Virus record (IMG/VR): IMGVR_UViG_3300036801_000089
Coordinates: 1-50,707 of that record
Source of the DNA: a virus
DNA length: 50,707 bases
Direction: 5' to 3' (one strand)
Shown: positions 1 through 50,707 of the stretch, piece by piece
How positions within the stretch are numbered: the stretch's first letter is position 1
How the letters are laid out: the number at the start of each line of letters is the position of its first letter
Notes under the pieces: generated by a model
Seen by the model: only the letters and a program-made list of their open reading frames with translations
Told to the model about the DNA's origin: nothing
Database searches by the model: none
Position numbers and translations under genes: made by a program

Positions 1-394
1 AACCTCGGTGATGATGGCCTTGCGGGACGCATTTTGCGTCGCACTTGGAGCATTTGTTTGGTCGGATTGTTTTCCCTCTGCGAATAGACTTAAAGAGAGC
101 GTTTTGCGCTCTTTTCCGTTCCGGATGCCTTTTTTGCCACAGTCTGAGATTGGCATCTTTTTTAGCTTTATTACGCTTGGCTTCGTATTCTTTGTATTTC
201 TCAGGGTGGAGGCGGTGCCATTCTCGCTGCGATTCCCTGTAGTGGGTCGGATCTGCGCGGAATCGAGCACGTCTTTTTTCAATGTCCCTTGTGTAATGCA
301 ACCGTTTTCTTTTTTCCGCGTATGCGGAGATTTTTTCGGCATTTTTCTTACGCCATTCTCGTTGGTATTCGGGAGTGTGTGAAAGTTTTGACAT
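1..394 (-). CDS. Basic phage zinc-finger protein (C-terminus cut off by window edge)
   Basis: The reading frame is open from the ATG at 394 to the window edge, so about 131 codons are visible and the C-terminus is missing. The protein is very rich in Lys, Arg and Glu and has repeated segments of the type 'REWRKKNAEK' and 'REWHRLHPEKYKEYEAKR'. These lead to a CxxC...HHH motif (CSKCDAKCVPQGHHH) at the visible end. This is the layout of small phage proteins that carry an HNH-like zinc finger whose second half (W-L-C..CH) follows the histidines. It may bind DNA or act as an endonuclease-like accessory protein; function is not established. It is divergent from the gene at 428. Confidence 0.7.
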   Translation of the reverse strand, partial: MSKLSHTPEYQREWRKKNAEKISAYAEKRKRLHYTRDIEKRRARFRADPTHYRESQREWHRLHPEKYKEYEAKRNKAKKDANLRLWQKRHPERKRAQNALFKSIRRGKTIRPNKCSKCDAKCVPQGHHHRG

Positions 395-427
395 TGAATA
401 ATTTTACTACAAAGGACGCCAAACCAT

Positions 428-610
428 ATGGCAAAAGATAACTTTCTTTCCAACTTCGATTCTCCTGTTCAGACTCAACCTCCCAAAGGTTCAGCCGAAG
501 GGACAATTCAATATGGCGAAGTAACATCAATTTCTGAGGCTAATGACCCTATGGGAGTTTTACCCCGTGACGCGAAGCCGCGCAATATCGGCCCAGCGTC
601 GAAGGACTAA
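428..610 (+). CDS. Small hypothetical virion-region protein
   Basis: This is a 60-residue, Pro/Ser/Asn-rich protein with no recognised domain. The ATG follows AAAGGACGCC, a plausible ribosome site. It heads the plus-strand run that leads into the scaffold and capsid genes, so a minor structural or assembly role is possible but unproven. Confidence 0.55.
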   Translation: MAKDNFLSNFDSPVQTQPPKGSAEGTIQYGEVTSISEANDPMGVLPRDAKPRNIGPASKD

Positions 611-615
611 GTTGA

Positions 616-1035
616 GTGGCTTCGCCCCCGAATCCTCTCGGAGGTGGCGGTGCCCCGCCGCAAGGTGGCGGGATGCTTGGGACCATTCTCGGCGCTTTGA
701 GCAATCGAGCCTCGACGAATCCCGGACAGGATTTCTCACAGCAGTCGGCAGCGTTACAAGGTGCCGACCCTTCGATGGTGCTGCGGCAACTGGAATCGGT
801 GAACCAGATGCTCGGCGTGCTGTTCGTAAAGACGTTTCAGACCCTTCCGAACGTGGCAAACCAGATCAGCGCAACGATGAAGGCGCTAAGTCGGGCGATA
901 AAGGAAGGCCAGCAAGCGAGTAACGTCGGGGAAGTGGTTAAAAATTCAGATAGTTCCGGGTCACAGCCGATCAGTTTCAGTGCCGTACAGCAGGGGCAAC
1001 CACCGACCGGAAATGAGCCTCCGCCGAGCACGTAA
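616..1035 (+). CDS. Hypothetical Gly/Pro/Gln-rich protein upstream of capsid genes
   Basis: This 139-residue protein has a GTG start 6 nt after the preceding gene. It has a Gly/Pro-rich N-terminus, a helical centre (about residues 50-100, with LRQLESVNQMLGVLF) and a Ser/Gln/Pro-rich tail. An internal ATG at 673 is an alternative start. No family was recognised. Its position in the head module suggests a virion or assembly role by context only. Confidence 0.55.
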   Translation: MASPPNPLGGGGAPPQGGGMLGTILGALSNRASTNPGQDFSQQSAALQGADPSMVLRQLESVNQMLGVLFVKTFQTLPNVANQISATMKALSRAIKEGQQASNVGEVVKNSDSSGSQPISFSAVQQGQPPTGNEPPPST

Positions 1036-1050
1036 AAGGGGGATTTATTT

Positions 1051-1215
1051 ATGGGAAAACAAGGAAAATGGCGACCAGGTGGCACGGGAACTCCGCATGT
1101 GCCTTCCCCAGCGAGTGCTGGGCCATGCCCGAAGTGCAAGAGCAAGTCCACCGTAACGGTGAAGGACGGGTATGCGTGTAATGCGTGCGGAAATGCCTGG
1201 GGAGGTGTCCGGTGA
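1051..1215 (+). CDS. Stand-alone zinc-ribbon protein
   Basis: This 54-residue protein starts at an ATG 8 nt after a GGGGGA-type ribosome site. A flexible Gly/Pro/Ser N-terminus is followed by a treble-clef-like ribbon, CPKC-x16-CNAC, with the core pattern SKSTVTVKDGYACNACG. The same pattern recurs at the C-terminal ends of the glycosyltransferase-like proteins at 44626 and 45453. The 3' end overlaps the next gene (GTGA). It is probably a zinc-binding adaptor; partner unknown. Confidence 0.7.
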   Translation: MGKQGKWRPGGTGTPHVPSPASAGPCPKCKSKSTVTVKDGYACNACGNAWGGVR

Positions 1216-2027
1216 GCGTAGATGCGATCAAAAAATTCTTGGAATCAGCGACCGAGTACCCGGACAATACGCCGATCACGATTGGCGAACAGCAGATTCC
1301 TCTTGGATCTCTCCGGCAACTGAATGCCTCTGACCGCGCCGCGCTTTCCGACCGCATCAAGCAAGTCGAAACGAAGGAAAGCGAACTCAACACCCGGCAG
1401 CAGAACATCGTGGACCTGGCGCAGAAGGCACAACAGGCGTATGCAGCCGCCGAAGAAGCCCGCAAAACTGCGACCACACGGCAACCGGAACCCGGCGCCG
1501 ACCCGTTCGCCGATCCGTGGCTTGCTCCGGTAAAAGGCGCACTCGATGCCCGCGACAAGAAGATCGACGACCTCACTAACCAGCTCAAGACCGTGCTGGG
1601 CACCGTGACGCAGGCTGCAACCGTGTGGGCACAAGACCGCTGGGACCGCGAATACGATGGCCTGAACTTTGGCAAGCGCGACAAGAAGCCTACCCGCGAT
1701 GAAATCCTGAAATTCGCCCAAGAAAACAAGCTGGTGGACCGTCACGGAATGCCCTCGATCCGTGAGGCATGGAACAAGATGTCGGAAGCCGACCGCATGG
1801 AAGAAGCACGCAAGGAAGCCATCGAAAAAGGCCGGGAAGAGGGTCGCATGGAAGCGATGGCCGCGCGCGTCACGCCTCCGGGAGTGTCAGGCATCGGGCA
1901 AGGGCCGGCAGCGCAACCGCGCAAGATCGGGCCTGAGACGGACGTGCTGGGCGATTTGTACGGCGACGCGATTAAAGACCCTGAGCTTCGAGCAATGATC
2001 GAGCAAATGGGTCCAGGTTTGATGTAG
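1212..2027 (+). CDS. Putative capsid scaffolding protein
   Basis: This is a 271-residue, highly charged and helical protein directly upstream of the major capsid gene. The GTG at 1212 is preferred because it overlaps the preceding stop (GTGA); an ATG at 1185 would lie inside the zinc-ribbon gene. Residues 35-90 are Ala/Gln/Glu/Lys-rich with coiled-coil character, and a second charged helix (SEADRMEEARKEAIEKG) lies at about residues 190-215. Low complexity, strong helicity and position before the capsid gene are typical of scaffold proteins. No protease domain is evident. The assignment is by context and composition. Confidence 0.55.
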   Translation: MSVDAIKKFLESATEYPDNTPITIGEQQIPLGSLRQLNASDRAALSDRIKQVETKESELNTRQQNIVDLAQKAQQAYAAAEEARKTATTRQPEPGADPFADPWLAPVKGALDARDKKIDDLTNQLKTVLGTVTQAATVWAQDRWDREYDGLNFGKRDKKPTRDEILKFAQENKLVDRHGMPSIREAWNKMSEADRMEEARKEAIEKGREEGRMEAMAARVTPPGVSGIGQGPAAQPRKIGPETDVLGDLYGDAIKDPELRAMIEQMGPGLM

Positions 2028-2053
2028 GGATTTTTTCCTAAAAGGAGCCTTAA

Positions 2054-3058
2054 ATGGCACTCTCAGTCGGAACTGGAATTAATCAGCCTAGTGCGTTGCT
2101 CGTCAACACGCTGAACTCCATCGCGCAGAAAATGATCTTCCCGAAGGTGGCCGATCTCGTGTTTCAACCGAGTCCGACCTTCAGCTACTTGAACCAGTAC
2201 GCCAAGAAGTACAACGCAGGGGCCGAAATTGTGTACCCCTTGCTGACCACCAAGATCACCACGCGCGGTTCCTACTGGGGCGACCAGCTATTGCCGACTT
2301 CGGCGATTGACGCCATCCAGCCCGCTGACCAGGTGTGGCGCGGCTATTTCCAAGCGGTGACGCTGCCCGTGATGGACATTGTGATTGGCCGCGGCGGTCC
2401 GGTGGGCCTTGATCTGGTAAAGACCTACGTGCAGGCGGCAGCAGGCTCGATGCTGGACATGCTGGCCGAGGCGGTAGCGGGGAACTCGCCATTCAATTCG
2501 GCGACCGACCTTGACTCGATCAGCGCATGGGTACTGTCTACCACGAATACGATTGCGGGCATCAACCGCTCGACGAACACGTTCTGGCAACCGCAGGCGA
2601 ACCAGTCGATTGCTGGCTCGCTGACTCCGGCGAAACTACTGACTGCATATTTCTTGGCGACTTACGGGTACGATGAACCCAACCTGCTGATATTAAATAA
2701 TACCGACTTCGCCAAGTTCGAAGCACAGTTCACGCAGAACTCCAGTTCGGCAGCTTCGACAACCATCATCCGGGCGACTGACAACTACGCGGACACAGCG
2801 CCAATCCAGACTTCGTTCCGGTATCACATGCGGTTCAAGAACGCCGTGGTACTCGCCGACCAGCATTTTCCGGCAGGGACAGGGTATCTGCTGAATACGA
2901 AGTACATATGGATGATCTATAACATGGGGAGCTACTTCCGTATGACCCCGTGGATCATGCCTTCGAACCAGGATGTAATCACGGCGCGCATACATTTGAT
3001 CGCGCAATTGGGCTGCAACCGCCCGATCGCAAACGTAGCCCTCACGAATTTGAGCTAA
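2054..3058 (+). CDS. Major capsid protein (HK97-type, inferred)
   Basis: This 334-residue protein follows the scaffold-like gene behind a strong AAAGGAGCC site. Its size, its place in the head module, an N-terminal helix-rich segment followed by an E-loop-like stretch (about residues 45-75), and a C-terminal YHMRFKNAVVLAD...YLLNTKYIWMI domain fit the HK97-fold coat family. It would form the icosahedral shell. A 12-bp near-copy of the dispersed dyad element (TATTA-AA-TAATA) lies in frame at 2691-2702, encoding part of LILNN. The HK97 call rests on context and general pattern. Confidence 0.75.
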   Translation: MALSVGTGINQPSALLVNTLNSIAQKMIFPKVADLVFQPSPTFSYLNQYAKKYNAGAEIVYPLLTTKITTRGSYWGDQLLPTSAIDAIQPADQVWRGYFQAVTLPVMDIVIGRGGPVGLDLVKTYVQAAAGSMLDMLAEAVAGNSPFNSATDLDSISAWVLSTTNTIAGINRSTNTFWQPQANQSIAGSLTPAKLLTAYFLATYGYDEPNLLILNNTDFAKFEAQFTQNSSSAASTTIIRATDNYADTAPIQTSFRYHMRFKNAVVLADQHFPAGTGYLLNTKYIWMIYNMGSYFRMTPWIMPSNQDVITARIHLIAQLGCNRPIANVALTNLS

Positions 3059-3090
3059 CGAGATTCGGTAGCAGGACAAGGAGAGTTTCA

Positions 3091-3597
3091 ATGGCAATCA
3101 ATGTCAGTTTAGAGCGCACATTCCCAGGATTTGGTGTCTCCTCACTGCAATCCATCCAACGCGCCACCGGGATTGCCGTCAGTTCGGGGACCACGTACTA
3201 CGTTCCCGGCACATCTTCGAACAGCGTGGCCGGACTCTTGGTGCCCACCGTCACGGTAGGGCGAGTGCGCGTGAAGGTCTACAACGGCAGCGGCACATCT
3301 CCAACGCTGACGAAATTGCAGATCATGGGCTTCGACGGAACGAATAGCGTCGTGATTGCCGACTGGAACTTTGGCACGGCGGTTACGCTGTCCTCGACGA
3401 GCTGGGCCGACCTGATGACTGACTTTATCTGCGATACGGCGCCATCGACGACCAGCGGCGGTGCAGTCGGGTTTTTGATTGGCAGCGCCAGCGCGGTCAC
3501 TGGCAACGGCGGGATTCAGTGCATCAAGGTCATTCCAACGCTGGGCGGCACGGGTCCAGCCTGCACGATGGACGTAGAGATTTTCGGCCTCATTTGA
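3091..3597 (+). CDS. Putative capsid decoration or minor structural protein
   Basis: The ATG at 3091 follows AAGGAGAG and gives 168 residues; an in-frame upstream ATG at 2950 would lie inside the capsid gene. The protein is rich in Thr, Ser, Gly and Val with alternating hydrophobic residues, as in beta-sandwich virion proteins. It directly follows the coat gene, where decoration and head-fibre proteins are usual. No specific family was recognised. Confidence 0.6.
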   Translation: MAINVSLERTFPGFGVSSLQSIQRATGIAVSSGTTYYVPGTSSNSVAGLLVPTVTVGRVRVKVYNGSGTSPTLTKLQIMGFDGTNSVVIADWNFGTAVTLSSTSWADLMTDFICDTAPSTTSGGAVGFLIGSASAVTGNGGIQCIKVIPTLGGTGPACTMDVEIFGLI

Positions 3598-3627
3598 GGC
3601 GGGAAACAATTCTCCACTGGTCGGCAG

Positions 3628-3665
3628 CGAGCCGGGGCTGGGCAAATCGCCCGGTTTCCGGCTCG
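3628..3665. terminator. Strong hairpin downstream of capsid genes
   Basis: The arms CGAGCCGG (3628-3635) and CCGGCTCG (3658-3665) are perfectly complementary. They enclose a second small stem, GGGC-AAATC-GCCC. No T-run follows (the next bases are TACCAGTTTTA), so it is not a clean intrinsic terminator. It may be an RNA-processing or attenuation site that separates capsid expression from the downstream fibre genes. Confidence 0.45.
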
Positions 3666-3686
3666 TACCAGTTTTAGGGGCACAAC

Positions 3687-3986
3687 ATGATTACCGTGTC
3701 TGGCACGAATCTAGTCGGCGACATTGCTACCCTTGCAACGGCTATCTCCCTAGAAGTATCGAGCGTATTCGGACGCACTGGCGACGTAGTAGCGACGTTG
3801 GGAGATTACGATTTCAGCCTGATTAGCGGGACGCTATCCGAATCTCAGTTGCCCGCAGTGATTAGCGATGAGATTGCGAGCCTGCGAGTCAGAGTACAAG
3901 CACTAGAATTGGCACTCGCGGACCTGGGAATCAACGTGGAAGAGTACGAAGCTGAGTACATAGGAGAACACGTAAATGGCTCTTAA
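3687..3986 (+). CDS. Short fibre-type protein with SVFGRTGDV motif
   Basis: This is a 99-residue protein. The segment SSVFGRTGDVVATLGDYDF at about residues 26-45 matches a repeat common in phage tail-fibre proteins, where it marks triple-stranded beta regions. Residues 60-90 (ASLRVRVQALELALADLG) form a predicted coiled coil, as in fibre trimerisation stems. It overlaps the next gene by 11 nt. It may be a small trimeric capsid or head fibre. Confidence 0.65.
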   Translation: MITVSGTNLVGDIATLATAISLEVSSVFGRTGDVVATLGDYDFSLISGTLSESQLPAVISDEIASLRVRVQALELALADLGINVEEYEAEYIGEHVNGS

Positions 3987-4593
3987 CACACAAGGCCAAG
4001 TGGGGTTACAACTTCCCAAGCTGGCGACTGGAGTGAACGCCTCTTTTTCACAAGGGAACCTCGGGGAATCGCTTGTCTCGGAAGTGATGGCACGGTATTA
4101 CCAGCTTTCCTATAACGGGCTTGTATTCACCGCTTCGCATTCGGCGGCGCAGGCACTCTCAGTCAACTCGACCACGTTCACCGGCCTCGCGGTTGCCAAT
4201 CCAGCAAACTCAGGGAAGAATTTGGTTATCTTGGATGTCTCGATTGGATTAGCGTCAGTTCTGACCGCCGTTTGTACGCCGCGCCTTGGGTATGCGGCTA
4301 TAGTCGCGCTCACGGCAGGCAATTCCGTAGGACCAACAGCGGCGATTGTCGGAAACGCTGGCGGGGTAGCCAAAGTGGGAGCGAGCGGAACTCTCGGGGC
4401 GGCTCCGGTCAGTATACGTCCGATCAACGGCGTTCAATGGGTTACCGCAAACGTCACGACAGCGATGATTTATTCTAAGGACGACGTTGGCGGGGCAATC
4501 ATCATCCCGCCTGGGCAGATGCTAACGCTCGACTCCCTCGTTGGAGCGTGTAGCGTACTTGCCGGGATTACTTGGGCAGAGATAGCCGTCTAA
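3976..4593 (+). CDS. Hypothetical beta-rich virion protein
   Basis: This 205-residue protein overlaps the upstream fibre-type gene. It is rich in Ala, Gly, Val, Thr and Ser, with a motif TTFTGLAVANPANSGKNLVILDVSIG near residues 66-92 that reads like a jelly-roll virion protein. No catalytic motif is seen. It is followed 1 nt later by the connector-like gene at 4595. A structural role is inferred from composition and position. Confidence 0.6.
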   Translation: MALNTQGQVGLQLPKLATGVNASFSQGNLGESLVSEVMARYYQLSYNGLVFTASHSAAQALSVNSTTFTGLAVANPANSGKNLVILDVSIGLASVLTAVCTPRLGYAAIVALTAGNSVGPTAAIVGNAGGVAKVGASGTLGAAPVSIRPINGVQWVTANVTTAMIYSKDDVGGAIIIPPGQMLTLDSLVGACSVLAGITWAEIAV

Positions 4594-4594
4594 C

Positions 4595-5854
4595 ATGGCA
4601 ACGACTCCCATTGCGCTGTTTAGCGGGTCGCTGGTAGGCGACGTGCTGATTCAGGCCCGCGAAACCGTCCCAGATATGCCCAGTTCGCTGCCCGCGCCCG
4701 TGGCGGCAGCGGCAGTCACGACTCCCGGTACGGGCACGCTCGCGGCAGGCACCTACTTCGTCGAAGTGACGCAGCTAAATCAGTGGGGCGAGACGCTGGC
4801 CTCGACGGAATCCGCGCAACTTACGGTTCTGGCGACCAACGCCATTCAGATCACGTCAGCACTCCAGGTCGGCGCTATTAAAATAAGAGCGTATCTGACG
4901 CAGGCGAATGGCGTTTCCGGTAGCGAATCGCAGTACGTGGAATCGGCGACATCGCCGTTCACGATTCTCGCCCCTCCCACACTCGCGGGATCTCCACCAA
5001 CCCGCAGCACGGCATGGCTCCCTGACTCGGATGGTGGATTCATCTCTGCGGGGGCTATCTATCGCTGGCTGAACGCTGGCATGGAACTCATCGCTCGGAA
5101 CACGGGCGGGTTTCAGGACTATTCGGCGATCGGCAGCGTCATCAATCAGCCGCTCTACCAGATACCGGGAACGTGGAACGCGATTACGGCCATTTGGTAC
5201 GACGGCTACTGGATGGAAGGTGGCGATCCGGGGTACTTCTGGCGACGGAACTCGATTACCAGCCAAGTGTTGTCAAAAGCACACATTTCCGTGAACAACG
5301 GAAGGGCAATCTTGGAAGTGTACCCTCAGCCGGCCAGAACCTCGATCAGCACGACGTTGGTTGGGTCACTGAGCGCCACGGCGACCACGCTGACGCTCGC
5401 AAATGCCGCTTTCACCCTACCATTCGGTTTTGTGTCGATCGGCTCGGAAATCATGGCCTACGCGACTATCAGCGGCAGTACGCTGACGGGCCTGATACGC
5501 GGGCTTGGCGGGACATCAGCCATCGCGCACACGGACGGGGAAACGGCCATCGAGTGCAATATCGCTTGGATGGGCAAACGGCAGTCCTCGCAGACGTTTT
5601 CGCCTGGGCAGTCGCTTTCTGTGTTGCCGATCAGCTCGGGATGGGACCAGCTTCTTGTCCAATACATCGCGGGGCGCGCGAAGATTGTCGAGCATGATAT
5701 GCAGTCGATGAGCGCGTTCCAGCAGGACATGGAAAAACAGATCAAGGCATGGAGCAACGTGAATAAGGGCGTCGTGCGTCGTCGGCAGGTAGGCGGAGGT
5801 AACAGTCCAATCGTGTACTACGGAGACATGGCCGGGGGGATCATCGTACCATGA
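4595..5854 (+). CDS. Head-tail connector / tail accessory-like protein with inserted beta domain
   Basis: This 419-residue protein lies just before the tail hub. Residues 35-130 form a fibronectin-like beta domain (GTYFVEVTQLNQWGETLAST). The rest alternates between a helical segment (AIYRWLNAGMELIARNTGGF) and a C-terminal part ending in a charged helix (FQQDMEKQIKAWSNVNKG). This layout, N-terminal short helical region plus C-terminal helix, resembles podovirus head-completion/adaptor proteins such as the P22 gp4 group, but the similarity is by pattern and position only. The stop overlaps the hub start (ATGA). A one-mismatch copy of the dyad element occurs at 4876-4888. Confidence 0.5.
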   Translation: MATTPIALFSGSLVGDVLIQARETVPDMPSSLPAPVAAAAVTTPGTGTLAAGTYFVEVTQLNQWGETLASTESAQLTVLATNAIQITSALQVGAIKIRAYLTQANGVSGSESQYVESATSPFTILAPPTLAGSPPTRSTAWLPDSDGGFISAGAIYRWLNAGMELIARNTGGFQDYSAIGSVINQPLYQIPGTWNAITAIWYDGYWMEGGDPGYFWRRNSITSQVLSKAHISVNNGRAILEVYPQPARTSISTTLVGSLSATATTLTLANAAFTLPFGFVSIGSEIMAYATISGSTLTGLIRGLGGTSAIAHTDGETAIECNIAWMGKRQSSQTFSPGQSLSVLPISSGWDQLLVQYIAGRAKIVEHDMQSMSAFQQDMEKQIKAWSNVNKGVVRRRQVGGGNSPIVYYGDMAGGIIVP

Positions 5855-8800
5855 GTTTTCAGCCTTTAACGCAGGGGCCGTGGCTAAAGGGATTGGTTTC
5901 TAGCAATCAGCCGCTCTCGCAGCCAAAGGGTTCATTCCCGCGCGGGTCGAATCTTGTGCTGATGGAGCGCGGTGCGCTGACGCCGTGCGATGGATCGGGA
6001 ATCATCAACTGGTTTAGCGCGGCGGTGCAGAACTCGCAGGGACGATTTATGTCACTGTTTCTGTACGAGCCTACCGGAGTGAATCCGTATTATTTAGCGC
6101 TCGCGCAGGCCAAGGATCAGCATCTCGGAGCACCGATAGCAATTTCCGCGACTCCTTCTACGGGAGGCAGTCTTACTTCGGGAACCACATATTATTATAA
6201 GATTACCGCGCTTGATGGGGTTGGCGGGGAAACGATCGCCTCGAACGAAATCAGTGGGATGCCTTCCGGGGGAAACCTATCCAACACGTTGGTATGGAAT
6301 GTTGTGCCCAATGCGTTTGGCTACAACGTCTATCGCTCGACAACTACCGGCACGGAAATTTTGCTTACTGGTAGCGGTTTGCCGCAGCTTCAACCGAATC
6401 CACTGACAGGAACGGTAACATTTATAGATGCGGGAACAGGAACAACCTCTGTCACAGCATACAACATCGTAGCATCGCCTTCTGGGGCTTTTATTGGACC
6501 TCATTCTTCTGTAGCCGGTTTTGATCTTACCGTCAATCCTGTGGTTATGCAGATTGGGCAAGTTTGGACGGTGGCTGGCTGTGGTGTTGTTGGGACATTT
6601 TCATTCAATCAAGCGTACACCATAACAGCTATTTCTGGAATTAGCATAATGGCCACAGCAACAACCGGAAACACGCAGGCATTTGGACTTGCTAGTGGTG
6701 GAGGAACGATCACTGGAGGTGGAACTTCTCCTCCAGTTTCCGACACGACGCAGCAAACAGTTCTTTTCCTCATGCCGATAGGAATGGTGCCAATTTCCTA
6801 TAGCAACTCCAATATCGTAGCCTACTTCCCGGCTTCCCTTTCCGCTCTCGGACAAGTTCCTACTGGTGGTAGTGGAGGTTCTGGCACTACAGGTCCGGGA
6901 ATCTCATGGCAGGGTTCCTCAACGCCTTCTGGTGGCGTAGCAGGCTTGGTCGGGCCACTCCCGCAGATGAAGCAGTTCACCAATCGCGTGATGATCGCGC
7001 TCGGAAACGGGTTTGCTCCGCAGATGCTTTCCGATGCCAGCGGTACACCTGTGAATCCTGCGTTTACGGGAGCGATTGCCTCAGTATCAGTTTCCGGGGA
7101 TCAAGTGACGGTGACGGTCGCTGGCAGCGTAACGATCACGACTTCCAATCTTCCCGTAGGCTCAAATGTGATTCTTTCAGGGATGAGTGATTCGACCTAC
7201 AACGGAGTTTTTCCGGTGATTACGGTAACTCCCGGAGCGGGTGGAAGTTTTGTGATTCGGAACGTCAATGCTAGTGGCGGTGCGTCTACGGGCACATTCA
7301 CAGTGTCCACGACGCCGATTATCAGCACGTTCGTTCCAGCCTACGATGCTTGGCAATCCGATTCGCCGTATGCACTAAAATCTATCATCGTTCCAGCCAA
7401 TATCCCTTGGGCGCCGAAAGTAGCGTACTCGGCGCAATCTGCGATTATCCCGACTGCTGCAAACGTGAATGGCTTTTACTTTGTGGCCACTGCGGGAGGC
7501 ACCAGTGGCGCGACGGAACCTACCTGGCCGTCGACTATCGGCAATACAGTATCGGATGGCACTGTAACCTGGACTTGTGCGGGATCAACGCTTTACTTCT
7601 ATACGGCAACTCAGGGTGGAACGAGCGCGAATTCCACGCAAAAGGGTCTCTTTGGGACTATTGTGCCAACCACCGTGCCCGCGTTTCCGCAAACCATTGG
7701 AGCAACACTAACCGATGGCAGTGTCATATGGACAAATTCCGGCTTAGTCTCCTCTTCGGCACCACCACCACCCGGCGCAGGCCACATCGAAGTCTACGCA
7801 GGATCACTGTGGGCCTTGAATACCTCACCGACGAACACAGCGAATGGCCTCGATGGTCCCTGTGCTCTCCGCATGTCGAACACCAACAACCCGAATGCTT
7901 GGAACCCGGTGAACCAAGCGTTTCTCGATAAGGACGATGGCGCGGAAGGTATGGGCATGGGGAAATTCACAATCACTGCTCAGGGCATTCCGCCGCAAGG
8001 CTCGCTCATTGCCTTCAAGTACCGCGTGCCCTACCAGATCATCGGCGTATTCGGTGCCAGCAATTTCGCTATTCAGCCGGTTTCCTCGGATATGGGATGC
8101 CTCGCGCCGCGCTCGATCACGTTCGTACCCGGCTACGGACTGATGCGCTATTCACATTTGGGAATCGCCGTGTTCAACGGCTTCCGCGACGAGGTGATTA
8201 GTGAGCAGATCCGGCCGTATCTATTCCCGGTTAATGATTTTGACTCACGCGACATTGTGGTTGCTGATGCTAATTATCTGCCTCTAAGCTGGGCCGCGCA
8301 GACGGCTAATCCGCCCATGTACGCCTTCGCCATGCCGATTGGCAATAGCGGAGGGAAACTCACGCGCATCATGCTCTACGATTTGGTCTTGAAGGCATGG
8401 GCGGCGCCCGCGGACCTCCCGTTTGCGATTGGCTGTATGGCCCAAGTTCAGCCGGTTACGTCGAATCCACTGACGATCCTTGGCGGCTTCAGCGATGGGT
8501 GCCTACAACGCTGGCAGGCCGGCGACGTGAACTGGTACACGGGCGGTGGGGCCGCAGTTCAGGAAGTGGTATGGTCGCTGCGGACGGTGACGGTAGCCTC
8601 GCAGAACTCCAGTCAGAGATTGTGGGCACGCAAGATGATTGTCCGCGGCACGGGATCGAACTCGGATACCGACCTGTTCAGCGTCATCAACGTGCAGATT
8701 CGGCAGAGCGGCGTTGTGCAATCCTCGGTAAACTACAAAATATCGAATCAGGGTGATTTCGACCTGTTCGCGGACATTGGCCTGACGGGATTGCGGTTCG

Positions 8801-8895
8801 ACGCCATTATCAGCGGGGATGACCACCTTGAACTGGATGGGATCGACTGGGCGGTAGAACCGCGTCCGTTTGGCGTTCCGGTTTCAGCAGTTTAG
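5851..8895 (+). CDS. Tail hub / DNA-stabilisation protein (P22 gp10-like)
   Basis: This 1014-residue protein is the largest in the window. The start region (FPRGSNLVLMERGALTPCDG) and the C-terminal third contain propeller-like features typical of P22 gp10-type hub proteins that plug the portal after DNA packaging: AGSLWALNTSP, an NPNAWNPVNQAFLDKDDG block and an IAFKYRVPYQIIGVFG block. The middle (about residues 95-590) is an expanded Thr/Ser/Gly-rich set of fibronectin- and bacterial-Ig-like repeats, such as TSGTTYYYKITALDGVGG. It follows the connector-like gene with a 4-nt overlap. The hub call is fairly good; the repeats probably decorate the hub or contact the host. Confidence 0.7.
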   Translation: MSFQPLTQGPWLKGLVSSNQPLSQPKGSFPRGSNLVLMERGALTPCDGSGIINWFSAAVQNSQGRFMSLFLYEPTGVNPYYLALAQAKDQHLGAPIAISATPSTGGSLTSGTTYYYKITALDGVGGETIASNEISGMPSGGNLSNTLVWNVVPNAFGYNVYRSTTTGTEILLTGSGLPQLQPNPLTGTVTFIDAGTGTTSVTAYNIVASPSGAFIGPHSSVAGFDLTVNPVVMQIGQVWTVAGCGVVGTFSFNQAYTITAISGISIMATATTGNTQAFGLASGGGTITGGGTSPPVSDTTQQTVLFLMPIGMVPISYSNSNIVAYFPASLSALGQVPTGGSGGSGTTGPGISWQGSSTPSGGVAGLVGPLPQMKQFTNRVMIALGNGFAPQMLSDASGTPVNPAFTGAIASVSVSGDQVTVTVAGSVTITTSNLPVGSNVILSGMSDSTYNGVFPVITVTPGAGGSFVIRNVNASGGASTGTFTVSTTPIISTFVPAYDAWQSDSPYALKSIIVPANIPWAPKVAYSAQSAIIPTAANVNGFYFVATAGGTSGATEPTWPSTIGNTVSDGTVTWTCAGSTLYFYTATQGGTSANSTQKGLFGTIVPTTVPAFPQTIGATLTDGSVIWTNSGLVSSSAPPPPGAGHIEVYAGSLWALNTSPTNTANGLDGPCALRMSNTNNPNAWNPVNQAFLDKDDGAEGMGMGKFTITAQGIPPQGSLIAFKYRVPYQIIGVFGASNFAIQPVSSDMGCLAPRSITFVPGYGLMRYSHLGIAVFNGFRDEVISEQIRPYLFPVNDFDSRDIVVADANYLPLSWAAQTANPPMYAFAMPIGNSGGKLTRIMLYDLVLKAWAAPADLPFAIGCMAQVQPVTSNPLTILGGFSDGCLQRWQAGDVNWYTGGGAAVQEVVWSLRTVTVASQNSSQRLWARKMIVRGTGSNSDTDLFSVINVQIRQSGVVQSSVNYKISNQGDFDLFADIGLTGLRFDAIISGDDHLELDGIDWAVEPRPFGVPVSAV

Positions 8896-8899
8896 GAGA

Positions 8900-8912
8900 T
8901 ATTAAAATAATA
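8900..8912 (-). repeat. 13-bp dyad element, copy 1
   Basis: Perfect TATTAAAATAATA on the plus strand, directly after the tail-hub stop and the AGGAG of the next gene. It covers the place where that gene's start codon would be expected. Confidence 0.9.
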
Positions 8913-8942
8913 ACTGTCCGCACACTCCGAGAAGAAGAACCG

Positions 8943-9302
8943 ATGCCCCAGCACCTCGGGACTGGCTTCGAGGCTATGCCCGTGATGAAGTCGTTTTGCT
9001 GGGTGGCCGAAAAGGAAGGGCGAATTATCGGGATGCTGCTGGCGGCGCCGTGCCACGGATTGATCTTTCTAATTCGCCTGCGAGTGGCCGAGGGGGCCCC
9101 GGTGACTACCACGGCGCTGCTTTTCCGGCACTGCATGAGGGATGCTAAGGCGATGGGATTCGTAGGCTATTTTTCGTACATTGACCCCGGCAGGGATATG
9201 GAACGAGCACTGATACCGATATGCAGGCGTGCGGGCGGGATTCAGGACATGACTTTGCACGTTCCCTTGGTAGGTTCACTGGAAAAGGCGGCGAGTTTCT
9301 GA
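8943..9302 (+). CDS. GNAT-like acetyltransferase domain protein (start uncertain)
   Basis: The 119 residues from ATG 8943 include WVAEKEGRIIGMLLAAP and a later helix (LLFRHCMRDAKAMGFVGYF) that fit the core of a small GNAT N-acetyltransferase. The frame stays open upstream and gives a sensible N-terminus, IITVRTLREEEP, just after the ribosome site AGGAG (8894-8898). The codons at 8901-8912, which lie within a copy of the 13-bp dyad element, are ATT AAA ATA ATA, where ATG AAA would be expected. The true start is therefore either a non-standard ATT/ATA or the weaker internal ATG 8943. It lies between the tail hub and ejection-protein genes; substrate unknown. Confidence 0.55.
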   Translation: MPQHLGTGFEAMPVMKSFCWVAEKEGRIIGMLLAAPCHGLIFLIRLRVAEGAPVTTTALLFRHCMRDAKAMGFVGYFSYIDPGRDMERALIPICRRAGGIQDMTLHVPLVGSLEKAASF

Positions 9303-9694
9303 TGCCACAAGCACTACTTCCAGCCATCGCAGCAATTGTGGGAATCGCGGGAACAGGTTTCGGCGTAGTCGAGCAATTGACCCATTCGGGAGGCGCCGCG
9401 CCGAAACCGCCGACCACGCCAGCCGGGGTTACGCCGCAGCAATCGTTGCAGGAAAAGGCGCTGATTAGCCAGCAGCTTCCGAACGTGATTGGACAGACTT
9501 CTGGCCTAACAAGTCAGAATTACGATGAACTGATTGCGCAGATTCTTTCGGGAGTGACAGGCCAGCCGGGGGCAAATGCAGCGGGACAAGCGGCAGGAAA
9601 TCAAGCATTCACTCCCGCAAATAGCCAGCCGACAAACGCGATTGTGAATAACGGAGTTCCTAATCTAGCGGATATTTCTAGTTTCTTAGGGTGA
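9302..9694 (+). CDS. Hypothetical virion/ejection-region protein with N-terminal hydrophobic helix
   Basis: This 130-residue protein starts at the ATG overlapping the preceding stop (TGATG). It opens with a hydrophobic Ala/Ile/Gly helix (LLPAIAAIVGIAGTGFGVV), followed by a Pro/Gln/Ala-rich region. Such small amphipathic proteins are common among podovirus internal virion proteins ejected ahead of the DNA. No family was recognised. Confidence 0.6.
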   Translation: MPQALLPAIAAIVGIAGTGFGVVEQLTHSGGAAPKPPTTPAGVTPQQSLQEKALISQQLPNVIGQTSGLTSQNYDELIAQILSGVTGQPGANAAGQAAGNQAFTPANSQPTNAIVNNGVPNLADISSFLG

Positions 9695-9698
9695 ACGA

Positions 9699-10328
9699 AT
9701 GAGCGATTTTTTAGGAAACATCGGAAATTTCTTCGGAAGTTCAGCAGGTAAAGGACTCGGTGAAATCGCTGGCCTCGGGGCCACGGGCGCGGGCCTTGTC
9801 GGGAACCTCGCGGCGGATCGGCAGCGTTCGGCAGCGGCATCGGCAGCGCAGAAAAATATGAACCTGACACCGCAGCAGCTTGCCGCACAGGTCACGGGTG
9901 CCACGCAGCCTCTAAACGCCGGGCTGATTCAGGCAATTACCGGGAACGTCAACGCGAATCTCGCCGAGCAGGGTCTTTCGCAGGCTCCGGGTATACAGGC
10001 GACGGCATTAGCGCAAGCCTTAGCTGGTCCTGAACAGCAAAATCAAGACGCTGCACTGCGACTTGTGTTGGCTAAACTCGGACTTCCAGAGGAGTTTTTG
10101 AAATCTATTCCTCCCAACGCGAATCTATCGCCACTGCTGGCTATGCTAATGAAGGGCTTTGGCGGATCGGGCTCGACATTCAAGATGCCATTCAGCGTGA
10201 TTCCTCCTAATCCAGAGAATCAGCCGCAAGGCAACTATGATTTCGGATCGTTAGTCCCTCCGGTGAATCCCGATACTACGGGCAGCTACGATTTCGGTAG
10301 CCTCACGCCTCCTAGTGGAGGTGGCTAA
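9699..10328 (+). CDS. Putative internal virion/ejection protein
   Basis: This 209-residue protein has a Gly/Ala-rich N-terminus with hydrophobic stretches, a helical Gln/Ala-rich centre, and a C-terminal duplication of a YDFGSL(V/T)PP unit (about residues 178-205). It overlaps the next gene by 1 nt. Ala/Gln-rich helical proteins after the tail hub are usually ejection proteins in podoviruses; this is inferred from context. Confidence 0.6.
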   Translation: MSDFLGNIGNFFGSSAGKGLGEIAGLGATGAGLVGNLAADRQRSAAASAAQKNMNLTPQQLAAQVTGATQPLNAGLIQAITGNVNANLAEQGLSQAPGIQATALAQALAGPEQQNQDAALRLVLAKLGLPEEFLKSIPPNANLSPLLAMLMKGFGGSGSTFKMPFSVIPPNPENQPQGNYDFGSLVPPVNPDTTGSYDFGSLTPPSGGG

Positions 10329-11647
10329 TGGGGTGGTTGGGCCGTGGACTAGGTGATTTTGGCTCCCAAGTTGGTGCGGGGTACGACATCAACCAGCAAT
10401 GGAAGCAGCGGTCGCAGCAGATGGCGATGGAGCAGGCGCGGCAGAAGCTCGCTGATTTGATGGGGCCGCTTCAGCTTCAGCAGCTACAGCAGCAGATCAA
10501 ACAGATGCAGGCACCGCAATTTCAGGGAACCGCCAAGACTCCCGGTGGTGGCGAGGCTGCGATTATCCGTGATCCTGAGAAGGGCGCTATCACAACGCAG
10601 GACATTCTTCCCGGAATGAAGATGACTGACGTAGATGCACGAATCTCGAAGATGATTCAAGGTGCGCCTACGCATCAAGCCAAACTCTTACTCCAGTCCA
10701 TACGCGAGCGGGTGAACGATCCCAACGGTGATCCTGCGGTCATTTTGAAAGATGCGGAGACGGCCTACTCGAAATATATTGAGCAAGGCAAGCCTCAGAA
10801 AAAAGAGGACGTTGATCTTACGAAAGGTGTCATCACGCACTACGACGAGGAAGGAAATGCCACAACCTATCCGATCTTCAAGGGCGGGAAGATCAATCCC
10901 GACCTACTCGACGCGCAGCGCGAGATAGTCGATTCCGCCATCACGTCCAATCAAAACAAGTTTGAACAGCAAGAGCGACTGCAAACAGACCGCATGGATG
11001 CGTATGCCAAAACCTACGCACAGATGCGCGGACAAGTCTATCAATATAACGTGCTGGACAAAAACACTGGCGAGCCTGTGATGGTGAACGCCAACACAAT
11101 CAACGATAATCCCGGTCGATATATGGCTGGTAGTCTCGGCCAGCAACTCAAAAACCGCGAAGGTGTTTTCGATGAGATTAAATACACGTCCAGCCAATTC
11201 GACGACGCTCTAAGGGGAATGACGGACAACGACTTTAAGACACTGCCGCGAGCGCAGATTGCTCTGGCTCTGCAAGATCGTGATCCACGCTCGGCGATGT
11301 CGCAATTGGTGGGAAGTGAGGTAGGGGCAACGCTCACACCAGCGCAAATGAACTATGTGACGGGGCTTTCTTCGCTTCAAGAATCAGCCATGTCGTTGCG
11401 CTCGATCGCTGGAATGGGCCAAGGATCGGATACGCTACGTAACGCGATTATGCGCATGTTGCCTGGGCCTACAACGCCATCTATTCCGTATGCTAGACGG
11501 CAGATGGACTTATTCAACGGCGAAGTCAATGCTCTCCACAGGCCGATCCCTGCAAGCATTCAAAACAGTATGGGGGGTAATACGCCGCAGATTGCAGCAC
11601 CGCCACCGGGAGCAAAGGTGCGAGATTATTCACAGATTGGACGATAA
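10328..11647 (+). CDS. Putative internal virion/ejection protein
   Basis: This 439-residue protein has a Gln/Met/Lys-rich N-terminal coiled coil (QQWKQRSQQMAMEQARQKL and LQLQQLQQQIKQMQ, residues 23-60), then a long helical region with charged and amphipathic segments. No enzyme motif was recognised. It is translationally coupled to its neighbours in a run of three similar genes. It is probably an internal virion protein that forms part of the genome-delivery channel. Confidence 0.6.
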   Translation: MGWLGRGLGDFGSQVGAGYDINQQWKQRSQQMAMEQARQKLADLMGPLQLQQLQQQIKQMQAPQFQGTAKTPGGGEAAIIRDPEKGAITTQDILPGMKMTDVDARISKMIQGAPTHQAKLLLQSIRERVNDPNGDPAVILKDAETAYSKYIEQGKPQKKEDVDLTKGVITHYDEEGNATTYPIFKGGKINPDLLDAQREIVDSAITSNQNKFEQQERLQTDRMDAYAKTYAQMRGQVYQYNVLDKNTGEPVMVNANTINDNPGRYMAGSLGQQLKNREGVFDEIKYTSSQFDDALRGMTDNDFKTLPRAQIALALQDRDPRSAMSQLVGSEVGATLTPAQMNYVTGLSSLQESAMSLRSIAGMGQGSDTLRNAIMRMLPGPTTPSIPYARRQMDLFNGEVNALHRPIPASIQNSMGGNTPQIAAPPPGAKVRDYSQIGR

Positions 11648-12583
11648 ATGCCTGACGATTTCCAATACGTGAAATTGCCTGATGGAAGCTATGGAAAGTT
11701 TCGCTCGGACGCGACCGATGAAGTCATTCGTTCAGCTATTTCCAAGGATTTTCCAGATGCGTTCAAACCAAAGGAATCACCAATGGCCGAGACGCTTGGA
11801 AAGACGACGGGAATCAGTGCCCGTTCCGAACCGTCGCAAGGCCCTCTGATCGACACCATCGAAAAAGCGCGCGAGTGGCTACAAAACAAAGTCACGACAG
11901 GATCTCAGGCGGGCGCGGGCGAGTTTATGGCTTCCGCTCCACTGGGAGTATTGCGTGTCGCCAAGGGCGGCGCGGAACTGACAAACTCACCGTGGCAGGC
12001 CACAAAAGACGTTGTTGGTGGAGGATTGCAAGCGGCCACGATGCCCGGAATGGTTATTGCGCCAGAAGCAGGCGAAGCAGCAGCAGGAATGATACCTAGT
12101 GCTGCGCGAGCTGGAAAGAAATTCGAGGAAGTCATGGGTGCCGCACGGGATATTCCCATCAAGGCGGGCGGTCCAGTAGCGGAAGCTATGCGTGGCAAGG
12201 AAATAGCTTCCCGCGGCGGTCAACTTCCAAAGATTCTGCGTGATTTCGTTCGCCGCACATCTGACGTGGAAGGCGAGCCAATTACCTATCAGGAAGCCCG
12301 AGACTTCTATACCAACGCTCGTTTGGCGATGAGTGAGTACCTTGCAACCAAGCCGAATATGTGGCGACAGGTAACGATTTTCAAGAACGCGCTCGGCGAA
12401 GCTCTCCAAGATGCTGCCAACACCGCAGGGAAGGGATCGGAATATCGAAGCGCAATGGCTGAGTATCGTCGAGCGGCGAATCTTAAAAAAGTATTGTCAG
12501 CGGCAGCGGGACTCGGCATATCCAGCCTCGCTAGTAGCGGAGTGAGAAAAACGATTTCAACTTTATCGGATGTAGCGAAATAG
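11648..12583 (+). CDS. Putative internal virion protein
   Basis: This 311-residue protein starts directly after the stop of the preceding gene. Residues 1-40 (FQYVKLPDGSYGKFRSDAT...IRSAISKDFPDAF) match a short module often seen at the N-terminus of large phage internal proteins ('LPDGSYGKF...D.I..K'). An Ala/Gly-rich hydrophobic region (about 90-165) follows, then a helical C-terminal domain. It is the third of three adjacent ejection-type proteins. Confidence 0.6.
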   Translation: MPDDFQYVKLPDGSYGKFRSDATDEVIRSAISKDFPDAFKPKESPMAETLGKTTGISARSEPSQGPLIDTIEKAREWLQNKVTTGSQAGAGEFMASAPLGVLRVAKGGAELTNSPWQATKDVVGGGLQAATMPGMVIAPEAGEAAAGMIPSAARAGKKFEEVMGAARDIPIKAGGPVAEAMRGKEIASRGGQLPKILRDFVRRTSDVEGEPITYQEARDFYTNARLAMSEYLATKPNMWRQVTIFKNALGEALQDAANTAGKGSEYRSAMAEYRRAANLKKVLSAAAGLGISSLASSGVRKTISTLSDVAK

Positions 12584-12614
12584 CCGACCCTGCACGCAGA
12601 AAGAGAGAAAGACA

Positions 12615-12764
12615 ATGAGTGCCAGCAACGGAATGGGCAATCCAGAAGCGCCCCAAAGTGAGCCTACGACGATCCAAAAAAGTATGGTTTTCATGTCGGC
12701 AGTCTCCAGTGTCGTGAGCATACGCTATGCCCAACAAGAAAGTCAAGACTATGCCACTACATAA
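12615..12764 (+). CDS. Small hypothetical protein
   Basis: This is a 49-residue ORF with an AAAGAGAGAAAG ribosome site upstream. It is rich in Ser, Gln and Met and no domain was recognised. Its 3' third overlaps the start of the basic protein at 12727 in another frame, which lowers confidence that it is a real gene. Confidence 0.35.
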   Translation: MSASNGMGNPEAPQSEPTTIQKSMVFMSAVSSVVSIRYAQQESQDYATT

Positions 12765-12903
12765 GGGATCATCGAAGAAGGTTGTCAGCGAGAACATACG
12801 GGAACTCATGGATTCAGGCAGGCTGCAAAAGCAAGCCGTAGCAATCGCACTGAGCGAGAAGCGTAGAGGCCGAAAATCGAAGCGCAGTTCACGGAGGAAA
12901 TAA
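12727..12903 (+). CDS. Small basic phage protein (DUF6496-like pattern)
   Basis: This 58-residue, strongly basic protein has the pattern MPLHKGSSKKVVSENIRELM...KQAVAIALSEKRR. It matches a very widespread small phage family of the form '(K)GSSxKxxSxNIxxLxxxGxxxxQAxAIALSxAR'. The family is usually of unknown function and often sits near virion genes; DUF6496 is the label I recall, not verified. The stop overlaps the next ATG (TAATG). Confidence 0.65.
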   Translation: MPNKKVKTMPLHKGSSKKVVSENIRELMDSGRLQKQAVAIALSEKRRGRKSKRSSRRK

Positions 12904-13040
12904 TGTTCAGCAAAAAGCCATCGGGAAGCCAAATGGAGTCCAAGGAAGCCAGCGAAAAGAACGATTTCATGGCCCGCTTCCAGAAGAAGGGCAAGCGCGG
13001 CTCGAAGAAGCATGGTCGGCGCATGTCGAAGAGGGCGTAA
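12903..13040 (+). CDS. Small basic hypothetical protein
   Basis: This is a 45-residue, Lys/Arg/Ser-rich protein with a Met-rich, acidic start and a very basic tail (KKGKRGSKKHGRRMSKRA). It is coupled to both neighbours by 1-nt overlaps. It may bind nucleic acid; no family was recognised. Confidence 0.5.
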   Translation: MFSKKPSGSQMESKEASEKNDFMARFQKKGKRGSKKHGRRMSKRA

Positions 13041-14128
13041 TGGTCAAACGGCTCATTATTATTTTAATACTGATCGCGTGTCCTGCGTTTTTGCACGCGC
13101 AGCAGCTTACCGTGAGCGCCACGGTTACAGGGTCGAACGGCCCGTGGGCCAATGGGACAGCCCACGCTTCCCTGGTGTGTCCAGGAAACGCCCAGGCTTA
13201 TAGCGGCACATTTCCCATTGCGCGCGATACGCCTACGGTCGCGCTCGACGGGAATGGACACTTCTCGCAGGTGCTTTTCGATACGTCACAACTCAAAGAC
13301 GTTAACGGTAGCGCGATGACGACGTGTTCTTACGTATTCAGGATCACCGAGGCGTGCGGAATCTCCAATTTCAGCACAGGTGCGCTCACGGGCATCACTG
13401 GAGCAGGGCCGGTGGACCTCACATCGCAGATCAACACGTTTACGGTGCCACTTTCGGCAGGCTGCGCGGTGCCCGCTGGCACGGTGACCAGCATTACGGC
13501 CACGGCGCCCATTGTGGTGACGCCTACCCCCCTTACAGGCATAGGCGTGGTGAGTTGTCCTACCTGCGCCGCTGGCGGGACCATCAGCATTACGGCGACC
13601 GCGCCTATTGTGATAACCCCTAGCCCGACCACAGGCACAGGCGTAATTAGTTTGAGCATCACGCCGACGACGTGTACCAACCAAGTTATCTCTGCGATCA
13701 GCGCATCCGGGGTAGGCACCTGCCACACGGTAGCGGGCGCGGACATGGCGAATAATACGGTCACAGCGACACAGCTTGCCACACAGTACAGCAAGCTGCG
13801 CTGCGACACGGGACTTGGAGACGGCCTGAACGCCGTGGCTGCGGGCACGTATCTGCAAACGAACTGCTACAACGATTCGGGAGTGACGTGGACGATCACG
13901 CGCATCGGGTGCTTCACCGACAATGGCGGGTCATCGACGCTGAACGCGACGAACGGCGCGGCAACTGGGCTGCTGACTGGTGCGGTGACCTGTACGGCAG
14001 CGGCAGGTGGCGCAGCGGGAACGCAAAGCGCAACAACGACGATCGCCAGCGGCGACGTAATCAAGTTTACGTGGGTTGCCGATGGCACCAGCAAGCAGAC
14101 GGAATGGTTTATATCTCTCACTCAATGA
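13040..14128 (+). CDS. Fibre-like protein with Sec signal peptide
   Basis: This 362-residue protein has an N-terminus (MVKRLIIILILIACPAFLHA) that is a clear Sec signal with cleavage near AHA/QQ (residue 20). The dispersed 13-bp element lies inside it (13057-13069) and supplies the IILI codons. The body is Thr/Ser/Gly/Val-rich and contains two copies of an (S)ITATAPIVVTPxPxTGxGV repeat (about residues 152-210), a repeat type common in phage fibres. Several Cys residues are spaced in pairs, consistent with an exported, disulfide-forming protein. It is the first of four neighbouring genes with signal peptides. Confidence 0.7.
   Translation: MVKRLIIILILIACPAFLHAQQLTVSATVTGSNGPWANGTAHASLVCPGNAQAYSGTFPIARDTPTVALDGNGHFSQVLFDTSQLKDVNGSAMTTCSYVFRITEACGISNFSTGALTGITGAGPVDLTSQINTFTVPLSAGCAVPAGTVTSITATAPIVVTPTPLTGIGVVSCPTCAAGGTISITATAPIVITPSPTTGTGVISLSITPTTCTNQVISAISASGVGTCHTVAGADMANNTVTATQLATQYSKLRCDTGLGDGLNAVAAGTYLQTNCYNDSGVTWTITRIGCFTDNGGSSTLNATNGAATGLLTGAVTCTAAAGGAAGTQSATTTIASGDVIKFTWVADGTSKQTEWFISLTQ
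13057..13069 (+). repeat. 13-bp dyad element, copy 2
   Basis: Perfect TATTATTTTAATA at codons 6-10 of the fibre-like gene at 13040, in frame as IIxLI within its signal peptide. Confidence 0.9.
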
Positions 14129-14877
14129 AAAAGCTGCTCATTCTAGTTATGTTGCTGTGCTGTGCCTCAGCCGCTCACGGGGCCGTTACGGTTAGTCAAA
14201 TCGTGACGAGCACGCAAACAACCAACAATGTTACTGTTACGCTCACGCCAAACGCTTCCGGCGACATGCTATTGGTCTGGTTTTGTACCGGATCGGGATT
14301 CAGCGGCAACACTTCAGACAATGTAAATGCCGGGAATTATGTGGTTGTGGCGACTTCGGTCAACTCTGGCGGGGCAATCACAAACTCTTGCGAATGGTGT
14401 TATCACTTGAATGTGGCAGCATCGGCTACGACTGTTACTGTGGCGACCAGCGGGACCGATACCTCCATAGTCATCTACGACCTTGCAGGCGCGGCCACCG
14501 TTTCGCCGATTGCCGATCATCACGAAGCTCAGGGCACGACAACATCGGGAACCACGACTAGCCTGACTACTTCGGCATCAGGTTCCGCACTGTTTGCTGG
14601 ATTCGGCGATTTTAACGCCACCTCGATCAACGCCTATATCGCTACAGCGGGAAGTGGATGGACTTCGGTGACTGGAAACAACGTGGCAGCGCAATGCACA
14701 GGTTGCCAGAATGTTCATTACTACCCTCTTGGGACTGAAGATCAACTCTCGGTCGGTAGCGGAACTTTTACGGTCACGGCAACGCTATCGGCGTCGGGTC
14801 ACTGGGCCGGGGCATCGGTAGCCATTGCGCCAGCATCAGTGCCGAGCGTTCCGCGACATCATCAGGGCACATGGTGA
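14125..14877 (+). CDS. Secreted beta-sandwich protein with Sec signal peptide
   Basis: This 250-residue protein starts at an ATG overlapping the previous stop (ATGA). The N-terminus, MKKLLILVMLLCCASAAHGA, is a Sec signal with a likely cut after AHG-A. The remainder is Thr/Ser/Ala/Gly-rich with alternating hydrophobics and four Cys in pairs (CEWC, CTGC). The pattern GDMLLVWFCTGSG...YDLAGAATVSPIA resembles beta-sandwich cell-surface proteins. It could be an exported receptor-binding or surface-modifying protein. Confidence 0.65.
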   Translation: MKKLLILVMLLCCASAAHGAVTVSQIVTSTQTTNNVTVTLTPNASGDMLLVWFCTGSGFSGNTSDNVNAGNYVVVATSVNSGGAITNSCEWCYHLNVAASATTVTVATSGTDTSIVIYDLAGAATVSPIADHHEAQGTTTSGTTTSLTTSASGSALFAGFGDFNATSINAYIATAGSGWTSVTGNNVAAQCTGCQNVHYYPLGTEDQLSVGSGTFTVTATLSASGHWAGASVAIAPASVPSVPRHHQGTW

Positions 14878-14894
14878 AAATGGAGGGCAATTTG

Positions 14895-17090
14895 GTGAAA
14901 AAGTGGTTGCTCATTTCGGTGCTGTGCGTGGCAGCGGTGGCTCACGCGCAACAAAAGACAAATCTAACCGCCGCTAGCGCGAATTGCACGTCCATGTCCT
15001 GCCTTTCCATTTCTGTCGATCCGGGCCAAGGCGGGGCGACGTTCACGATTACAGCCAACGCCTCGGGGAACACAATCCAGTTTGAAGCCTCGGGCGACGG
15101 CGGCACAACGCGGGTGGCGCTAAACGTCACGCCAAGCAACAGCCCTACGGCGGTTACGTCCTCAACAGGGACGGGAACTTGGCAGGCGAATACCGCTGGC
15201 TACACCAACGTCTACATGCGCATATCCACATTAGTTGGCGGATCAACTACCGTTTCCATTGTGCCATCGAATGCTTCAGCTCGGGCTGGAGGGGGTGGCG
15301 GTGGCGTTACCTGCACCCCCACCGTAGGCGGACTGGTTCCCACACCGCCGAACGACACAAGCTTGTTTCTGAATGGTGAATGTTTATGGAGTCATGCCAC
15401 AGGAAGTTATAATACCGTAATCGATGCAACGAACTATGGAGTCACTAGCGGTGGTGAACAGTTCGATGTTGGATTCTCAAACACGAGTCACACGATCACT
15501 TTTCCCAACAACGATTGCCCAACAAATGCTCCACTAGGAGCGATCATTTTCGGGACGACTTTCGCATCTACATTTTCAGGTGCTGGATCACTAATAATTG
15601 CGCAAGGAACCATCACTGGTGTATGCAATGTCGGTTCTGGCACGTTGACAGCCTCGGCAGCGGCAGGAAGTGATTGCATTTCTGGAGCAGGAACGCTTTG
15701 TTCGATAACCTGGGGAACCGACCAGACTTCTAACTTGGCGACATTTGCTACCGACGTGATTTCAGACCCGAACTGCGCCGTAGGTATTTTGCCAGCCGGA
15801 GTGTTCCTTGTGCAGTCTGGATTCGCAAATGACATTCCCGCTAATTCATGCGCGGCTGCGACTGGCAGCAACTTTCAAGGCCCGGCATTCACAGGAATCG
15901 GCCCTTATTGGGCATCAACGACTATCGTACCAACGCCGAACTTTGATACCACGCCTGGTAGCGGGAACAGTTGCGACGGTGGCGTAACCCAAACGGCGTG
16001 CTTCTTCAGCACTCCCGCCGCTATCATCGCAAATTTCGGAATCAGCGGAAACGGCAATCCATGCACTGGAAAGACAGATACTTTTACGGGAGTCGAACTC
16101 AACGGCGGAACTATAGAAGCTAATGCGTATGCGTACAGCGTGCTCTTGTCGAACTGGTGTACAGACGACGCAAATTCGATCGGCTTATTGACCAATAGCG
16201 CGAGTCAAGTAAGTATACAGAATACGACAATAAGCGCATTCGGGTCGCTTCCATGCAAGAACACCCAACATAGCCCAAACTTTGTTTACGTGAGCGTCTC
16301 CCAGTGCGCCAACGGAACGCGCAGTACTACGGCCAATACTTGTGGTCTCTATAACGTGGGTACTGGCCATTGGGAATCGCGTGATTCAGTTTACGGCTGT
16401 AAAACATCGCAGAGTGTAATTACAATTCTCAATAGCGCTAATGCCACGCTGAACCTTGATGGTGGCTATCTCGCACTAATAAATACTGCGGCCAACGATG
16501 CCTATCTGCTTTTAAATGAAGGGACCGCTAATCTCAGTAAGGTTTTTATCAGTGATGTGGATAGCAGTGCTGGCACTCCAAATTACGGGATTTATACCGT
16601 AAGTCCGGCAAAAACAAATCTTCGCGATACGACCGTCGATATGACCTACATCGGCGCCATTGCATTCGACACCTTGGATGCAGGCGGTGAAATAGCGGAT
16701 TTTGGCGGGAATCTCATAACAACCGTAGCGGCCAACAAGCTGGGAGCCGGATCATTGCTTGGTGGTAAATTCGTTCAAGCTACCGGCCTGCCATCTATCG
16801 CTTCCGGCTTTGGCACCGGCGCATCCGTTGTTTTAGGTTCGTATTGGGATTCGTTCACCATCAACGTAGGCACTAGTAACACGGGCACGGGAGTGCTAAC
16901 GCTTCCAACCGCTCCAAATGGATGGTCCTGTTCGGCAACGGATGTGAGCACCACGAGCACAACTGTATCGCAGACTAAAGTAGTACCGACTTCTACAACT
17001 TCGGTGACTTTCCAGAATTACACGGACATTTCCGGCACTCACGCATGGGTCGATAGCGACATTTTGAACGTGCAGTGCAATCCCTACTAG
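14895..17090 (+). CDS. Large secreted beta-helix fibre-like protein
   Basis: The GTG start at 14895 is preferred because it follows GGAGGG (14882-14887) at 7 nt and begins the signal peptide MKKWLLISVLCVAAVAHA directly; an in-frame ATG lies at 14871. The mature part, over 700 residues, is Thr/Ser/Asn/Gly-rich with beta-helix-type regularity through the middle (about residues 230-620). Its terminal domain (SFTINVGTSNTGTGVLTLPTAPNGWSC...) is of a kind seen at the C-terminus of phage fibre proteins. No hydrolase residues could be picked out. It is probably an exported or envelope-displayed fibre homologue. Confidence 0.65.
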   Translation: MKKWLLISVLCVAAVAHAQQKTNLTAASANCTSMSCLSISVDPGQGGATFTITANASGNTIQFEASGDGGTTRVALNVTPSNSPTAVTSSTGTGTWQANTAGYTNVYMRISTLVGGSTTVSIVPSNASARAGGGGGGVTCTPTVGGLVPTPPNDTSLFLNGECLWSHATGSYNTVIDATNYGVTSGGEQFDVGFSNTSHTITFPNNDCPTNAPLGAIIFGTTFASTFSGAGSLIIAQGTITGVCNVGSGTLTASAAAGSDCISGAGTLCSITWGTDQTSNLATFATDVISDPNCAVGILPAGVFLVQSGFANDIPANSCAAATGSNFQGPAFTGIGPYWASTTIVPTPNFDTTPGSGNSCDGGVTQTACFFSTPAAIIANFGISGNGNPCTGKTDTFTGVELNGGTIEANAYAYSVLLSNWCTDDANSIGLLTNSASQVSIQNTTISAFGSLPCKNTQHSPNFVYVSVSQCANGTRSTTANTCGLYNVGTGHWESRDSVYGCKTSQSVITILNSANATLNLDGGYLALINTAANDAYLLLNEGTANLSKVFISDVDSSAGTPNYGIYTVSPAKTNLRDTTVDMTYIGAIAFDTLDAGGEIADFGGNLITTVAANKLGAGSLLGGKFVQATGLPSIASGFGTGASVVLGSYWDSFTINVGTSNTGTGVLTLPTAPNGWSCSATDVSTTSTTVSQTKVVPTSTTSVTFQNYTDISGTHAWVDSDILNVQCNPY

Positions 17091-17091
17091 A

Positions 17092-18099
17092 ATGAAAACC
17101 TTAATCGTATTCCTGCTTCTGGCCGCAACAGCGAACGCCCAGCGTAATGCTGACCCGACGATGACCATTCCTGTTCTCCCATCGCCTACGGCGACGAGCC
17201 ACTCGGTCACGCTTTCATGGACGGCTGCGACTTCCTGCGGATATGACCTGACTGGAAAGGTTCCGCAGACCTGTTCTGGATATAACGTGCTGCGAAGCCA
17301 GACTCCCGGAACGGAAATAGCATTATCGCCTGCGCTCGTTCCGGGGACGAGTTTCGTCGATACCAGCGTGGTTGCCGGACAAACGTACTACTACGTCGTG
17401 ACCACGATGAATTCAGCGAGCATCACGTCGGTATTCAGCAACGAAGTTCAAGCCGTGATTCCCGTAGACATCAGCTTTACGCCCGTGCGGATAAAGCCTG
17501 GTACGGCCTATACGGATTCGCAAGGAAATCTCTGGTCGGTGGATACGACGTATTGCGTCGGGGGAAGCACCTTTACCACACCCCATGCGATTGCCGGCGC
17601 GTTGCCTTCTCTGGCTGATGGAGCTTTGTATCAGACCGAACGCTACGACAATCCCGGCGTAACAACCTGCACGATCCCGGCGCCCGCAGGAACTTATTTG
17701 CTGACGATCAAGTTTTCCGAAATCTACTTTACGGCGGTGGGCCAGCGAGTTTTCAATGTGACTATCAACGGGGTCCATGTTTTATCAAATTTCGACATTT
17801 TCGCGGCAGCGGGCGGGGAATACAAGGCCATCGACAAGACGATTATGGTCACCTCGACAGGTACGATCATTGTTTCGTTCGTGAAGGGCACTGCGAACAA
17901 TGCCAAGTATGATTCGATTCAACTGGTGCAAGCTGGAACACCGCCCCCGCCAATAATGTCAACGTCTTGCTCATGGCTCACGGACGGGGTGACCTGGAGA
18001 TGCGATACGACGACAACCAACATGACCACGGGGACGGGAATTCTAAGTATCGTAACTAGTGGTACACTTTCCAATACGAATAACGGGATACACCCATAG
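17092..18099 (+). CDS. Secreted fibronectin III + malectin-like carbohydrate-binding protein
   Basis: This is a 335-residue protein. Residues 1-16 (MKTLIVFLLLAATANA) are a Sec signal. Residues 25-120 form an FN3 domain (HSVTLSWTAATSCGYD ... YYYVVTTMNSASITSVFSNEV). Residues 128-285 read as a malectin-like domain: YQTERYD, YLLTIKFSEIYF, GQRVFNVTINGVHVLSNFDIF and a C-terminal IIVSFVKG strand. Malectin domains bind carbohydrates. It is the fourth signal-peptide gene in a row, so it is probably an exported glycan-binding protein. Confidence 0.75.
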   Translation: MKTLIVFLLLAATANAQRNADPTMTIPVLPSPTATSHSVTLSWTAATSCGYDLTGKVPQTCSGYNVLRSQTPGTEIALSPALVPGTSFVDTSVVAGQTYYYVVTTMNSASITSVFSNEVQAVIPVDISFTPVRIKPGTAYTDSQGNLWSVDTTYCVGGSTFTTPHAIAGALPSLADGALYQTERYDNPGVTTCTIPAPAGTYLLTIKFSEIYFTAVGQRVFNVTINGVHVLSNFDIFAAAGGEYKAIDKTIMVTSTGTIIVSFVKGTANNAKYDSIQLVQAGTPPPPIMSTSCSWLTDGVTWRCDTTTTNMTTGTGILSIVTSGTLSNTNNGIHP

Positions 18100-18165
18100 T
18101 GACTTGCCATCGAGCGAATCGAAGGGAATATTGTTTTGACGCTGTATGTAAGAGGGACGCCGATC
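18100..18165 (+). other. Short intergenic leader before the lysis genes
   Basis: This 66-nt stretch separates the fibre-like genes from the lysis module. It contains GAAGGGA (18121-18127), a possible ribosome site for an in-frame TTG at 18136. No hairpin or promoter is obvious. Confidence 0.3.
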
Positions 18166-18252
18166 ATGGAATACACATTGCCAACAGATACAGCGAAGAG
18201 ATTGCGGGAACAATTAAATAAAGTTCTCATTGGAGAGCGATATGGACGCTAA
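18166..18252 (+). CDS. Small hypothetical protein upstream of holin-like gene
   Basis: This is a 28-residue ORF (METL-type start MEYTLPTDTAKRLREQLNKV) with a GAGGGAC site 8-10 nt upstream. A TTG at 18136 with GAAGGGA upstream would extend it in frame to 38 residues. It overlaps the next gene by 11 nt. The amphipathic charged helix is plausible for a real short gene, but support is limited to the ribosome site and overlap. Confidence 0.4.
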   Translation: MEYTLPTDTAKRLREQLNKVLIGERYGR

Positions 18253-18655
18253 TTTAGCGGTAACACAGTTCACCGCTGCGGGCGTGGCGGTGTGGGCGAT
18301 CCAGCAACTCAAGAACGCATCGTGGTTTCCTTGGCTGAAGCAAAACGGGCAGGCATGGGGAAAGCGTCTCCTGAGCATCGCCACGGCGATCGGCATTCAT
18401 ACCGGCATCGGCTACGTGTGGAACGCAGGAACGCCGCCGACAGGGTATCAGTACCAGCTAATTATCAACATTCCAGCAGTCTCGATAATTGCCATCACGA
18501 TGTGGCATTGGTTGAGTCAATATGTGCTACAGGAAGCGTTTTACCAGGTGTCCTATAACAGAGTGACTTTGACATCAACCCCTGAAGGCCGTGTTGCTCC
18601 AGCGCAAGTCACAGAACACGGTCAACTTGTGATACCAAAAACTCCAGAAGAATAG
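18242..18655 (+). CDS. Holin-like membrane protein
   Basis: The ATG at 18242 is preceded by GGAGAGCG and gives 137 residues. Two hydrophobic helices are visible: about residues 35-60 (RLLSIATAIGIHTGIGYVW) and 70-95 (YQLIINIPAVSIIAITMWHWL). A polar C-terminal tail follows. It lies next to other small membrane proteins and an opposing lysozyme gene, so a holin role in lysis timing is likely by context. Confidence 0.6.
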   Translation: MDANLAVTQFTAAGVAVWAIQQLKNASWFPWLKQNGQAWGKRLLSIATAIGIHTGIGYVWNAGTPPTGYQYQLIINIPAVSIIAITMWHWLSQYVLQEAFYQVSYNRVTLTSTPEGRVAPAQVTEHGQLVIPKTPEE

Positions 18656-18657
18656 CT

Positions 18658-18852
18658 ATGAAAGACCCACGCATGATACTCGGTGCAGCCTTGTTACTGA
18701 TGATGTTCATCCTCGCCGAGACAATCGCGCTTGGCAAGGTTCATCAGGAAACAAGTTTCGGCTTACAGGAACTCCTCGGGAGCTTCCAGACCCTCGCAGG
18801 CGCGTTCGCAGGCTGGGCCTTCGGTAGATCAATGGAGCTTCCGCCTAAGTGA
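18658..18852 (+). CDS. Small membrane protein, lysis module
   Basis: This 64-residue protein begins 2 nt after the holin-like stop. An N-terminal transmembrane helix (MILGAALLLMMFILAETIAL) and a second weakly hydrophobic stretch (FQTLAGAFAGWAFG) are visible. It may be a holin partner or antiholin; there is no sequence-specific evidence. Confidence 0.55.
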   Translation: MKDPRMILGAALLLMMFILAETIALGKVHQETSFGLQELLGSFQTLAGAFAGWAFGRSMELPPK

Positions 18853-18865
18853 TCCCTAAAACTCC

Positions 18866-19204
18866 ATGATCTCGCCAAACTTCCATATCACCAGCGGACT
18901 AGCAAAAGCGGCTCCCCTCGTTGGTGGCGTCGTGATTATTTCGTCCATTATAGATTCCAGCCAGCAAATTTCGCCTTGGACGGATGTTTGGCGCGTCGCA
19001 ATCAGCGTGTCCTTGGGTGTTTTCATCACTTTAGTGGGCATGATCTATCACAACATGGAGAGCCGCACTGCGAACCTGGAAAAGAACTGCCTTGGCAGGA
19101 CGGAGTACGACATGCGGAATCTGGACCTAGAGAGGCATCTGGACCGCATCGAGAAACACTTGGAAGTTAACGACAGGAAAATCGAGAATCTTCGAGATCA
19201 ATAG
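18866..19204 (+). CDS. Membrane protein with C-terminal coiled coil (holin/spanin-like)
   Basis: This 112-residue protein has two hydrophobic helices (PLVGGVVIISSIIDSS and VWRVAISVSLGVFITLVGMIY). They are followed by a charged coiled-coil tail (EKNCLGRTEYDMRNLDLERHLDRIEKHLEVNDRK). The layout fits an inner-membrane lysis accessory protein, for example an i-spanin-like protein. No clear ribosome site is present, so the start is uncertain. Confidence 0.5.
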   Translation: MISPNFHITSGLAKAAPLVGGVVIISSIIDSSQQISPWTDVWRVAISVSLGVFITLVGMIYHNMESRTANLEKNCLGRTEYDMRNLDLERHLDRIEKHLEVNDRKIENLRDQ

Positions 19205-19213
19205 GAGGACACA

Positions 19214-19414
19214 ATGGGTTTTCTATTCTCGTTTCTCGTTCTGATCATCATCCTAGGATTAATTTGGTGGGTCGTATCTGTATTGCCGATTCCCGAGCCA
19301 TTCAAAACCATCGCACTCGTCGTTCTTGTGGTGGTCTGCCTGCTGTATCTGCTGTCCATGCTGTTCGGGATGGCGCCGGCGTTCCCGGTGTTTCGGGGAC
19401 CGTACCACTACTAG
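19214..19414 (+). CDS. Small two-helix membrane protein
   Basis: This 66-residue protein has a strong ATAGGAGGACACA ribosome site. Two transmembrane helices flank a short polar turn (VLPIPEPFKTIALVVLVVV), a pattern like the Thivi_2564-type small membrane family, as I recall it, and of unknown function. Its stop codon is interleaved with the stop of the lysozyme gene on the other strand (convergent, 4-nt overlap). Confidence 0.6.
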   Translation: MGFLFSFLVLIIILGLIWWVVSVLPIPEPFKTIALVVLVVVCLLYLLSMLFGMAPAFPVFRGPYHY

Positions 19415-19830
19415 ACCCACTGCCCTGTGCGCGTTTGCTCCGCGAGCCGTTCTGCGCGCGCTCCCACCTGAGTCGCCCAGCGAGACTCTAGCATTTCCGA
19501 CGCTGCACGCTCCCAATCGCCCTGCGCGAACGCGGACAGCATACGAGGGAACCCTTCTAGGCCAGCGAATCCCAAATTGAAGGTCATATTCGCCAGAACG
19601 CCTTGCCGCGCCGGATCAAGCGCCTCGAAGTAGGGTAGGCGCACCTGTAGTTGGGTGAGCACTTTCTGGATGTCATTGGAGAGAAGTAAGTCGATCTCTG
19701 TGTCGGAGAGTCCCACGTCGGTTAGGTTGCGGCCCACGCCGATCGTGGTCTTGCCCACTGTGTCGAGGTAGGGGAATTTTTCTACCCCCTCGTCACGTCG
19801 TAGTTGCGAGGAGATTGAATCGACGGGCAT
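19411..19830 (-). CDS. Endolysin, T4-lysozyme type (GH24)
   Basis: This 139-residue muramidase cleaves the glycan backbone of peptidoglycan. The catalytic spacing of T4 lysozyme is preserved: Glu14, Asp23 and Thr29 within RRDEGVEKFPYLDTVGKTTIGVG. No signal peptide is present, so release through a holin is expected, and holin-like genes converge on it. Its ATG shares its A with the last base of a copy of the 13-bp dyad element (19830-19842), and no ribosome site precedes it. The element replaces the usual Shine-Dalgarno region. Confidence 0.85.
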   Translation of the reverse strand: MPVDSISSQLRRDEGVEKFPYLDTVGKTTIGVGRNLTDVGLSDTEIDLLLSNDIQKVLTQLQVRLPYFEALDPARQGVLANMTFNLGFAGLEGFPRMLSAFAQGDWERAASEMLESRWATQVGARAERLAEQTRTGQWV

Positions 19831-19842
19831 ATTATTTTAATA
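19830..19842 (+). repeat. 13-bp dyad element, copy 3
   Basis: This perfect TATTATTTTAATA sits between two minus-strand genes, spanning from just after the His-rich protein's stop to the first base of the lysozyme ATG (TATTAAAATAAT-ATG read on the minus strand). Confidence 0.9.
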
Positions 19843-19843
19843 A

Positions 19844-20716
19844 TTACACCGTGACTTGCAGCATATCCGCTTCCATTTGCATGAGGTTCAGGCCCGTTGG
19901 CGTCATATGGCTCCTGCGGTTGATGAACTCCGGCGAAATAAGCGCGTGTACTTCGTCGATGTATGGACCGTTCGAGGGATCGTTGTACAGCCAGAACGCC
20001 TGGGTGATTTCGATTAAGCCGCCCCAGGAGATGCAGGTAAAAGTAACGGTGCCATCGGCGTTGGTGACGTATTTCGGAACCCATACAGCGTGGCCGCCCC
20101 AGGAGCCAGGGACCGCATCCGGCCCGCTCGACACATCCCACACGTTTAATCCCTGAACCGATACGGGTAGCTGGATTCCAAGAAACACTCCGCCGAACAG
20201 GTGAATCGCTTGCTTGATCTCGGCAATGTTGCGCGGATTGGGATCGGCGTACATGCTCAGAGAGTAGGAATAGAAACTCGACTTGCGCCACGCATTGAGT
20301 ACGCTGATCTCATAGCAGCCCTGGTCGGTGCGAGGCTTTCCGGGCACATAGCCGCACCAATTCTCGTAGCCAGCGAGAATCACAGAATCGGGAGGAGTAT
20401 CGGCGAAGCTGCGCGCGGCGGCTGAAAATATCTGCTGCGCGTGGCCGACGGCTGCAATCACGCAATCGCCGAGCGCGTCATTGAGCATCATCGAGAAATC
20501 CTTGATGCCCATCGTGTAATCCACCGAGGGTGGCGCCGGAGGAAGCGTTGAAAGGAGATATTTCCCGAGCTTGAGCGTGCGAGGGTCGATGATGGCTGGT
20601 TTCTTGCCGAGTTTGCAGATCGGGACGGGATGGTGATGGTGGTGGAAATGGTGATGAGGTTCACGCCGATTTTCGGCGTGGTGGTGGTGATGATGATGGC
20701 GGCGTTTCATGTTCAT
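19844..20716 (-). CDS. Papain-like cysteine peptidase-type protein with N-terminal His-rich region
   Basis: This is a 290-residue protein. Residues 7-30 are extremely His-rich: seven consecutive His at 7-13, then HHH-F-HHHHH. The core has the Cys-His layout of the papain-like/C39 group: LGDCVIAAVGHAQ with Cys85, then WGGHAVWV with His209, and a conserved ISWGG segment. It could be an active cysteine peptidase or a catalytically inactive fold member. The His tract probably binds metal. The ATG overlaps the APS kinase stop, placing it in the sulfation operon. The first residues resemble an engineered tag but are native and interrupted by Phe and charged residues. Confidence 0.65.
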   Translation of the reverse strand: MNMKRRHHHHHHHAENRREPHHHFHHHHHPVPICKLGKKPAIIDPRTLKLGKYLLSTLPPAPPSVDYTMGIKDFSMMLNDALGDCVIAAVGHAQQIFSAAARSFADTPPDSVILAGYENWCGYVPGKPRTDQGCYEISVLNAWRKSSFYSYSLSMYADPNPRNIAEIKQAIHLFGGVFLGIQLPVSVQGLNVWDVSSGPDAVPGSWGGHAVWVPKYVTNADGTVTFTCISWGGLIEITQAFWLYNDPSNGPYIDEVHALISPEFINRRSHMTPTGLNLMQMEADMLQVTV

Positions 20717-21237
20717 CGGATACTCCTCAGCACAGCTTTAATGACTTTATCACGGCTTTCGTCGATTGTTTCCGCGGCGGTGTTGCATTCAATCTCTGGC
20801 GTTAGAGGTGGCTCATACGGATCGTCGATTCCGGTGAAGTTCCATAATTCTCCGGCTCTGACTTTGGCATACAACCCTTTCGGATCACGAGTCTCGCAGA
20901 CCGAAAGCGGTGCGTGTACATGCACTTCAATGATTTTACCAAGTGTTTTGTAGACTTCCTGCCTAGTGTCGTAATAGGGAGAGATGACGGCAACCATCAC
21001 GATGATGCCATTGCGAGCGAGCAAATGCGCGACGTAACCGATTCTGTGGATGTTGTCGTCACGGTCAGTCTTAGTGAATCCCAAGCCGCTGGTGAGATTC
21101 TTGCGCACATCGTCACCATCTAGAACTTCGACTGGCAGTTTGCGCCTGATAAGTTCTTTGGCTACTGCCTGACAAATGGTGGTTTTGCCAGAGCCGCTGA
21201 GTCCAGTTAGCCAGACGACCAAGCCTTCTTTACTCAC
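20713..21237 (-). CDS. cysC: Adenylylsulfate (APS) kinase
   Basis: This 174-residue enzyme phosphorylates APS with ATP to make PAPS, the universal sulfate donor. Family landmarks are all present: Walker A GLSGSGKT (12-19), LDGDDVR (39-45), GFTKTDRDDNIHRIG (53-67) and the APS-binding block DPKGLYAKVRAGE...FTGIDDPYE (118-142). The GTG start overlaps the upstream gene by 8 nt (stop TAA at 21230-21232), so it is co-translated with the glycosyltransferase-sulfotransferase fusion. No ATP sulfurylase is encoded nearby; APS must come from the host. Confidence 0.93.
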   Translation of the reverse strand: MSKEGLVVWLTGLSGSGKTTICQAVAKELIRRKLPVEVLDGDDVRKNLTSGLGFTKTDRDDNIHRIGYVAHLLARNGIIVMVAVISPYYDTRQEVYKTLGKIIEVHVHAPLSVCETRDPKGLYAKVRAGELWNFTGIDDPYEPPLTPEIECNTAAETIDESRDKVIKAVLRSIR

Positions 21238-22867
21238 GACGCCACCAACGGCAAATCCAGCGGAACAATTTCTGGAGCCAACTAACGTGGTGATGATGAT
21301 GATGGCGTTCGTGCTTTCGGGCCGTATCTATAATTTTGGCAGCCACGGCGATCATCAACTTGCGATTGTTCTCCGGCACCTGCTCCCACGGGACCGCTGA
21401 GGCTTTCCGTGTCTCGTACCCGAAACCCGGAGCAAGGTGCTCATAAGTATCGTGAAAGCGTTTTGCAAGTCGTTCTTCCTCCGTGGCAGGCTCGGTATAG
21501 ATTTCAGCAGCAGCGGCGATAAACTTGTTTTGCTGAGTATTATTATTCCACGGAAAGGGAGCATCGGGGACAGGTTTCCCGAGAAATTTACACAGTACGT
21601 TCCATCCATCGCTGGCTGGGATGTCGAGAATCAGCAAGTCATCGGGACGATATTTGAAATACCGCTTCACTTCCGCGTTGTGACGCCGATACCGCGCAAG
21701 GAAGACCTCGGTGTTGAAATCTTTCTGGCCGTACAGGATCGTGTGAATGTGATTGGTGAAGGGATATTTATCCCACACCCAGCGGGTAGGATTGTAGCGG
21801 TAGTCCCAAAGCCTCTCCACGCTTTTGATCCAATTCCGCTCGTCGCGCACCGTGAGGATGAACTTCGAGCCGGGATACAAACTGTCTAATTGCCGATAGA
21901 GCAAGGGAATCGGGTTATCGGAGAGCGCGTACCAGCGTTCGAGAGTTTTTGATCTGCCCTGCTGCGACTCCCACCAGATCAAGGGAGCTTCTCCGGCACC
22001 CCAATGAAAGCTATCGAAGCCGAGAGCCTGAAATGCTTTGTGTAGCGAGCTGGTCGCCGTCTTGTGCATTCCAATTCCGAAGATGCGGGTCGGCAGCGGT
22101 GTAAGCGTGATGGTGCGCGAGTCGGGATGACGCCGCACCGCGCCGAGGCCGAACCGCCCGTAATTCACAACTGTTTGCGTGCGAGCGGCCACGGTCAGTA
22201 CATGCTGCTTGGTTTCATACTTCTGCGCCTCGGGATACTCTTTGAAGCGAATCTCGGCGGGATGGGGGATCGTATTCAGGAAGCCGTTGTCGATGTGCCG
22301 CATCGAATAGCCCATCCGTTGCAGGCGGAAGATCATGTCCATATCTTCGCTGCCCCAAACATCGAAAATCTCGTCGTACCCTCCGGTCTTGATGAAGTCT
22401 TGCGCCCGGATTGCCAGGCGACCGGCATAGCCACGCATCGGACGGGAAGGACCGTGGGGAAGGCTATGGATGAGCGGAAAATCAGGGCATAGGAATATCC
22501 GCGGCTCGGCGAACTGGTCGCTGATAAATTGAGCGAATCCGAGGCCAGTGTAATTGTCCGCATCGAGGGTAACGAGAATGTCCGCGCCTTCGAGGATGCC
22601 GCACCTGGCCGCTAAATTTTTAGCGTGGGCCATACGAAACGGCCCAGGCACCGGATCAAGGAAAGAGTAGACGACTAGCCGACCAGATTCGATGTCCTGC
22701 TGGTGATTCCTAAAGAGATAAGGAAGCAGATCATCAGGGCTGGAATAGTCAAGGACGACGAATACGGCGTTCGCGTAGGATGCGTTGTCGGCGAGATTGC
22801 GGGGAAGGGTTGACTTGAGATGCTGGGCGCGATTCTTGCACGTAGTGACGAAGGCGATTCGTTTCAT
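21230..22867 (-). CDS. Glycosyltransferase-sulfotransferase fusion protein
   Basis: This is a 545-residue two-domain protein. Residues 1-240 form a GT-A glycosyltransferase, with a DADN metal motif at 102-105 and a WGSEDMDMIFR acceptor/catalytic block at 171-181. Residues 260-515 form a PAPS-dependent sulfotransferase, with a phosphosulfate-binding GMHKTATSS at 266-274 and a 3'-phosphate block TVRDERNWIKS at 339-349. The C-terminus carries six His (522-527) and then an aromatic/basic tail (SWLQKLFRWICRWWRRE) that may contact membrane or nucleic acid. The start ATG 22867 is preferred to an upstream ATG inside the lipoprotein gene. It probably adds and sulfates a sugar on a surface or virion glycan, using PAPS from the next gene. 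Confidence 0.85.
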   Translation of the reverse strand: MKRIAFVTTCKNRAQHLKSTLPRNLADNASYANAVFVVLDYSSPDDLLPYLFRNHQQDIESGRLVVYSFLDPVPGPFRMAHAKNLAARCGILEGADILVTLDADNYTGLGFAQFISDQFAEPRIFLCPDFPLIHSLPHGPSRPMRGYAGRLAIRAQDFIKTGGYDEIFDVWGSEDMDMIFRLQRMGYSMRHIDNGFLNTIPHPAEIRFKEYPEAQKYETKQHVLTVAARTQTVVNYGRFGLGAVRRHPDSRTITLTPLPTRIFGIGMHKTATSSLHKAFQALGFDSFHWGAGEAPLIWWESQQGRSKTLERWYALSDNPIPLLYRQLDSLYPGSKFILTVRDERNWIKSVERLWDYRYNPTRWVWDKYPFTNHIHTILYGQKDFNTEVFLARYRRHNAEVKRYFKYRPDDLLILDIPASDGWNVLCKFLGKPVPDAPFPWNNNTQQNKFIAAAAEIYTEPATEEERLAKRFHDTYEHLAPGFGYETRKASAVPWEQVPENNRKLMIAVAAKIIDTARKHERHHHHHHVSWLQKLFRWICRWWRRE

Positions 22868-22868
22868 G

Positions 22869-23468
22869 CTAGTGAATTGAGATTTCTGGATGCCCGGCTG
22901 CTGCGGCAACCGCATTATAGTCGTGCTTAAAGTCGCTTACGCGATTGTAAAACTTAGGAGTCACCGTGAGTTGTCTCGCCCCGACGTGAAAGGAAGTTGT
23001 GAGCGTCTTAGTGCCCGTTGCGGGAAGCTGGCCCATAAATCCCTCGATGGCGGCGAGGATCACATTCGCTAGGCCGATAACGATATTCAAGATTGGATTG
23101 TTGCCGATATTGAGCGCGTTGAAGAAGGTTTGGAAGTTGTTCACGATGTCGCTTAGGAAGGTGCGAATCTTCGCCAGCAGGGTAGCCTTGTCAGTTGGAT
23201 TCGCGTCCGCATTGTACTCACTGATGGCAGCGGAGAGGTCGGCAAAGGTGGCCTTGATGAGCACGATAATCGCGGCGGCACCTGGAGGCATCAGCGGGCC
23301 AAGAACGGTCACGATGCCCTGGAGCGCGGTTAGGCCAATCGGAATCCACGTAAGGATGTCATTGAACACGTTGCAGCCACCGAGAAACAGTGCTGAGGTG
23401 CCAGCGGAGAACAGTAGGAGCACCTTACCCGTCCACTTGCTGAAATCCCTGCGAGTCAAAAGATTCAT
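22869..23468 (-). CDS. Putative Tat-exported lipoprotein
   Basis: This is a 199-residue protein. The N-terminus LTRRDFSKW is a twin-arginine motif followed by a hydrophobic stretch and a lipobox (LFLGGC), with the lipid-acceptor Cys at residue 32. The mature part is hydrophobic and helical (PIGLTALQGIVTVLGPLMPPGAAAIIVLI) and ends in an ordinary soluble tail. It is the first gene of the minus operon and ends 1 nt before the glycosyltransferase start; a GAGAGGAAAC site precedes the ATG. It may be a surface-exposed superinfection-exclusion or anchor protein; function unknown. Confidence 0.65.
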   Translation of the reverse strand: MNLLTRRDFSKWTGKVLLLFSAGTSALFLGGCNVFNDILTWIPIGLTALQGIVTVLGPLMPPGAAAIIVLIKATFADLSAAISEYNADANPTDKATLLAKIRTFLSDIVNNFQTFFNALNIGNNPILNIVIGLANVILAAIEGFMGQLPATGTKTLTTSFHVGARQLTVTPKFYNRVSDFKHDYNAVAAAAGHPEISIH

Positions 23469-23530
23469 TGGGTAGTTTCCTCTCGCGGGAGAATATCACG
23501 ATTGCCGAATACTGCCACTAGAAATACTCC

Positions 23531-23559
23531 TTGACACTGATTTGGTACACATGATACAG
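23531..23559 (+). promoter_or_regulatory. Candidate leaderless promoter for RHH gene
   Basis: TTGACA (23531-23536) is followed by 17 nt and ATACAG (23554-23559; with an 18-nt spacer, TACAGA). The start codon lies only 7 nt downstream (ATG 23567). The -10 match is weak, but the geometry is shared with the promoters at 38086, 38681 and 47192, so a leaderless transcript is plausible. Confidence 0.45.
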
Positions 23560-23566
23560 ATGTCCC

Positions 23567-23725
23567 ATGCGAGACACTACGAATCTGAACATTCGCAAAT
23601 TTCCCAATCATTTACTGACAACGCTAAAGATTCAAGCAACGCTGCGCGGGTTGACACTGAAGGATTTTGTCATCAAAATTCTCGGCGATGCAACGAAACG
23701 AGGCGAACAAGGACGGTCCACATGA
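23567..23725 (+). CDS. Ribbon-helix-helix (CopG/Arc-type) regulator
   Basis: This is a 52-residue protein. NLNIRKFPNHLLTTLKIQATLRGLTLKDFVIKIL has the beta-strand, helix, GLTLK turn, helix pattern of ribbon-helix-helix DNA-binding proteins, which bind operators as dimers. It is similar in arrangement to the N-terminus of the protein at 38717. It overlaps the next gene (ATGA). No ribosome site precedes the ATG, consistent with the leaderless promoter. A longer in-frame ORF on the same strand (from 23542) is rejected because it lacks this match. Confidence 0.75.
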   Translation: MRDTTNLNIRKFPNHLLTTLKIQATLRGLTLKDFVIKILGDATKRGEQGRST

Positions 23726-23847
23726 AGCGATATTATTTTAATAAGTACGCAGTGTTTAACGAAGTAATGGCGCTGGTTGGCGTGGCCCTGCTGATCGTGT
23801 GCGCGTGGCTGCTGGCCGTCGCGTTTACGCCGAATGGAGGACGATGA
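23722..23847 (+). CDS. Small single-pass membrane protein
   Basis: This 41-residue protein has one transmembrane helix (VMALVGVALLIVCAWLLAVAF). It is coupled to its neighbours by ATGA overlaps on both sides. A copy of the dyad element (23731-23743) lies at codons 4-8 and encodes YYFN directly after MKR. Confidence 0.6.
   Translation: MKRYYFNKYAVFNEVMALVGVALLIVCAWLLAVAFTPNGGR
23731..23743 (+). repeat. 13-bp dyad element, copy 4
   Basis: Perfect TATTATTTTAATA, in frame as TAT TAT TTT AAT A (YYFN) nine nt after the ATG of the small membrane protein. Confidence 0.9.
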
Positions 23848-24611
23848 TGAGCACAAAATCTGAAGCAACAGCGAAGGTGCCGCCGCGAGAAGGACACGTT
23901 CAGGTGGACATTAGCTTTGATCGTGCTCCCCAAGTAGCACTCGCGCAGAGACAGCCGCAGCTTTCCGAACAACTCTTGGCGTGTAAAATTACCGACCAAC
24001 TATCGCTGAACCATGCAAGCAAACATATTCAGCTAGCAGTCGAGTGGCTGAAAGCCGTGGACCGCATCATGGACCCGGTGCGCGAGGCAACGCATCGTGC
24101 CTGGAAATCGGCGATAGCCGCGCAGGACGAGTTCAAGGCGCCTGTGGAACGCCCGCTGAAGATGCTCAAGGCTCTGGCAGCGAAGTATCTGGCCGATGTC
24201 GAAGCCGAAAAACAGCGCAAGCAGCGTGAAGCCGATGAGGAACAACGCAGGAAGAACGAAGCGGACGCGCGGAGCATGGCTGCGGACCTGAAAAGGATGG
24301 GTGCCAGCAAGGAAGAGATCGCCGACGTGAGACAGGAAATCAAGGCAACGCCCGCAGCGGTGGTTCAGGCTGAGGCTGCGGCACCGTCAGGCATGAGTAG
24401 CCGGATGCTGTACTCGGCAGAAATTGTGGACATGAAAGCGTTTTTGACACATCTGGTGAGTGACCAATACCTGCTGACGCTGTTTGGCTACAGTGCCAGT
24501 TTCAAAAAGAGCATAGAGAGCGAACTGAGATCGGAAGCAACGAACCGTAAGGACAAGTACGACATTCCCGGCACACGTTTAGTGAAAACACCATCCGGCG
24601 CGTGGAGGTAA
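23844..24611 (+). CDS. Coiled-coil protein of the early/recombination module
   Basis: The ATG 23844 follows GGAGGACG and gives 255 residues. Residues 55-190 are a long charged coiled coil (VERPLKMLKALAAKYLADVEAEKQRKQREADEEQRRKNEAD). The C-terminal part (SRMLYSAEIVDMKAFLTHLVSDQ...FKKSIESELRSE) looks globular. Such proteins often precede recombination genes in phages, and the next gene fits; function unknown. Confidence 0.55.
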   Translation: MMSTKSEATAKVPPREGHVQVDISFDRAPQVALAQRQPQLSEQLLACKITDQLSLNHASKHIQLAVEWLKAVDRIMDPVREATHRAWKSAIAAQDEFKAPVERPLKMLKALAAKYLADVEAEKQRKQREADEEQRRKNEADARSMAADLKRMGASKEEIADVRQEIKATPAAVVQAEAAAPSGMSSRMLYSAEIVDMKAFLTHLVSDQYLLTLFGYSASFKKSIESELRSEATNRKDKYDIPGTRLVKTPSGAWR

Positions 24612-24613
24612 CA

Positions 24614-25975
24614 ATGGCTAAACAGACGAAGGAAGAAGAAACGGAATTTACCGAACTGGCCCCCCGCACGACGCAAATTATCCGTGCTGCGCCGGCGGAC
24701 CTGATGCTGACCCCGGCATTCGATCTAGACACAGCTCAAAACCGACTCGCCGAACTGCAAAAGTTCGTGGAATTTTACATGAAGGAAGGCGAGGACTTCG
24801 GCAAGATCCCCGGTACGCCGAAACCGACGCTGTATAAATCCGGTGCTGACAAGCTCTGCGACATCTACGCGCTAGCCGATAAGTACCAAGTGACGAACCG
24901 GACGGAGGATTGGGACCGCAGCCTGTTCGACTATGAGGTTGAATGCTCACTGGTATCGAAGCGTACTGGACAGCTCGTGTCTACGGGCCTCGGCTCATGC
25001 AATTCGTTCGAGGGAAAATATCGCTGGCGCGAAAACAAGCGGGCGTGCCCTGCCTGCGGCAAAGAAACCATTATCAAAGGGAAAGAGGAATACGGTGGCG
25101 GGTGGCTGTGCTGGAGGAAAGAAGGCAAGTCGGACGGCTGCGGCGCGAAATTCCCAATTGAAGATGATTCGATTATCTCACAGCAAGTCGGGAAAACACA
25201 GAACGATGACGTGGCAACTCTGAAGAACACGATCCTGAAGATGGCAAAGAAGCGCGCGAAGGTGGACGCGGTACTCTCAGCTACCCGGTCGAGCGGACTA
25301 TTCACGCAGGACATGGACGACATCCAGCCGGCAGAGGAACCGCCCGCCAATAATCATAAGAGTCAAGAGCCACCCAAGAAGGCGGCGCCACCCGCGGCGC
25401 GAACCGCGAAGCCAGCAAGCACGGGCCAGGAGAACGTAACCCTAACCCCGTACAAAGAGGGATTCGTAGCCCTGTCAGGCAATGGGTTGCCGATCGTGCG
25501 CTCGAACCTGGATAACAAAATGATGGCCGAACTGGGGTGGAAGTGGGAAGGGAATATAGCGATCATTCCCGCCAAGAACGGATTTAAATTCGTAGACCTG
25601 TGCAAGAAGCACAACGTAGGCACGATTTGGATGGAAGCACCGCAGCGTGGCCCACTGGCGCCACCGAAGGCGAATATCCCGCCGATGCCCGTCATCGAGG
25701 ACGAACCGGAACCAAGCAACGGAAGTGATCCCATCATTACCTCGGCGAAGCGAGTGCGCGGGACCAAGCCGGGTGCCAAAGAATATCTAGCGGTGGAGTG
25801 GGACGGTAAGAGGGCGAGCTGCTGGGGAAAACGCCTATGGCCCCATATCGAGCATCACGTTGGACGGCCAGCGGTGCTGACACTGGAAACGAAGGGCCAG
25901 TACACCAATGTCGTTGGTATCGTAAGTCTCGATGGCGAGGAATTTTTCACGGAGCCAATCGAGGATAGGACTTGA
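24614..25975 (+). CDS. Zinc-ribbon protein, possibly DNA recombination/annealing-related
   Basis: This 453-residue protein starts at ATG 24614 after a TGGAGGT site. The core has the layout KPTLYKSGADKLCDIYALADKY, VSTGLGSCNSFEGKYRW, a zinc ribbon with CPAC and WLCW...CGAKF, then a NTILKMAKKRAKVDAVLSATRSSGLFTQD segment. This combination occurs in a widespread phage protein family found near single-strand DNA annealing genes, but I cannot name it firmly. A second domain (about residues 290-350) follows a Pro/Ala-rich linker. Function is inferred from context only. Confidence 0.55.
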   Translation: MAKQTKEEETEFTELAPRTTQIIRAAPADLMLTPAFDLDTAQNRLAELQKFVEFYMKEGEDFGKIPGTPKPTLYKSGADKLCDIYALADKYQVTNRTEDWDRSLFDYEVECSLVSKRTGQLVSTGLGSCNSFEGKYRWRENKRACPACGKETIIKGKEEYGGGWLCWRKEGKSDGCGAKFPIEDDSIISQQVGKTQNDDVATLKNTILKMAKKRAKVDAVLSATRSSGLFTQDMDDIQPAEEPPANNHKSQEPPKKAAPPAARTAKPASTGQENVTLTPYKEGFVALSGNGLPIVRSNLDNKMMAELGWKWEGNIAIIPAKNGFKFVDLCKKHNVGTIWMEAPQRGPLAPPKANIPPMPVIEDEPEPSNGSDPIITSAKRVRGTKPGAKEYLAVEWDGKRASCWGKRLWPHIEHHVGRPAVLTLETKGQYTNVVGIVSLDGEEFFTEPIEDRT

Positions 25976-26001
25976 TCTTGCCCGCACACGCAGCGCGCAA
26001 G

Positions 26002-26062
26002 TCCTGGGAGACTCGGGATACTAACCCATACATTCTCCGGCTCCCAGGATTGTTATTTCAAT
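26002..26062 (+). terminator. Hairpin at end of the 24.6-26.0 kb transcription unit
   Basis: The arms TCCTGGGAG (26002-26010) and CTCCCAGGA (26041-26049) pair perfectly, with a 30-nt loop, and are followed by the T-rich TTGTTATTT. It could end transcription of the zinc-ribbon gene. A degenerate copy of the dyad element (TGTTATTTCAATA, two mismatches) lies right after the stem at 26051-26063. Confidence 0.4.
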
Positions 26063-26136
26063 ACTGTAGCGGGGAACTCGTCGGTAAAATGGCTTTTTGA
26101 AATCACTGGCGCGTAACGGAACTGCGAGGTACCTGA

Positions 26137-26625
26137 GTGAAGCTCGACGCCAATTTCAGCCCGGACCGAAAATATCGCTATCGACTCCGGCGCATTTGGA
26201 GCGAAAAGCCGCCGCTGGTTTGGATCATGCTCAATCCTTCGACGGCAGACGAGCGTCGCGACGATCCGACCATACGCCGCTACATTGCTCGAGGACTAAA
26301 TGAAGGGTACGGCGGCGTGATCATCTTGAATATTTTTGCATGGCGTTCAACGTGGCCCGGAGGGCTGCTGCAAACCACCGATCCGAATGGCCCGGAAAAC
26401 GACGGATACATTGAGCGTGAGACAGTTTCGAGGCAAGTGATTTGCGCGTGGGGCAGCTTACACAAATCCCTGCGGCAGAGAGAATGCGATGTGCTTGAGA
26501 TGCTTTCCGGGAGGACGTTGTTCTACCTAAAAATAAATAAAATGACGGGAAGTCCGGCGCATCCGCTGTATCTGTCAAAGAAATTGACCATGAAGCCGTT
26601 TTTAGCTGAACCGACTGGCGCGTAA
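26137..26625 (+). CDS. DUF1643 family protein
   Basis: This 162-residue protein matches DUF1643. LVWIMLNPSTADERRDDPTIRRY (residues 27-49) is the family signature, and VIILNIFAWRSTWPGGLL follows. The family is widespread in phages and bacteria and its biochemical role is not established. The start is GTG 26137 with a weak GCGAGGT site. It ends in the ACTGGCGCGTAAC repeat. Confidence 0.8.
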   Translation: MKLDANFSPDRKYRYRLRRIWSEKPPLVWIMLNPSTADERRDDPTIRRYIARGLNEGYGGVIILNIFAWRSTWPGGLLQTTDPNGPENDGYIERETVSRQVICAWGSLHKSLRQRECDVLEMLSGRTLFYLKINKMTGSPAHPLYLSKKLTMKPFLAEPTGA

Positions 26626-26644
26626 CTGGAATTTGGGAGGAGCA

Positions 26645-26947
26645 ATGGAAGATTCCGAGATCATCAAGAGTTTCGAGTCCGACTCCGGCGCCGGCGCTGC
26701 CGATAGCTGGCGACCTGTGAGAATTGCGCCGCCCGATGGAGAGGTTCATTTTCTGGGCGATGTTAAAGGGCCGCCCTCTGAGCGGAGAACGCGCCTTAAC
26801 GGAAAAATGGCTGAAGCTAGGCCGTGCGCGAATTATACAAACTGCCTTTGTGGAGGACGTAACTTTGAACTTCGGTATGACGGCTTTATTCCCATCGTTG
26901 GAACGGACGTGGTAATTACATGCGAGCATCAAATCCTAGCAGACTGA
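26645..26947 (+). CDS. Hypothetical protein with GGAGG leader
   Basis: This is a 100-residue protein with start ATG 26645 and GGGAGG 5 nt upstream. It has a Cys pair, NCLC, and no recognised domain. It sits in a group of small early genes whose leaders share the TTTGGGAGG motif. Confidence 0.5.
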   Translation: MEDSEIIKSFESDSGAGAADSWRPVRIAPPDGEVHFLGDVKGPPSERRTRLNGKMAEARPCANYTNCLCGGRNFELRYDGFIPIVGTDVVITCEHQILAD

Positions 26948-27025
26948 GCGCGGAAACGGTTTTGGTTTGAAACCGACTGGCGCGTAACTGACAGGCCGGG
27001 GCGAGGCGCGTGGAGTACGAGATCA

Positions 27026-27241
27026 ATGAGAAAACTTTTGTGCTGGGTTTTCGGTCATCAATACGCGGAGATTATGCGGTTGTCGGATTTCTGTCACCTA
27101 GTCGGATGCGTTCGCTGCAAGAAACGATGGGGAATGAATACGGCCGTTCACGCCCTCGTGGAATGGGACATGCAGCTAGAAGACTTTCATAGATCAATGG
27201 GTCCAGTTGCGAGAAAACGGTCTACAAAGAAAGGAATTTGA
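27026..27241 (+). CDS. Small phage zinc protein (DUF1660-like)
   Basis: This 71-residue protein begins MRKLLCWVFGHQY and has a later CxxC (CVRCKKRWG). This matches the short phage family with the pattern 'KLLCxLFGHK...CxxCG'; I associate it with DUF1660 from memory. The upstream GGAG is about 11 nt before the ATG. Role unknown. The competing ORF from 27010 in another frame is rejected because it lacks the family pattern. Confidence 0.6.
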   Translation: MRKLLCWVFGHQYAEIMRLSDFCHLVGCVRCKKRWGMNTAVHALVEWDMQLEDFHRSMGPVARKRSTKKGI

Positions 27242-27244
27242 TCC

Positions 27245-27382
27245 ATGAGCAAGAAACTTGATCCCGATATTCGAGCACTGAAAATGTGCGTAAAAGCATT
27301 AGAGAAAATCGGCACACCGAGAATGCTCCAAGCCAACCTTGACTTTCTCGTAGGTCGTTTTAGGAAGAAAGGAACTTCATGA
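27245..27382 (+). CDS. Small helical hypothetical protein
   Basis: This 45-residue basic helical protein (IRALKMCVKALEKIG) has an AAAGGAATTTGATCC site upstream. It overlaps the next gene by 4 nt (ATGA). Confidence 0.5.
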   Translation: MSKKLDPDIRALKMCVKALEKIGTPRMLQANLDFLVGRFRKKGTS

Positions 27383-27834
27383 GCGGCCTACCTGAGAAGT
27401 GGAAAGAAGCGATACGCGAAGTTGTGGACCAGTATTTTTACCCTGATGACACAGAGAAAGAGATGACTGCTGAAATCACTGCCGCTCTCACTAAATTGTG
27501 GCAGGAGCAGCAAGCCCAGGAGCAACGGGACCTGGAAGCGGCTAACAAAACCGGCTTTCGACACGGCAGAGAGTGGGAATTGGCTGAATGGGAACGCCAC
27601 TTGCTTGAGCATTCTCCGCGCATTCCTGGGGTATGTTCATGGTGCTCGGGAGAGAAAGACCATGATGCCGAACTGAGTAAGCGGGTGCGAAATCAAGCCC
27701 TACTTGACGCGGCTGGTGTTTGCATTCCAACGGAAGAAGGCGATGATTGTAATGGTGGTTGCCATGATTCAGACGCAGCGGCCATCCGCGCCCTGCTGGA
27801 TAAACCGGAGTCTACTGTGAGGGAGCAGCCATGA
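27379..27834 (+). CDS. Hypothetical Cys-containing protein
   Basis: This is a 151-residue, charged protein with a CSWC motif near residue 75 and further paired Cys near residue 125. It is coupled to both neighbours by ATGA overlaps. No domain was recognised. Confidence 0.5.
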   Translation: MSGLPEKWKEAIREVVDQYFYPDDTEKEMTAEITAALTKLWQEQQAQEQRDLEAANKTGFRHGREWELAEWERHLLEHSPRIPGVCSWCSGEKDHDAELSKRVRNQALLDAAGVCIPTEEGDDCNGGCHDSDAAAIRALLDKPESTVREQP

Positions 27835-28433
27835 TCTTAACGGCGGCACAAATGCAAGGATATTTAGATCGGATCGAGCAGCTAGAAGCCGAACTGATCG
27901 CTGTAAGGGCTCCCATCGAAGCTACTGACGAAGAGTTTGATATTTGGATGACGCTGCGAAAGCATATTTTCACCCTAGAATCCGAACGCGACCAATTCCA
28001 AAAGCTATTTGAAGATGCATTTGAAAAACTCACCACATCCCGAGCGGAAATAGCGGCTATCGTGCAGTTGGCGGCTAATAAGTTACAAGGGTGGAAGGAT
28101 CAATATGAGTCAGAACATGGCCAAGTTGATCGAGAAACAAACGTTTGGGAAGCCAATGAACTAGAGCAGCAGTATTGTGAAACATTACAAGAATCGATTG
28201 ACGCCATTCTCGCCCTCGCCAAGCTCCCGCACCGATTGGCGCTAGAAGAGAGAGTAGCGGAGGATGTGCTGAAACAGCTTGGGGTTTGTAATAGCTGGCA
28301 CCGTAGTGACTTGGACTACAGAGAACCAAACGCTTTACACATCCCGGTCCACTGCTACGAGTGTCGGATGTATGACACAGCTATTTCAGCGGCCCGCGCC
28401 AATCTCGCCCGCATCAAGCGGGAGAGGGAATAA
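27831..28433 (+). CDS. Coiled-coil protein with zinc-like C-terminus
   Basis: This 200-residue protein has an N-terminal coiled coil (RIEQLEAELIAVR...LESERDQFQKLFEDAFEKL). Its C-terminal region has Cys and His (GVCNSWHRSD...HCYECR) that may bind zinc. It overlaps the preceding gene (ATGA). Function unknown. Confidence 0.5.
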   Translation: MILTAAQMQGYLDRIEQLEAELIAVRAPIEATDEEFDIWMTLRKHIFTLESERDQFQKLFEDAFEKLTTSRAEIAAIVQLAANKLQGWKDQYESEHGQVDRETNVWEANELEQQYCETLQESIDAILALAKLPHRLALEERVAEDVLKQLGVCNSWHRSDLDYREPNALHIPVHCYECRMYDTAISAARANLARIKRERE

Positions 28434-28437
28434 GTTA

Positions 28438-28680
28438 ATGCCTCACACAAGATTAACTAAAAGCAAGTCTCTCGTTGGCCAAGAGGAAACCATTACGGCA
28501 ATGGACCTGCGTAAAACTCCTGGCGATATTTTGATGCAGGTTCAAATGGGGGAAATTTTTAACATTACCAGAAATGGCGTTATCGTTGCTGTGCTGTCGG
28601 CACCCGAGATGAATGCTCTAGAGCTTGGAGCAGAAGTACGTAGGATAGAGCACAAGCGGGAGAGGGAGCAGGGGGGATGA
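28438..28680 (+). CDS. Phd/YefM-like antitoxin-type protein
   Basis: This 80-residue protein starts at ATG 28438 behind GGGAGAGGGA. The stretch TITAMDLRKTPGDILMQVQMGEIFNITRNGVIVAVLSAPE matches the Phd/YefM fold: an N-terminal regulatory region before the strand that ends in '(I)ITxxGxPVAVL'. These proteins repress their own operon and neutralise toxins. No obvious toxin neighbours it; it may be a phage repressor or anti-defence element. The stop overlaps the next start (ATGA). Confidence 0.65.
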   Translation: MPHTRLTKSKSLVGQEETITAMDLRKTPGDILMQVQMGEIFNITRNGVIVAVLSAPEMNALELGAEVRRIEHKREREQGG

Positions 28681-28931
28681 TAAAACGTAACGAGTTAACT
28701 GACCCCTCTAGTTGCATGAATCGCGCCAAGGATAATGAGATGACATTCGTTTTATTGGGCCGTGATGTTGCCGCCCCAGTAGCAATCAGGGCTTGGGTTA
28801 TAGAGCGTATTCGCATCGGAAAGAATGTGGCTGACGATCCACAAATCGTAGAGGCAATAAAGTGTGCCGCAGAAATGGAACGTAACATCTCTCAGGCCGA
28901 AGGTTGCGTGAAAGGGATTTGCAAAGAGTAA
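28677..28931 (+). CDS. Hypothetical phage protein (common early-gene type)
   Basis: This 84-residue protein has DNEMTFVLLGRDVAAPVAIRAWVIERI, a pattern I recall in small phage proteins ('(D)EPVFVLRAQDxLAxxVVRxW'). It overlaps the Phd-like gene, so it may be its partner, though nothing marks it as a toxin. Confidence 0.5.
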   Translation: MIKRNELTDPSSCMNRAKDNEMTFVLLGRDVAAPVAIRAWVIERIRIGKNVADDPQIVEAIKCAAEMERNISQAEGCVKGICKE

Positions 28932-28949
28932 GTTTTAGATCGTTTTCTT

Positions 28950-28968
28950 TTAACTGAACTTTGGGAGG
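28950..28968 (+). promoter_or_regulatory. Shared GTAAC-N-TTTGGGAGG translation leader (copy 2 of 3)
   Basis: TTAACTGAACTTTGGGAGG (19 bp) matches the leaders at 26622-26640 and 41150-41168 closely. It provides a strong GGGAGG ribosome site before the TTG-start gene at 28973. Confidence 0.55.
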
Positions 28969-28972
28969 CGTG

Positions 28973-29158
28973 TTGGCTACCATCTTAGAGAAAAAATACA
29001 CCGAATCCGATTCCGACATTGAATTACTGCGCGCCATTCATGTACTAGCCTCTGATAAAAACGAAAGATTGTTCCTCTCCGATTGCATTGAATGGCTCGG
29101 GATCAAGATGGCCGAAATCGACAGGCTTGCTCTGATCCTGCTGGATAAACAGCCGTGA
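28973..29158 (+). CDS. Small hypothetical protein with TTG start
   Basis: This is a 61-residue, acidic and helical protein. TTG 28973 is chosen because GGGAGG ends 4 nt upstream; an in-frame TTG at 28961 would overlap the ribosome site. No domain was recognised. Confidence 0.45.
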   Translation: MATILEKKYTESDSDIELLRAIHVLASDKNERLFLSDCIEWLGIKMAEIDRLALILLDKQP

Positions 29159-29288
29159 GCGCTGCGTGAAAGGGATTTAAGGAAGGATGTGATGCCCTCT
29201 GAAACCCATTGACGGAATCAATTCCGGGTTCCAGCAGTAATCGCGGCACATGAGCGACGAACGAGGTGCGATTTTGGAGGAACGAACT

Positions 29289-29507
29289 GTGACCGACAAA
29301 GAATTTCCCATGATTGGCGAGGATGGCAAGCCTAGTGTTTCAGTTCCTTGGTACGTTGGAGAGGCTCTTTATCGACTCTATTCTGAACTTTACGGAACGG
29401 CCCAAAGCATTGAACGAATCAGCGAGCGTGGGGGTTTCGGATACCGTGAGTTGTACCACATGGCGGTAAGGCGACAACAAAAGATAGCTAGGGGGAACAA
29501 ACCATGA
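29289..29507 (+). CDS. Small hypothetical protein with GTG start
   Basis: This 72-residue protein uses GTG 29289, 8 nt after GGAGG (29276-29280). An in-frame ATG at 29250 lacks a ribosome site. It contains PWYVGEALYRLYSELYG; no family was recognised. The 3' end overlaps the next gene by 4 nt. Confidence 0.5.
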   Translation: MTDKEFPMIGEDGKPSVSVPWYVGEALYRLYSELYGTAQSIERISERGGFGYRELYHMAVRRQQKIARGNKP

Positions 29508-29896
29508 CCGAAAACGAATCAGCCATCTGGACCGAAGCCCTGAAACTGGCAAGCCAGCACCGGTACATACCCTATGATGAGGCTGGCGGAGACATTCTTT
29601 GCGGGTGCGGTAAAGTCATGGAGTTTTCACAGGGGACAGAAAGGTTTAAACAATGGCAGCATCACGTCGGCACCCTCCAGCGCCCGCAGCCGAAACCGGA
29701 GCCGAGATACCGAATCGAGCAATCCGATTGGTGGTTATGGATACAAGACGAACATCATTCCGAACGGGAATATAAGGTGGCGGCGCAATTCAATAAAACA
29801 ATTCCCAACGCCGAAGCCCGTGCCCGCAAGCTGTGCGCCGAACTCAACGCGGAACCGGAGCACGCACCCTGCACCACCAGTAAGGCCCGCTGTTGA
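29504..29896 (+). CDS. Hypothetical protein with a CGCG zinc-like motif
   Basis: This 130-residue protein has LCGCGKVMEF near residues 33-42 and is Glu/Arg/Gln-rich. It is the last gene before the replication promoter region. Function unknown. Confidence 0.5.
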   Translation: MTENESAIWTEALKLASQHRYIPYDEAGGDILCGCGKVMEFSQGTERFKQWQHHVGTLQRPQPKPEPRYRIEQSDWWLWIQDEHHSEREYKVAAQFNKTIPNAEARARKLCAELNAEPEHAPCTTSKARC

Positions 29897-29952
29897 GTGA
29901 AAGCGGTCTAAATGGATAAAGCCTTCGGCAATCCCGATAACTTTTCCCACAC

Positions 29953-29971
29953 ATCCACAGGAAATCCACAG
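29953..29971 (+). promoter_or_regulatory. Two DnaA-box-like repeats upstream of replication gene
   Basis: ATCCACAG occurs at 29953-29960 and again at 29964-29971, spaced one helical turn apart. Each 9-bp window ending in it (for example ACATCCACA) matches 7 of 9 bases of the DnaA box TTATCCACA. They lie just upstream of the promoter at 29992 and of a gene with internal iterons. Confidence 0.5.
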
Positions 29972-29991
29972 ACTGACATGGGCATTTACCC

Positions 29992-30021
29992 TTGACACGA
30001 AATGCTGGCTAAATCTATTAT
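29992..30021 (+). promoter_or_regulatory. Strong sigma70-type promoter for the replication operon
   Basis: TTGACA (29992-29997) is perfect, the spacer is 18 nt, and TATTAT (30016-30021) matches TATAAT in 5 of 6. This is the best promoter match in the window. It drives the HTH gene at 30111 through an approximately 80-nt leader. Confidence 0.7.
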
Positions 30022-30029
30022 CTCGCCCG

Positions 30030-30095
30030 CGCCGCAACGGCGTTTTTTGTTGAGACGGGGGCCGTGCTCATCCCACGGCTTCCGATTTTCCCGGA
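30030..30095 (+). promoter_or_regulatory. Structured 5' leader of replication gene
   Basis: Three hairpins follow the promoter. The first is CGCCG-CAA-CGGCG followed by TTTTTT (30030-30048), terminator-like. The second is GCCGTG-CTCATCC-CACGGC (30061-30079). The third is TCCG...CGGA (30081-30095). The GAGGGG ribosome site (30097-30102) comes right after. The first hairpin could attenuate transcription or terminate upstream transcripts. Confidence 0.45.
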
Positions 30096-30110
30096 TGAGG
30101 GGATTTCGAT

Positions 30111-30785
30111 TTGAGCCATCAAGCAACTACATGGGTAATGGAGTTTTCGGATTCAGAACTCGCCGATCGTCTCGTCCTTGGAGCAATAGCCCACCGCGTT
30201 TCAAATGACAACGGAGAAGCGTTCCCATCTATCGGGACCATTGCCAGAGAATCCCGCCTCAGTGAACGATCTGTGCACTACTCGATCAAACATCTACAAG
30301 AGATGGGAGAGTTGGAAGTAGACCCGCAATCTTCGCCTCTAGGAACGAATACCTACCGTTTTCCTAAATTTTTAAGATGGGTGCAAAGTTTGCACCCCGG
30401 GGGTGCAAAATCTGAGGCGAAAGGGGTGCACCAAAAGGCGAAAGGGGTGCAAGCCGTTGCACCCGAACCGTCATTAGAACCATCAGTAAAGCAACCGTCA
30501 GTGGAAAGCGCAGCACCAGACGAATGCGCCATCTGCGGAAAGCTTATGCAATTCTGTCCTGTGCAGGGCAGGCATAGTGCCTCAGCAATTAGAAAGTCAC
30601 AGGCAGGCAAGCGTCATTTTCCATCCAAGGGTGGGTATCAGAAAAAGGAGTATGTACATGTCGAAGCAGAGCCAGCGAGAAGCCCGGCAGAAAGAAGAAG
30701 AGAAGGAGAAGCTGAAGCACGAAAAGTTCTTGGACACCCTGAACTCTTACCTGAAGATATTCGGAGAATTATTACCGCGAAATAA
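30111..30785 (+). CDS. Replication-initiator-like HTH protein
   Basis: This 224-residue protein starts at TTG 30111, 8 nt after GAGGGG. Residues 1-90 read as a winged helix-turn-helix (LVLGAIAHRVSNDNGEAFPSIGTIARESRLSERSVHYSIKHLQEMGELE). This layout is typical of phage replication-initiation proteins of the lambda O / DnaA-domain style. The middle is Lys/Gln/Val-rich and its DNA carries a cluster of GGGTGCA repeats (30379-30464). A zinc-type CAICGKLMQFC follows at about residues 143-153. It probably binds the origin. Confidence 0.7.
   Translation: MSHQATTWVMEFSDSELADRLVLGAIAHRVSNDNGEAFPSIGTIARESRLSERSVHYSIKHLQEMGELEVDPQSSPLGTNTYRFPKFLRWVQSLHPGGAKSEAKGVHQKAKGVQAVAPEPSLEPSVKQPSVESAAPDECAICGKLMQFCPVQGRHSASAIRKSQAGKRHFPSKGGYQKKEYVHVEAEPARSPAERRREGEAEARKVLGHPELLPEDIRRIITAK
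30379..30464 (+). repeat. Iteron cluster within the HTH gene (candidate origin)
   Basis: GGGTGCA occurs at 30379, 30401, 30424 and 30445. Its inverse TGCACCC occurs at 30391 and 30458. The first pair makes a perfect 19-bp palindrome, GGGTGCAAAGTTTGCACCC (30379-30397). GGCGAAAGGGGTGCA is repeated directly, 21 bp apart. Iterons inside an initiator gene are the arrangement of lambda-type origins, suggesting a replication origin here. Confidence 0.7.
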
Positions 30786-31311
30786 AGAGTTGGGTCCGCT
30801 GACCGCAGTTGGTGTTGCGGGGTACGAGATTGCTTTAAGGCATCTCTCGCCCGAGCAATTGCGAAAAGCCTGCGAGGAAGGACTAACATACTGGAAGTTT
30901 TTTCCCTCAAGCGGAGAGATTGCGGAGTCCTGGGCCAATGTGCGTAAACGGCAAGAGGAAGCGGCTGTGTCTTACGGCCATTCCCCAAGCACCCACTACG
31001 ATGAAGGCAATCGACTTTCGCAAGAAGATTTACAGGTGATAAATGAGGCGTTTGCGACACTCGCGGAAAAGCTGTCGCTGGACAACGTAATAAAGCAGAA
31101 AGCACGCCAAGAACGCAAGGCGACTGAACTTGAGATTCCGAGTGTGGAGCTTATTCCCACAGTGAACGGGGTACCCTTGACTGAGTGGGCGCTGAACCAA
31201 GATTTGAGCGATGATCTACCTCGGACGCCCCAAGAGATCGAACTCATCAAGAGCGTAAAACAAGTGAATAAACGGAAAGGGAAACGCAGTCATTATGTCA
31301 GGCAACCATGA
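30658..31311 (+). CDS. Helicase-loader-like replication protein
   Basis: The ATG 30658 is chosen because AAAAAGGAG lies 7 nt upstream; it gives 217 residues and overlaps the initiator gene. The segment ALRHLSPEQLRKACEEGLTYWKFFPSSGEIAESWANVRK resembles phage helicase loaders (G39P type), which carry such a 'P-S-P-x-E-I' block. The protein is strongly charged with helical N- and C-terminal regions. Context next to the initiator supports a loader role. Confidence 0.6.
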   Translation: MSKQSQREARQKEEEKEKLKHEKFLDTLNSYLKIFGELLPRNKELGPLTAVGVAGYEIALRHLSPEQLRKACEEGLTYWKFFPSSGEIAESWANVRKRQEEAAVSYGHSPSTHYDEGNRLSQEDLQVINEAFATLAEKLSLDNVIKQKARQERKATELEIPSVELIPTVNGVPLTEWALNQDLSDDLPRTPQEIELIKSVKQVNKRKGKRSHYVRQP

Positions 31312-31528
31312 CCACTACACAGAGACCTGCGGCAGCAGATTACGTGAAGTGATGACCAGGGCTGCGGCCGGTGGATACTGGTACACAGCGCGGCAATTAT
31401 CGGAATTGCTCGGGTGTTCCATAAATCAAGTTCATGTCGGGCTTACTGCGATAGTGACGGGGCCGTACAAGATCAATCGGCGTGGGCCAAAGAATCGCTA
31501 TGAGTACCAGATCGAGAGGATCGAATGA
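31295..31528 (+). CDS. Small winged-HTH protein
   Basis: This 77-residue protein has AAGGYWYTARQLSELLGCSINQVHVGLTAIVT, which has the helix-turn-helix pattern of small DNA-binding proteins. It overlaps the previous gene by 17 nt and the next by 4 nt. It probably regulates transcription or assists replication. Confidence 0.6.
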   Translation: MSGNHDHYTETCGSRLREVMTRAAAGGYWYTARQLSELLGCSINQVHVGLTAIVTGPYKINRRGPKNRYEYQIERIE

Positions 31529-31851
31529 GCGGATATAAATTCCATGTATACACCTACCAGCACATTGATTACCAAGATTTTACTATTCATCCGTGTGAGG
31601 CTTGGTACAAAAAATGGACCGACGATAATTTTGAGGACGTGATGGCCGCTGTCCGCCAAGAATTTGAGATGGCTGGATGGGAAGGTGACGGCGAGATACG
31701 GCTGATCTGGTTGCCCTCGTTTTTATTCCTCAATTCCGCCGATGAGCTTCTCATATGGCACGTAAAGCAATCGAATAATGGCACATCGTTTTTGGCCTCG
31801 AAGATAGAACTCCCGTTCCCGAGTTTATTAAAAATGGCGAGTCCGGCATGA
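31525..31851 (+). CDS. Hypothetical protein
   Basis: This is a 108-residue protein rich in Trp, Phe and Tyr (YKFHVYTYQHIDYQDF and FEDVMAAVRQEFEMAGWEGDGEIRLIWLPSF). The length and pattern are ordinary for small phage proteins of unknown function. The 3' end overlaps the next ATG. Confidence 0.55.
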   Translation: MSGYKFHVYTYQHIDYQDFTIHPCEAWYKKWTDDNFEDVMAAVRQEFEMAGWEGDGEIRLIWLPSFLFLNSADELLIWHVKQSNNGTSFLASKIELPFPSLLKMASPA

Positions 31852-31967
31852 AAACCATCAAAGAGTGGCTAGAGTCGAAATGGTTCTTCTGTGGGAACTG
31901 TACGGCGAAACTGTGCGCCGCATGGCGACCGGCGCAGTGTCCCAAGTGCAAGGCGATGATTTATTAA
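31848..31967 (+). CDS. Small zinc-ribbon protein ending in a dyad element
   Basis: This 39-residue protein has two zinc knuckles, FCGNC and CPKC. Its stop codon (31965-31967) lies inside a perfect copy of the 13-bp dyad element (31962-31974). Small zinc-ribbon proteins of this size are common in this genome. Confidence 0.65.
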   Translation: MKTIKEWLESKWFFCGNCTAKLCAAWRPAQCPKCKAMIY

Positions 31968-31974
31968 AATAATA
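31962..31974 (-). repeat. 13-bp dyad element, copy 5
   Basis: Perfect TATTAAAATAATA on the plus strand, covering the stop codon of the small zinc-ribbon gene, 30 nt before the J-domain gene. Confidence 0.9.
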
Positions 31975-32003
31975 ACGTCTGCCGACTAGAAAGGGAGAAA
32001 CCA

Positions 32004-32615
32004 ATGAAAGAAATCTATCCGCTGGCGTGGCCCGAGGGCTGGCCGAGGACGCCACTGCAAAACAGGGAATCACGGCCGGCTTGGAAAAAGACTGAGCGTC
32101 ACGCGGTCGATGCGCTGGAACTGGAACTGAAACGGTTTGGGGCTGTCGCTCCAGTCATCACACGCCGTGATCCTGATGATCTGCGCTCCGCGCCAGATCC
32201 CTCGATTGCTGTTTGGTTCTCGCGGCGTAGAGGCGAAGAGGATTTTAGTTGGCAGCATGCCTTGGGAATTGAAAACCCAGCTCCCACGATCGAAGAGATC
32301 AAAGAAGCGTTCACGCGCAAAGCGGCACCGTTCCATCCCGACAAGGGCGGCGACGTGGAAACTTGGCACGCGCTCGACAAGCACAAGCGGAATGCACTCG
32401 CCTATGTGAATCGCATGTCTGGTGCGTCGAGAGACTTTTGCGTGCCCTGCGATAACTTCAAAGAGTCGCGGTGGAACATCAACGCGATCCGCATGACGAT
32501 TCACTCGCTGCGGCAGATGGAACGGGATGGTACGTCTGGACTGCTGGAACGGGCCATGAAGGGATTCGCGGCATTGCCGCAGGAGGCCAGTCATGGCGCA
32601 GCCGTTTCTCGCTGA
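32004..32615 (+). CDS. J-domain protein
   Basis: This is a 203-residue protein. Residues 95-130 form a J domain with the HPD motif at 111-113 (EAFTRKAAPFHPDKGGD), which would recruit a host Hsp70 (DnaK). The N- and C-terminal parts are helical. It lies in the replication module and overlaps the next gene. It may assist replication-complex assembly or virion folding. Confidence 0.75.
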   Translation: MKEIYPLAWPEGWPRTPLQNRESRPAWKKTERHAVDALELELKRFGAVAPVITRRDPDDLRSAPDPSIAVWFSRRRGEEDFSWQHALGIENPAPTIEEIKEAFTRKAAPFHPDKGGDVETWHALDKHKRNALAYVNRMSGASRDFCVPCDNFKESRWNINAIRMTIHSLRQMERDGTSGLLERAMKGFAALPQEASHGAAVSR

Positions 32616-33075
32616 ACAATCCGGCACCGATGAAGTGACGCGCCTTCGTCGGGAGATCGCGGGCTTGGAACAAGAATTGCGCGATGCCAAAGACGGCGAG
32701 GAAATGGCCAAACAAGCTAGTTCCGACGCCCTCCAAGTGATACGAGCTTTACGGGAATCGCCACTCGCTCAAGTCCACAAGGTTCTAAAAATGTTATTCG
32801 GGGAAATATCACGCGTCGATGCCGGAGAAGTAACGCCCCCTCAAGTCGAAACGACATCGCGCGCGAATTCTGTATGGGACAAATGGATTCAGAAACTTGG
32901 GGGCAATCGCGGCGCTATTTTGAAATCGCTTTTGGAGCACGGAGAAATGACGCGCGTTCAGTTGCGCGTAGCCTCCCAGGTTCCCGAAGGCAGTCTGAAC
33001 GGGATTACCAGTGAGCTTTACAAGATGGGGCTTATCAATCGCGCTGGCGGGAAATACAGTCTAAAACAACTCTAA
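32593..33075 (+). CDS. Coiled-coil wHTH DNA-binding protein
   Basis: This 160-residue protein starts at an ATG behind AGGAGG. Residues 13-50 form a coiled coil (VTRLRREIAGLEQELRDAKDGEEMAKQ). Residues 100-160 carry a winged-helix pattern (GAILKSLLEHGEMTRVQLRVASQVPEGSLNGITSELYKMGL). It overlaps the previous gene and ends 1 nt into the next. It is probably a regulator or replication factor. Confidence 0.6.
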   Translation: MAQPFLAEQSGTDEVTRLRREIAGLEQELRDAKDGEEMAKQASSDALQVIRALRESPLAQVHKVLKMLFGEISRVDAGEVTPPQVETTSRANSVWDKWIQKLGGNRGAILKSLLEHGEMTRVQLRVASQVPEGSLNGITSELYKMGLINRAGGKYSLKQL

Positions 33076-33704
33076 TGCCCAACCTTGCCATCACGAAAAA
33101 GGAAGCTCTCGCCAGAACCGCCGAGATCAAGCGGGAGGTAGGCACGGCGAAGAAAATGCGGATTCGCATCCTGCGCACGATCGCCGCGAGCGTAGACCGC
33201 CGCGAGTACGAGATTGCCGGGTTTGAGGATCTGGCCGCGTGGCTGGAGCATGTCGGGATAGAAACGAGCGTGAGCCACTTCCTGCGACTGCTGCACAACA
33301 TTCGGGCTTTGAAGCATGTCACTGACGCCCAGTTGGAAGCGATGCCGGAGGGTAACGCCCACACCCTCGCGCGATTGCCGGAAAAGACGCGGCGCGACCC
33401 GAAGATGATTGAACGCGCGGTAAGTGAGAAGCCGGCAGAGTTCAAGGCTCGGGTCGAGGGAACGACGAAAGAAGCGCCGGAGGGATGGAAAACATTCGCG
33501 CTGCGCGTTCCAGAGGGGGTCTATGGGTTGATGATCCGTGCCCAAGAGAGGGTAGCTAACGTCTTACAGCTTGATCTCAGTGATGAAGTTAAACGTACAG
33601 CCAATCTCATCACCATTTGGGAAGGAATTGCTCAAATGGTAGTTGATTCACAGTTATCCGACGTGCGGATTAAGACTGAACTCGTTGGAAATGATTCAGA
33701 ATAA
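33075..33704 (+). CDS. Helical DNA-binding-like protein
   Basis: This 209-residue, mostly helical protein has a central SVSHFLRLLHNIRALKHVTDAQLEAMPEGNAHTLARLPEKTR. This segment resembles partition/DNA-binding helical proteins. The C-terminal region ends in a charged RHH-like stretch. No definite family was recognised. It converges with the nuclease gene on the opposite strand, overlapping its 3' end by 73 bp. Confidence 0.5.
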   Translation: MPNLAITKKEALARTAEIKREVGTAKKMRIRILRTIAASVDRREYEIAGFEDLAAWLEHVGIETSVSHFLRLLHNIRALKHVTDAQLEAMPEGNAHTLARLPEKTRRDPKMIERAVSEKPAEFKARVEGTTKEAPEGWKTFALRVPEGVYGLMIRAQERVANVLQLDLSDEVKRTANLITIWEGIAQMVVDSQLSDVRIKTELVGNDSE

Positions 33705-34099
33705 AATTCAGGTGTGTAAATGATCTCATCACGGACAACGCAGGCGAAAATATCGAACTTCCCAATTTTAGACTTCATGTCTACTGATACGGTATTGTTT
33801 TTATTTCTGTACCCAGTTCTGACTTCAACTCGCAGCAATCGGCCATCTTTTAGAATCGCAAGATCACAAGAGCATGATGAACTGACAGCCCTAAAAACTT
33901 CAAATCCTTTTGAGAGAAGGTCAGCACATACGCGCAACTCGTTCATCGCTCCAGTCGTTGCTGACGGCAATCCGGTTCCACATTTCCCTGCCTTTAGATT
34001 GTTTCTCGCTGTCCTGCATTTCCTACTACAATATTTTTGGAAGATGGGCCGTACGGCTTCAAAAAATGTACCGCAGTGCTTGCACTTCCTATCCTTCAT
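33632..34099 (-). CDS. Zinc-finger PD-(D/E)XK nuclease-like protein
   Basis: This 155-residue protein starts at ATG 34099 behind AGGAGG. An N-terminal zinc finger (C6, C9, C24, C28) is followed by a restriction-endonuclease-like core: E54 in TGAMNELRVCADLLSKGFEV, D79 in SCDLAI, and the E-x-K-like 92-94 written EVR. The active-site Lys is replaced by Arg, so activity is uncertain. An upstream in-frame ORF extension lacks a ribosome site. It is divergent from the HNH gene at 34153 and convergent with the gene at 33075. Confidence 0.65.
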   Translation of the reverse strand: MKDRKCKHCGTFFEAVRPIFQKYCSRKCRTARNNLKAGKCGTGLPSATTGAMNELRVCADLLSKGFEVFRAVSSSCSCDLAILKDGRLLRVEVRTGYRNKNNTVSVDMKSKIGKFDIFACVVRDEIIYTPEFYSESFPTSSVLIRTSDNCESTTI

Positions 34100-34152
34100 A
34101 GAACCTCCTGATAGTGCTATTATGCGCTTTCGTATGCCATCGTGGGACGATA

Positions 34153-34488
34153 ATGCCGAAGCATGAATCCATCCGTGTTGACCGCGAGTTGACCGCGCAA
34201 CGCCGCGGCGACGGCACGTACCTGGACCGTCGATCACAGGTGCACCAGGACGGGCTAGAGTACCTGAAGGGGGTGGACATCCGTAATCGGCGGTGGGAGG
34301 TATGGGAGCGGGACGGCCGGCGATGCGTTGAGTGCGGGGTGTACGTGACGTTTGAGCAAATGGAAATGGACCATGTAGCCAAAAATTACGGGCAAAAGCG
34401 GCACGATAACATCGAGAATTTACAGACGTTGTGCGGGCCATTCCAGAACGGCTGTCATCGAGGCAGCAAACACGCGAAACACGCATAA
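34153..34488 (+). CDS. HNH endonuclease
   Basis: This 111-residue protein has a standard HNH pattern: C58 and C61 (VECGVY), DH at 73-74 (EMDHVAKNY), N87/N89 (NIENLQTLC) and a closing C...CH. Such enzymes nick DNA at specific sites and may act in packaging or as homing nucleases. ATG 34153 is taken as start; the upstream in-frame region lacks a ribosome site. Confidence 0.75.
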   Translation: MPKHESIRVDRELTAQRRGDGTYLDRRSQVHQDGLEYLKGVDIRNRRWEVWERDGRRCVECGVYVTFEQMEMDHVAKNYGQKRHDNIENLQTLCGPFQNGCHRGSKHAKHA

Positions 34489-34497
34489 AGGAGCGAC

Positions 34498-34782
34498 ATG
34501 GCGAAAGCGGCAGCGACAAAACGGGCCAAGCAGCAGGATTTGCCAGGGATGGAGGACAGACGTATCAATGAACTCGACCAAGCGGCACTCGACTATGCCG
34601 AAGGACGGGATGAGCGCATGGAACTGACGAAGAAGGAAGTCGAACTGAAAACCAAATTGATCACGCTGATGCACCGTTATAACAAAAAGACGTACAAGTA
34701 CGAGGACATCGAAATTGAACTGGTGCCCGAGGGTGAGAAGGTGAAGGTTCGAATCCACAAGGAAAAGGAAAAGGACGAGTAA
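34498..34782 (+). CDS. Hypothetical charged phage protein
   Basis: This 94-residue, Lys/Glu-rich protein has an AAGGAGCGAC site. The segment MELTKKEVELKTKLITLMHRYNKKTYKYEDIEIELV is of a type seen in small phage proteins of unknown function. It is coupled to the next gene (TAATG). Confidence 0.55.
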   Translation: MAKAAATKRAKQQDLPGMEDRRINELDQAALDYAEGRDERMELTKKEVELKTKLITLMHRYNKKTYKYEDIEIELVPEGEKVKVRIHKEKEKDE

Positions 34783-34967
34783 TGTCCGAGCACTACACCA
34801 GAAATACAGAAGCGGCTTCCGCGTGGTGCAACAAGTGTAACCGCACGACGATGCACCGAATTGACGGAGGCCGAAAAGGGCCGTGCTCAGAGCATCAGAC
34901 CCCGATTAAGAAGAAGTCAGTCGAGCCGTCAAAGAGCGGAGATTTATTCAAGGAAGAGGAAAAGTGA
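34782..34967 (+). CDS. Small zinc-ribbon protein
   Basis: This 61-residue protein has CNKCNRTTMHRIDGGRKGPCSEH, a zinc-type arrangement of two Cys, one Cys and one His. Small proteins of this type are frequent in phage genomes. The 3' end overlaps the next start (GTGA). Confidence 0.6.
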   Translation: MSEHYTRNTEAASAWCNKCNRTTMHRIDGGRKGPCSEHQTPIKKKSVEPSKSGDLFKEEEK

Positions 34968-35311
34968 CATCTCTCGTTTCACGATCACTGGCCGAGCTGC
35001 GCAAGCGGGCGCCGCATTGCCCAGTGGACAAGGCCGAGCGGTGGATACCCGGCGCCAACATCCGGCGTGACCTCTTCAACCTGTTCGATCTGGTCTGGTT
35101 ATCGTTGAGCATGGACAGCCAGGATGGTCAGATCGTAGGGATACAGGTGACGGACAACGCGCACCTCGCCGAGCACATCACGAAGATCAAGGCGAATCCG
35201 ATCACGAAGCAGTGGGTCGCCTGCGGCGGCGGGATCACGGTCCACGCCTGGGCGAAGATGGGTGCCCGAGGGAAGCGGAAGCGGTGGACATTGACGGAGC
35301 ATGACCTATGA
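34964..35311 (+). CDS. Small nuclease-fold-like phage protein
   Basis: This 115-residue protein starts at a GTG overlapping the previous stop. FNLFDLVWLSLSMDSQDGQIVGIQVTDNAHLAEHITKI has the strand-loop-strand layout of small PD-(D/E)XK-like proteins, with D in LFDL and a Q-x-T ('IQVT') in place of E-x-K. HAWAKMGARGKRKRWTLTEHDL closes the fold. Function is a hypothesis from pattern only. Confidence 0.45.
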   Translation: MTSLVSRSLAELRKRAPHCPVDKAERWIPGANIRRDLFNLFDLVWLSLSMDSQDGQIVGIQVTDNAHLAEHITKIKANPITKQWVACGGGITVHAWAKMGARGKRKRWTLTEHDL

Positions 35312-35469
35312 AGCTGCCCAAGTTGCTGATTAAGCTGGCGCCAGAGGCGCGTTGCGTAAGGTGCGGGCAAGCGGGATATGTAGCGGAAAAAGCAGAACTC
35401 TGTTTAGCGTGCCTCAACGTAAGTCTTTTGATCTACGCGAAGCGGAAGAAAGCAGAGGTATTAAAATAA
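35308..35469 (+). CDS. Small zinc-finger protein ending in a dyad element
   Basis: This 53-residue protein has CVRCG and CLACL, two CxxC pairs. Its last codons, GTA TTA AAA TAA, are supplied by the dyad element (35459-35471), so the C-terminus reads VLK. The minus-strand protein ending at 46978 also ends in VLK written by the same element. Confidence 0.6.
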   Translation: MKLPKLLIKLAPEARCVRCGQAGYVAEKAELCLACLNVSLLIYAKRKKAEVLK

Positions 35470-35471
35470 TA
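35459..35471 (-). repeat. 13-bp dyad element, copy 6
   Basis: Perfect TATTAAAATAATA on the plus strand. It covers the stop of the zinc-finger gene and ends 1 nt before the ATG at 35472. AGAGG lies immediately upstream, so the element sits between a ribosome site and the start codon. Confidence 0.9.
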
Positions 35472-35603
35472 ATGGCTACCTGCGACGAATGTGGCGAAAT
35501 GGGAGTTTCGGTATGCCCATTGTGCGACTGTTGCTCGGAGTGCTGTCCAGAGCCGGAAAATTGGTCATCGGATTACATCCAAGATGATGAGGAAAGCGAA
35601 TAA
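35472..35603 (+). CDS. Small Cys-rich zinc protein
   Basis: This is a 43-residue protein with CDECG, CPLCDCC and CCPE clusters, eight or more Cys in 43 residues. It probably binds one or two zinc ions. It starts directly after a dyad element and overlaps the next ATG. Confidence 0.55.
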   Translation: MATCDECGEMGVSVCPLCDCCSECCPEPENWSSDYIQDDEESE

Positions 35604-35767
35604 TGACCCGAGACGCCATTTACGAGCTGCTGATCCAGAAGATCATGCCGCACCTGCGCGACAGCCTGACGACGGAAGAGATTACCAACCTTGACGGAAT
35701 CTTGTGGACACTGGCTAGAACCATCGCCGAAGCCCCGCAGAAGTCACAAGAAACAGATTCTCAGTGA
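35603..35767 (+). CDS. Small helical hypothetical protein
   Basis: This 54-residue, helical protein (AIYELLIQKIMPHLRDSLTTEEITNLDGILWTLA) overlaps the preceding stop. It ends 81 nt before the convergent gene at 35849; that gap shows no convincing terminator. Confidence 0.5.
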   Translation: MTRDAIYELLIQKIMPHLRDSLTTEEITNLDGILWTLARTIAEAPQKSQETDSQ

Positions 35768-35848
35768 GTTTTAAGGCCCGATAGGAAGGAAAGCGGGTTT
35801 GTTACCCCTGCCGGCGAGATCGTGGCTGTAATGGCGTTCTATGAGGTT

Positions 35849-36241
35849 TCAGGGTTCGAGCGTGCCCAGTTCCTTGAGTCCGACAGCAATCGACGGCGGC
35901 AGGGGAATTTCCTGATTAAGCGGACGCCACATATGCAGACAGTTTGGATGATTGTTGATCCACTTGGAACGCGGTGGGTGTAGCTGCATCACGGTTTCCT
36001 CATCATCCCAAAACAGCGATTTGATGTAACACATTTCTTCCCAGTTTGGCGGGCGATTGCGCAGCGATACGGAGACATGCTCCCAAGGAATGCCTTCGTT
36101 CGCATCCCCAGGACTAGCAATTACCATCAATTTGCGCCCGCACGGTCCATCAATCAGAAAAGCGCCGTAGTCATCCCCAGGATTAGATCCGTACTCGCCA
36201 TCCCGGAATCGAAAGCGTTCTATTTTCGGAGAGAATTTCAT
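35849..36241 (-). CDS. Hypothetical phage protein (DUF7694-like pattern)
   Basis: This is a 130-residue protein with start ATG 36241 overlapping the upstream gene (ATGA). It contains GIPWEHVSVSLRNRPPNWEEMCYIKSLFWDDEETVMQLHPPRS and NNHPNCLHMWRPLNQEIPLPPS, a very characteristic block of a phage family I recall as DUF7694. Function unknown. An in-frame longer ORF to 36328 is rejected because it lacks a ribosome site and covers the neighbouring gene. Confidence 0.7.
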   Translation of the reverse strand: MKFSPKIERFRFRDGEYGSNPGDDYGAFLIDGPCGRKLMVIASPGDANEGIPWEHVSVSLRNRPPNWEEMCYIKSLFWDDEETVMQLHPPRSKWINNHPNCLHMWRPLNQEIPLPPSIAVGLKELGTLEP

Positions 36242-36411
36242 TTCATCCCCGCGATCTGCCCTATCGCAACATCCAGCGCGCACAGCACGCACAATTTGTC
36301 CCCAGTACGGATGCACTCGGCGCCGCATTTCTGGCAGCGGGTAAAGATCGGCGCGAGCTGCAAGAGCCGATCGGCCTCCGCAAGCCGCGCTTCCGTTTGC
36401 TTGATGTCCAT
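36238..36411 (-). CDS. Small zinc-ribbon protein
   Basis: This 57-residue protein carries CQKCGAEC and CVLC, two knuckles of a zinc ribbon, after a helical N-terminus (MDIKQTEARLAEADRLLQL). TTGGAGG lies 9 nt upstream of the ATG, directly after the structured leader at 36437-36544. The 3' end overlaps the following gene. Confidence 0.65.
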   Translation of the reverse strand: MDIKQTEARLAEADRLLQLAPIFTRCQKCGAECIRTGDKLCVLCALDVAIGQIAGMK

Positions 36412-36436
36412 GATTTGACCTCCAAGAATAATTTTA

Positions 36437-36544
36437 CCGAGGCTTACCTACCTCGGCTGTCGCGGTACCACCCGCGAAGGCTAAGCGCCGACTAGGAGAA
36501 AGCTGGACCGTGCGTCCAGGGGGCTTCCAAGAGGAGCCGGCGCT
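36437..36544 (-). promoter_or_regulatory. Structured leader with T-box-like core sequence
   Basis: On the minus strand the sequence contains GGGTGGTACCGCG (plus 36461-36473), an exact match to the T-box consensus GGGUGGNACCGCG. It sits in a hairpin, TCGCGG-GTGGTA-CCGCGA (plus 36460-36477). Upstream, arms AGCGCCG (plus 36484-36490) and CGGCGCT (36538-36544) enclose a hairpin CTGGAC...GTCCAG (36503-36519). Downstream is CCGAGG...CCTCGG (36437-36456), then the TTGGAGG ribosome site of the zinc-ribbon gene. A true T-box would sense uncharged tRNA. No specifier loop could be identified, so the match may be structural coincidence. Confidence 0.4.
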
Positions 36545-36548
36545 AAGA

Positions 36549-36881
36549 TCAAGCTGGTACACAGATTCCTTCTTGGCCCATGTCGTTTGTGCAGCCGTCA
36601 GGGACAATGACTTTGACACAGCATCCGCGAGGATCACCCTGAAAGCATGGCTTGCACAAGTACGGGTCAAGTTCATCCTCAATGCGCTGCCTGATACGTT
36701 CAGATTTGATGCAGACATCGTTATGAGAATGGCGATAGGGACAATTCCCATTGCAGTGTAACTCCATGATCCGTTGATACGTAGAAGCAAGGCGCATCAC
36801 GCGATACAGAGCACCCAAAGGAACTGAGGAATGATGTGCCATAACATAAACGAACTCCAGTTTGTCTTTTGTGCTGACCAT
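36549..36881 (-). CDS. Hypothetical Cys-rich phage protein
   Basis: This 110-residue protein has a strong GGAGGCAAC site before the ATG. The C-terminal half is Cys/His-rich (HCNGNCPYRHSH, CKPCFQGDPRGCCVK), probably zinc-binding. Function unknown. A longer in-frame ORF on the same strand in another frame (36434-36790) is rejected. Confidence 0.55.
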   Translation of the reverse strand: MVSTKDKLEFVYVMAHHSSVPLGALYRVMRLASTYQRIMELHCNGNCPYRHSHNDVCIKSERIRQRIEDELDPYLCKPCFQGDPRGCCVKVIVPDGCTNDMGQEGICVPA

Positions 36882-36935
36882 GTTGCCTCCGTGTTTAAAG
36901 TCCTGACCGGACTGTACCCGCTTCCGCGTGCGGGG
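36882..36935. other. Intergenic spacer with two small hairpins
   Basis: On the minus strand this holds CCCGC-ACGCGGAA-GCGGG and GTCC-GGTCA-GGAC, then TTTAAACACGGAGGCAAC leading into the gene at 36881. These may help RNA stability. No promoter is obvious. Confidence 0.35.
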
Positions 36936-37037
36936 TTACGCTCCTAGCAGGTGCGCGAAAATGCGGCAGAGAGCCAGTGTCCATGTCGCAGTCGCGGTAA
37001 GGAAGAAAACGATTTCAAAATTAGTCATTGGTTTCAT
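36936..37037 (-). CDS. Small membrane peptide
   Basis: This is a 33-residue ORF (start MKPMTNFEIVFFLTATATWTL) with one hydrophobic helix. AGGAG lies 9 nt upstream of the ATG, and a dyad element lies just beyond it. The ribosome site and hydrophobic profile support a real short gene. Confidence 0.5.
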   Translation of the reverse strand: MKPMTNFEIVFFLTATATWTLALCRIFAHLLGA

Positions 37038-37053
37038 AGACTTACGCTCCTAT

Positions 37054-37066
37054 TATTAAAATAATA
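37054..37066 (-). repeat. 13-bp dyad element, copy 7
   Basis: Perfect TATTAAAATAATA on the plus strand. On the coding (minus) strand it is TATTATTTTAATA, lying between the stop of the AAA+ gene and the ribosome site of the small membrane peptide. Confidence 0.9.
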
Positions 37067-37070
37067 CTGC

Positions 37071-37742
37071 CTACTGCGCGAGCAATTCTAATTCTAGGGC
37101 CATAAGTGCGGTCCTGACGTTGTTTGTCGCGTCTTTTGCTATGCGTAGGAAGTCTGGTACGGTCGAGGTAGGCTTCGCTTCGACGGTCCACACTCGCGCA
37201 AGCAATTCTGCGAGTGCTTCGCGCATCCCGTAAGAGCTGAACTCCAACACGCGACACCTAGACAGGAATCGTTTCTCCATGCCATCGGTGCCATTGCCCG
37301 TGAAGATCCAGATCGTTTGCGGTGGCGCCGCAGTGCTGTCCAATTTCGACAATAGCGCGAGCTGGGCGCCATCGGTCATTCGGTCAAATTCATCGACACA
37401 GACCACGTGGAAGCCGCCACCTTGCGGACAGTACCAGCACATGCGCGTTACTTCATCAATCGCTTGCGCGGTACACCGTTGACTCGGGATATGGTGGAAT
37501 TCGCCGCCGATCGCCGCACACAATGCCTGCGCCATAGACGTTTTACCCGTGCCAGGCGGTCCGACAAACACCCACGCGCTAACAGTGGGCCGCGTGGCGA
37601 ACGCCGCGAGTATCTTCTTCACCTTGTCGAGCCCGATAAACTCGGGAATCGTGGAGGGTCGATACTTTTCGGCCAGTGGCTTGTTAAGGTGCTGATTGAA
37701 TACGCTCGGGTCGCTATTCGGAAACAGGCTTTGTGTGCTCAT
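37071..37742 (-). CDS. AAA+ clamp-loader-like ATPase
   Basis: This is a 223-residue, RFC/DnaX-like protein. Walker A is GPPGTGKTS (61-69), Walker B VVCVDEFD (113-120), the arginine finger is in an FLSRCRV (SRC) motif at about 159-165, and a sensor-2-like NVR occurs near residue 209. It begins with KYRPSTIPEFIGLDKV, the usual clamp-loader N-terminus. It would load a sliding clamp for replication, though no clamp or polymerase gene is in the window. It is expressed from the minus-strand promoter at 38026-38055. Confidence 0.8.
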   Translation of the reverse strand: MSTQSLFPNSDPSVFNQHLNKPLAEKYRPSTIPEFIGLDKVKKILAAFATRPTVSAWVFVGPPGTGKTSMAQALCAAIGGEFHHIPSQRCTAQAIDEVTRMCWYCPQGGGFHVVCVDEFDRMTDGAQLALLSKLDSTAAPPQTIWIFTGNGTDGMEKRFLSRCRVLEFSSYGMREALAELLARVWTVEAKPTSTVPDFLRIAKDATNNVRTALMALELELLAQ

Positions 37743-37753
37743 GGTCGATTCAC

Positions 37754-37984
37754 CTATTCCCAGTAAATCCCGCCTAGCGCGCCGCGAACACGCACTAGAC
37801 CGAGATCCCGCATACCCTGATTCCGTTCGCGCCGTGCTCGATTCCGACCCGCATTCAAATGCTTTTGATACTCCGCGCGGATCTCTTCAACCGTCGCATA
37901 TCCCGTGCGAACATACGACCAACGCAAACAAGCACATTCCGCTTGCGCGTCATTCAATGATGTGATGTGTAGTTTGTGTGCCAT
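37754..37984 (-). CDS. Hypothetical helical phage protein
   Basis: This 76-residue protein starts at ATG 37984 after GGGAGAGAGA. AECACLRWSYVRTGYATVEEIRAEYQKHLNAGRNRARRE is basic and helical. It is the first gene of the minus operon that includes the clamp-loader-like ATPase. The ATG 41 codons further upstream is not preferred. Confidence 0.5.
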   Translation of the reverse strand: MAHKLHITSLNDAQAECACLRWSYVRTGYATVEEIRAEYQKHLNAGRNRARRERNQGMRDLGLVRVRGALGGIYWE

Positions 37985-38025
37985 TCTCTCTCCCTTGGCG
38001 TCTGGTAAACGCCTTGTGTAAATGG

Positions 38026-38055
38026 ACGATACTCTTGTTGGGCATAATGTGTCAA
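38026..38055 (-). promoter_or_regulatory. Candidate promoter for the minus-strand early operon
   Basis: On the minus strand TTGACA (plus 38050-38055) is followed by an 18-nt spacer and TATCGT (plus 38026-38031; 4 of 6 matches to TATAAT). It lies about 42 nt upstream of the gene starting at 37984. Confidence 0.5.
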
Positions 38056-38085
38056 TCTCTAAATCAGGCGAAACAGGCGAACATA

Positions 38086-38114
38086 TTGTAAATTCTCCGC
38101 TCACCTGCTACCCT
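38086..38114 (+). promoter_or_regulatory. Candidate leaderless promoter
   Basis: TTGTAA (38086-38091), a 17-nt spacer and TACCCT (38109-38114) are followed by 7 nt and GTG 38122. The geometry matches the promoters at 23531, 38681 and 47192. The -10 element is a weak match. Confidence 0.4.
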
Positions 38115-38121
38115 TTTGCCC

Positions 38122-38382
38122 GTGTCCAAGCTAACTACAGACCGCACTCTCAAAGCCAGATTGACGGTCAGGCGCATGCGCATGTCGTTGCCATTCGCGG
38201 CCCGTCGCGCATGGGGTTTGCGCTTGCAGGCCATCAAGGGTGGACGCGCAGTCCAACGGCTGTACAAGCTACGCGGTGAGCATCCGCTCGTGAAGTACAA
38301 CGAAGAACGGCGAAAGTTAAAGTCTCTTAAAATGAATGAGATACAAAAGCCACGTTCAGGAAGTACGCTTCATTTAGAGTGA
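38122..38382 (+). CDS. Small basic hypothetical protein
   Basis: This 86-residue, Arg/Lys-rich protein (RTLKARLTVRRMRMSLPFAARRAW and HPLVKYNEERRKLKSLKMNE) starts at GTG 38122, 7 nt after the -10. The in-frame TTG at 38116 lies between promoter and GTG. It may bind nucleic acid. It is divergent from the minus operon. Confidence 0.45.
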   Translation: MSKLTTDRTLKARLTVRRMRMSLPFAARRAWGLRLQAIKGGRAVQRLYKLRGEHPLVKYNEERRKLKSLKMNEIQKPRSGSTLHLE

Positions 38383-38654
38383 AGTGCAACAAAGCAATAG
38401 ACTTCCACCAACACATATTGTTGTTTATCAGACCATGTTGGGCATCCGTCTGCCGATGCGTTGCTGTTTAATTGCCGATCGATTGCCACGCGAACGGCGG
38501 GCGATTAGCGCGCGCACCACACACGCCGGCGGACAAGCTTTCCGGGTACCCTTTGACCTAATTGGCAAGCCCCCGGCCTGTTTATGCGGGTTCAGGGAAG
38601 ATCGCTTCCACTAGGCCCTCACAGAAATCAGGGTGGTTTCATGCCCAAGTAGAA
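38383..38654. other. Approximately 270 bp without a convincing gene
   Basis: This stretch separates the basic protein from the operator region at 38655. A 76-codon ORF exists (38384-38614) but has no ribosome site and unusual composition, so I do not call it. No promoter or clear hairpin was identified. It may be untranslated or hold a small RNA. Confidence 0.4.
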
Positions 38655-38709
38655 TATGTGACAGGTGTGACAGAATCTACTTGACAAGGTGTGACGAGTG
38701 TGACAGATT
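38655..38709 (+). promoter_or_regulatory. Operator/promoter with TGTGACAG repeats
   Basis: TGTGACAG-type repeats occur at 38656, 38666, 38690 (TGTGACGA) and 38699. A -35-like TTGACA lies at 38681-38686 and a weak -10 CAGATT at 38704-38709, 7 nt before the ATG at 38717. The repeats flank and overlap the promoter, as expected for an autoregulatory operator bound by the RHH protein encoded downstream. Confidence 0.55.
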
Positions 38710-38716
38710 GCGGGGC

Positions 38717-39142
38717 ATGGCAGCACTCCACATCCGTGACATCAGTGACGCATTATTAAAGCAGTTGAAGAAGGATGCGGTCGAGTGTGGATTGACGCTG
38801 AAGCAGTATGTGGTTGGGAAGTTGGCAACGCCGAGCGGGAGCGGGGTAGTGAAACAGGATCACGCGAGCCTCATAAGCTCGAATTCCGAGTGCAACTCTC
38901 GGCTCCGCAACCAGAATGAGGTAGAGGATGAGGAATCCCGAGAAGATCAAGATAGTGGAGCAATGGACGTGCCTAGGAGTGAGGCGGTACCAACGGTTAG
39001 CGGACGGGAGCCTGCTAGAACTCGAAAGCGGAAGCCTGCTGGCAAAAGAGCCGGTAACGGTGATAAACCGACCTGCATCCACGGAGCCGAGAAGGGGTAC
39101 TACTGCGGGATGTGTGGAGGGAAAGCGAAGATCGTCGAATGA
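38717..39142 (+). CDS. RHH regulator with C-terminal zinc ribbon
   Basis: This is a 141-residue protein. Residues 1-38 (LHIRDISDALLKQLKKDAVECGLTLKQYVVGKL) form a ribbon-helix-helix domain. The middle is Asp/Glu/Ser-rich and basic (REPARTRKRKPAGKR), and the C-terminus (CIHGAEKGYYCGMCGG) is a zinc ribbon. The upstream direct repeats suggest it represses its own promoter. The GLTLK turn resembles that in the small RHH protein at 23567. Start ATG 38717 is preferred to the longer ORF from 38633. Confidence 0.7.
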   Translation: MAALHIRDISDALLKQLKKDAVECGLTLKQYVVGKLATPSGSGVVKQDHASLISSNSECNSRLRNQNEVEDEESREDQDSGAMDVPRSEAVPTVSGREPARTRKRKPAGKRAGNGDKPTCIHGAEKGYYCGMCGGKAKIVE

Positions 39143-39152
39143 GGGGTGAGGA

Positions 39153-40184
39153 GTGAAAGCCGCGATAGTTCTGACCTCGATCAACGACTGCGAAGAACTC
39201 CTCGACGGGTACCTTGATAATCTCAGCAGGTTTGGACGCGAAGCCAGTATTATTTTAATACCGGACATGAAAACGCGAGCGCAGAGGATTCGCAAAGCGG
39301 TCAAGTGTCCGACGATGGGGGAGCAAGATTCATTCCTCAAGATCGTGGGTTTACCACCGCAAGAAATCCCTTTCAACTCCGACAATCGCCGCAACGTAGG
39401 CTACCTGATGGCGCTGGTCGAAGGCGCCGAGATGATTGTGTCGATCGACGATGATAACTTCTGCCCAGTGAGCGAAGACTTTATCGGGGCGCACCTCGCG
39501 GCGCTGGAGAAGCACAACCCACTAGTCAGCACTGAAGATGGCTGGTACAACAATTGCAATCTGCTGAAAATCATGGGGCGGGAGATCTTCGCCCGCGGAT
39601 TCCCCTACTACGCGCGAAAACCGTTCAAGATGCACACACAATACGCGCAAGATGGGGAAGTGGTCATTAATGCGGGGATGTGGACAGGCGCGCCGGATGT
39701 GGATGCGATTACCTGGCTCCAGCGTCCCGGACACGTGGCGCGGTGCACGGGCAATGCGGTGTTGGCTCCCGATACTTGGTGCCCCATCAATTCACAGAAT
39801 ACGGCAGTGCGGCGGGACGCGATGGCCGCATATTATTTTGTGTGCATGGAAGCGCCGATTGATCGCTACGGAGATATTTTTCAAGGGTACTTCGCATTGA
39901 AGTGCGCGAAGCACTTAGGATTGACGGCGCGGTTTGGAACTCCAGTGGCGACGCATCGGCGTAACTCGCACAACTATCTGGCCGACGCGGAGAAGGAAAT
40001 TTTCGGGATCAGGCTCATGGAAGAATTGCTTCCGAAGTTGGTTGAGCATAAACTGACGGGCAGTTCGTTCGGCGAAGCGTACTTGTCGCTCGCGGATTTT
40101 ATCGAATCGCAGGACGCACAGTTTTTCAAGAACACGGCGCGCCGAATGCGGCTGTGGGCTACGACGTGCCAAAGGATCGGATGA
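39153..40184 (+). CDS. Glycosyltransferase-like protein (GT75/RGP type)
   Basis: This 343-residue protein starts at GTG 39153 behind GAGGGGTGAG. It contains SIDDDNF (DDD at 99-101), GYLMALVEGAEMIVSI, a MWTGAPDVDAITWLQRPG block and PINSQNTAVRRD, features of the reversibly-glycosylated-protein / GT75-type family and related sugar-nucleotide-using enzymes. It starts the sugar-gene cluster. A dyad element lies in frame at 39248 (codons for SIILI, residues 32-36) and a degenerate one near 39831. Confidence 0.7.
   Translation: MKAAIVLTSINDCEELLDGYLDNLSRFGREASIILIPDMKTRAQRIRKAVKCPTMGEQDSFLKIVGLPPQEIPFNSDNRRNVGYLMALVEGAEMIVSIDDDNFCPVSEDFIGAHLAALEKHNPLVSTEDGWYNNCNLLKIMGREIFARGFPYYARKPFKMHTQYAQDGEVVINAGMWTGAPDVDAITWLQRPGHVARCTGNAVLAPDTWCPINSQNTAVRRDAMAAYYFVCMEAPIDRYGDIFQGYFALKCAKHLGLTARFGTPVATHRRNSHNYLADAEKEIFGIRLMEELLPKLVEHKLTGSSFGEAYLSLADFIESQDAQFFKNTARRMRLWATTCQRIG
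39248..39260 (+). repeat. 13-bp dyad element, copy 8
   Basis: Perfect TATTATTTTAATA, in frame within the GT75-like gene as AT-T ATT TTA ATA (IILI), using the rare codons TTA and ATA. Confidence 0.9.
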
Positions 40185-40231
40185 AAGCTGAACACCTTTC
40201 TGTGAAGTGGTCGAAGGCATCGTAGGCCGAA

Positions 40232-40897
40232 ATGAGAATGCTTGATTTATTTTGCGGACGTTGGGGCTGGAGTAAATCCTTTGCTCTGCGCGGGTGGCAT
40301 TGCATCGGTCTTGACTTGGTGCGCCCACCTGAGATTCCGTTTGCGAACTGCGAATTCATCTGTGAGGACATTCTCAATGTCGACGCGCGTTGGGTTAACA
40401 ATGACAGATTCGATTTCATCTGCGCTTCGCCGCCGTGCCAGCAGTTTTCGGTGCATGGCATGAAGCACTTCCATCCGAATCCGCCGTACCCGAAATTGGG
40501 CATTCAGCTATTCGAGTATACGCGGAGAATTTGCGAGGAATCAGGCGTGCCTTACGTGATTGAGAATGTGCGAGCGGCACAGCAATTCGTGGGCAATGCC
40601 GTGCATCACTGCGGGCCGTTTTATTTGTGGGGAACGGGAGTGCCGCCGCTGGTAAGCCGCGGTGTGAAAAAGGGCATTGATTGGGGATCGTCAAAGGCCG
40701 TGAACGCCATGGCAACTCAGGAAGAAAAGCGCAAGTATCGTGACAAGCCGTACTACCACAACCGCGCCTTTTCAATGAGCCTCAAGCGCCATGAAGATCA
40801 GGCCCGAGTGGCCACGATCCCGCCCGAACTTTCCAACGCCGTGGCCGATTATGCCAAGAGGCTTTTGGAACAGAGAGCGGTGAGCACGGCATCGTAG
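40232..40897 (+). CDS. DNA (cytosine-C5) methyltransferase
   Basis: This 221-residue protein has the C5-cytosine methyltransferase motifs: LDLFCGRWGWS at 4-14 (motif I, SAM), the catalytic ASPPCQQFS at 65-73 (motif IV, Cys69) and IENV at 110-113 (motif VI). It is shorter than most Dcm-type enzymes and lacks an obvious large target-recognition domain. It may protect phage DNA from restriction or start a cytosine modification. Confidence 0.8.
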   Translation: MRMLDLFCGRWGWSKSFALRGWHCIGLDLVRPPEIPFANCEFICEDILNVDARWVNNDRFDFICASPPCQQFSVHGMKHFHPNPPYPKLGIQLFEYTRRICEESGVPYVIENVRAAQQFVGNAVHHCGPFYLWGTGVPPLVSRGVKKGIDWGSSKAVNAMATQEEKRKYRDKPYYHNRAFSMSLKRHEDQARVATIPPELSNAVADYAKRLLEQRAVSTAS

Positions 40898-40926
40898 GCC
40901 GAAAAGATTTGGGGCTAAAAGCTGAC

Positions 40927-41121
40927 ATGTCGATTGGAAACCCAAGCGAACACTATGCTCTGCTTTCAGAGCTGGAATATTTTCACATGGACCGTGAACA
41001 ACTAATTTTCGTAACGATTTGCAGGGAGCTAACGAAGCGAGGAAAGATTCAACCCTTTAAAGCGGCGCACCTCGCGGAAATTGTCGAGGCTGAACTTTTG
41101 CGGTGGGAAAAGTGGCAATGA
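40927..41121 (+). CDS. Small hypothetical protein
   Basis: This is a 64-residue helical protein (AHLAEIVEAELLRWEKWQ). ATG 40927 is used; TTG 40909 is in frame but inside the AAAGATTTGGGGCTAAAAGC repeat. No family was recognised. Confidence 0.4.
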   Translation: MSIGNPSEHYALLSELEYFHMDREQLIFVTICRELTKRGKIQPFKAAHLAEIVEAELLRWEKWQ

Positions 41122-41149
41122 AAGATTTGGGGCTAAAAGCAAAAGACCC

Positions 41150-41168
41150 GTAACGGACATTTGGGAGG
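41150..41168 (+). promoter_or_regulatory. Shared GTAAC-N-TTTGGGAGG translation leader (copy 3 of 3)
   Basis: GTAACGGACATTTGGGAGG provides GGGAGG, 6 nt before the GTG start at 41175. It matches copies at 26622 and 28950. Confidence 0.55.
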
Positions 41169-41174
41169 CGGACA

Positions 41175-41459
41175 GTGAAAATTTCCAAGTGGGTTGACAT
41201 GTCACAGGAAGTAGAAATTGAAATTGGCTGTGACGACATCCGCGGTGCACTAGCGGAACAGTTTGCCATCGTCGCGGTTGACGGGTCGCATGCGGGCGAA
41301 CTGACGTTGGCGTTTAGCTGCATCGCTAAGTTTTTTAATGCCCTCGCTGATGAACAGATAGCGTTATTGACCATCAATCAACGCCGTGTCGTTGGGAACT
41401 ACCTGAGCGATCAGGCCAAGCGATTCGCAATCACCGAAGTTGCGGGCCACGCGGTCTAA
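41175..41459 (+). CDS. Hypothetical protein
   Basis: This is a 94-residue protein with GTG start after GGGAGG. It has a mixed alpha/beta composition (VEIEIGCDDIRGALAEQFAIVAVDG). Its last codons belong to GTTGCGGGCCACGCGGT, which is repeated 70 nt further on. Function unknown. Confidence 0.45.
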   Translation: MKISKWVDMSQEVEIEIGCDDIRGALAEQFAIVAVDGSHAGELTLAFSCIAKFFNALADEQIALLTINQRRVVGNYLSDQAKRFAITEVAGHAV

Positions 41460-41553
41460 CAGAACCAAGATTTGAGCACGGCGACCGAGCACGCAGCACC
41501 AAAGTAGAGTTGCGGGCCACGCGGTTTCAGAAAAGATTTTTGGGATAAAACCT
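41460..41553 (+). other. Intergenic segment with repeated 17-bp sequence
   Basis: GTTGCGGGCCACGCGGT occurs at 41439-41455, ending the preceding gene, and again at 41509-41525. The rest includes AGAAAAGATTTTTGGGATAAAACC just before the radical SAM start. No gene or promoter was identified. Confidence 0.5.
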
Positions 41554-42912
41554 ATGGCTAAAGTGATCCTTGCTGGCGGTCCAAGTTTTGCCCTGTTCAA
41601 CCCGTCGCTTCACGCGAGCCTTGGGCTTCTCTACCTCGCATCTGCCCTGCGCGAAGTAGGCCACGAAGTTAAAATAATCGACTGCCACAAAATTTCCACG
41701 TTCGATCCCGAAACCAACAAACTGATCGTCCGCCACGAGGACATGGAACCCTGCGACATCCTGGGCGTGTCGATCGTTACCCCGAACGCGGAGTTTGGCG
41801 GGCAGCTCGCCGCGGCGTGGCCGGCGAAAGTGAAAGTGGCTGGCGGGCCGCATGTGACCTACATCATCGAAGGGCCGCACGCGCACTTCAAGCAGAAGAA
41901 GTATTTCGAGGGCTTCGATTTCCTGATGACCGGGGAGTGCGAGGAATCGTTCGTCGAGTTTTGCAACAAGTGGGACCGGGGAGAGGATGTAACCAAGGTT
42001 GCTGGTGTGGCATGGTTCGGGCCGCTCGGGATGCAGCACCTTCCCTCACCGCCGCTGCCTGATGTGACGAAGATGAAAACTCCCGCATATGATCTGTGGG
42101 GAAATTATTCTAAGGGAGGGCTTAATGTCACTTCCATTCACGGGACCAGTATCGACGTGGCAGAAAGAACCATCGGCTCCCTCTGGACCGCAAGAGGATG
42201 CCCCTACGGTTGTTCCTTTTGTGCCGACGCCCGAACCAAACTTCGAGAAGAAACCTTTGACCAAATCGAATCGGAAGTCAAAGCCCTTGCCGAAATCGGA
42301 GTAACGGCGTTACGCGTTTGGGATGATGTGCTCACGATTAAGGCCAAGCGTTGCCGGGAACTCGCGGCACTCTTCCACGACTACGGAATGCTGTGGCGCG
42401 GCTGGAGTCGAGTGAACTTGATGGACCCTCAGCTATTCAAAGACCTCGCTGCTCTCGGTTGCACCGAAATGGGATTTGGCGTAGAGCACGGCTCGCGTCG
42501 AATGCTGAAGGCGATGAACAAAGGGACAACACCAGAGGCGAATACCAAAGGGGTGAGGCTCTGCCAAGATGCGGGGATCTCGGCTCGCGCCTACTTGTTG
42601 ATTGGTTTTCCCGGTGAAACTTGGGAGTCCATCGAGGAAATGCGGCAATGGATAGAAGATTGCCACCCCGACGCTGCAAGCCTGCACATGTTTCAACCAT
42701 ACCCAGGGTGTGAAGTGTGGAACGTGCCGGAGAAATTCGGCGTTACGATTCCACCCGATTCGTTCTCGAAGATGTGGGAACTAAATGATGACGACCCCAG
42801 CACAACGGTTCTTGATCTTCCGACTATGAACACAGCAGAATTATTTGAAGCCCGAAAGATGCTCCACAACTGGATTACCGAAAATATCTCTCTGCGTTTG
42901 GCTACCCGTTGA
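41554..42912 (+). CDS. B12-binding radical SAM enzyme
   Basis: This is a 452-residue protein. Residues 5-145 form a B12-binding domain (SLGLLYLASALREVGHEVKIID, a VAGGPH block at 95-100). Residues 205-420 form a radical SAM domain with the [4Fe-4S] motif RGCPYGCSFC (C216, C220, C223), a G-E-x-G-S block (VEHGSRR) and a Gly-rich LIGFPGE. Enzymes of this class (for example BchE-like and methyltransferase-type) make unusual modifications. It sits within glycosyltransferase genes, so modification of a sugar or base is plausible. A degenerate dyad element occurs at 41669. Confidence 0.85.
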   Translation: MAKVILAGGPSFALFNPSLHASLGLLYLASALREVGHEVKIIDCHKISTFDPETNKLIVRHEDMEPCDILGVSIVTPNAEFGGQLAAAWPAKVKVAGGPHVTYIIEGPHAHFKQKKYFEGFDFLMTGECEESFVEFCNKWDRGEDVTKVAGVAWFGPLGMQHLPSPPLPDVTKMKTPAYDLWGNYSKGGLNVTSIHGTSIDVAERTIGSLWTARGCPYGCSFCADARTKLREETFDQIESEVKALAEIGVTALRVWDDVLTIKAKRCRELAALFHDYGMLWRGWSRVNLMDPQLFKDLAALGCTEMGFGVEHGSRRMLKAMNKGTTPEANTKGVRLCQDAGISARAYLLIGFPGETWESIEEMRQWIEDCHPDAASLHMFQPYPGCEVWNVPEKFGVTIPPDSFSKMWELNDDDPSTTVLDLPTMNTAELFEARKMLHNWITENISLRLATR

Positions 42913-43622
42913 GACTCAGTATTATTTTAATAGGCCGCTCCGATAATTACGGCGGCGACTTCGTAGGCCGCTTAAACCGCTCACTGGAAAGCATCATGCC
43001 GCTCGGTGCCGAAGTGATCTTCGTCGAGTGGAATCCGCTCGGCGACCGCCCGCGCATCAACACTGAGATTCGACATCGCGGCGTGCGCATCATTACCGTG
43101 TACCCGGAAGTTCACCGCTCGCTGCCGGGACATGAATTGTTTCCAGTATTCGAGTACCGCGCAAAGAACGTGGGGATTCGCAGAGCAAAGGGCGACTGGA
43201 TTCTGTGTCTAAACTCGGACATCATCCTGAGCGAACAAATGCTGCGGTGCCTCACTTGCTCATTCGATGACACCTGTTTTTACCGAGCGCGGCGGCACGA
43301 CATGGACGGCGAGAGACTGGTGCAAATCTGTGATGGCCCAGGAGACTTCGTACTTATGCACAGGATTCGCTGGAACCATCTTCGCGGATACCTTGATCTG
43401 GTAAGCTACACACACCTTGACTCGCTGCTATTGTGGAATGCGCTCGACGCGGGCCTGCAAGATGCGAGGCTTGAGGCTCCCATCATCCACCAGGAGCACG
43501 ACCGCAGCGAACACAAACTGCGAACCGGAATCCATTCCAGCGACATGCCCAAGTTTATCGGAATGAAAAACGACGAGGATTGGGGACTCGCAAACCATCA
43601 ACTGCCCGAGGTGACGACGTGA
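42909..43622 (+). CDS. GT2-like glycosyltransferase
   Basis: This 237-residue protein starts at TTG 42909, overlapping the radical SAM stop (TTGA). The start MRLSIILIGRSDNYGGDF has the GT-A beta-strand 1 of family 2 glycosyltransferases, and residues 90-101 have the conserved GDWILCLNSDI metal-binding block. The dyad element supplies the IILI codons. It ends coupled to the next gene (GTGA). Confidence 0.7.
   Translation: MRLSIILIGRSDNYGGDFVGRLNRSLESIMPLGAEVIFVEWNPLGDRPRINTEIRHRGVRIITVYPEVHRSLPGHELFPVFEYRAKNVGIRRAKGDWILCLNSDIILSEQMLRCLTCSFDDTCFYRARRHDMDGERLVQICDGPGDFVLMHRIRWNHLRGYLDLVSYTHLDSLLLWNALDAGLQDARLEAPIIHQEHDRSEHKLRTGIHSSDMPKFIGMKNDEDWGLANHQLPEVTT
42920..42932 (+). repeat. 13-bp dyad element, copy 9
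   Basis: Perfect TATTATTTTAATA, in frame as IILI (codons 5-8) of the TTG-start glycosyltransferase at 42909. Confidence 0.9.
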
Positions 43623-44629
43623 AGGTTGGCTTGCTATACCCGACAGTCGGTGCTCTCGTAGAAAAAATGGCGGCAATTTTCCCCGGACTCACCGTCATAG
43701 GCCCGCCCTGCGACGATCTCTACAAATGGGATAAGCGCATCCTGCCGCTCGCCAAGGCCAACGGACGCATCGCGGAGTGGAAGGAACTGGGCCTCGACAT
43801 TCACTTCGAGGAAAAGCCCTACAGCGAATGCGACTTCTCGAAGTTCGATCTACTGATCGAATCGGTCGAAACATTCAACTACGCTGCATCGTGGCGCGAG
43901 CACTGCACACGTATCGAGTGTCCCATTATCGTGTTCGTCTGCTGGTACGATTCCCCAGCCTACCTTCCGCACGACTACCTCAAGAAAATAGAAAACTTCC
44001 CAGTCCTGCTCGGGATGCCTTCGCACTTGAATGCGTGGCGCGCTGCGCTGCCTGACGTGAACCCCGCTGCTGTTCCGGTAGGCGACTGGTGGTTCGAGCG
44101 TCCGTGGACAGGAGTGCGCGAGGAAGCCTTGTTCGTGCTAGCGGGCAAGGACATCTGGCGCCCTGCGGACAAGACGGTGTGCGGCGTGGATCTGTGGGAA
44201 AAACTCTGTGAACGGTTTCCAGGAAAGATGCACCACCACGACGGAGCGATCGACTTCAAGACCTCGAAGCAGATGGCCGAGATGTGCAGCGAGTATCGCG
44301 TGTTCGTGAACCTCGACCGCAGCGGTGCGCGCCCACTGTGTACCTCGTTTACGGAAGCGGTTGCTGCGGGAATGCCCGTAATAGCTCGGAATCAGCCGGG
44401 ATTGTCCTACAAGGATTACATTAACGGAAACGGGGTCTGCACAGATAATTTCGACGAGATGTGTGATTTCATTGAGCAGTGTTTTGAAAACATGGAGTTT
44501 GCGCGGGAGTGCAGCCGCCAAAGCCGTAAGATTGGCAAAGCGTCATTCTCGGTCGAGGCGGTGCGCCCGACTTACGAAGAGGCGGCGGTGCGCGCGATGG
44601 CCGTGTTTCACCAGGGGCATTGGCGATGA
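43619..44629 (+). CDS. GT-B (GT4-like) glycosyltransferase
   Basis: This 336-residue protein starts at GTG 43619, overlapping the previous stop. The Rossmann C-terminal donor domain carries SFTEAVAAGMPVIARNQPG (about residues 242-260), the conserved E-x(7)-E region of GT4 family proteins. There is no signal or membrane segment. It would add a sugar from a nucleotide donor. Confidence 0.75.
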   Translation: MKVGLLYPTVGALVEKMAAIFPGLTVIGPPCDDLYKWDKRILPLAKANGRIAEWKELGLDIHFEEKPYSECDFSKFDLLIESVETFNYAASWREHCTRIECPIIVFVCWYDSPAYLPHDYLKKIENFPVLLGMPSHLNAWRAALPDVNPAAVPVGDWWFERPWTGVREEALFVLAGKDIWRPADKTVCGVDLWEKLCERFPGKMHHHDGAIDFKTSKQMAEMCSEYRVFVNLDRSGARPLCTSFTEAVAAGMPVIARNQPGLSYKDYINGNGVCTDNFDEMCDFIEQCFENMEFARECSRQSRKIGKASFSVEAVRPTYEEAAVRAMAVFHQGHWR

Positions 44630-45456
44630 TCTCCCTACTTCTCCCATCCCGCAAGCGCCCGGAGATTTTCGCACGCATGGTCGAATCGGTAAGAAAGACC
44701 GCGATAAAATATGTCGAGATTGTGGCTATGTTTGATGAGGACGACGAAGCGAGTGCCGAGGCTGCGAAGGTTGATCCCAAGACATGCGCCGATATTATTT
44801 TAATAGGACCGCGCCTGCGCCAGATGACCGTATATTGGAATCTATGCTTCGATCATTGCAAGGGGGCGATTGTCTGCCAAGCAAACGATGACATGGTGTT
44901 CACCACAAAGGGTTGGGATGTAATGGTCGAGGATGCCTTCGCAGCGGTGCCCGACAAGATCATGCTGGCGCACGGCTCCGATGTATTCGGTCACGGCAGT
45001 AACTTTGGACCGCACGCCTTCGTAAGCCGAAGGTGGGTCGAAGCACTGGGATATTTTATCCCTCCGTACTTTTCGTCAGATTTCGGCGACGCTTGGATTT
45101 GCGAGATAGCGAACATGCTCGGTCGCCGGCGCTTCCTGAATTTCAACATTGAACACAGACATTTTTCCCACGGCATGATGGAGCTGGACGAGAACACAGC
45201 CGAACGGCTCCAGCGGCACCGCGAGGATGATCCCGAAACGCTGTACTACAGTCCAGCGATGCAAGCGGAACGGCAGCGCGACGCTGAGAAACTAGCGAAA
45301 CTCATGGACAAAAACCTGAGCACAAAGGGCTGGTGCCCGCCGCATTCGAACATACGAAGCGCGGGGATGTGCCCGCATTGCGAGAGCCTGTCGACCGTGG
45401 CAGTGGGCGTGGGGAAGTTTTTTTGCAACCGCTGCGGAAAAGACTTCGTGAGATGA
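44626..45456 (+). CDS. Glycosyltransferase-like protein with C-terminal zinc ribbon
   Basis: This is a 276-residue protein. It starts at ATG 44626, overlapping the previous stop (ATGA), with AGGGG 8 nt upstream; TTG 44620 would be too close to it. The GT-A core has ISLLLPSRKRPE, EIVAMFDEDDE and a metal site QANDDM (86-90). Residues 249-276 (CPHCESLSTVAVGVGKFFCNRCG) are a zinc ribbon closely similar to the 1051 protein. A dyad element sits at 44793 (codons ADIILI, about residues 56-60). Confidence 0.75.
   Translation: MISLLLPSRKRPEIFARMVESVRKTAIKYVEIVAMFDEDDEASAEAAKVDPKTCADIILIGPRLRQMTVYWNLCFDHCKGAIVCQANDDMVFTTKGWDVMVEDAFAAVPDKIMLAHGSDVFGHGSNFGPHAFVSRRWVEALGYFIPPYFSSDFGDAWICEIANMLGRRRFLNFNIEHRHFSHGMMELDENTAERLQRHREDDPETLYYSPAMQAERQRDAEKLAKLMDKNLSTKGWCPPHSNIRSAGMCPHCESLSTVAVGVGKFFCNRCGKDFVR
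44793..44805 (+). repeat. 13-bp dyad element, copy 10
   Basis: Perfect TATTATTTTAATA, in frame as IILI within the GT at 44626 (segment ADIILIGPRL). Confidence 0.9.
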
Positions 45457-46121
45457 AACTCGAACTCCTAATCCTTAGTATGCCAACCCGCGTAGAATTT
45501 CTGAAGCGGTTGCTTTTGTGTCTTGCACGTCAACGTGAGGGAGTTGGGAACGTAGCAGTGCGGATCAGAACATGCGATCCAAGCCTTACTCTCGGGGAGA
45601 ACCGCGAGCTATTGCGACGGGCTTCCAATGCCGAGTACATTGCTTTCGTCGATGATGACGATCTCGTGGCTCCAGATTATGTGTCCACAATTCTGCCACT
45701 ACTTGACGGCGTGGACCAAATTGGTTTTGAACTTCAATGCTATATCGACGCAGTAGCCCTGCCAAAAAAGACTATTCATTCATTGAGGCATACCGGATGG
45801 TTTGAAAATGCACTCGGATATTTTCGGGACATCTCGCATCTAAATCCGATGCGGCGCGAACTCGCGCTACTTGAACCGATGGAAGGCGGGCACGGAGAGG
45901 ACAAACGATGGTCGGATCGGATGCGCGGGAAGGTCAAGACGGAACACTACATCCCGCGAGTCATGTACCATTATTATTTTAATACGAAGAAGAATCAGGG
46001 TGCGCCGTGCCCGAAATGCGCGAGCGAATCAACGGTGCTGGTCGAGACGGGAACATGGTGCAACGGCTGCGGGGTTCTGTTTTCGGAACATCCTATTCAG
46101 AAGTCGTGTCTTTGGGTGTAG
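45453..46121 (+). CDS. GT2-like glycosyltransferase with C-terminal zinc ribbon
   Basis: This 222-residue protein starts at ATG 45453, overlapping the previous stop. The GT-A core has ELLILSMPTRVEFLKRLLLC and the metal motif FVDDDD (67-70). A zinc ribbon, CPKCASESTVLVETGTWCNGC, lies at residues 186-206, close to the C-terminus. The dyad element at 45972-45984 encodes YYFN upstream of the ribbon. The 3' end overlaps the convergent gene at 46093 by 29 bp. Confidence 0.75.
   Translation: MKLELLILSMPTRVEFLKRLLLCLARQREGVGNVAVRIRTCDPSLTLGENRELLRRASNAEYIAFVDDDDLVAPDYVSTILPLLDGVDQIGFELQCYIDAVALPKKTIHSLRHTGWFENALGYFRDISHLNPMRRELALLEPMEGGHGEDKRWSDRMRGKVKTEHYIPRVMYHYYFNTKKNQGAPCPKCASESTVLVETGTWCNGCGVLFSEHPIQKSCLWV
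45972..45984 (+). repeat. 13-bp dyad element, copy 11
   Basis: Perfect TATTATTTTAATA, in frame as YYFN between the glycosyltransferase domain and the zinc ribbon of the protein at 45453. Confidence 0.9.
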
Positions 46122-46350
46122 TGCCATCCGTCCAAAAGTTGCAGACATAAGAGGGGTCTACGGAGTCATCGTCTGAAGGTCGGAAGATTTCGCAGGTGGT
46201 AAACCGATCTATTACGCGCTTGAAAAAATGGGCGCAATTCCCGCAAACGCCTCTGCCCTCGCCTTCGCGGTAATTCACTTCCTCTTCGTCAAATTTGTAG
46301 GGCCTATTTTCGATGAGGCGCTGGTAGGCTTCTTTGCTGACGGTTGCCAT
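46093..46350 (-). CDS. Cys-containing phage protein
   Basis: This 85-residue protein has GVCGNCAHFFKRVIDRFTTCEIFRPSDDDSVDPSYVCNFW, four Cys in a pattern shared with a small phage zinc protein type. Its 3' end overlaps the glycosyltransferase gene. Function unknown. Confidence 0.55.
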   Translation of the reverse strand: MATVSKEAYQRLIENRPYKFDEEEVNYREGEGRGVCGNCAHFFKRVIDRFTTCEIFRPSDDDSVDPSYVCNFWTDGTTPKDTTSE

Positions 46351-46551
46351 CTAGTGAGCCTTTCCAAAGGCAGCTTTTATTACTGCGTCAAACTCTTTCC
46401 AGATATTCTGCCAGTGCCGGCCAAAGGGGGTATCGCCTTGCGTCTGAGAGACATATTCTCTGTGGAGAACTGATCTGCTTGCTGCTTTTGCCTCTAGCGT
46501 TTGAATCCGACGCTCAAGTTCGGCAATCTTTTCTTGGATGGGAATTTTCAT
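46351..46551 (-). CDS. Small coiled-coil protein
   Basis: This 66-residue protein opens with a coiled coil (EKIAELERRIQTLEAKAASR) and ends DAVIKAAFGKAH. The gene starts directly at the stop of its upstream neighbour. No function was recognised. Confidence 0.5.
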   Translation of the reverse strand: MKIPIQEKIAELERRIQTLEAKAASRSVLHREYVSQTQGDTPFGRHWQNIWKEFDAVIKAAFGKAH

Positions 46552-46887
46552 TTAATGTACCTCAACGGGTGGAACTTCCACGTCGGAAGGTCGCTGCCGA
46601 GCTTTGGCTTCCAGTGCCGCAATCTCTTCCTTAGTCAGTTCCGGTATCGGAACAGCGGGTGGCTTGAGAGGTTGACCACACCAATAGCAAAAATTATCTT
46701 CGGCGTCTGCAATTCTGCCGCACTTGCAGGATATGCCGTGAATAATCCTTGTCCCGTCAACTCTGCACCAAATATCGCCATCTTGAGGCACCTTACTACA
46801 TTTTAGACATGCTGATCTTGACGGGATAGCAGTATTGATCTGCGCTGGTTGTTTATCCATCATTGCGCGCACGGTGGGTTTGCACAT
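46552..46887 (-). CDS. Zinc-ribbon protein (N-terminus uncertain)
   Basis: The annotated ATG 46887 gives 111 residues with CLKC...CRVDG, CKCGR and FCYWCGQ, two zinc-binding units. The frame stays open up to 46974, just beside the dyad element, and the extra residues (RCFIPGFCEACVSGQH...CIDPQCRC) look like a real Cys-rich N-terminus. There is no ATG, GTG or TTG upstream of 46887. GAGAGG precedes an in-frame ATC at about 46956, so a non-standard start is possible. ATGs at 46863 and 46860 are alternatives. Confidence 0.5.
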   Translation of the reverse strand: MCKPTVRAMMDKQPAQINTAIPSRSACLKCSKVPQDGDIWCRVDGTRIIHGISCKCGRIADAEDNFCYWCGQPLKPPAVPIPELTKEEIAALEAKARQRPSDVEVPPVEVH

Positions 46888-46975
46888 ACACCTACACTGG
46901 GGATCAATGCACGCAGCGTGCTGTCCGCTAACACAAGCCTCGCAAAAACCTGGGATAAAGCACCTCTCTGTAAAT

Positions 46976-46988
46976 TATTATTTTAATA
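46976..46988 (+). repeat. 13-bp dyad element, copy 12
   Basis: Perfect TATTATTTTAATA. On the minus strand it supplies the final V-L-K-stop codons of the small basic protein at 46978-47169, and it lies just upstream of the zinc-ribbon gene at 46887. Confidence 0.9.
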
Positions 46989-47169
46989 CTGGCCGCTTGC
47001 GCTTCCATCGGGCTAGTGCGGCGTCGCGGGCCTTCAAACGGTTAGCGCGTGACTTCGCAGGACTCGATACTCTCCCGCCTTTGGCGCCACGGCAGGAGAG
47101 ACACGGGAATGGCCGTGAGTGAATTGCGCAGATGCCTTGAGTTTGTGTTCCTCTCATAGTGATGCCCAA
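46978..47169 (-). CDS. Small basic phage protein
   Basis: This 63-residue (or 59 from M5) protein has IHSRPFPCLSCRGAKGGRV...SRANRLKARDAALARWKRK, a pattern widespread in small phage proteins. The internal ATG 47157 is a possible start. It is divergent from the gene at 47228. Confidence 0.6.
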   Translation of the reverse strand: MGITMRGTQTQGICAIHSRPFPCLSCRGAKGGRVSSPAKSRANRLKARDAALARWKRKRPVLK

Positions 47170-47191
47170 GCTAACATAGGTGTCCTTTGAT

Positions 47192-47220
47192 TTGCAATGA
47201 CGCCAGAATGTCGATACACT
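47192..47220 (+). promoter_or_regulatory. Candidate leaderless promoter
   Basis: TTGCAA (47192-47197), a 17-nt spacer and TACACT (47215-47220) are followed by 7 nt and ATG 47228. The mRNA start would fall on or next to the ATG, with no room for a ribosome site. Confidence 0.5.
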
Positions 47221-47227
47221 TCCCGCG

Positions 47228-47485
47228 ATGCCCGAACTTCCGCCGTGCCCGAATCATACCGAAGGAACCTGTCCGCGCTCCGATGTGTACGTCGAGAAAG
47301 AGGGCGACACGTTTTTTACGTTTCGGTGCCGCACTTGCTGTTCGTCAAACGTATTCCCCAAAGAAAAAGAGGAATCGGCCGGCCGTTATCAAAGCTGGCT
47401 GAAGCATCAAGCTGCCCGCACTGCCCAAGTTCGCTACGAATCAAGTAGACCTGAATACTCGCTGCCGAGCGATAGGAGAAAATAA
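47228..47485 (+). CDS. Small zinc-type protein
   Basis: This 85-residue protein has PCPNHTEGTC and CRTCCSSNVF, zinc-type Cys/His clusters. No ribosome site precedes the ATG, fitting the leaderless promoter at 47192. It is the first gene of the packaging operon. Confidence 0.55.
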   Translation: MPELPPCPNHTEGTCPRSDVYVEKEGDTFFTFRCRTCCSSNVFPKEKEESAGRYQSWLKHQAARTAQVRYESSRPEYSLPSDRRK

Positions 47486-47668
47486 ATGCCGACTGACACA
47501 ATCCAAAAGCACAATGCTTCAAGTTATACCGTGGCCGAAAATGTCTGTTCAAGGCACGGTCACACCCTAGCTCTCTTTGCAGTTGATAAACCAAACAAAA
47601 AAGAGACTTTCCTGTGTAGCAAATGCGGGCTGTCTCTCGATGAAATACGTAAAGGGGAGATGGACTAA
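47486..47668 (+). CDS. Small zinc-type protein
   Basis: This 60-residue protein has CSRHGH and CSKCG, two zinc-binding pairs. AGGAG lies 7-8 nt upstream of the ATG. The stop overlaps the next ATG (TAATG). Confidence 0.55.
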   Translation: MPTDTIQKHNASSYTVAENVCSRHGHTLALFAVDKPNKKETFLCSKCGLSLDEIRKGEMD

Positions 47669-48219
47669 TGGGAATGTCCGCTGAAGCCCGCGCTGCCGCA
47701 TCCGAGCGCATGAAAGCGATGCTCGCCAAGAAACGCGAGAAGAAGTCTGCCGTCGATCCCGCCCTACAAGAAGCGATGGCGAAGCAGCCGATACGGTCTA
47801 GCGCAAATGTTCCAGACACGGCTAACTCTACTGGACTACCACCCGTCACGTTTCATGTTCCCGAAGGTCAGTCGCAATATGTTCCCAACTCAATAAATGT
47901 CGCAGTGGACTGGGAAAGAACGCCAATGCCCGAGGCGCAGACCTTCTACGCGCACCTGAAAGCAGAGTTCGAGAAGGCAGGGAAGATCCTCAACGCCCGA
48001 TCCAGCGAGCGCACAATGGGATATACCTGCTTCATGTGCAAGAAGCACTTTGCCGGCAATCCGGGCTTCACGGACTATTCGTACCGTGATCCAGATACGG
48101 GACTCTCACCTCGGGTGGACTGCTGCGGGGAACTCTGTGTGATCAACTACCACAAATTCAGGATTGACATGCGCCTCGCGGAAAACGTGAAGCGCGGCGC
48201 CGAGCAGCGGGGAGAGTAG
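47668..48219 (+). CDS. Hypothetical protein immediately upstream of TerL
   Basis: This 183-residue protein has a basic, Ala/Lys-rich N-terminus (SAEARAAASERMKAMLAKKREKK) and a C-terminal zinc-type domain (CFMCKKHF...CCGELC). It lies where a small terminase subunit would be, but no helix-turn-helix of the TerS type is obvious. Its stop overlaps TerL. A packaging or assembly role is possible by position only. Confidence 0.5.
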   Translation: MGMSAEARAAASERMKAMLAKKREKKSAVDPALQEAMAKQPIRSSANVPDTANSTGLPPVTFHVPEGQSQYVPNSINVAVDWERTPMPEAQTFYAHLKAEFEKAGKILNARSSERTMGYTCFMCKKHFAGNPGFTDYSYRDPDTGLSPRVDCCGELCVINYHKFRIDMRLAENVKRGAEQRGE

Positions 48220-50018
48220 TGAAAGCGCCAGAACAAACCTGGCTTGACCGCTCCCGCCAACTCTTTACTCGCCTCCCCGTCCGACACATTTCAACGCAGC
48301 GAATGGCCCCGTTTATTTTCAATCCTAACCAGGAACTTCGCTGGCGCATGATCTGCGAGCAGTGGCGCACGCAAAAGATTATCCGCATCATCGACCTAAA
48401 ATCTCGTCGCGTGGGAGTCTCCGCGCAGACCGATGCGATGATGTGGGCATTCGCTCTGGCCTTCCCGCACATGAACACAAAGATCGTGGCGCACTTGGCA
48501 GGGTCAGCCGAAGAATTGTTCCGCGTACCCTCAGACCTCGCGCGCGCATTCCCCGGATTCCCGCTAGAAGATATTCAGCAGAAGCGATTGCTGTTTCGCC
48601 ATCCTGACGGGGATAGCCAGATGACGATGGCGACGGCGGGCACACCGTCTGCGGGACGCGGCGGAACCCTGTCCGCGCTGCATCTTTCCGAAGCTGCCTT
48701 CTATCCTTCGGACGAATCGTTTACGTCCATGATTTCCTCAGTCAGCAAGGGCGAAGGCAGCATCATCGTGATCGAGTCCACGGCGAATGGAAGGGAGGGA
48801 CCAGGTGAAGCGTTCGCGGAATACTGGGAAAACGCGGTGGCTGGTCGCAACGGCTACATTCCAATTTTTCTCGGATGGCTCAATGACCCGCAGTGTCGTC
48901 GTCCTGAAGAAGAAGCTGGAGATGCCCCGAAGGACGATCTTGAAAAAGAATTAATGCTCCCGCCGTTCAATGCCACGCGCGAGCAGATTGCGTGGATGCG
49001 GAGAACCAAGTCAGACGACTGCCGCGGACAGGAAGTTAAGTGGCTGCAAGATTTTCCGCACTGTCCCGAGGTTGCTTTTCAGGTGTCAGGTTTCCCTGCG
49101 TTCCCGCGTGAGGAGTTAGCCTATGCCGAATCGACGATCAAAGACCCGCTATGCCGAGGCAAGTTCGAGCGCACCCCTGTAGCGCCGGGATATAAATTCG
49201 TGCGCGATGACATGGGACCAGTATTCCTATGGAAGTTTCCCTACGATGAACGAAAGAAGCCCGATGGACTGCACTACTATGTGGGCGCGGACGCGGCACT
49301 GGGAACCGAGGAAGGCGACTTCGCGGCTTATGTCTGCATCTGCGGGGAAACCGGGGAACTGGCTGCTAGATTTGCCGAACGCATCGCACCGGAAGTTCTG
49401 GCCGACCAGCTTGATATGTGCGGAAGATTCTTTAGCACCGCAATGCTGAACATCGAGTTAACCGGGAACCTCGGGCGCTGGGCGCTTATTATTTTGCGCG
49501 ACAAATACCGCTACCCGAAGATTTACGCATGGAAGGGCCGCGACGACCGGAAGCGCGGCAAGAGCCGGAGCATTGCTCTCGGATTCGAGATGAACCAAGC
49601 AACACGCCGACTGATCGTGGACGCTGCGCGGCACGGGATTCGCATGGGCATTAAGCAGGAGCCGGGAGCACTTCGCATTCACGACCGCGCACTGATGAGT
49701 CAATTGTCGCTGATGACGATCAAGGAATGGCGCTGGGAAGTGCTGCGGGATCACGACGACATTGCCGTAGCTTGGATGATTGCGTGTTTGACGCGAGAGC
49801 AGTATCCTCCTGCGCGTATGAAGTTCGCACCTAAGAACACGATGGACCCGGAGAATCCGCGAGCTATGCTCGATGGTTTGCCGATCAAAGAAGAAATTTC
49901 TGGCTTCCTGAGGCAAGAAATGTACCAGACAATGACGCGCTCGGGCCTGCGGCGGGACTCGAACGGCTGGATGAAGGGGAATGGACGCCGGAAGATCGAC
50001 CGACTCGCTGGAATCTAG
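48219..50018 (+). CDS. terL: Terminase large subunit
   Basis: This 599-residue packaging motor starts at GTG 48219, overlapping the preceding stop. A deviant Walker A (KSRRVGVS, 61-68), Walker B (LSALHLSEAAF, 151-161) and the coupling motif ESTANG (186-191) form the ATPase. The C-terminal nuclease has GADAALGTEEGDFA (D358 and neighbours) and a closing acidic cluster, DHDDIAVAW (511-519). It would cleave and translocate DNA into the procapsid. Confidence 0.92.
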   Translation: MKAPEQTWLDRSRQLFTRLPVRHISTQRMAPFIFNPNQELRWRMICEQWRTQKIIRIIDLKSRRVGVSAQTDAMMWAFALAFPHMNTKIVAHLAGSAEELFRVPSDLARAFPGFPLEDIQQKRLLFRHPDGDSQMTMATAGTPSAGRGGTLSALHLSEAAFYPSDESFTSMISSVSKGEGSIIVIESTANGREGPGEAFAEYWENAVAGRNGYIPIFLGWLNDPQCRRPEEEAGDAPKDDLEKELMLPPFNATREQIAWMRRTKSDDCRGQEVKWLQDFPHCPEVAFQVSGFPAFPREELAYAESTIKDPLCRGKFERTPVAPGYKFVRDDMGPVFLWKFPYDERKKPDGLHYYVGADAALGTEEGDFAAYVCICGETGELAARFAERIAPEVLADQLDMCGRFFSTAMLNIELTGNLGRWALIILRDKYRYPKIYAWKGRDDRKRGKSRSIALGFEMNQATRRLIVDAARHGIRMGIKQEPGALRIHDRALMSQLSLMTIKEWRWEVLRDHDDIAVAWMIACLTREQYPPARMKFAPKNTMDPENPRAMLDGLPIKEEISGFLRQEMYQTMTRSGLRRDSNGWMKGNGRRKIDRLAGI

Positions 50019-50031
50019 TATTAAAATAATA
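50019..50031 (-). repeat. 13-bp dyad element, copy 13
   Basis: Perfect TATTAAAATAATA beginning on the base after the terminase stop codon, before the ribosome site of the HNH gene. Confidence 0.9.
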
Positions 50032-50044
50032 ATGGAGGCGAACC

Positions 50045-50551
50045 ATGCCAGCGTATCGGCCAGAATTGCAACGGTTTTGGGAGAAAGTAAAAAAGACCGA
50101 TTATTGCTGGATTTGGAAAGGCAGAATCACTGATCTAGGATACGGAGAGTTCTACCCATACGATAGATCAATAGTAAAAGCTCATCGCTATTCTTATGTC
50201 TTAAAAAATGGGCCTATACCCAACGGGAAGGAATTGGATCACCTTTGCCGCAATCGGGCTTGTGTGAATCCAGATCATCTTGAACTAGTGACGCACAGAG
50301 AAAATATTTTGAGGGGAATTGCCCCATCCTCAGTAAATGCAAAGAAAAATGCCTGCATTCACGGGCATTTATTTGTTCCCGAAAATACCAAGATGGAACT
50401 GACGCCAGAAGGAACTCCTGCCAGAAGATGTCGCATTTGTGAAATACTGCGTGGCGCGAGGCGAGGATGGCAAAGGACAGTACGTAGCGAGGAAAAACTT
50501 AAACATCTACTTACGATCGCGCAGGAGAATAACAATGTGTCCAGCTTATAA
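50045..50551 (+). CDS. HNH endonuclease (HNH_3-like)
   Basis: This 168-residue protein has an N-terminal FWEKVKKTDYCWIWKGRITDLGYGEF region and the HNH core AHRYSYVLKNG (46-56) and ELDHLCRNRACVNPDHLE (63-80). A C-terminal zinc-type cluster (CIHGHLF...CRIC) follows. HNH proteins next to TerL often assist packaging cleavage; a homing role is the alternative. GGAGG precedes the start. Confidence 0.85.
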   Translation: MPAYRPELQRFWEKVKKTDYCWIWKGRITDLGYGEFYPYDRSIVKAHRYSYVLKNGPIPNGKELDHLCRNRACVNPDHLELVTHRENILRGIAPSSVNAKKNACIHGHLFVPENTKMELTPEGTPARRCRICEILRGARRGWQRTVRSEEKLKHLLTIAQENNNVSSL

Positions 50552-50707
50552 TCGTGGCGATGCAAGCCTCGAATCGTACCTCGTAAAGATCATCGCGGCT
50601 CTGTGCCGACAAGCAGGCGGGGAGATTCGCATCCGTGGCGACCTGATCGACATGATCGACCAGCCTGTGACTCTGCTAAAAGACTGGGACTCTAAAAACC
50701 AGGAGCT
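50535..50707 (+). CDS. Partial hypothetical gene at the right edge
   Basis: The ATG 50535 follows AGGAG (50523-50527), and the frame stays open to the window edge: 57 codons visible. It overlaps the HNH stop. The visible part (YLVKIIAALCRQAGGEIRIRGDLIDMID) is helical and not recognised. Confidence 0.5.
   Translation, partial: MCPAYNRGDASLESYLVKIIAALCRQAGGEIRIRGDLIDMIDQPVTLLKDWDSKNQE

Follow-up and report, generated by a model that had tools for sequence, protein, structure and literature searches.

Here, we propose that a 13-base near-palindrome, dispersed in letter-perfect form over the genomes of one phage clade, is the site of a phage-encoded ParB-type protein, likely the 209-residue product of ORF 33075-33704, which would act there as on a set of dispersed operators or roadblocks. 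We give this reading about an even chance of being correct. Selection acts on the DNA sequence of the element and not on the peptide that it encodes, and its copies arose through substitution, not insertion. We present below the evidence on the element itself, on its distribution and on the protein that may read it, and weigh the proposal against four alternatives.

Results

Sequence and abundance of the element

The stretch of DNA analysed here (the window) is a phage contig of 50,707 bases with 54% GC, and it holds 13 exact copies of TATTATTTTAATA, 8 on the plus strand and 5 on the minus. The 13-mer has the arms TATTA and TAATA about a TTT centre. A second-order model of the window predicts 0.0002 copies where 13 are observed, dinucleotide shuffling of the window gave no copy in 100 shuffles, and a de novo search returned the 13-mer as the top over-represented word in the window (G000) and in its closest long relatives, G002 (56,455 bases) and G004 (55,793 bases). 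In the element-bearing genomes, TATTA-NNN-TAATA dyads always have TTT or AAA at the centre, so that all 13 positions are fixed. Near-misses in the window come to one copy with a single mismatch (4876..4888, minus strand, TCTTATTTTAATA) and three with two mismatches. One of these three, at 37051, overlaps the exact copy at 37054..37066, and another is a relic at 26051..26063 (plus strand, TGTTATTTCAATA), a place where G004 has an exact copy (29862). Invariance this perfect is stricter than expected of ordinary operators, which counts against reading the sites as such.

Distribution among relatives

Relatives at many distances were gathered by scans with the capsid, glycosyltransferase and terminase proteins of the window. 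G002 and G004 carry 16 and 17 exact copies respectively; each has 127-base terminal repeats, and from these both look like complete circular assemblies. The window itself is incomplete, unlike circular G002 and G004. Exact copies are also present in each of the four partial clade contigs examined (G001, G003, L217 and L221), and there are none in the 16 other relatives tested, whose capsid identity is at most 91% where compared. A search for over-represented words in the relatives that do not have the element found no comparable perfect k-mer. We considered ATGCCCAAC as their counterpart and rejected it, as its enrichment extends to many members of the family, among them the window. No near match to the window was found among phages. 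A scan of genome contigs with the capsid protein found no relative or close prophage, and a scan with the terminase found relatives only at 31% identity or less and no close prophage.

Placement, orientation and spacing

By our count, the three long genomes together have 46 copies, of which about 38 are found at gene starts, at stops or between genes and 8 deep within glycosyltransferase genes. The element had been linked to the sugar cluster in a preliminary description of this DNA; it is not special there, but extends along the entire genome, for the most part where genes begin or end. On the minus strand of the window, the copy at 8900..8912 (also in G001, G002 and G004) lies 4 bp past the stop of ORF 5851-8895, and that at 37054..37066 lies past the stop of a clamp-loader-like gene (37071-37742, minus strand). 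A third (35459..35471) spans the stop of ORF 35308-35469 and is followed directly by an ATG, and a fourth (50019..50031) stands directly past the terminase stop codon, with the next ATG 13 bp on. The fifth minus-strand copy (31962..31974) is upstream of ORFs 32004, 32593 and 33075, and its counterpart in G002 and G004 overlaps the ATG of the ParB-HTH-like gene discussed below. On the plus strand, the copy at 46976..46988 contains the stop codon of the minus-strand ORF 46978-47169, and the copy at 19830..19842 overlaps the start codon of the minus-strand lysozyme gene (19411-19830); in G002, a different gene (20362) has a copy at its start codon. Copies within coding sequence often fall in signal-peptide-like starts (IIILI). 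The copy at 13057..13069 (plus strand) lies within the signal-peptide codons of ORF 13040 (MVKRLIIILILIAC), and that at 23731..23743 (plus strand) reads in frame as YYFN at the start of a 41-residue membrane protein, MKRYYFNKYAVF.

The placement at starts and stops may largely reflect coding tolerance, because the element has stops in most of its frames. The preliminary description claimed that proteins accept the element only in permitted frames, and the in-coding copies do sit in stop-free frames. Both orientations relative to transcription occur, with no overall bias; copies inside genes have TATTATTTTAATA in the direction of the gene, and intergenic copies mostly its complement. In G002 and G004, the copies are spaced more evenly than chance would give (CV 0.56 and 0.64; P 0.01 and 0.04, respectively), a result that is marginal for both.

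Selection on the DNA in glycosyltransferase genes

The remaining four exact copies of the window, all on the plus strand, are within glycosyltransferase-like genes that are also on the plus strand. The first (39248..39260) supplies codons 33-36 of an RGP-family gene (39153..40184), reading ATT ATT TTA ATA, or IILI. The second (42920..42932) gives IILI at codons 5-8 of a GT2-like gene (42909..43622), and the third (44793..44805) gives IILI in a GT2-like gene at 44626..45456, whose start may be 44620 or 44626. The fourth (45972..45984) reads TAT TAT TTT AAT, or YYFN, in a GT2-like gene with a C-terminal zinc-ribbon-like stretch (45453..46121). The identity of the first gene is firm (PF03214 RGP, E 2e-17), and those of the other three are weak GT2 matches below the Pfam cut-off. 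The four copies are exact and in frame (three IILI, one YYFN), and their positions in the four proteins are non-homologous to one another, all as first described. The codons TTA and ATA are indeed rare: in long ORFs, TTA occurs at 4.7 per 1000 codons and is the rarest Leu codon, and ATA at 6.9 is the rarest Ile codon.

Orthologous copies retain all 13 bases, although their flanks are only 74-90% identical. Homologues of the glycosyltransferase genes from outside the clade align through the site at equal length but differ in the codons, and often in the residues, of the corresponding columns: IFLI or IYLI for IILI, IICAG for IILIG, and HYYFR-type sequence for HYYFN. In ORF 45453, where the element stands in place of YYFR/YYSR-type sequence, the Arg present in every outside homologue aligned is Asn in the element-bearing clade. 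In five element-bearing genes, we compared the I, L, Y, F and N codons at which the amino acid is conserved: the codon was identical in 44 of 44 comparisons in the element, against 419 of 639 outside it, the pairs being non-independent; the earlier contention that the DNA site and not the peptide is under selection is borne out by this contrast. In addition, the G002 homologue of ORF 44626 is 80% identical in protein yet is without the element, and thus the protein does not need it. Taken together, the equal-length alignments, the changed codons and residues and the codon invariance show that the copies originated by substitution and that the element is kept for its DNA sequence. Insertion, whether as a mobile element or a transposable repeat, was considered as an origin and rejected, since the glycosyltransferase alignments show no gain of 13 bp relative to the empty site.

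A candidate reader of the site

What might read the element? The protein encoded by ORF 33075-33704 (209 residues) is found only in the three near-complete element-bearing genomes (the window, G002 and G004), and it had no match in phage and plasmid records. Its first 132 residues (33075..33470, plus strand), a predicted DNA-binding domain of the ParB/Spo0J/Noc type, are 93-95% identical to the G002 and G004 versions, and the remainder is more diverged. The full-length model is poor (pLDDT 55.7), so the N-terminal domain was modelled alone (pLDDT 77.6, pTM 0.69), the model being built on three near-identical sequences. Foldseek with this model placed Spo0J at the top with weak E-values (above 1). 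Structural re-alignment then gave Z 6.5-7.8 over 97-113 residues for 4umk, 6t1f, 6s6h, 1vz0, 7ng0 and 7nfu, which are ParB, Spo0J or Noc structures, some of them parS-bound; the next unrelated row stands at Z 2.8. With moderate confidence, the model suggests that the N-terminal ~130 residues fold like the parS-binding (HTH) domain of ParB/Spo0J/Noc. Pfam and PHROG returned no match by which this domain could be named, and no sequence family matched it. The N-terminal CTPase (clamp) domain of ParB is absent: residue 1 of the model aligns with chain residues 99-125, and the protein begins just before the HTH region, which leaves no room for a clamp domain. A search for a ParA partner found no AAA_31 match over the cut-off in the window, G002 or G004. 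A weak AAA_31 match at 21040-21195 falls in a kinase-like gene.

A copy of the element overlaps the candidate gene's own start codon in both G002 and G004, as one would expect for an autoregulated DNA-binding protein. The window has its nearest upstream site 1.1 kb ahead of the gene, before ORFs 32004 and 32593. The C-terminal domain (33471..33704, plus strand) is homologous to free proteins of 79-109 residues, which a profile of the domain detected in seven element-free relatives (G005, G006, G007, G008, G014, G017 and G020). These seven have the C-terminal domain only, as a free protein, and in G014 its gene adjoins an HNH gene, as in the window. Since the C-terminal domain is alone in element-free relatives, the DNA-binding domain is confined to the clade that has the element. 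On this correlative evidence, the 209-residue protein is most likely the reader of the site. Counting against it, the element-bearing genomes are a single clade, so that the co-occurrence of protein and site amounts to one evolutionary event, and other small clade-specific genes exist; the Foldseek E-values above 1, the Z scores under 8 and the three near-identical sequences behind the model also count against it, as do the absence of a Pfam or PHROG match naming the domain, the missing space for a CTPase domain and the 1.1 kb between the gene and its nearest upstream site in the window.

Discussion

If the 209-residue protein is the reader, what might its role be? We infer that it binds the site and that it acts as a repressor. 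In the history that we envisage, an ancestral small protein would have gained a ParB-type DNA-binding domain in this clade. The 13-17 sites would then have arisen via point mutation, most of them where genes start or stop, and others inside genes where a stop-free frame allowed. The protein, probably dimeric, would occupy these sites as operators or roadblocks, would repress its own gene through the start-codon site seen in G002 and G004, and would damp or time the transcription of many phage genes, including those for lysis, the virion and sugar modification. More tentatively, as a possibility that falls somewhat short of probable, we suggest that this is the recent birth of genome-wide control, in which a resident small protein acquired a ParB-type domain without the CTPase clamp and point mutations then gave rise to more than 12 letter-perfect sites over the genome, overruling conserved glycosyltransferase residues.

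The same protein and site could instead have a structural role, bridging or marking the DNA for extrachromosomal segregation, compaction, packaging or shielding in the manner of parS or Noc sites, which we consider unlikely. The predicted ParB/Noc fold, the tolerance of deep intragenic positions and the absence of an overall orientation relative to transcription are in keeping with such a role, and near-total invariance fits parS-like sites as well. The more even than random spacing in G002 and G004 also favours it, but that test is marginal. The role is harder to reconcile with the lack of a ParA above the cut-off, with the lack of a CTPase domain for clamp loading or spreading, and with most sites being at gene starts and stops, although coding tolerance alone could produce this last pattern.

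It is similarly improbable that the site is read by something other than the 209-residue protein, be it another clade-specific phage protein, a host regulator or a nucleoid protein. There are further clade-confined proteins (18866, 23722, 34498, 36238 and others), and a ribbon-helix-helix protein (23567-23725) adjoins the site at 23731 in the window. This protein was rejected as the reader, as it is missing from G002 and G004, and the remaining clade-specific proteins have no DNA-binding fold by Pfam. A reader from the host would leave the absence of the site from close relatives unexplained, if the hosts are shared.

We think it very doubtful that the element is a promoter, that is, an A/T-rich -10-like box recognised by a sigma factor or polymerase of either host or phage. 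It is A/T-rich, it includes TATTAT and TAAAAT, and several copies are directly ahead of an ATG, but it occurs in either orientation relative to the downstream gene and at no fixed distance from genes, and its deep intragenic copies face no gene start. In addition, 13 of 13 positions are invariant, far beyond what a -10 box would show, and no common sequence is apparent in the upstream flanks. The preliminary description took the element as a possible mark of swap points in the sugar cluster. We find it scarcely credible that the element marks places of gene swapping or recombination, whether in that cluster or at other loci. Several whole-gene indels do abut it exactly (for example, 31974/33088 against G004 and 50019 against G002), but of 86 length-changing homology junctions collected from the three long genomes, 20 touch an element (to within 22 bp), whereas equally large random sets of gene boundaries score 20.8 +/- 3.7 (p 0.63) and random positions 3.9. 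Ordinary gene-boundary mosaicism thus explains the junctions at elements. In addition, the deep glycosyltransferase sites are mostly within continuous homology, and no tyrosine integrase or recombinase was found in the clade (the relative G009 has such an integrase).

Returning to dispersed operators read by the 209-residue protein, relatives with capsid proteins 90-91% identical retain the unfused state and, if the proposal is true, would allow the emergence of a dispersed-operator system to be traced stepwise. Of stoperators and KorB-OB, it is the finished product that is known, whereas here one can compare related phages that have the system with others that do not, and a single domain separates their versions of the candidate reader. 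Should binding be confirmed, it would mean that a phage can quickly install a genome-wide regulon and that a ParB-type DNA-binding domain can operate without a CTP clamp or ParA. It would also provide a clean case of selection on a DNA site overriding protein sequence.

How does this system compare with known ones? The repressor C1 of phage P1 serves many operators dispersed on the phage genome; these are 17-bp, asymmetric and degenerate, and C1 is unrelated to the phage candidate. ParB-parS, Spo0J and Noc systems have multiple near-invariant palindromic sites. The candidate resembles these proteins in the predicted fold of its DNA-binding domain, but differs in having no CTPase domain and no ParA, and its site is 13 bp and A/T-only as opposed to 14-16 bp. 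On plasmid RK2, a replicon of 60 kb, OB is present in about 12 copies with a 13-bp core, and KorB also works with IncC, a ParA. KorB, with its ParB-family DNA-binding domain, silences many genes of the replicon from short palindromic operators near to or far from promoters; it has a CTP-binding clamp domain and acts with KorA (PMC11790492). The phage system shares with KorB-OB a ParB-type DNA-binding fold (predicted) and short palindromic dispersed sites. Unlike KorB, the phage protein has 209 residues, no room for a clamp domain and no ParA that we could find, and its site has a different sequence.

The stoperators of Cluster A mycobacteriophages (L5, Bxb1) are sites with a 13-bp core that are dispersed on the genome and specific to subclades, and one lies upstream of the reader's own gene, where autoregulation has been proposed (PMC6550527). 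One mycobacteriophage repressor is described as a monomer that places two domains on an asymmetric site (PMC9283540). Like them, the phage element forms a set of 13-17 short dispersed sites, often near gene starts and stops, with one at the start codon of the candidate reader's own gene in G002 and G004. The two differ in that stoperators vary from site to site, have no symmetry and are oriented with transcription, whereas copies of the phage element are letter-perfect, near-palindromic and without a fixed orientation. Each known system has a defining feature that is missing here, the CTPase clamp and ParA in the case of KorB-OB and orientation in the case of stoperators. Thus, by analogy, the phage system appears comparable to KorB-OB or to the stoperators while being a member of neither.

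Repeated sequences in the window and in related phages

A 9-mer, ATGCCCAAC, is present in excess in most genomes of the phage family to which the window belongs (for example, the related genomes G006, G008, G010 and G020), its copy number reaching 7-9 in four family genomes vs 0.2-0.4 expected, with 4 copies in the window. Its flanks are without a clear consensus, other than a preference for T/A on the 3' side. A 20-nt repeat, AACCGACTGGCGCGTAACTG, also occurs in the window at 26100, 26609 and 26971, in surroundings with few genes; two of its three copies are exact.

Other repeated words were observed in other phage genomes. Related genome G007 has TCAGTGCGTCACC four times, spaced by about 400 bases, at 38902-40086 (loci L060-L061), and G016 has 4 copies of GGGCTAGGCTCCTT inside 800 bases at 27995-28760 (locus L075). 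Strongly repeated 13-mers are found in L184, L177 and L203 (GAATAGCCATGCT 15 times, AGGTCGGCACCGC 10 times and TGTACGCTGACTA 8 times), phage contigs of more remote kinship that were retrieved using the 24602 protein.

Individual genes of the window

On the minus strand, a single ORF at 21230-22915 combines a glycosyltransferase-like part with a sulfotransferase domain. In the region 40216-41140, the ORF at 40232-40897 matches no more than the initial third of a C5 cytosine methylase and may be a truncated gene; short direct repeats lie on both sides of it (40216/40888 and 40903/41121). Immediately preceding site 23731, an exact copy of the 13-bp dyad element (23731-23743, plus strand), is a gene (23567-23725) for a ribbon-helix-helix protein of 52 aa, present only in the window genome among the genomes compared and weakly matching FitA-like proteins.
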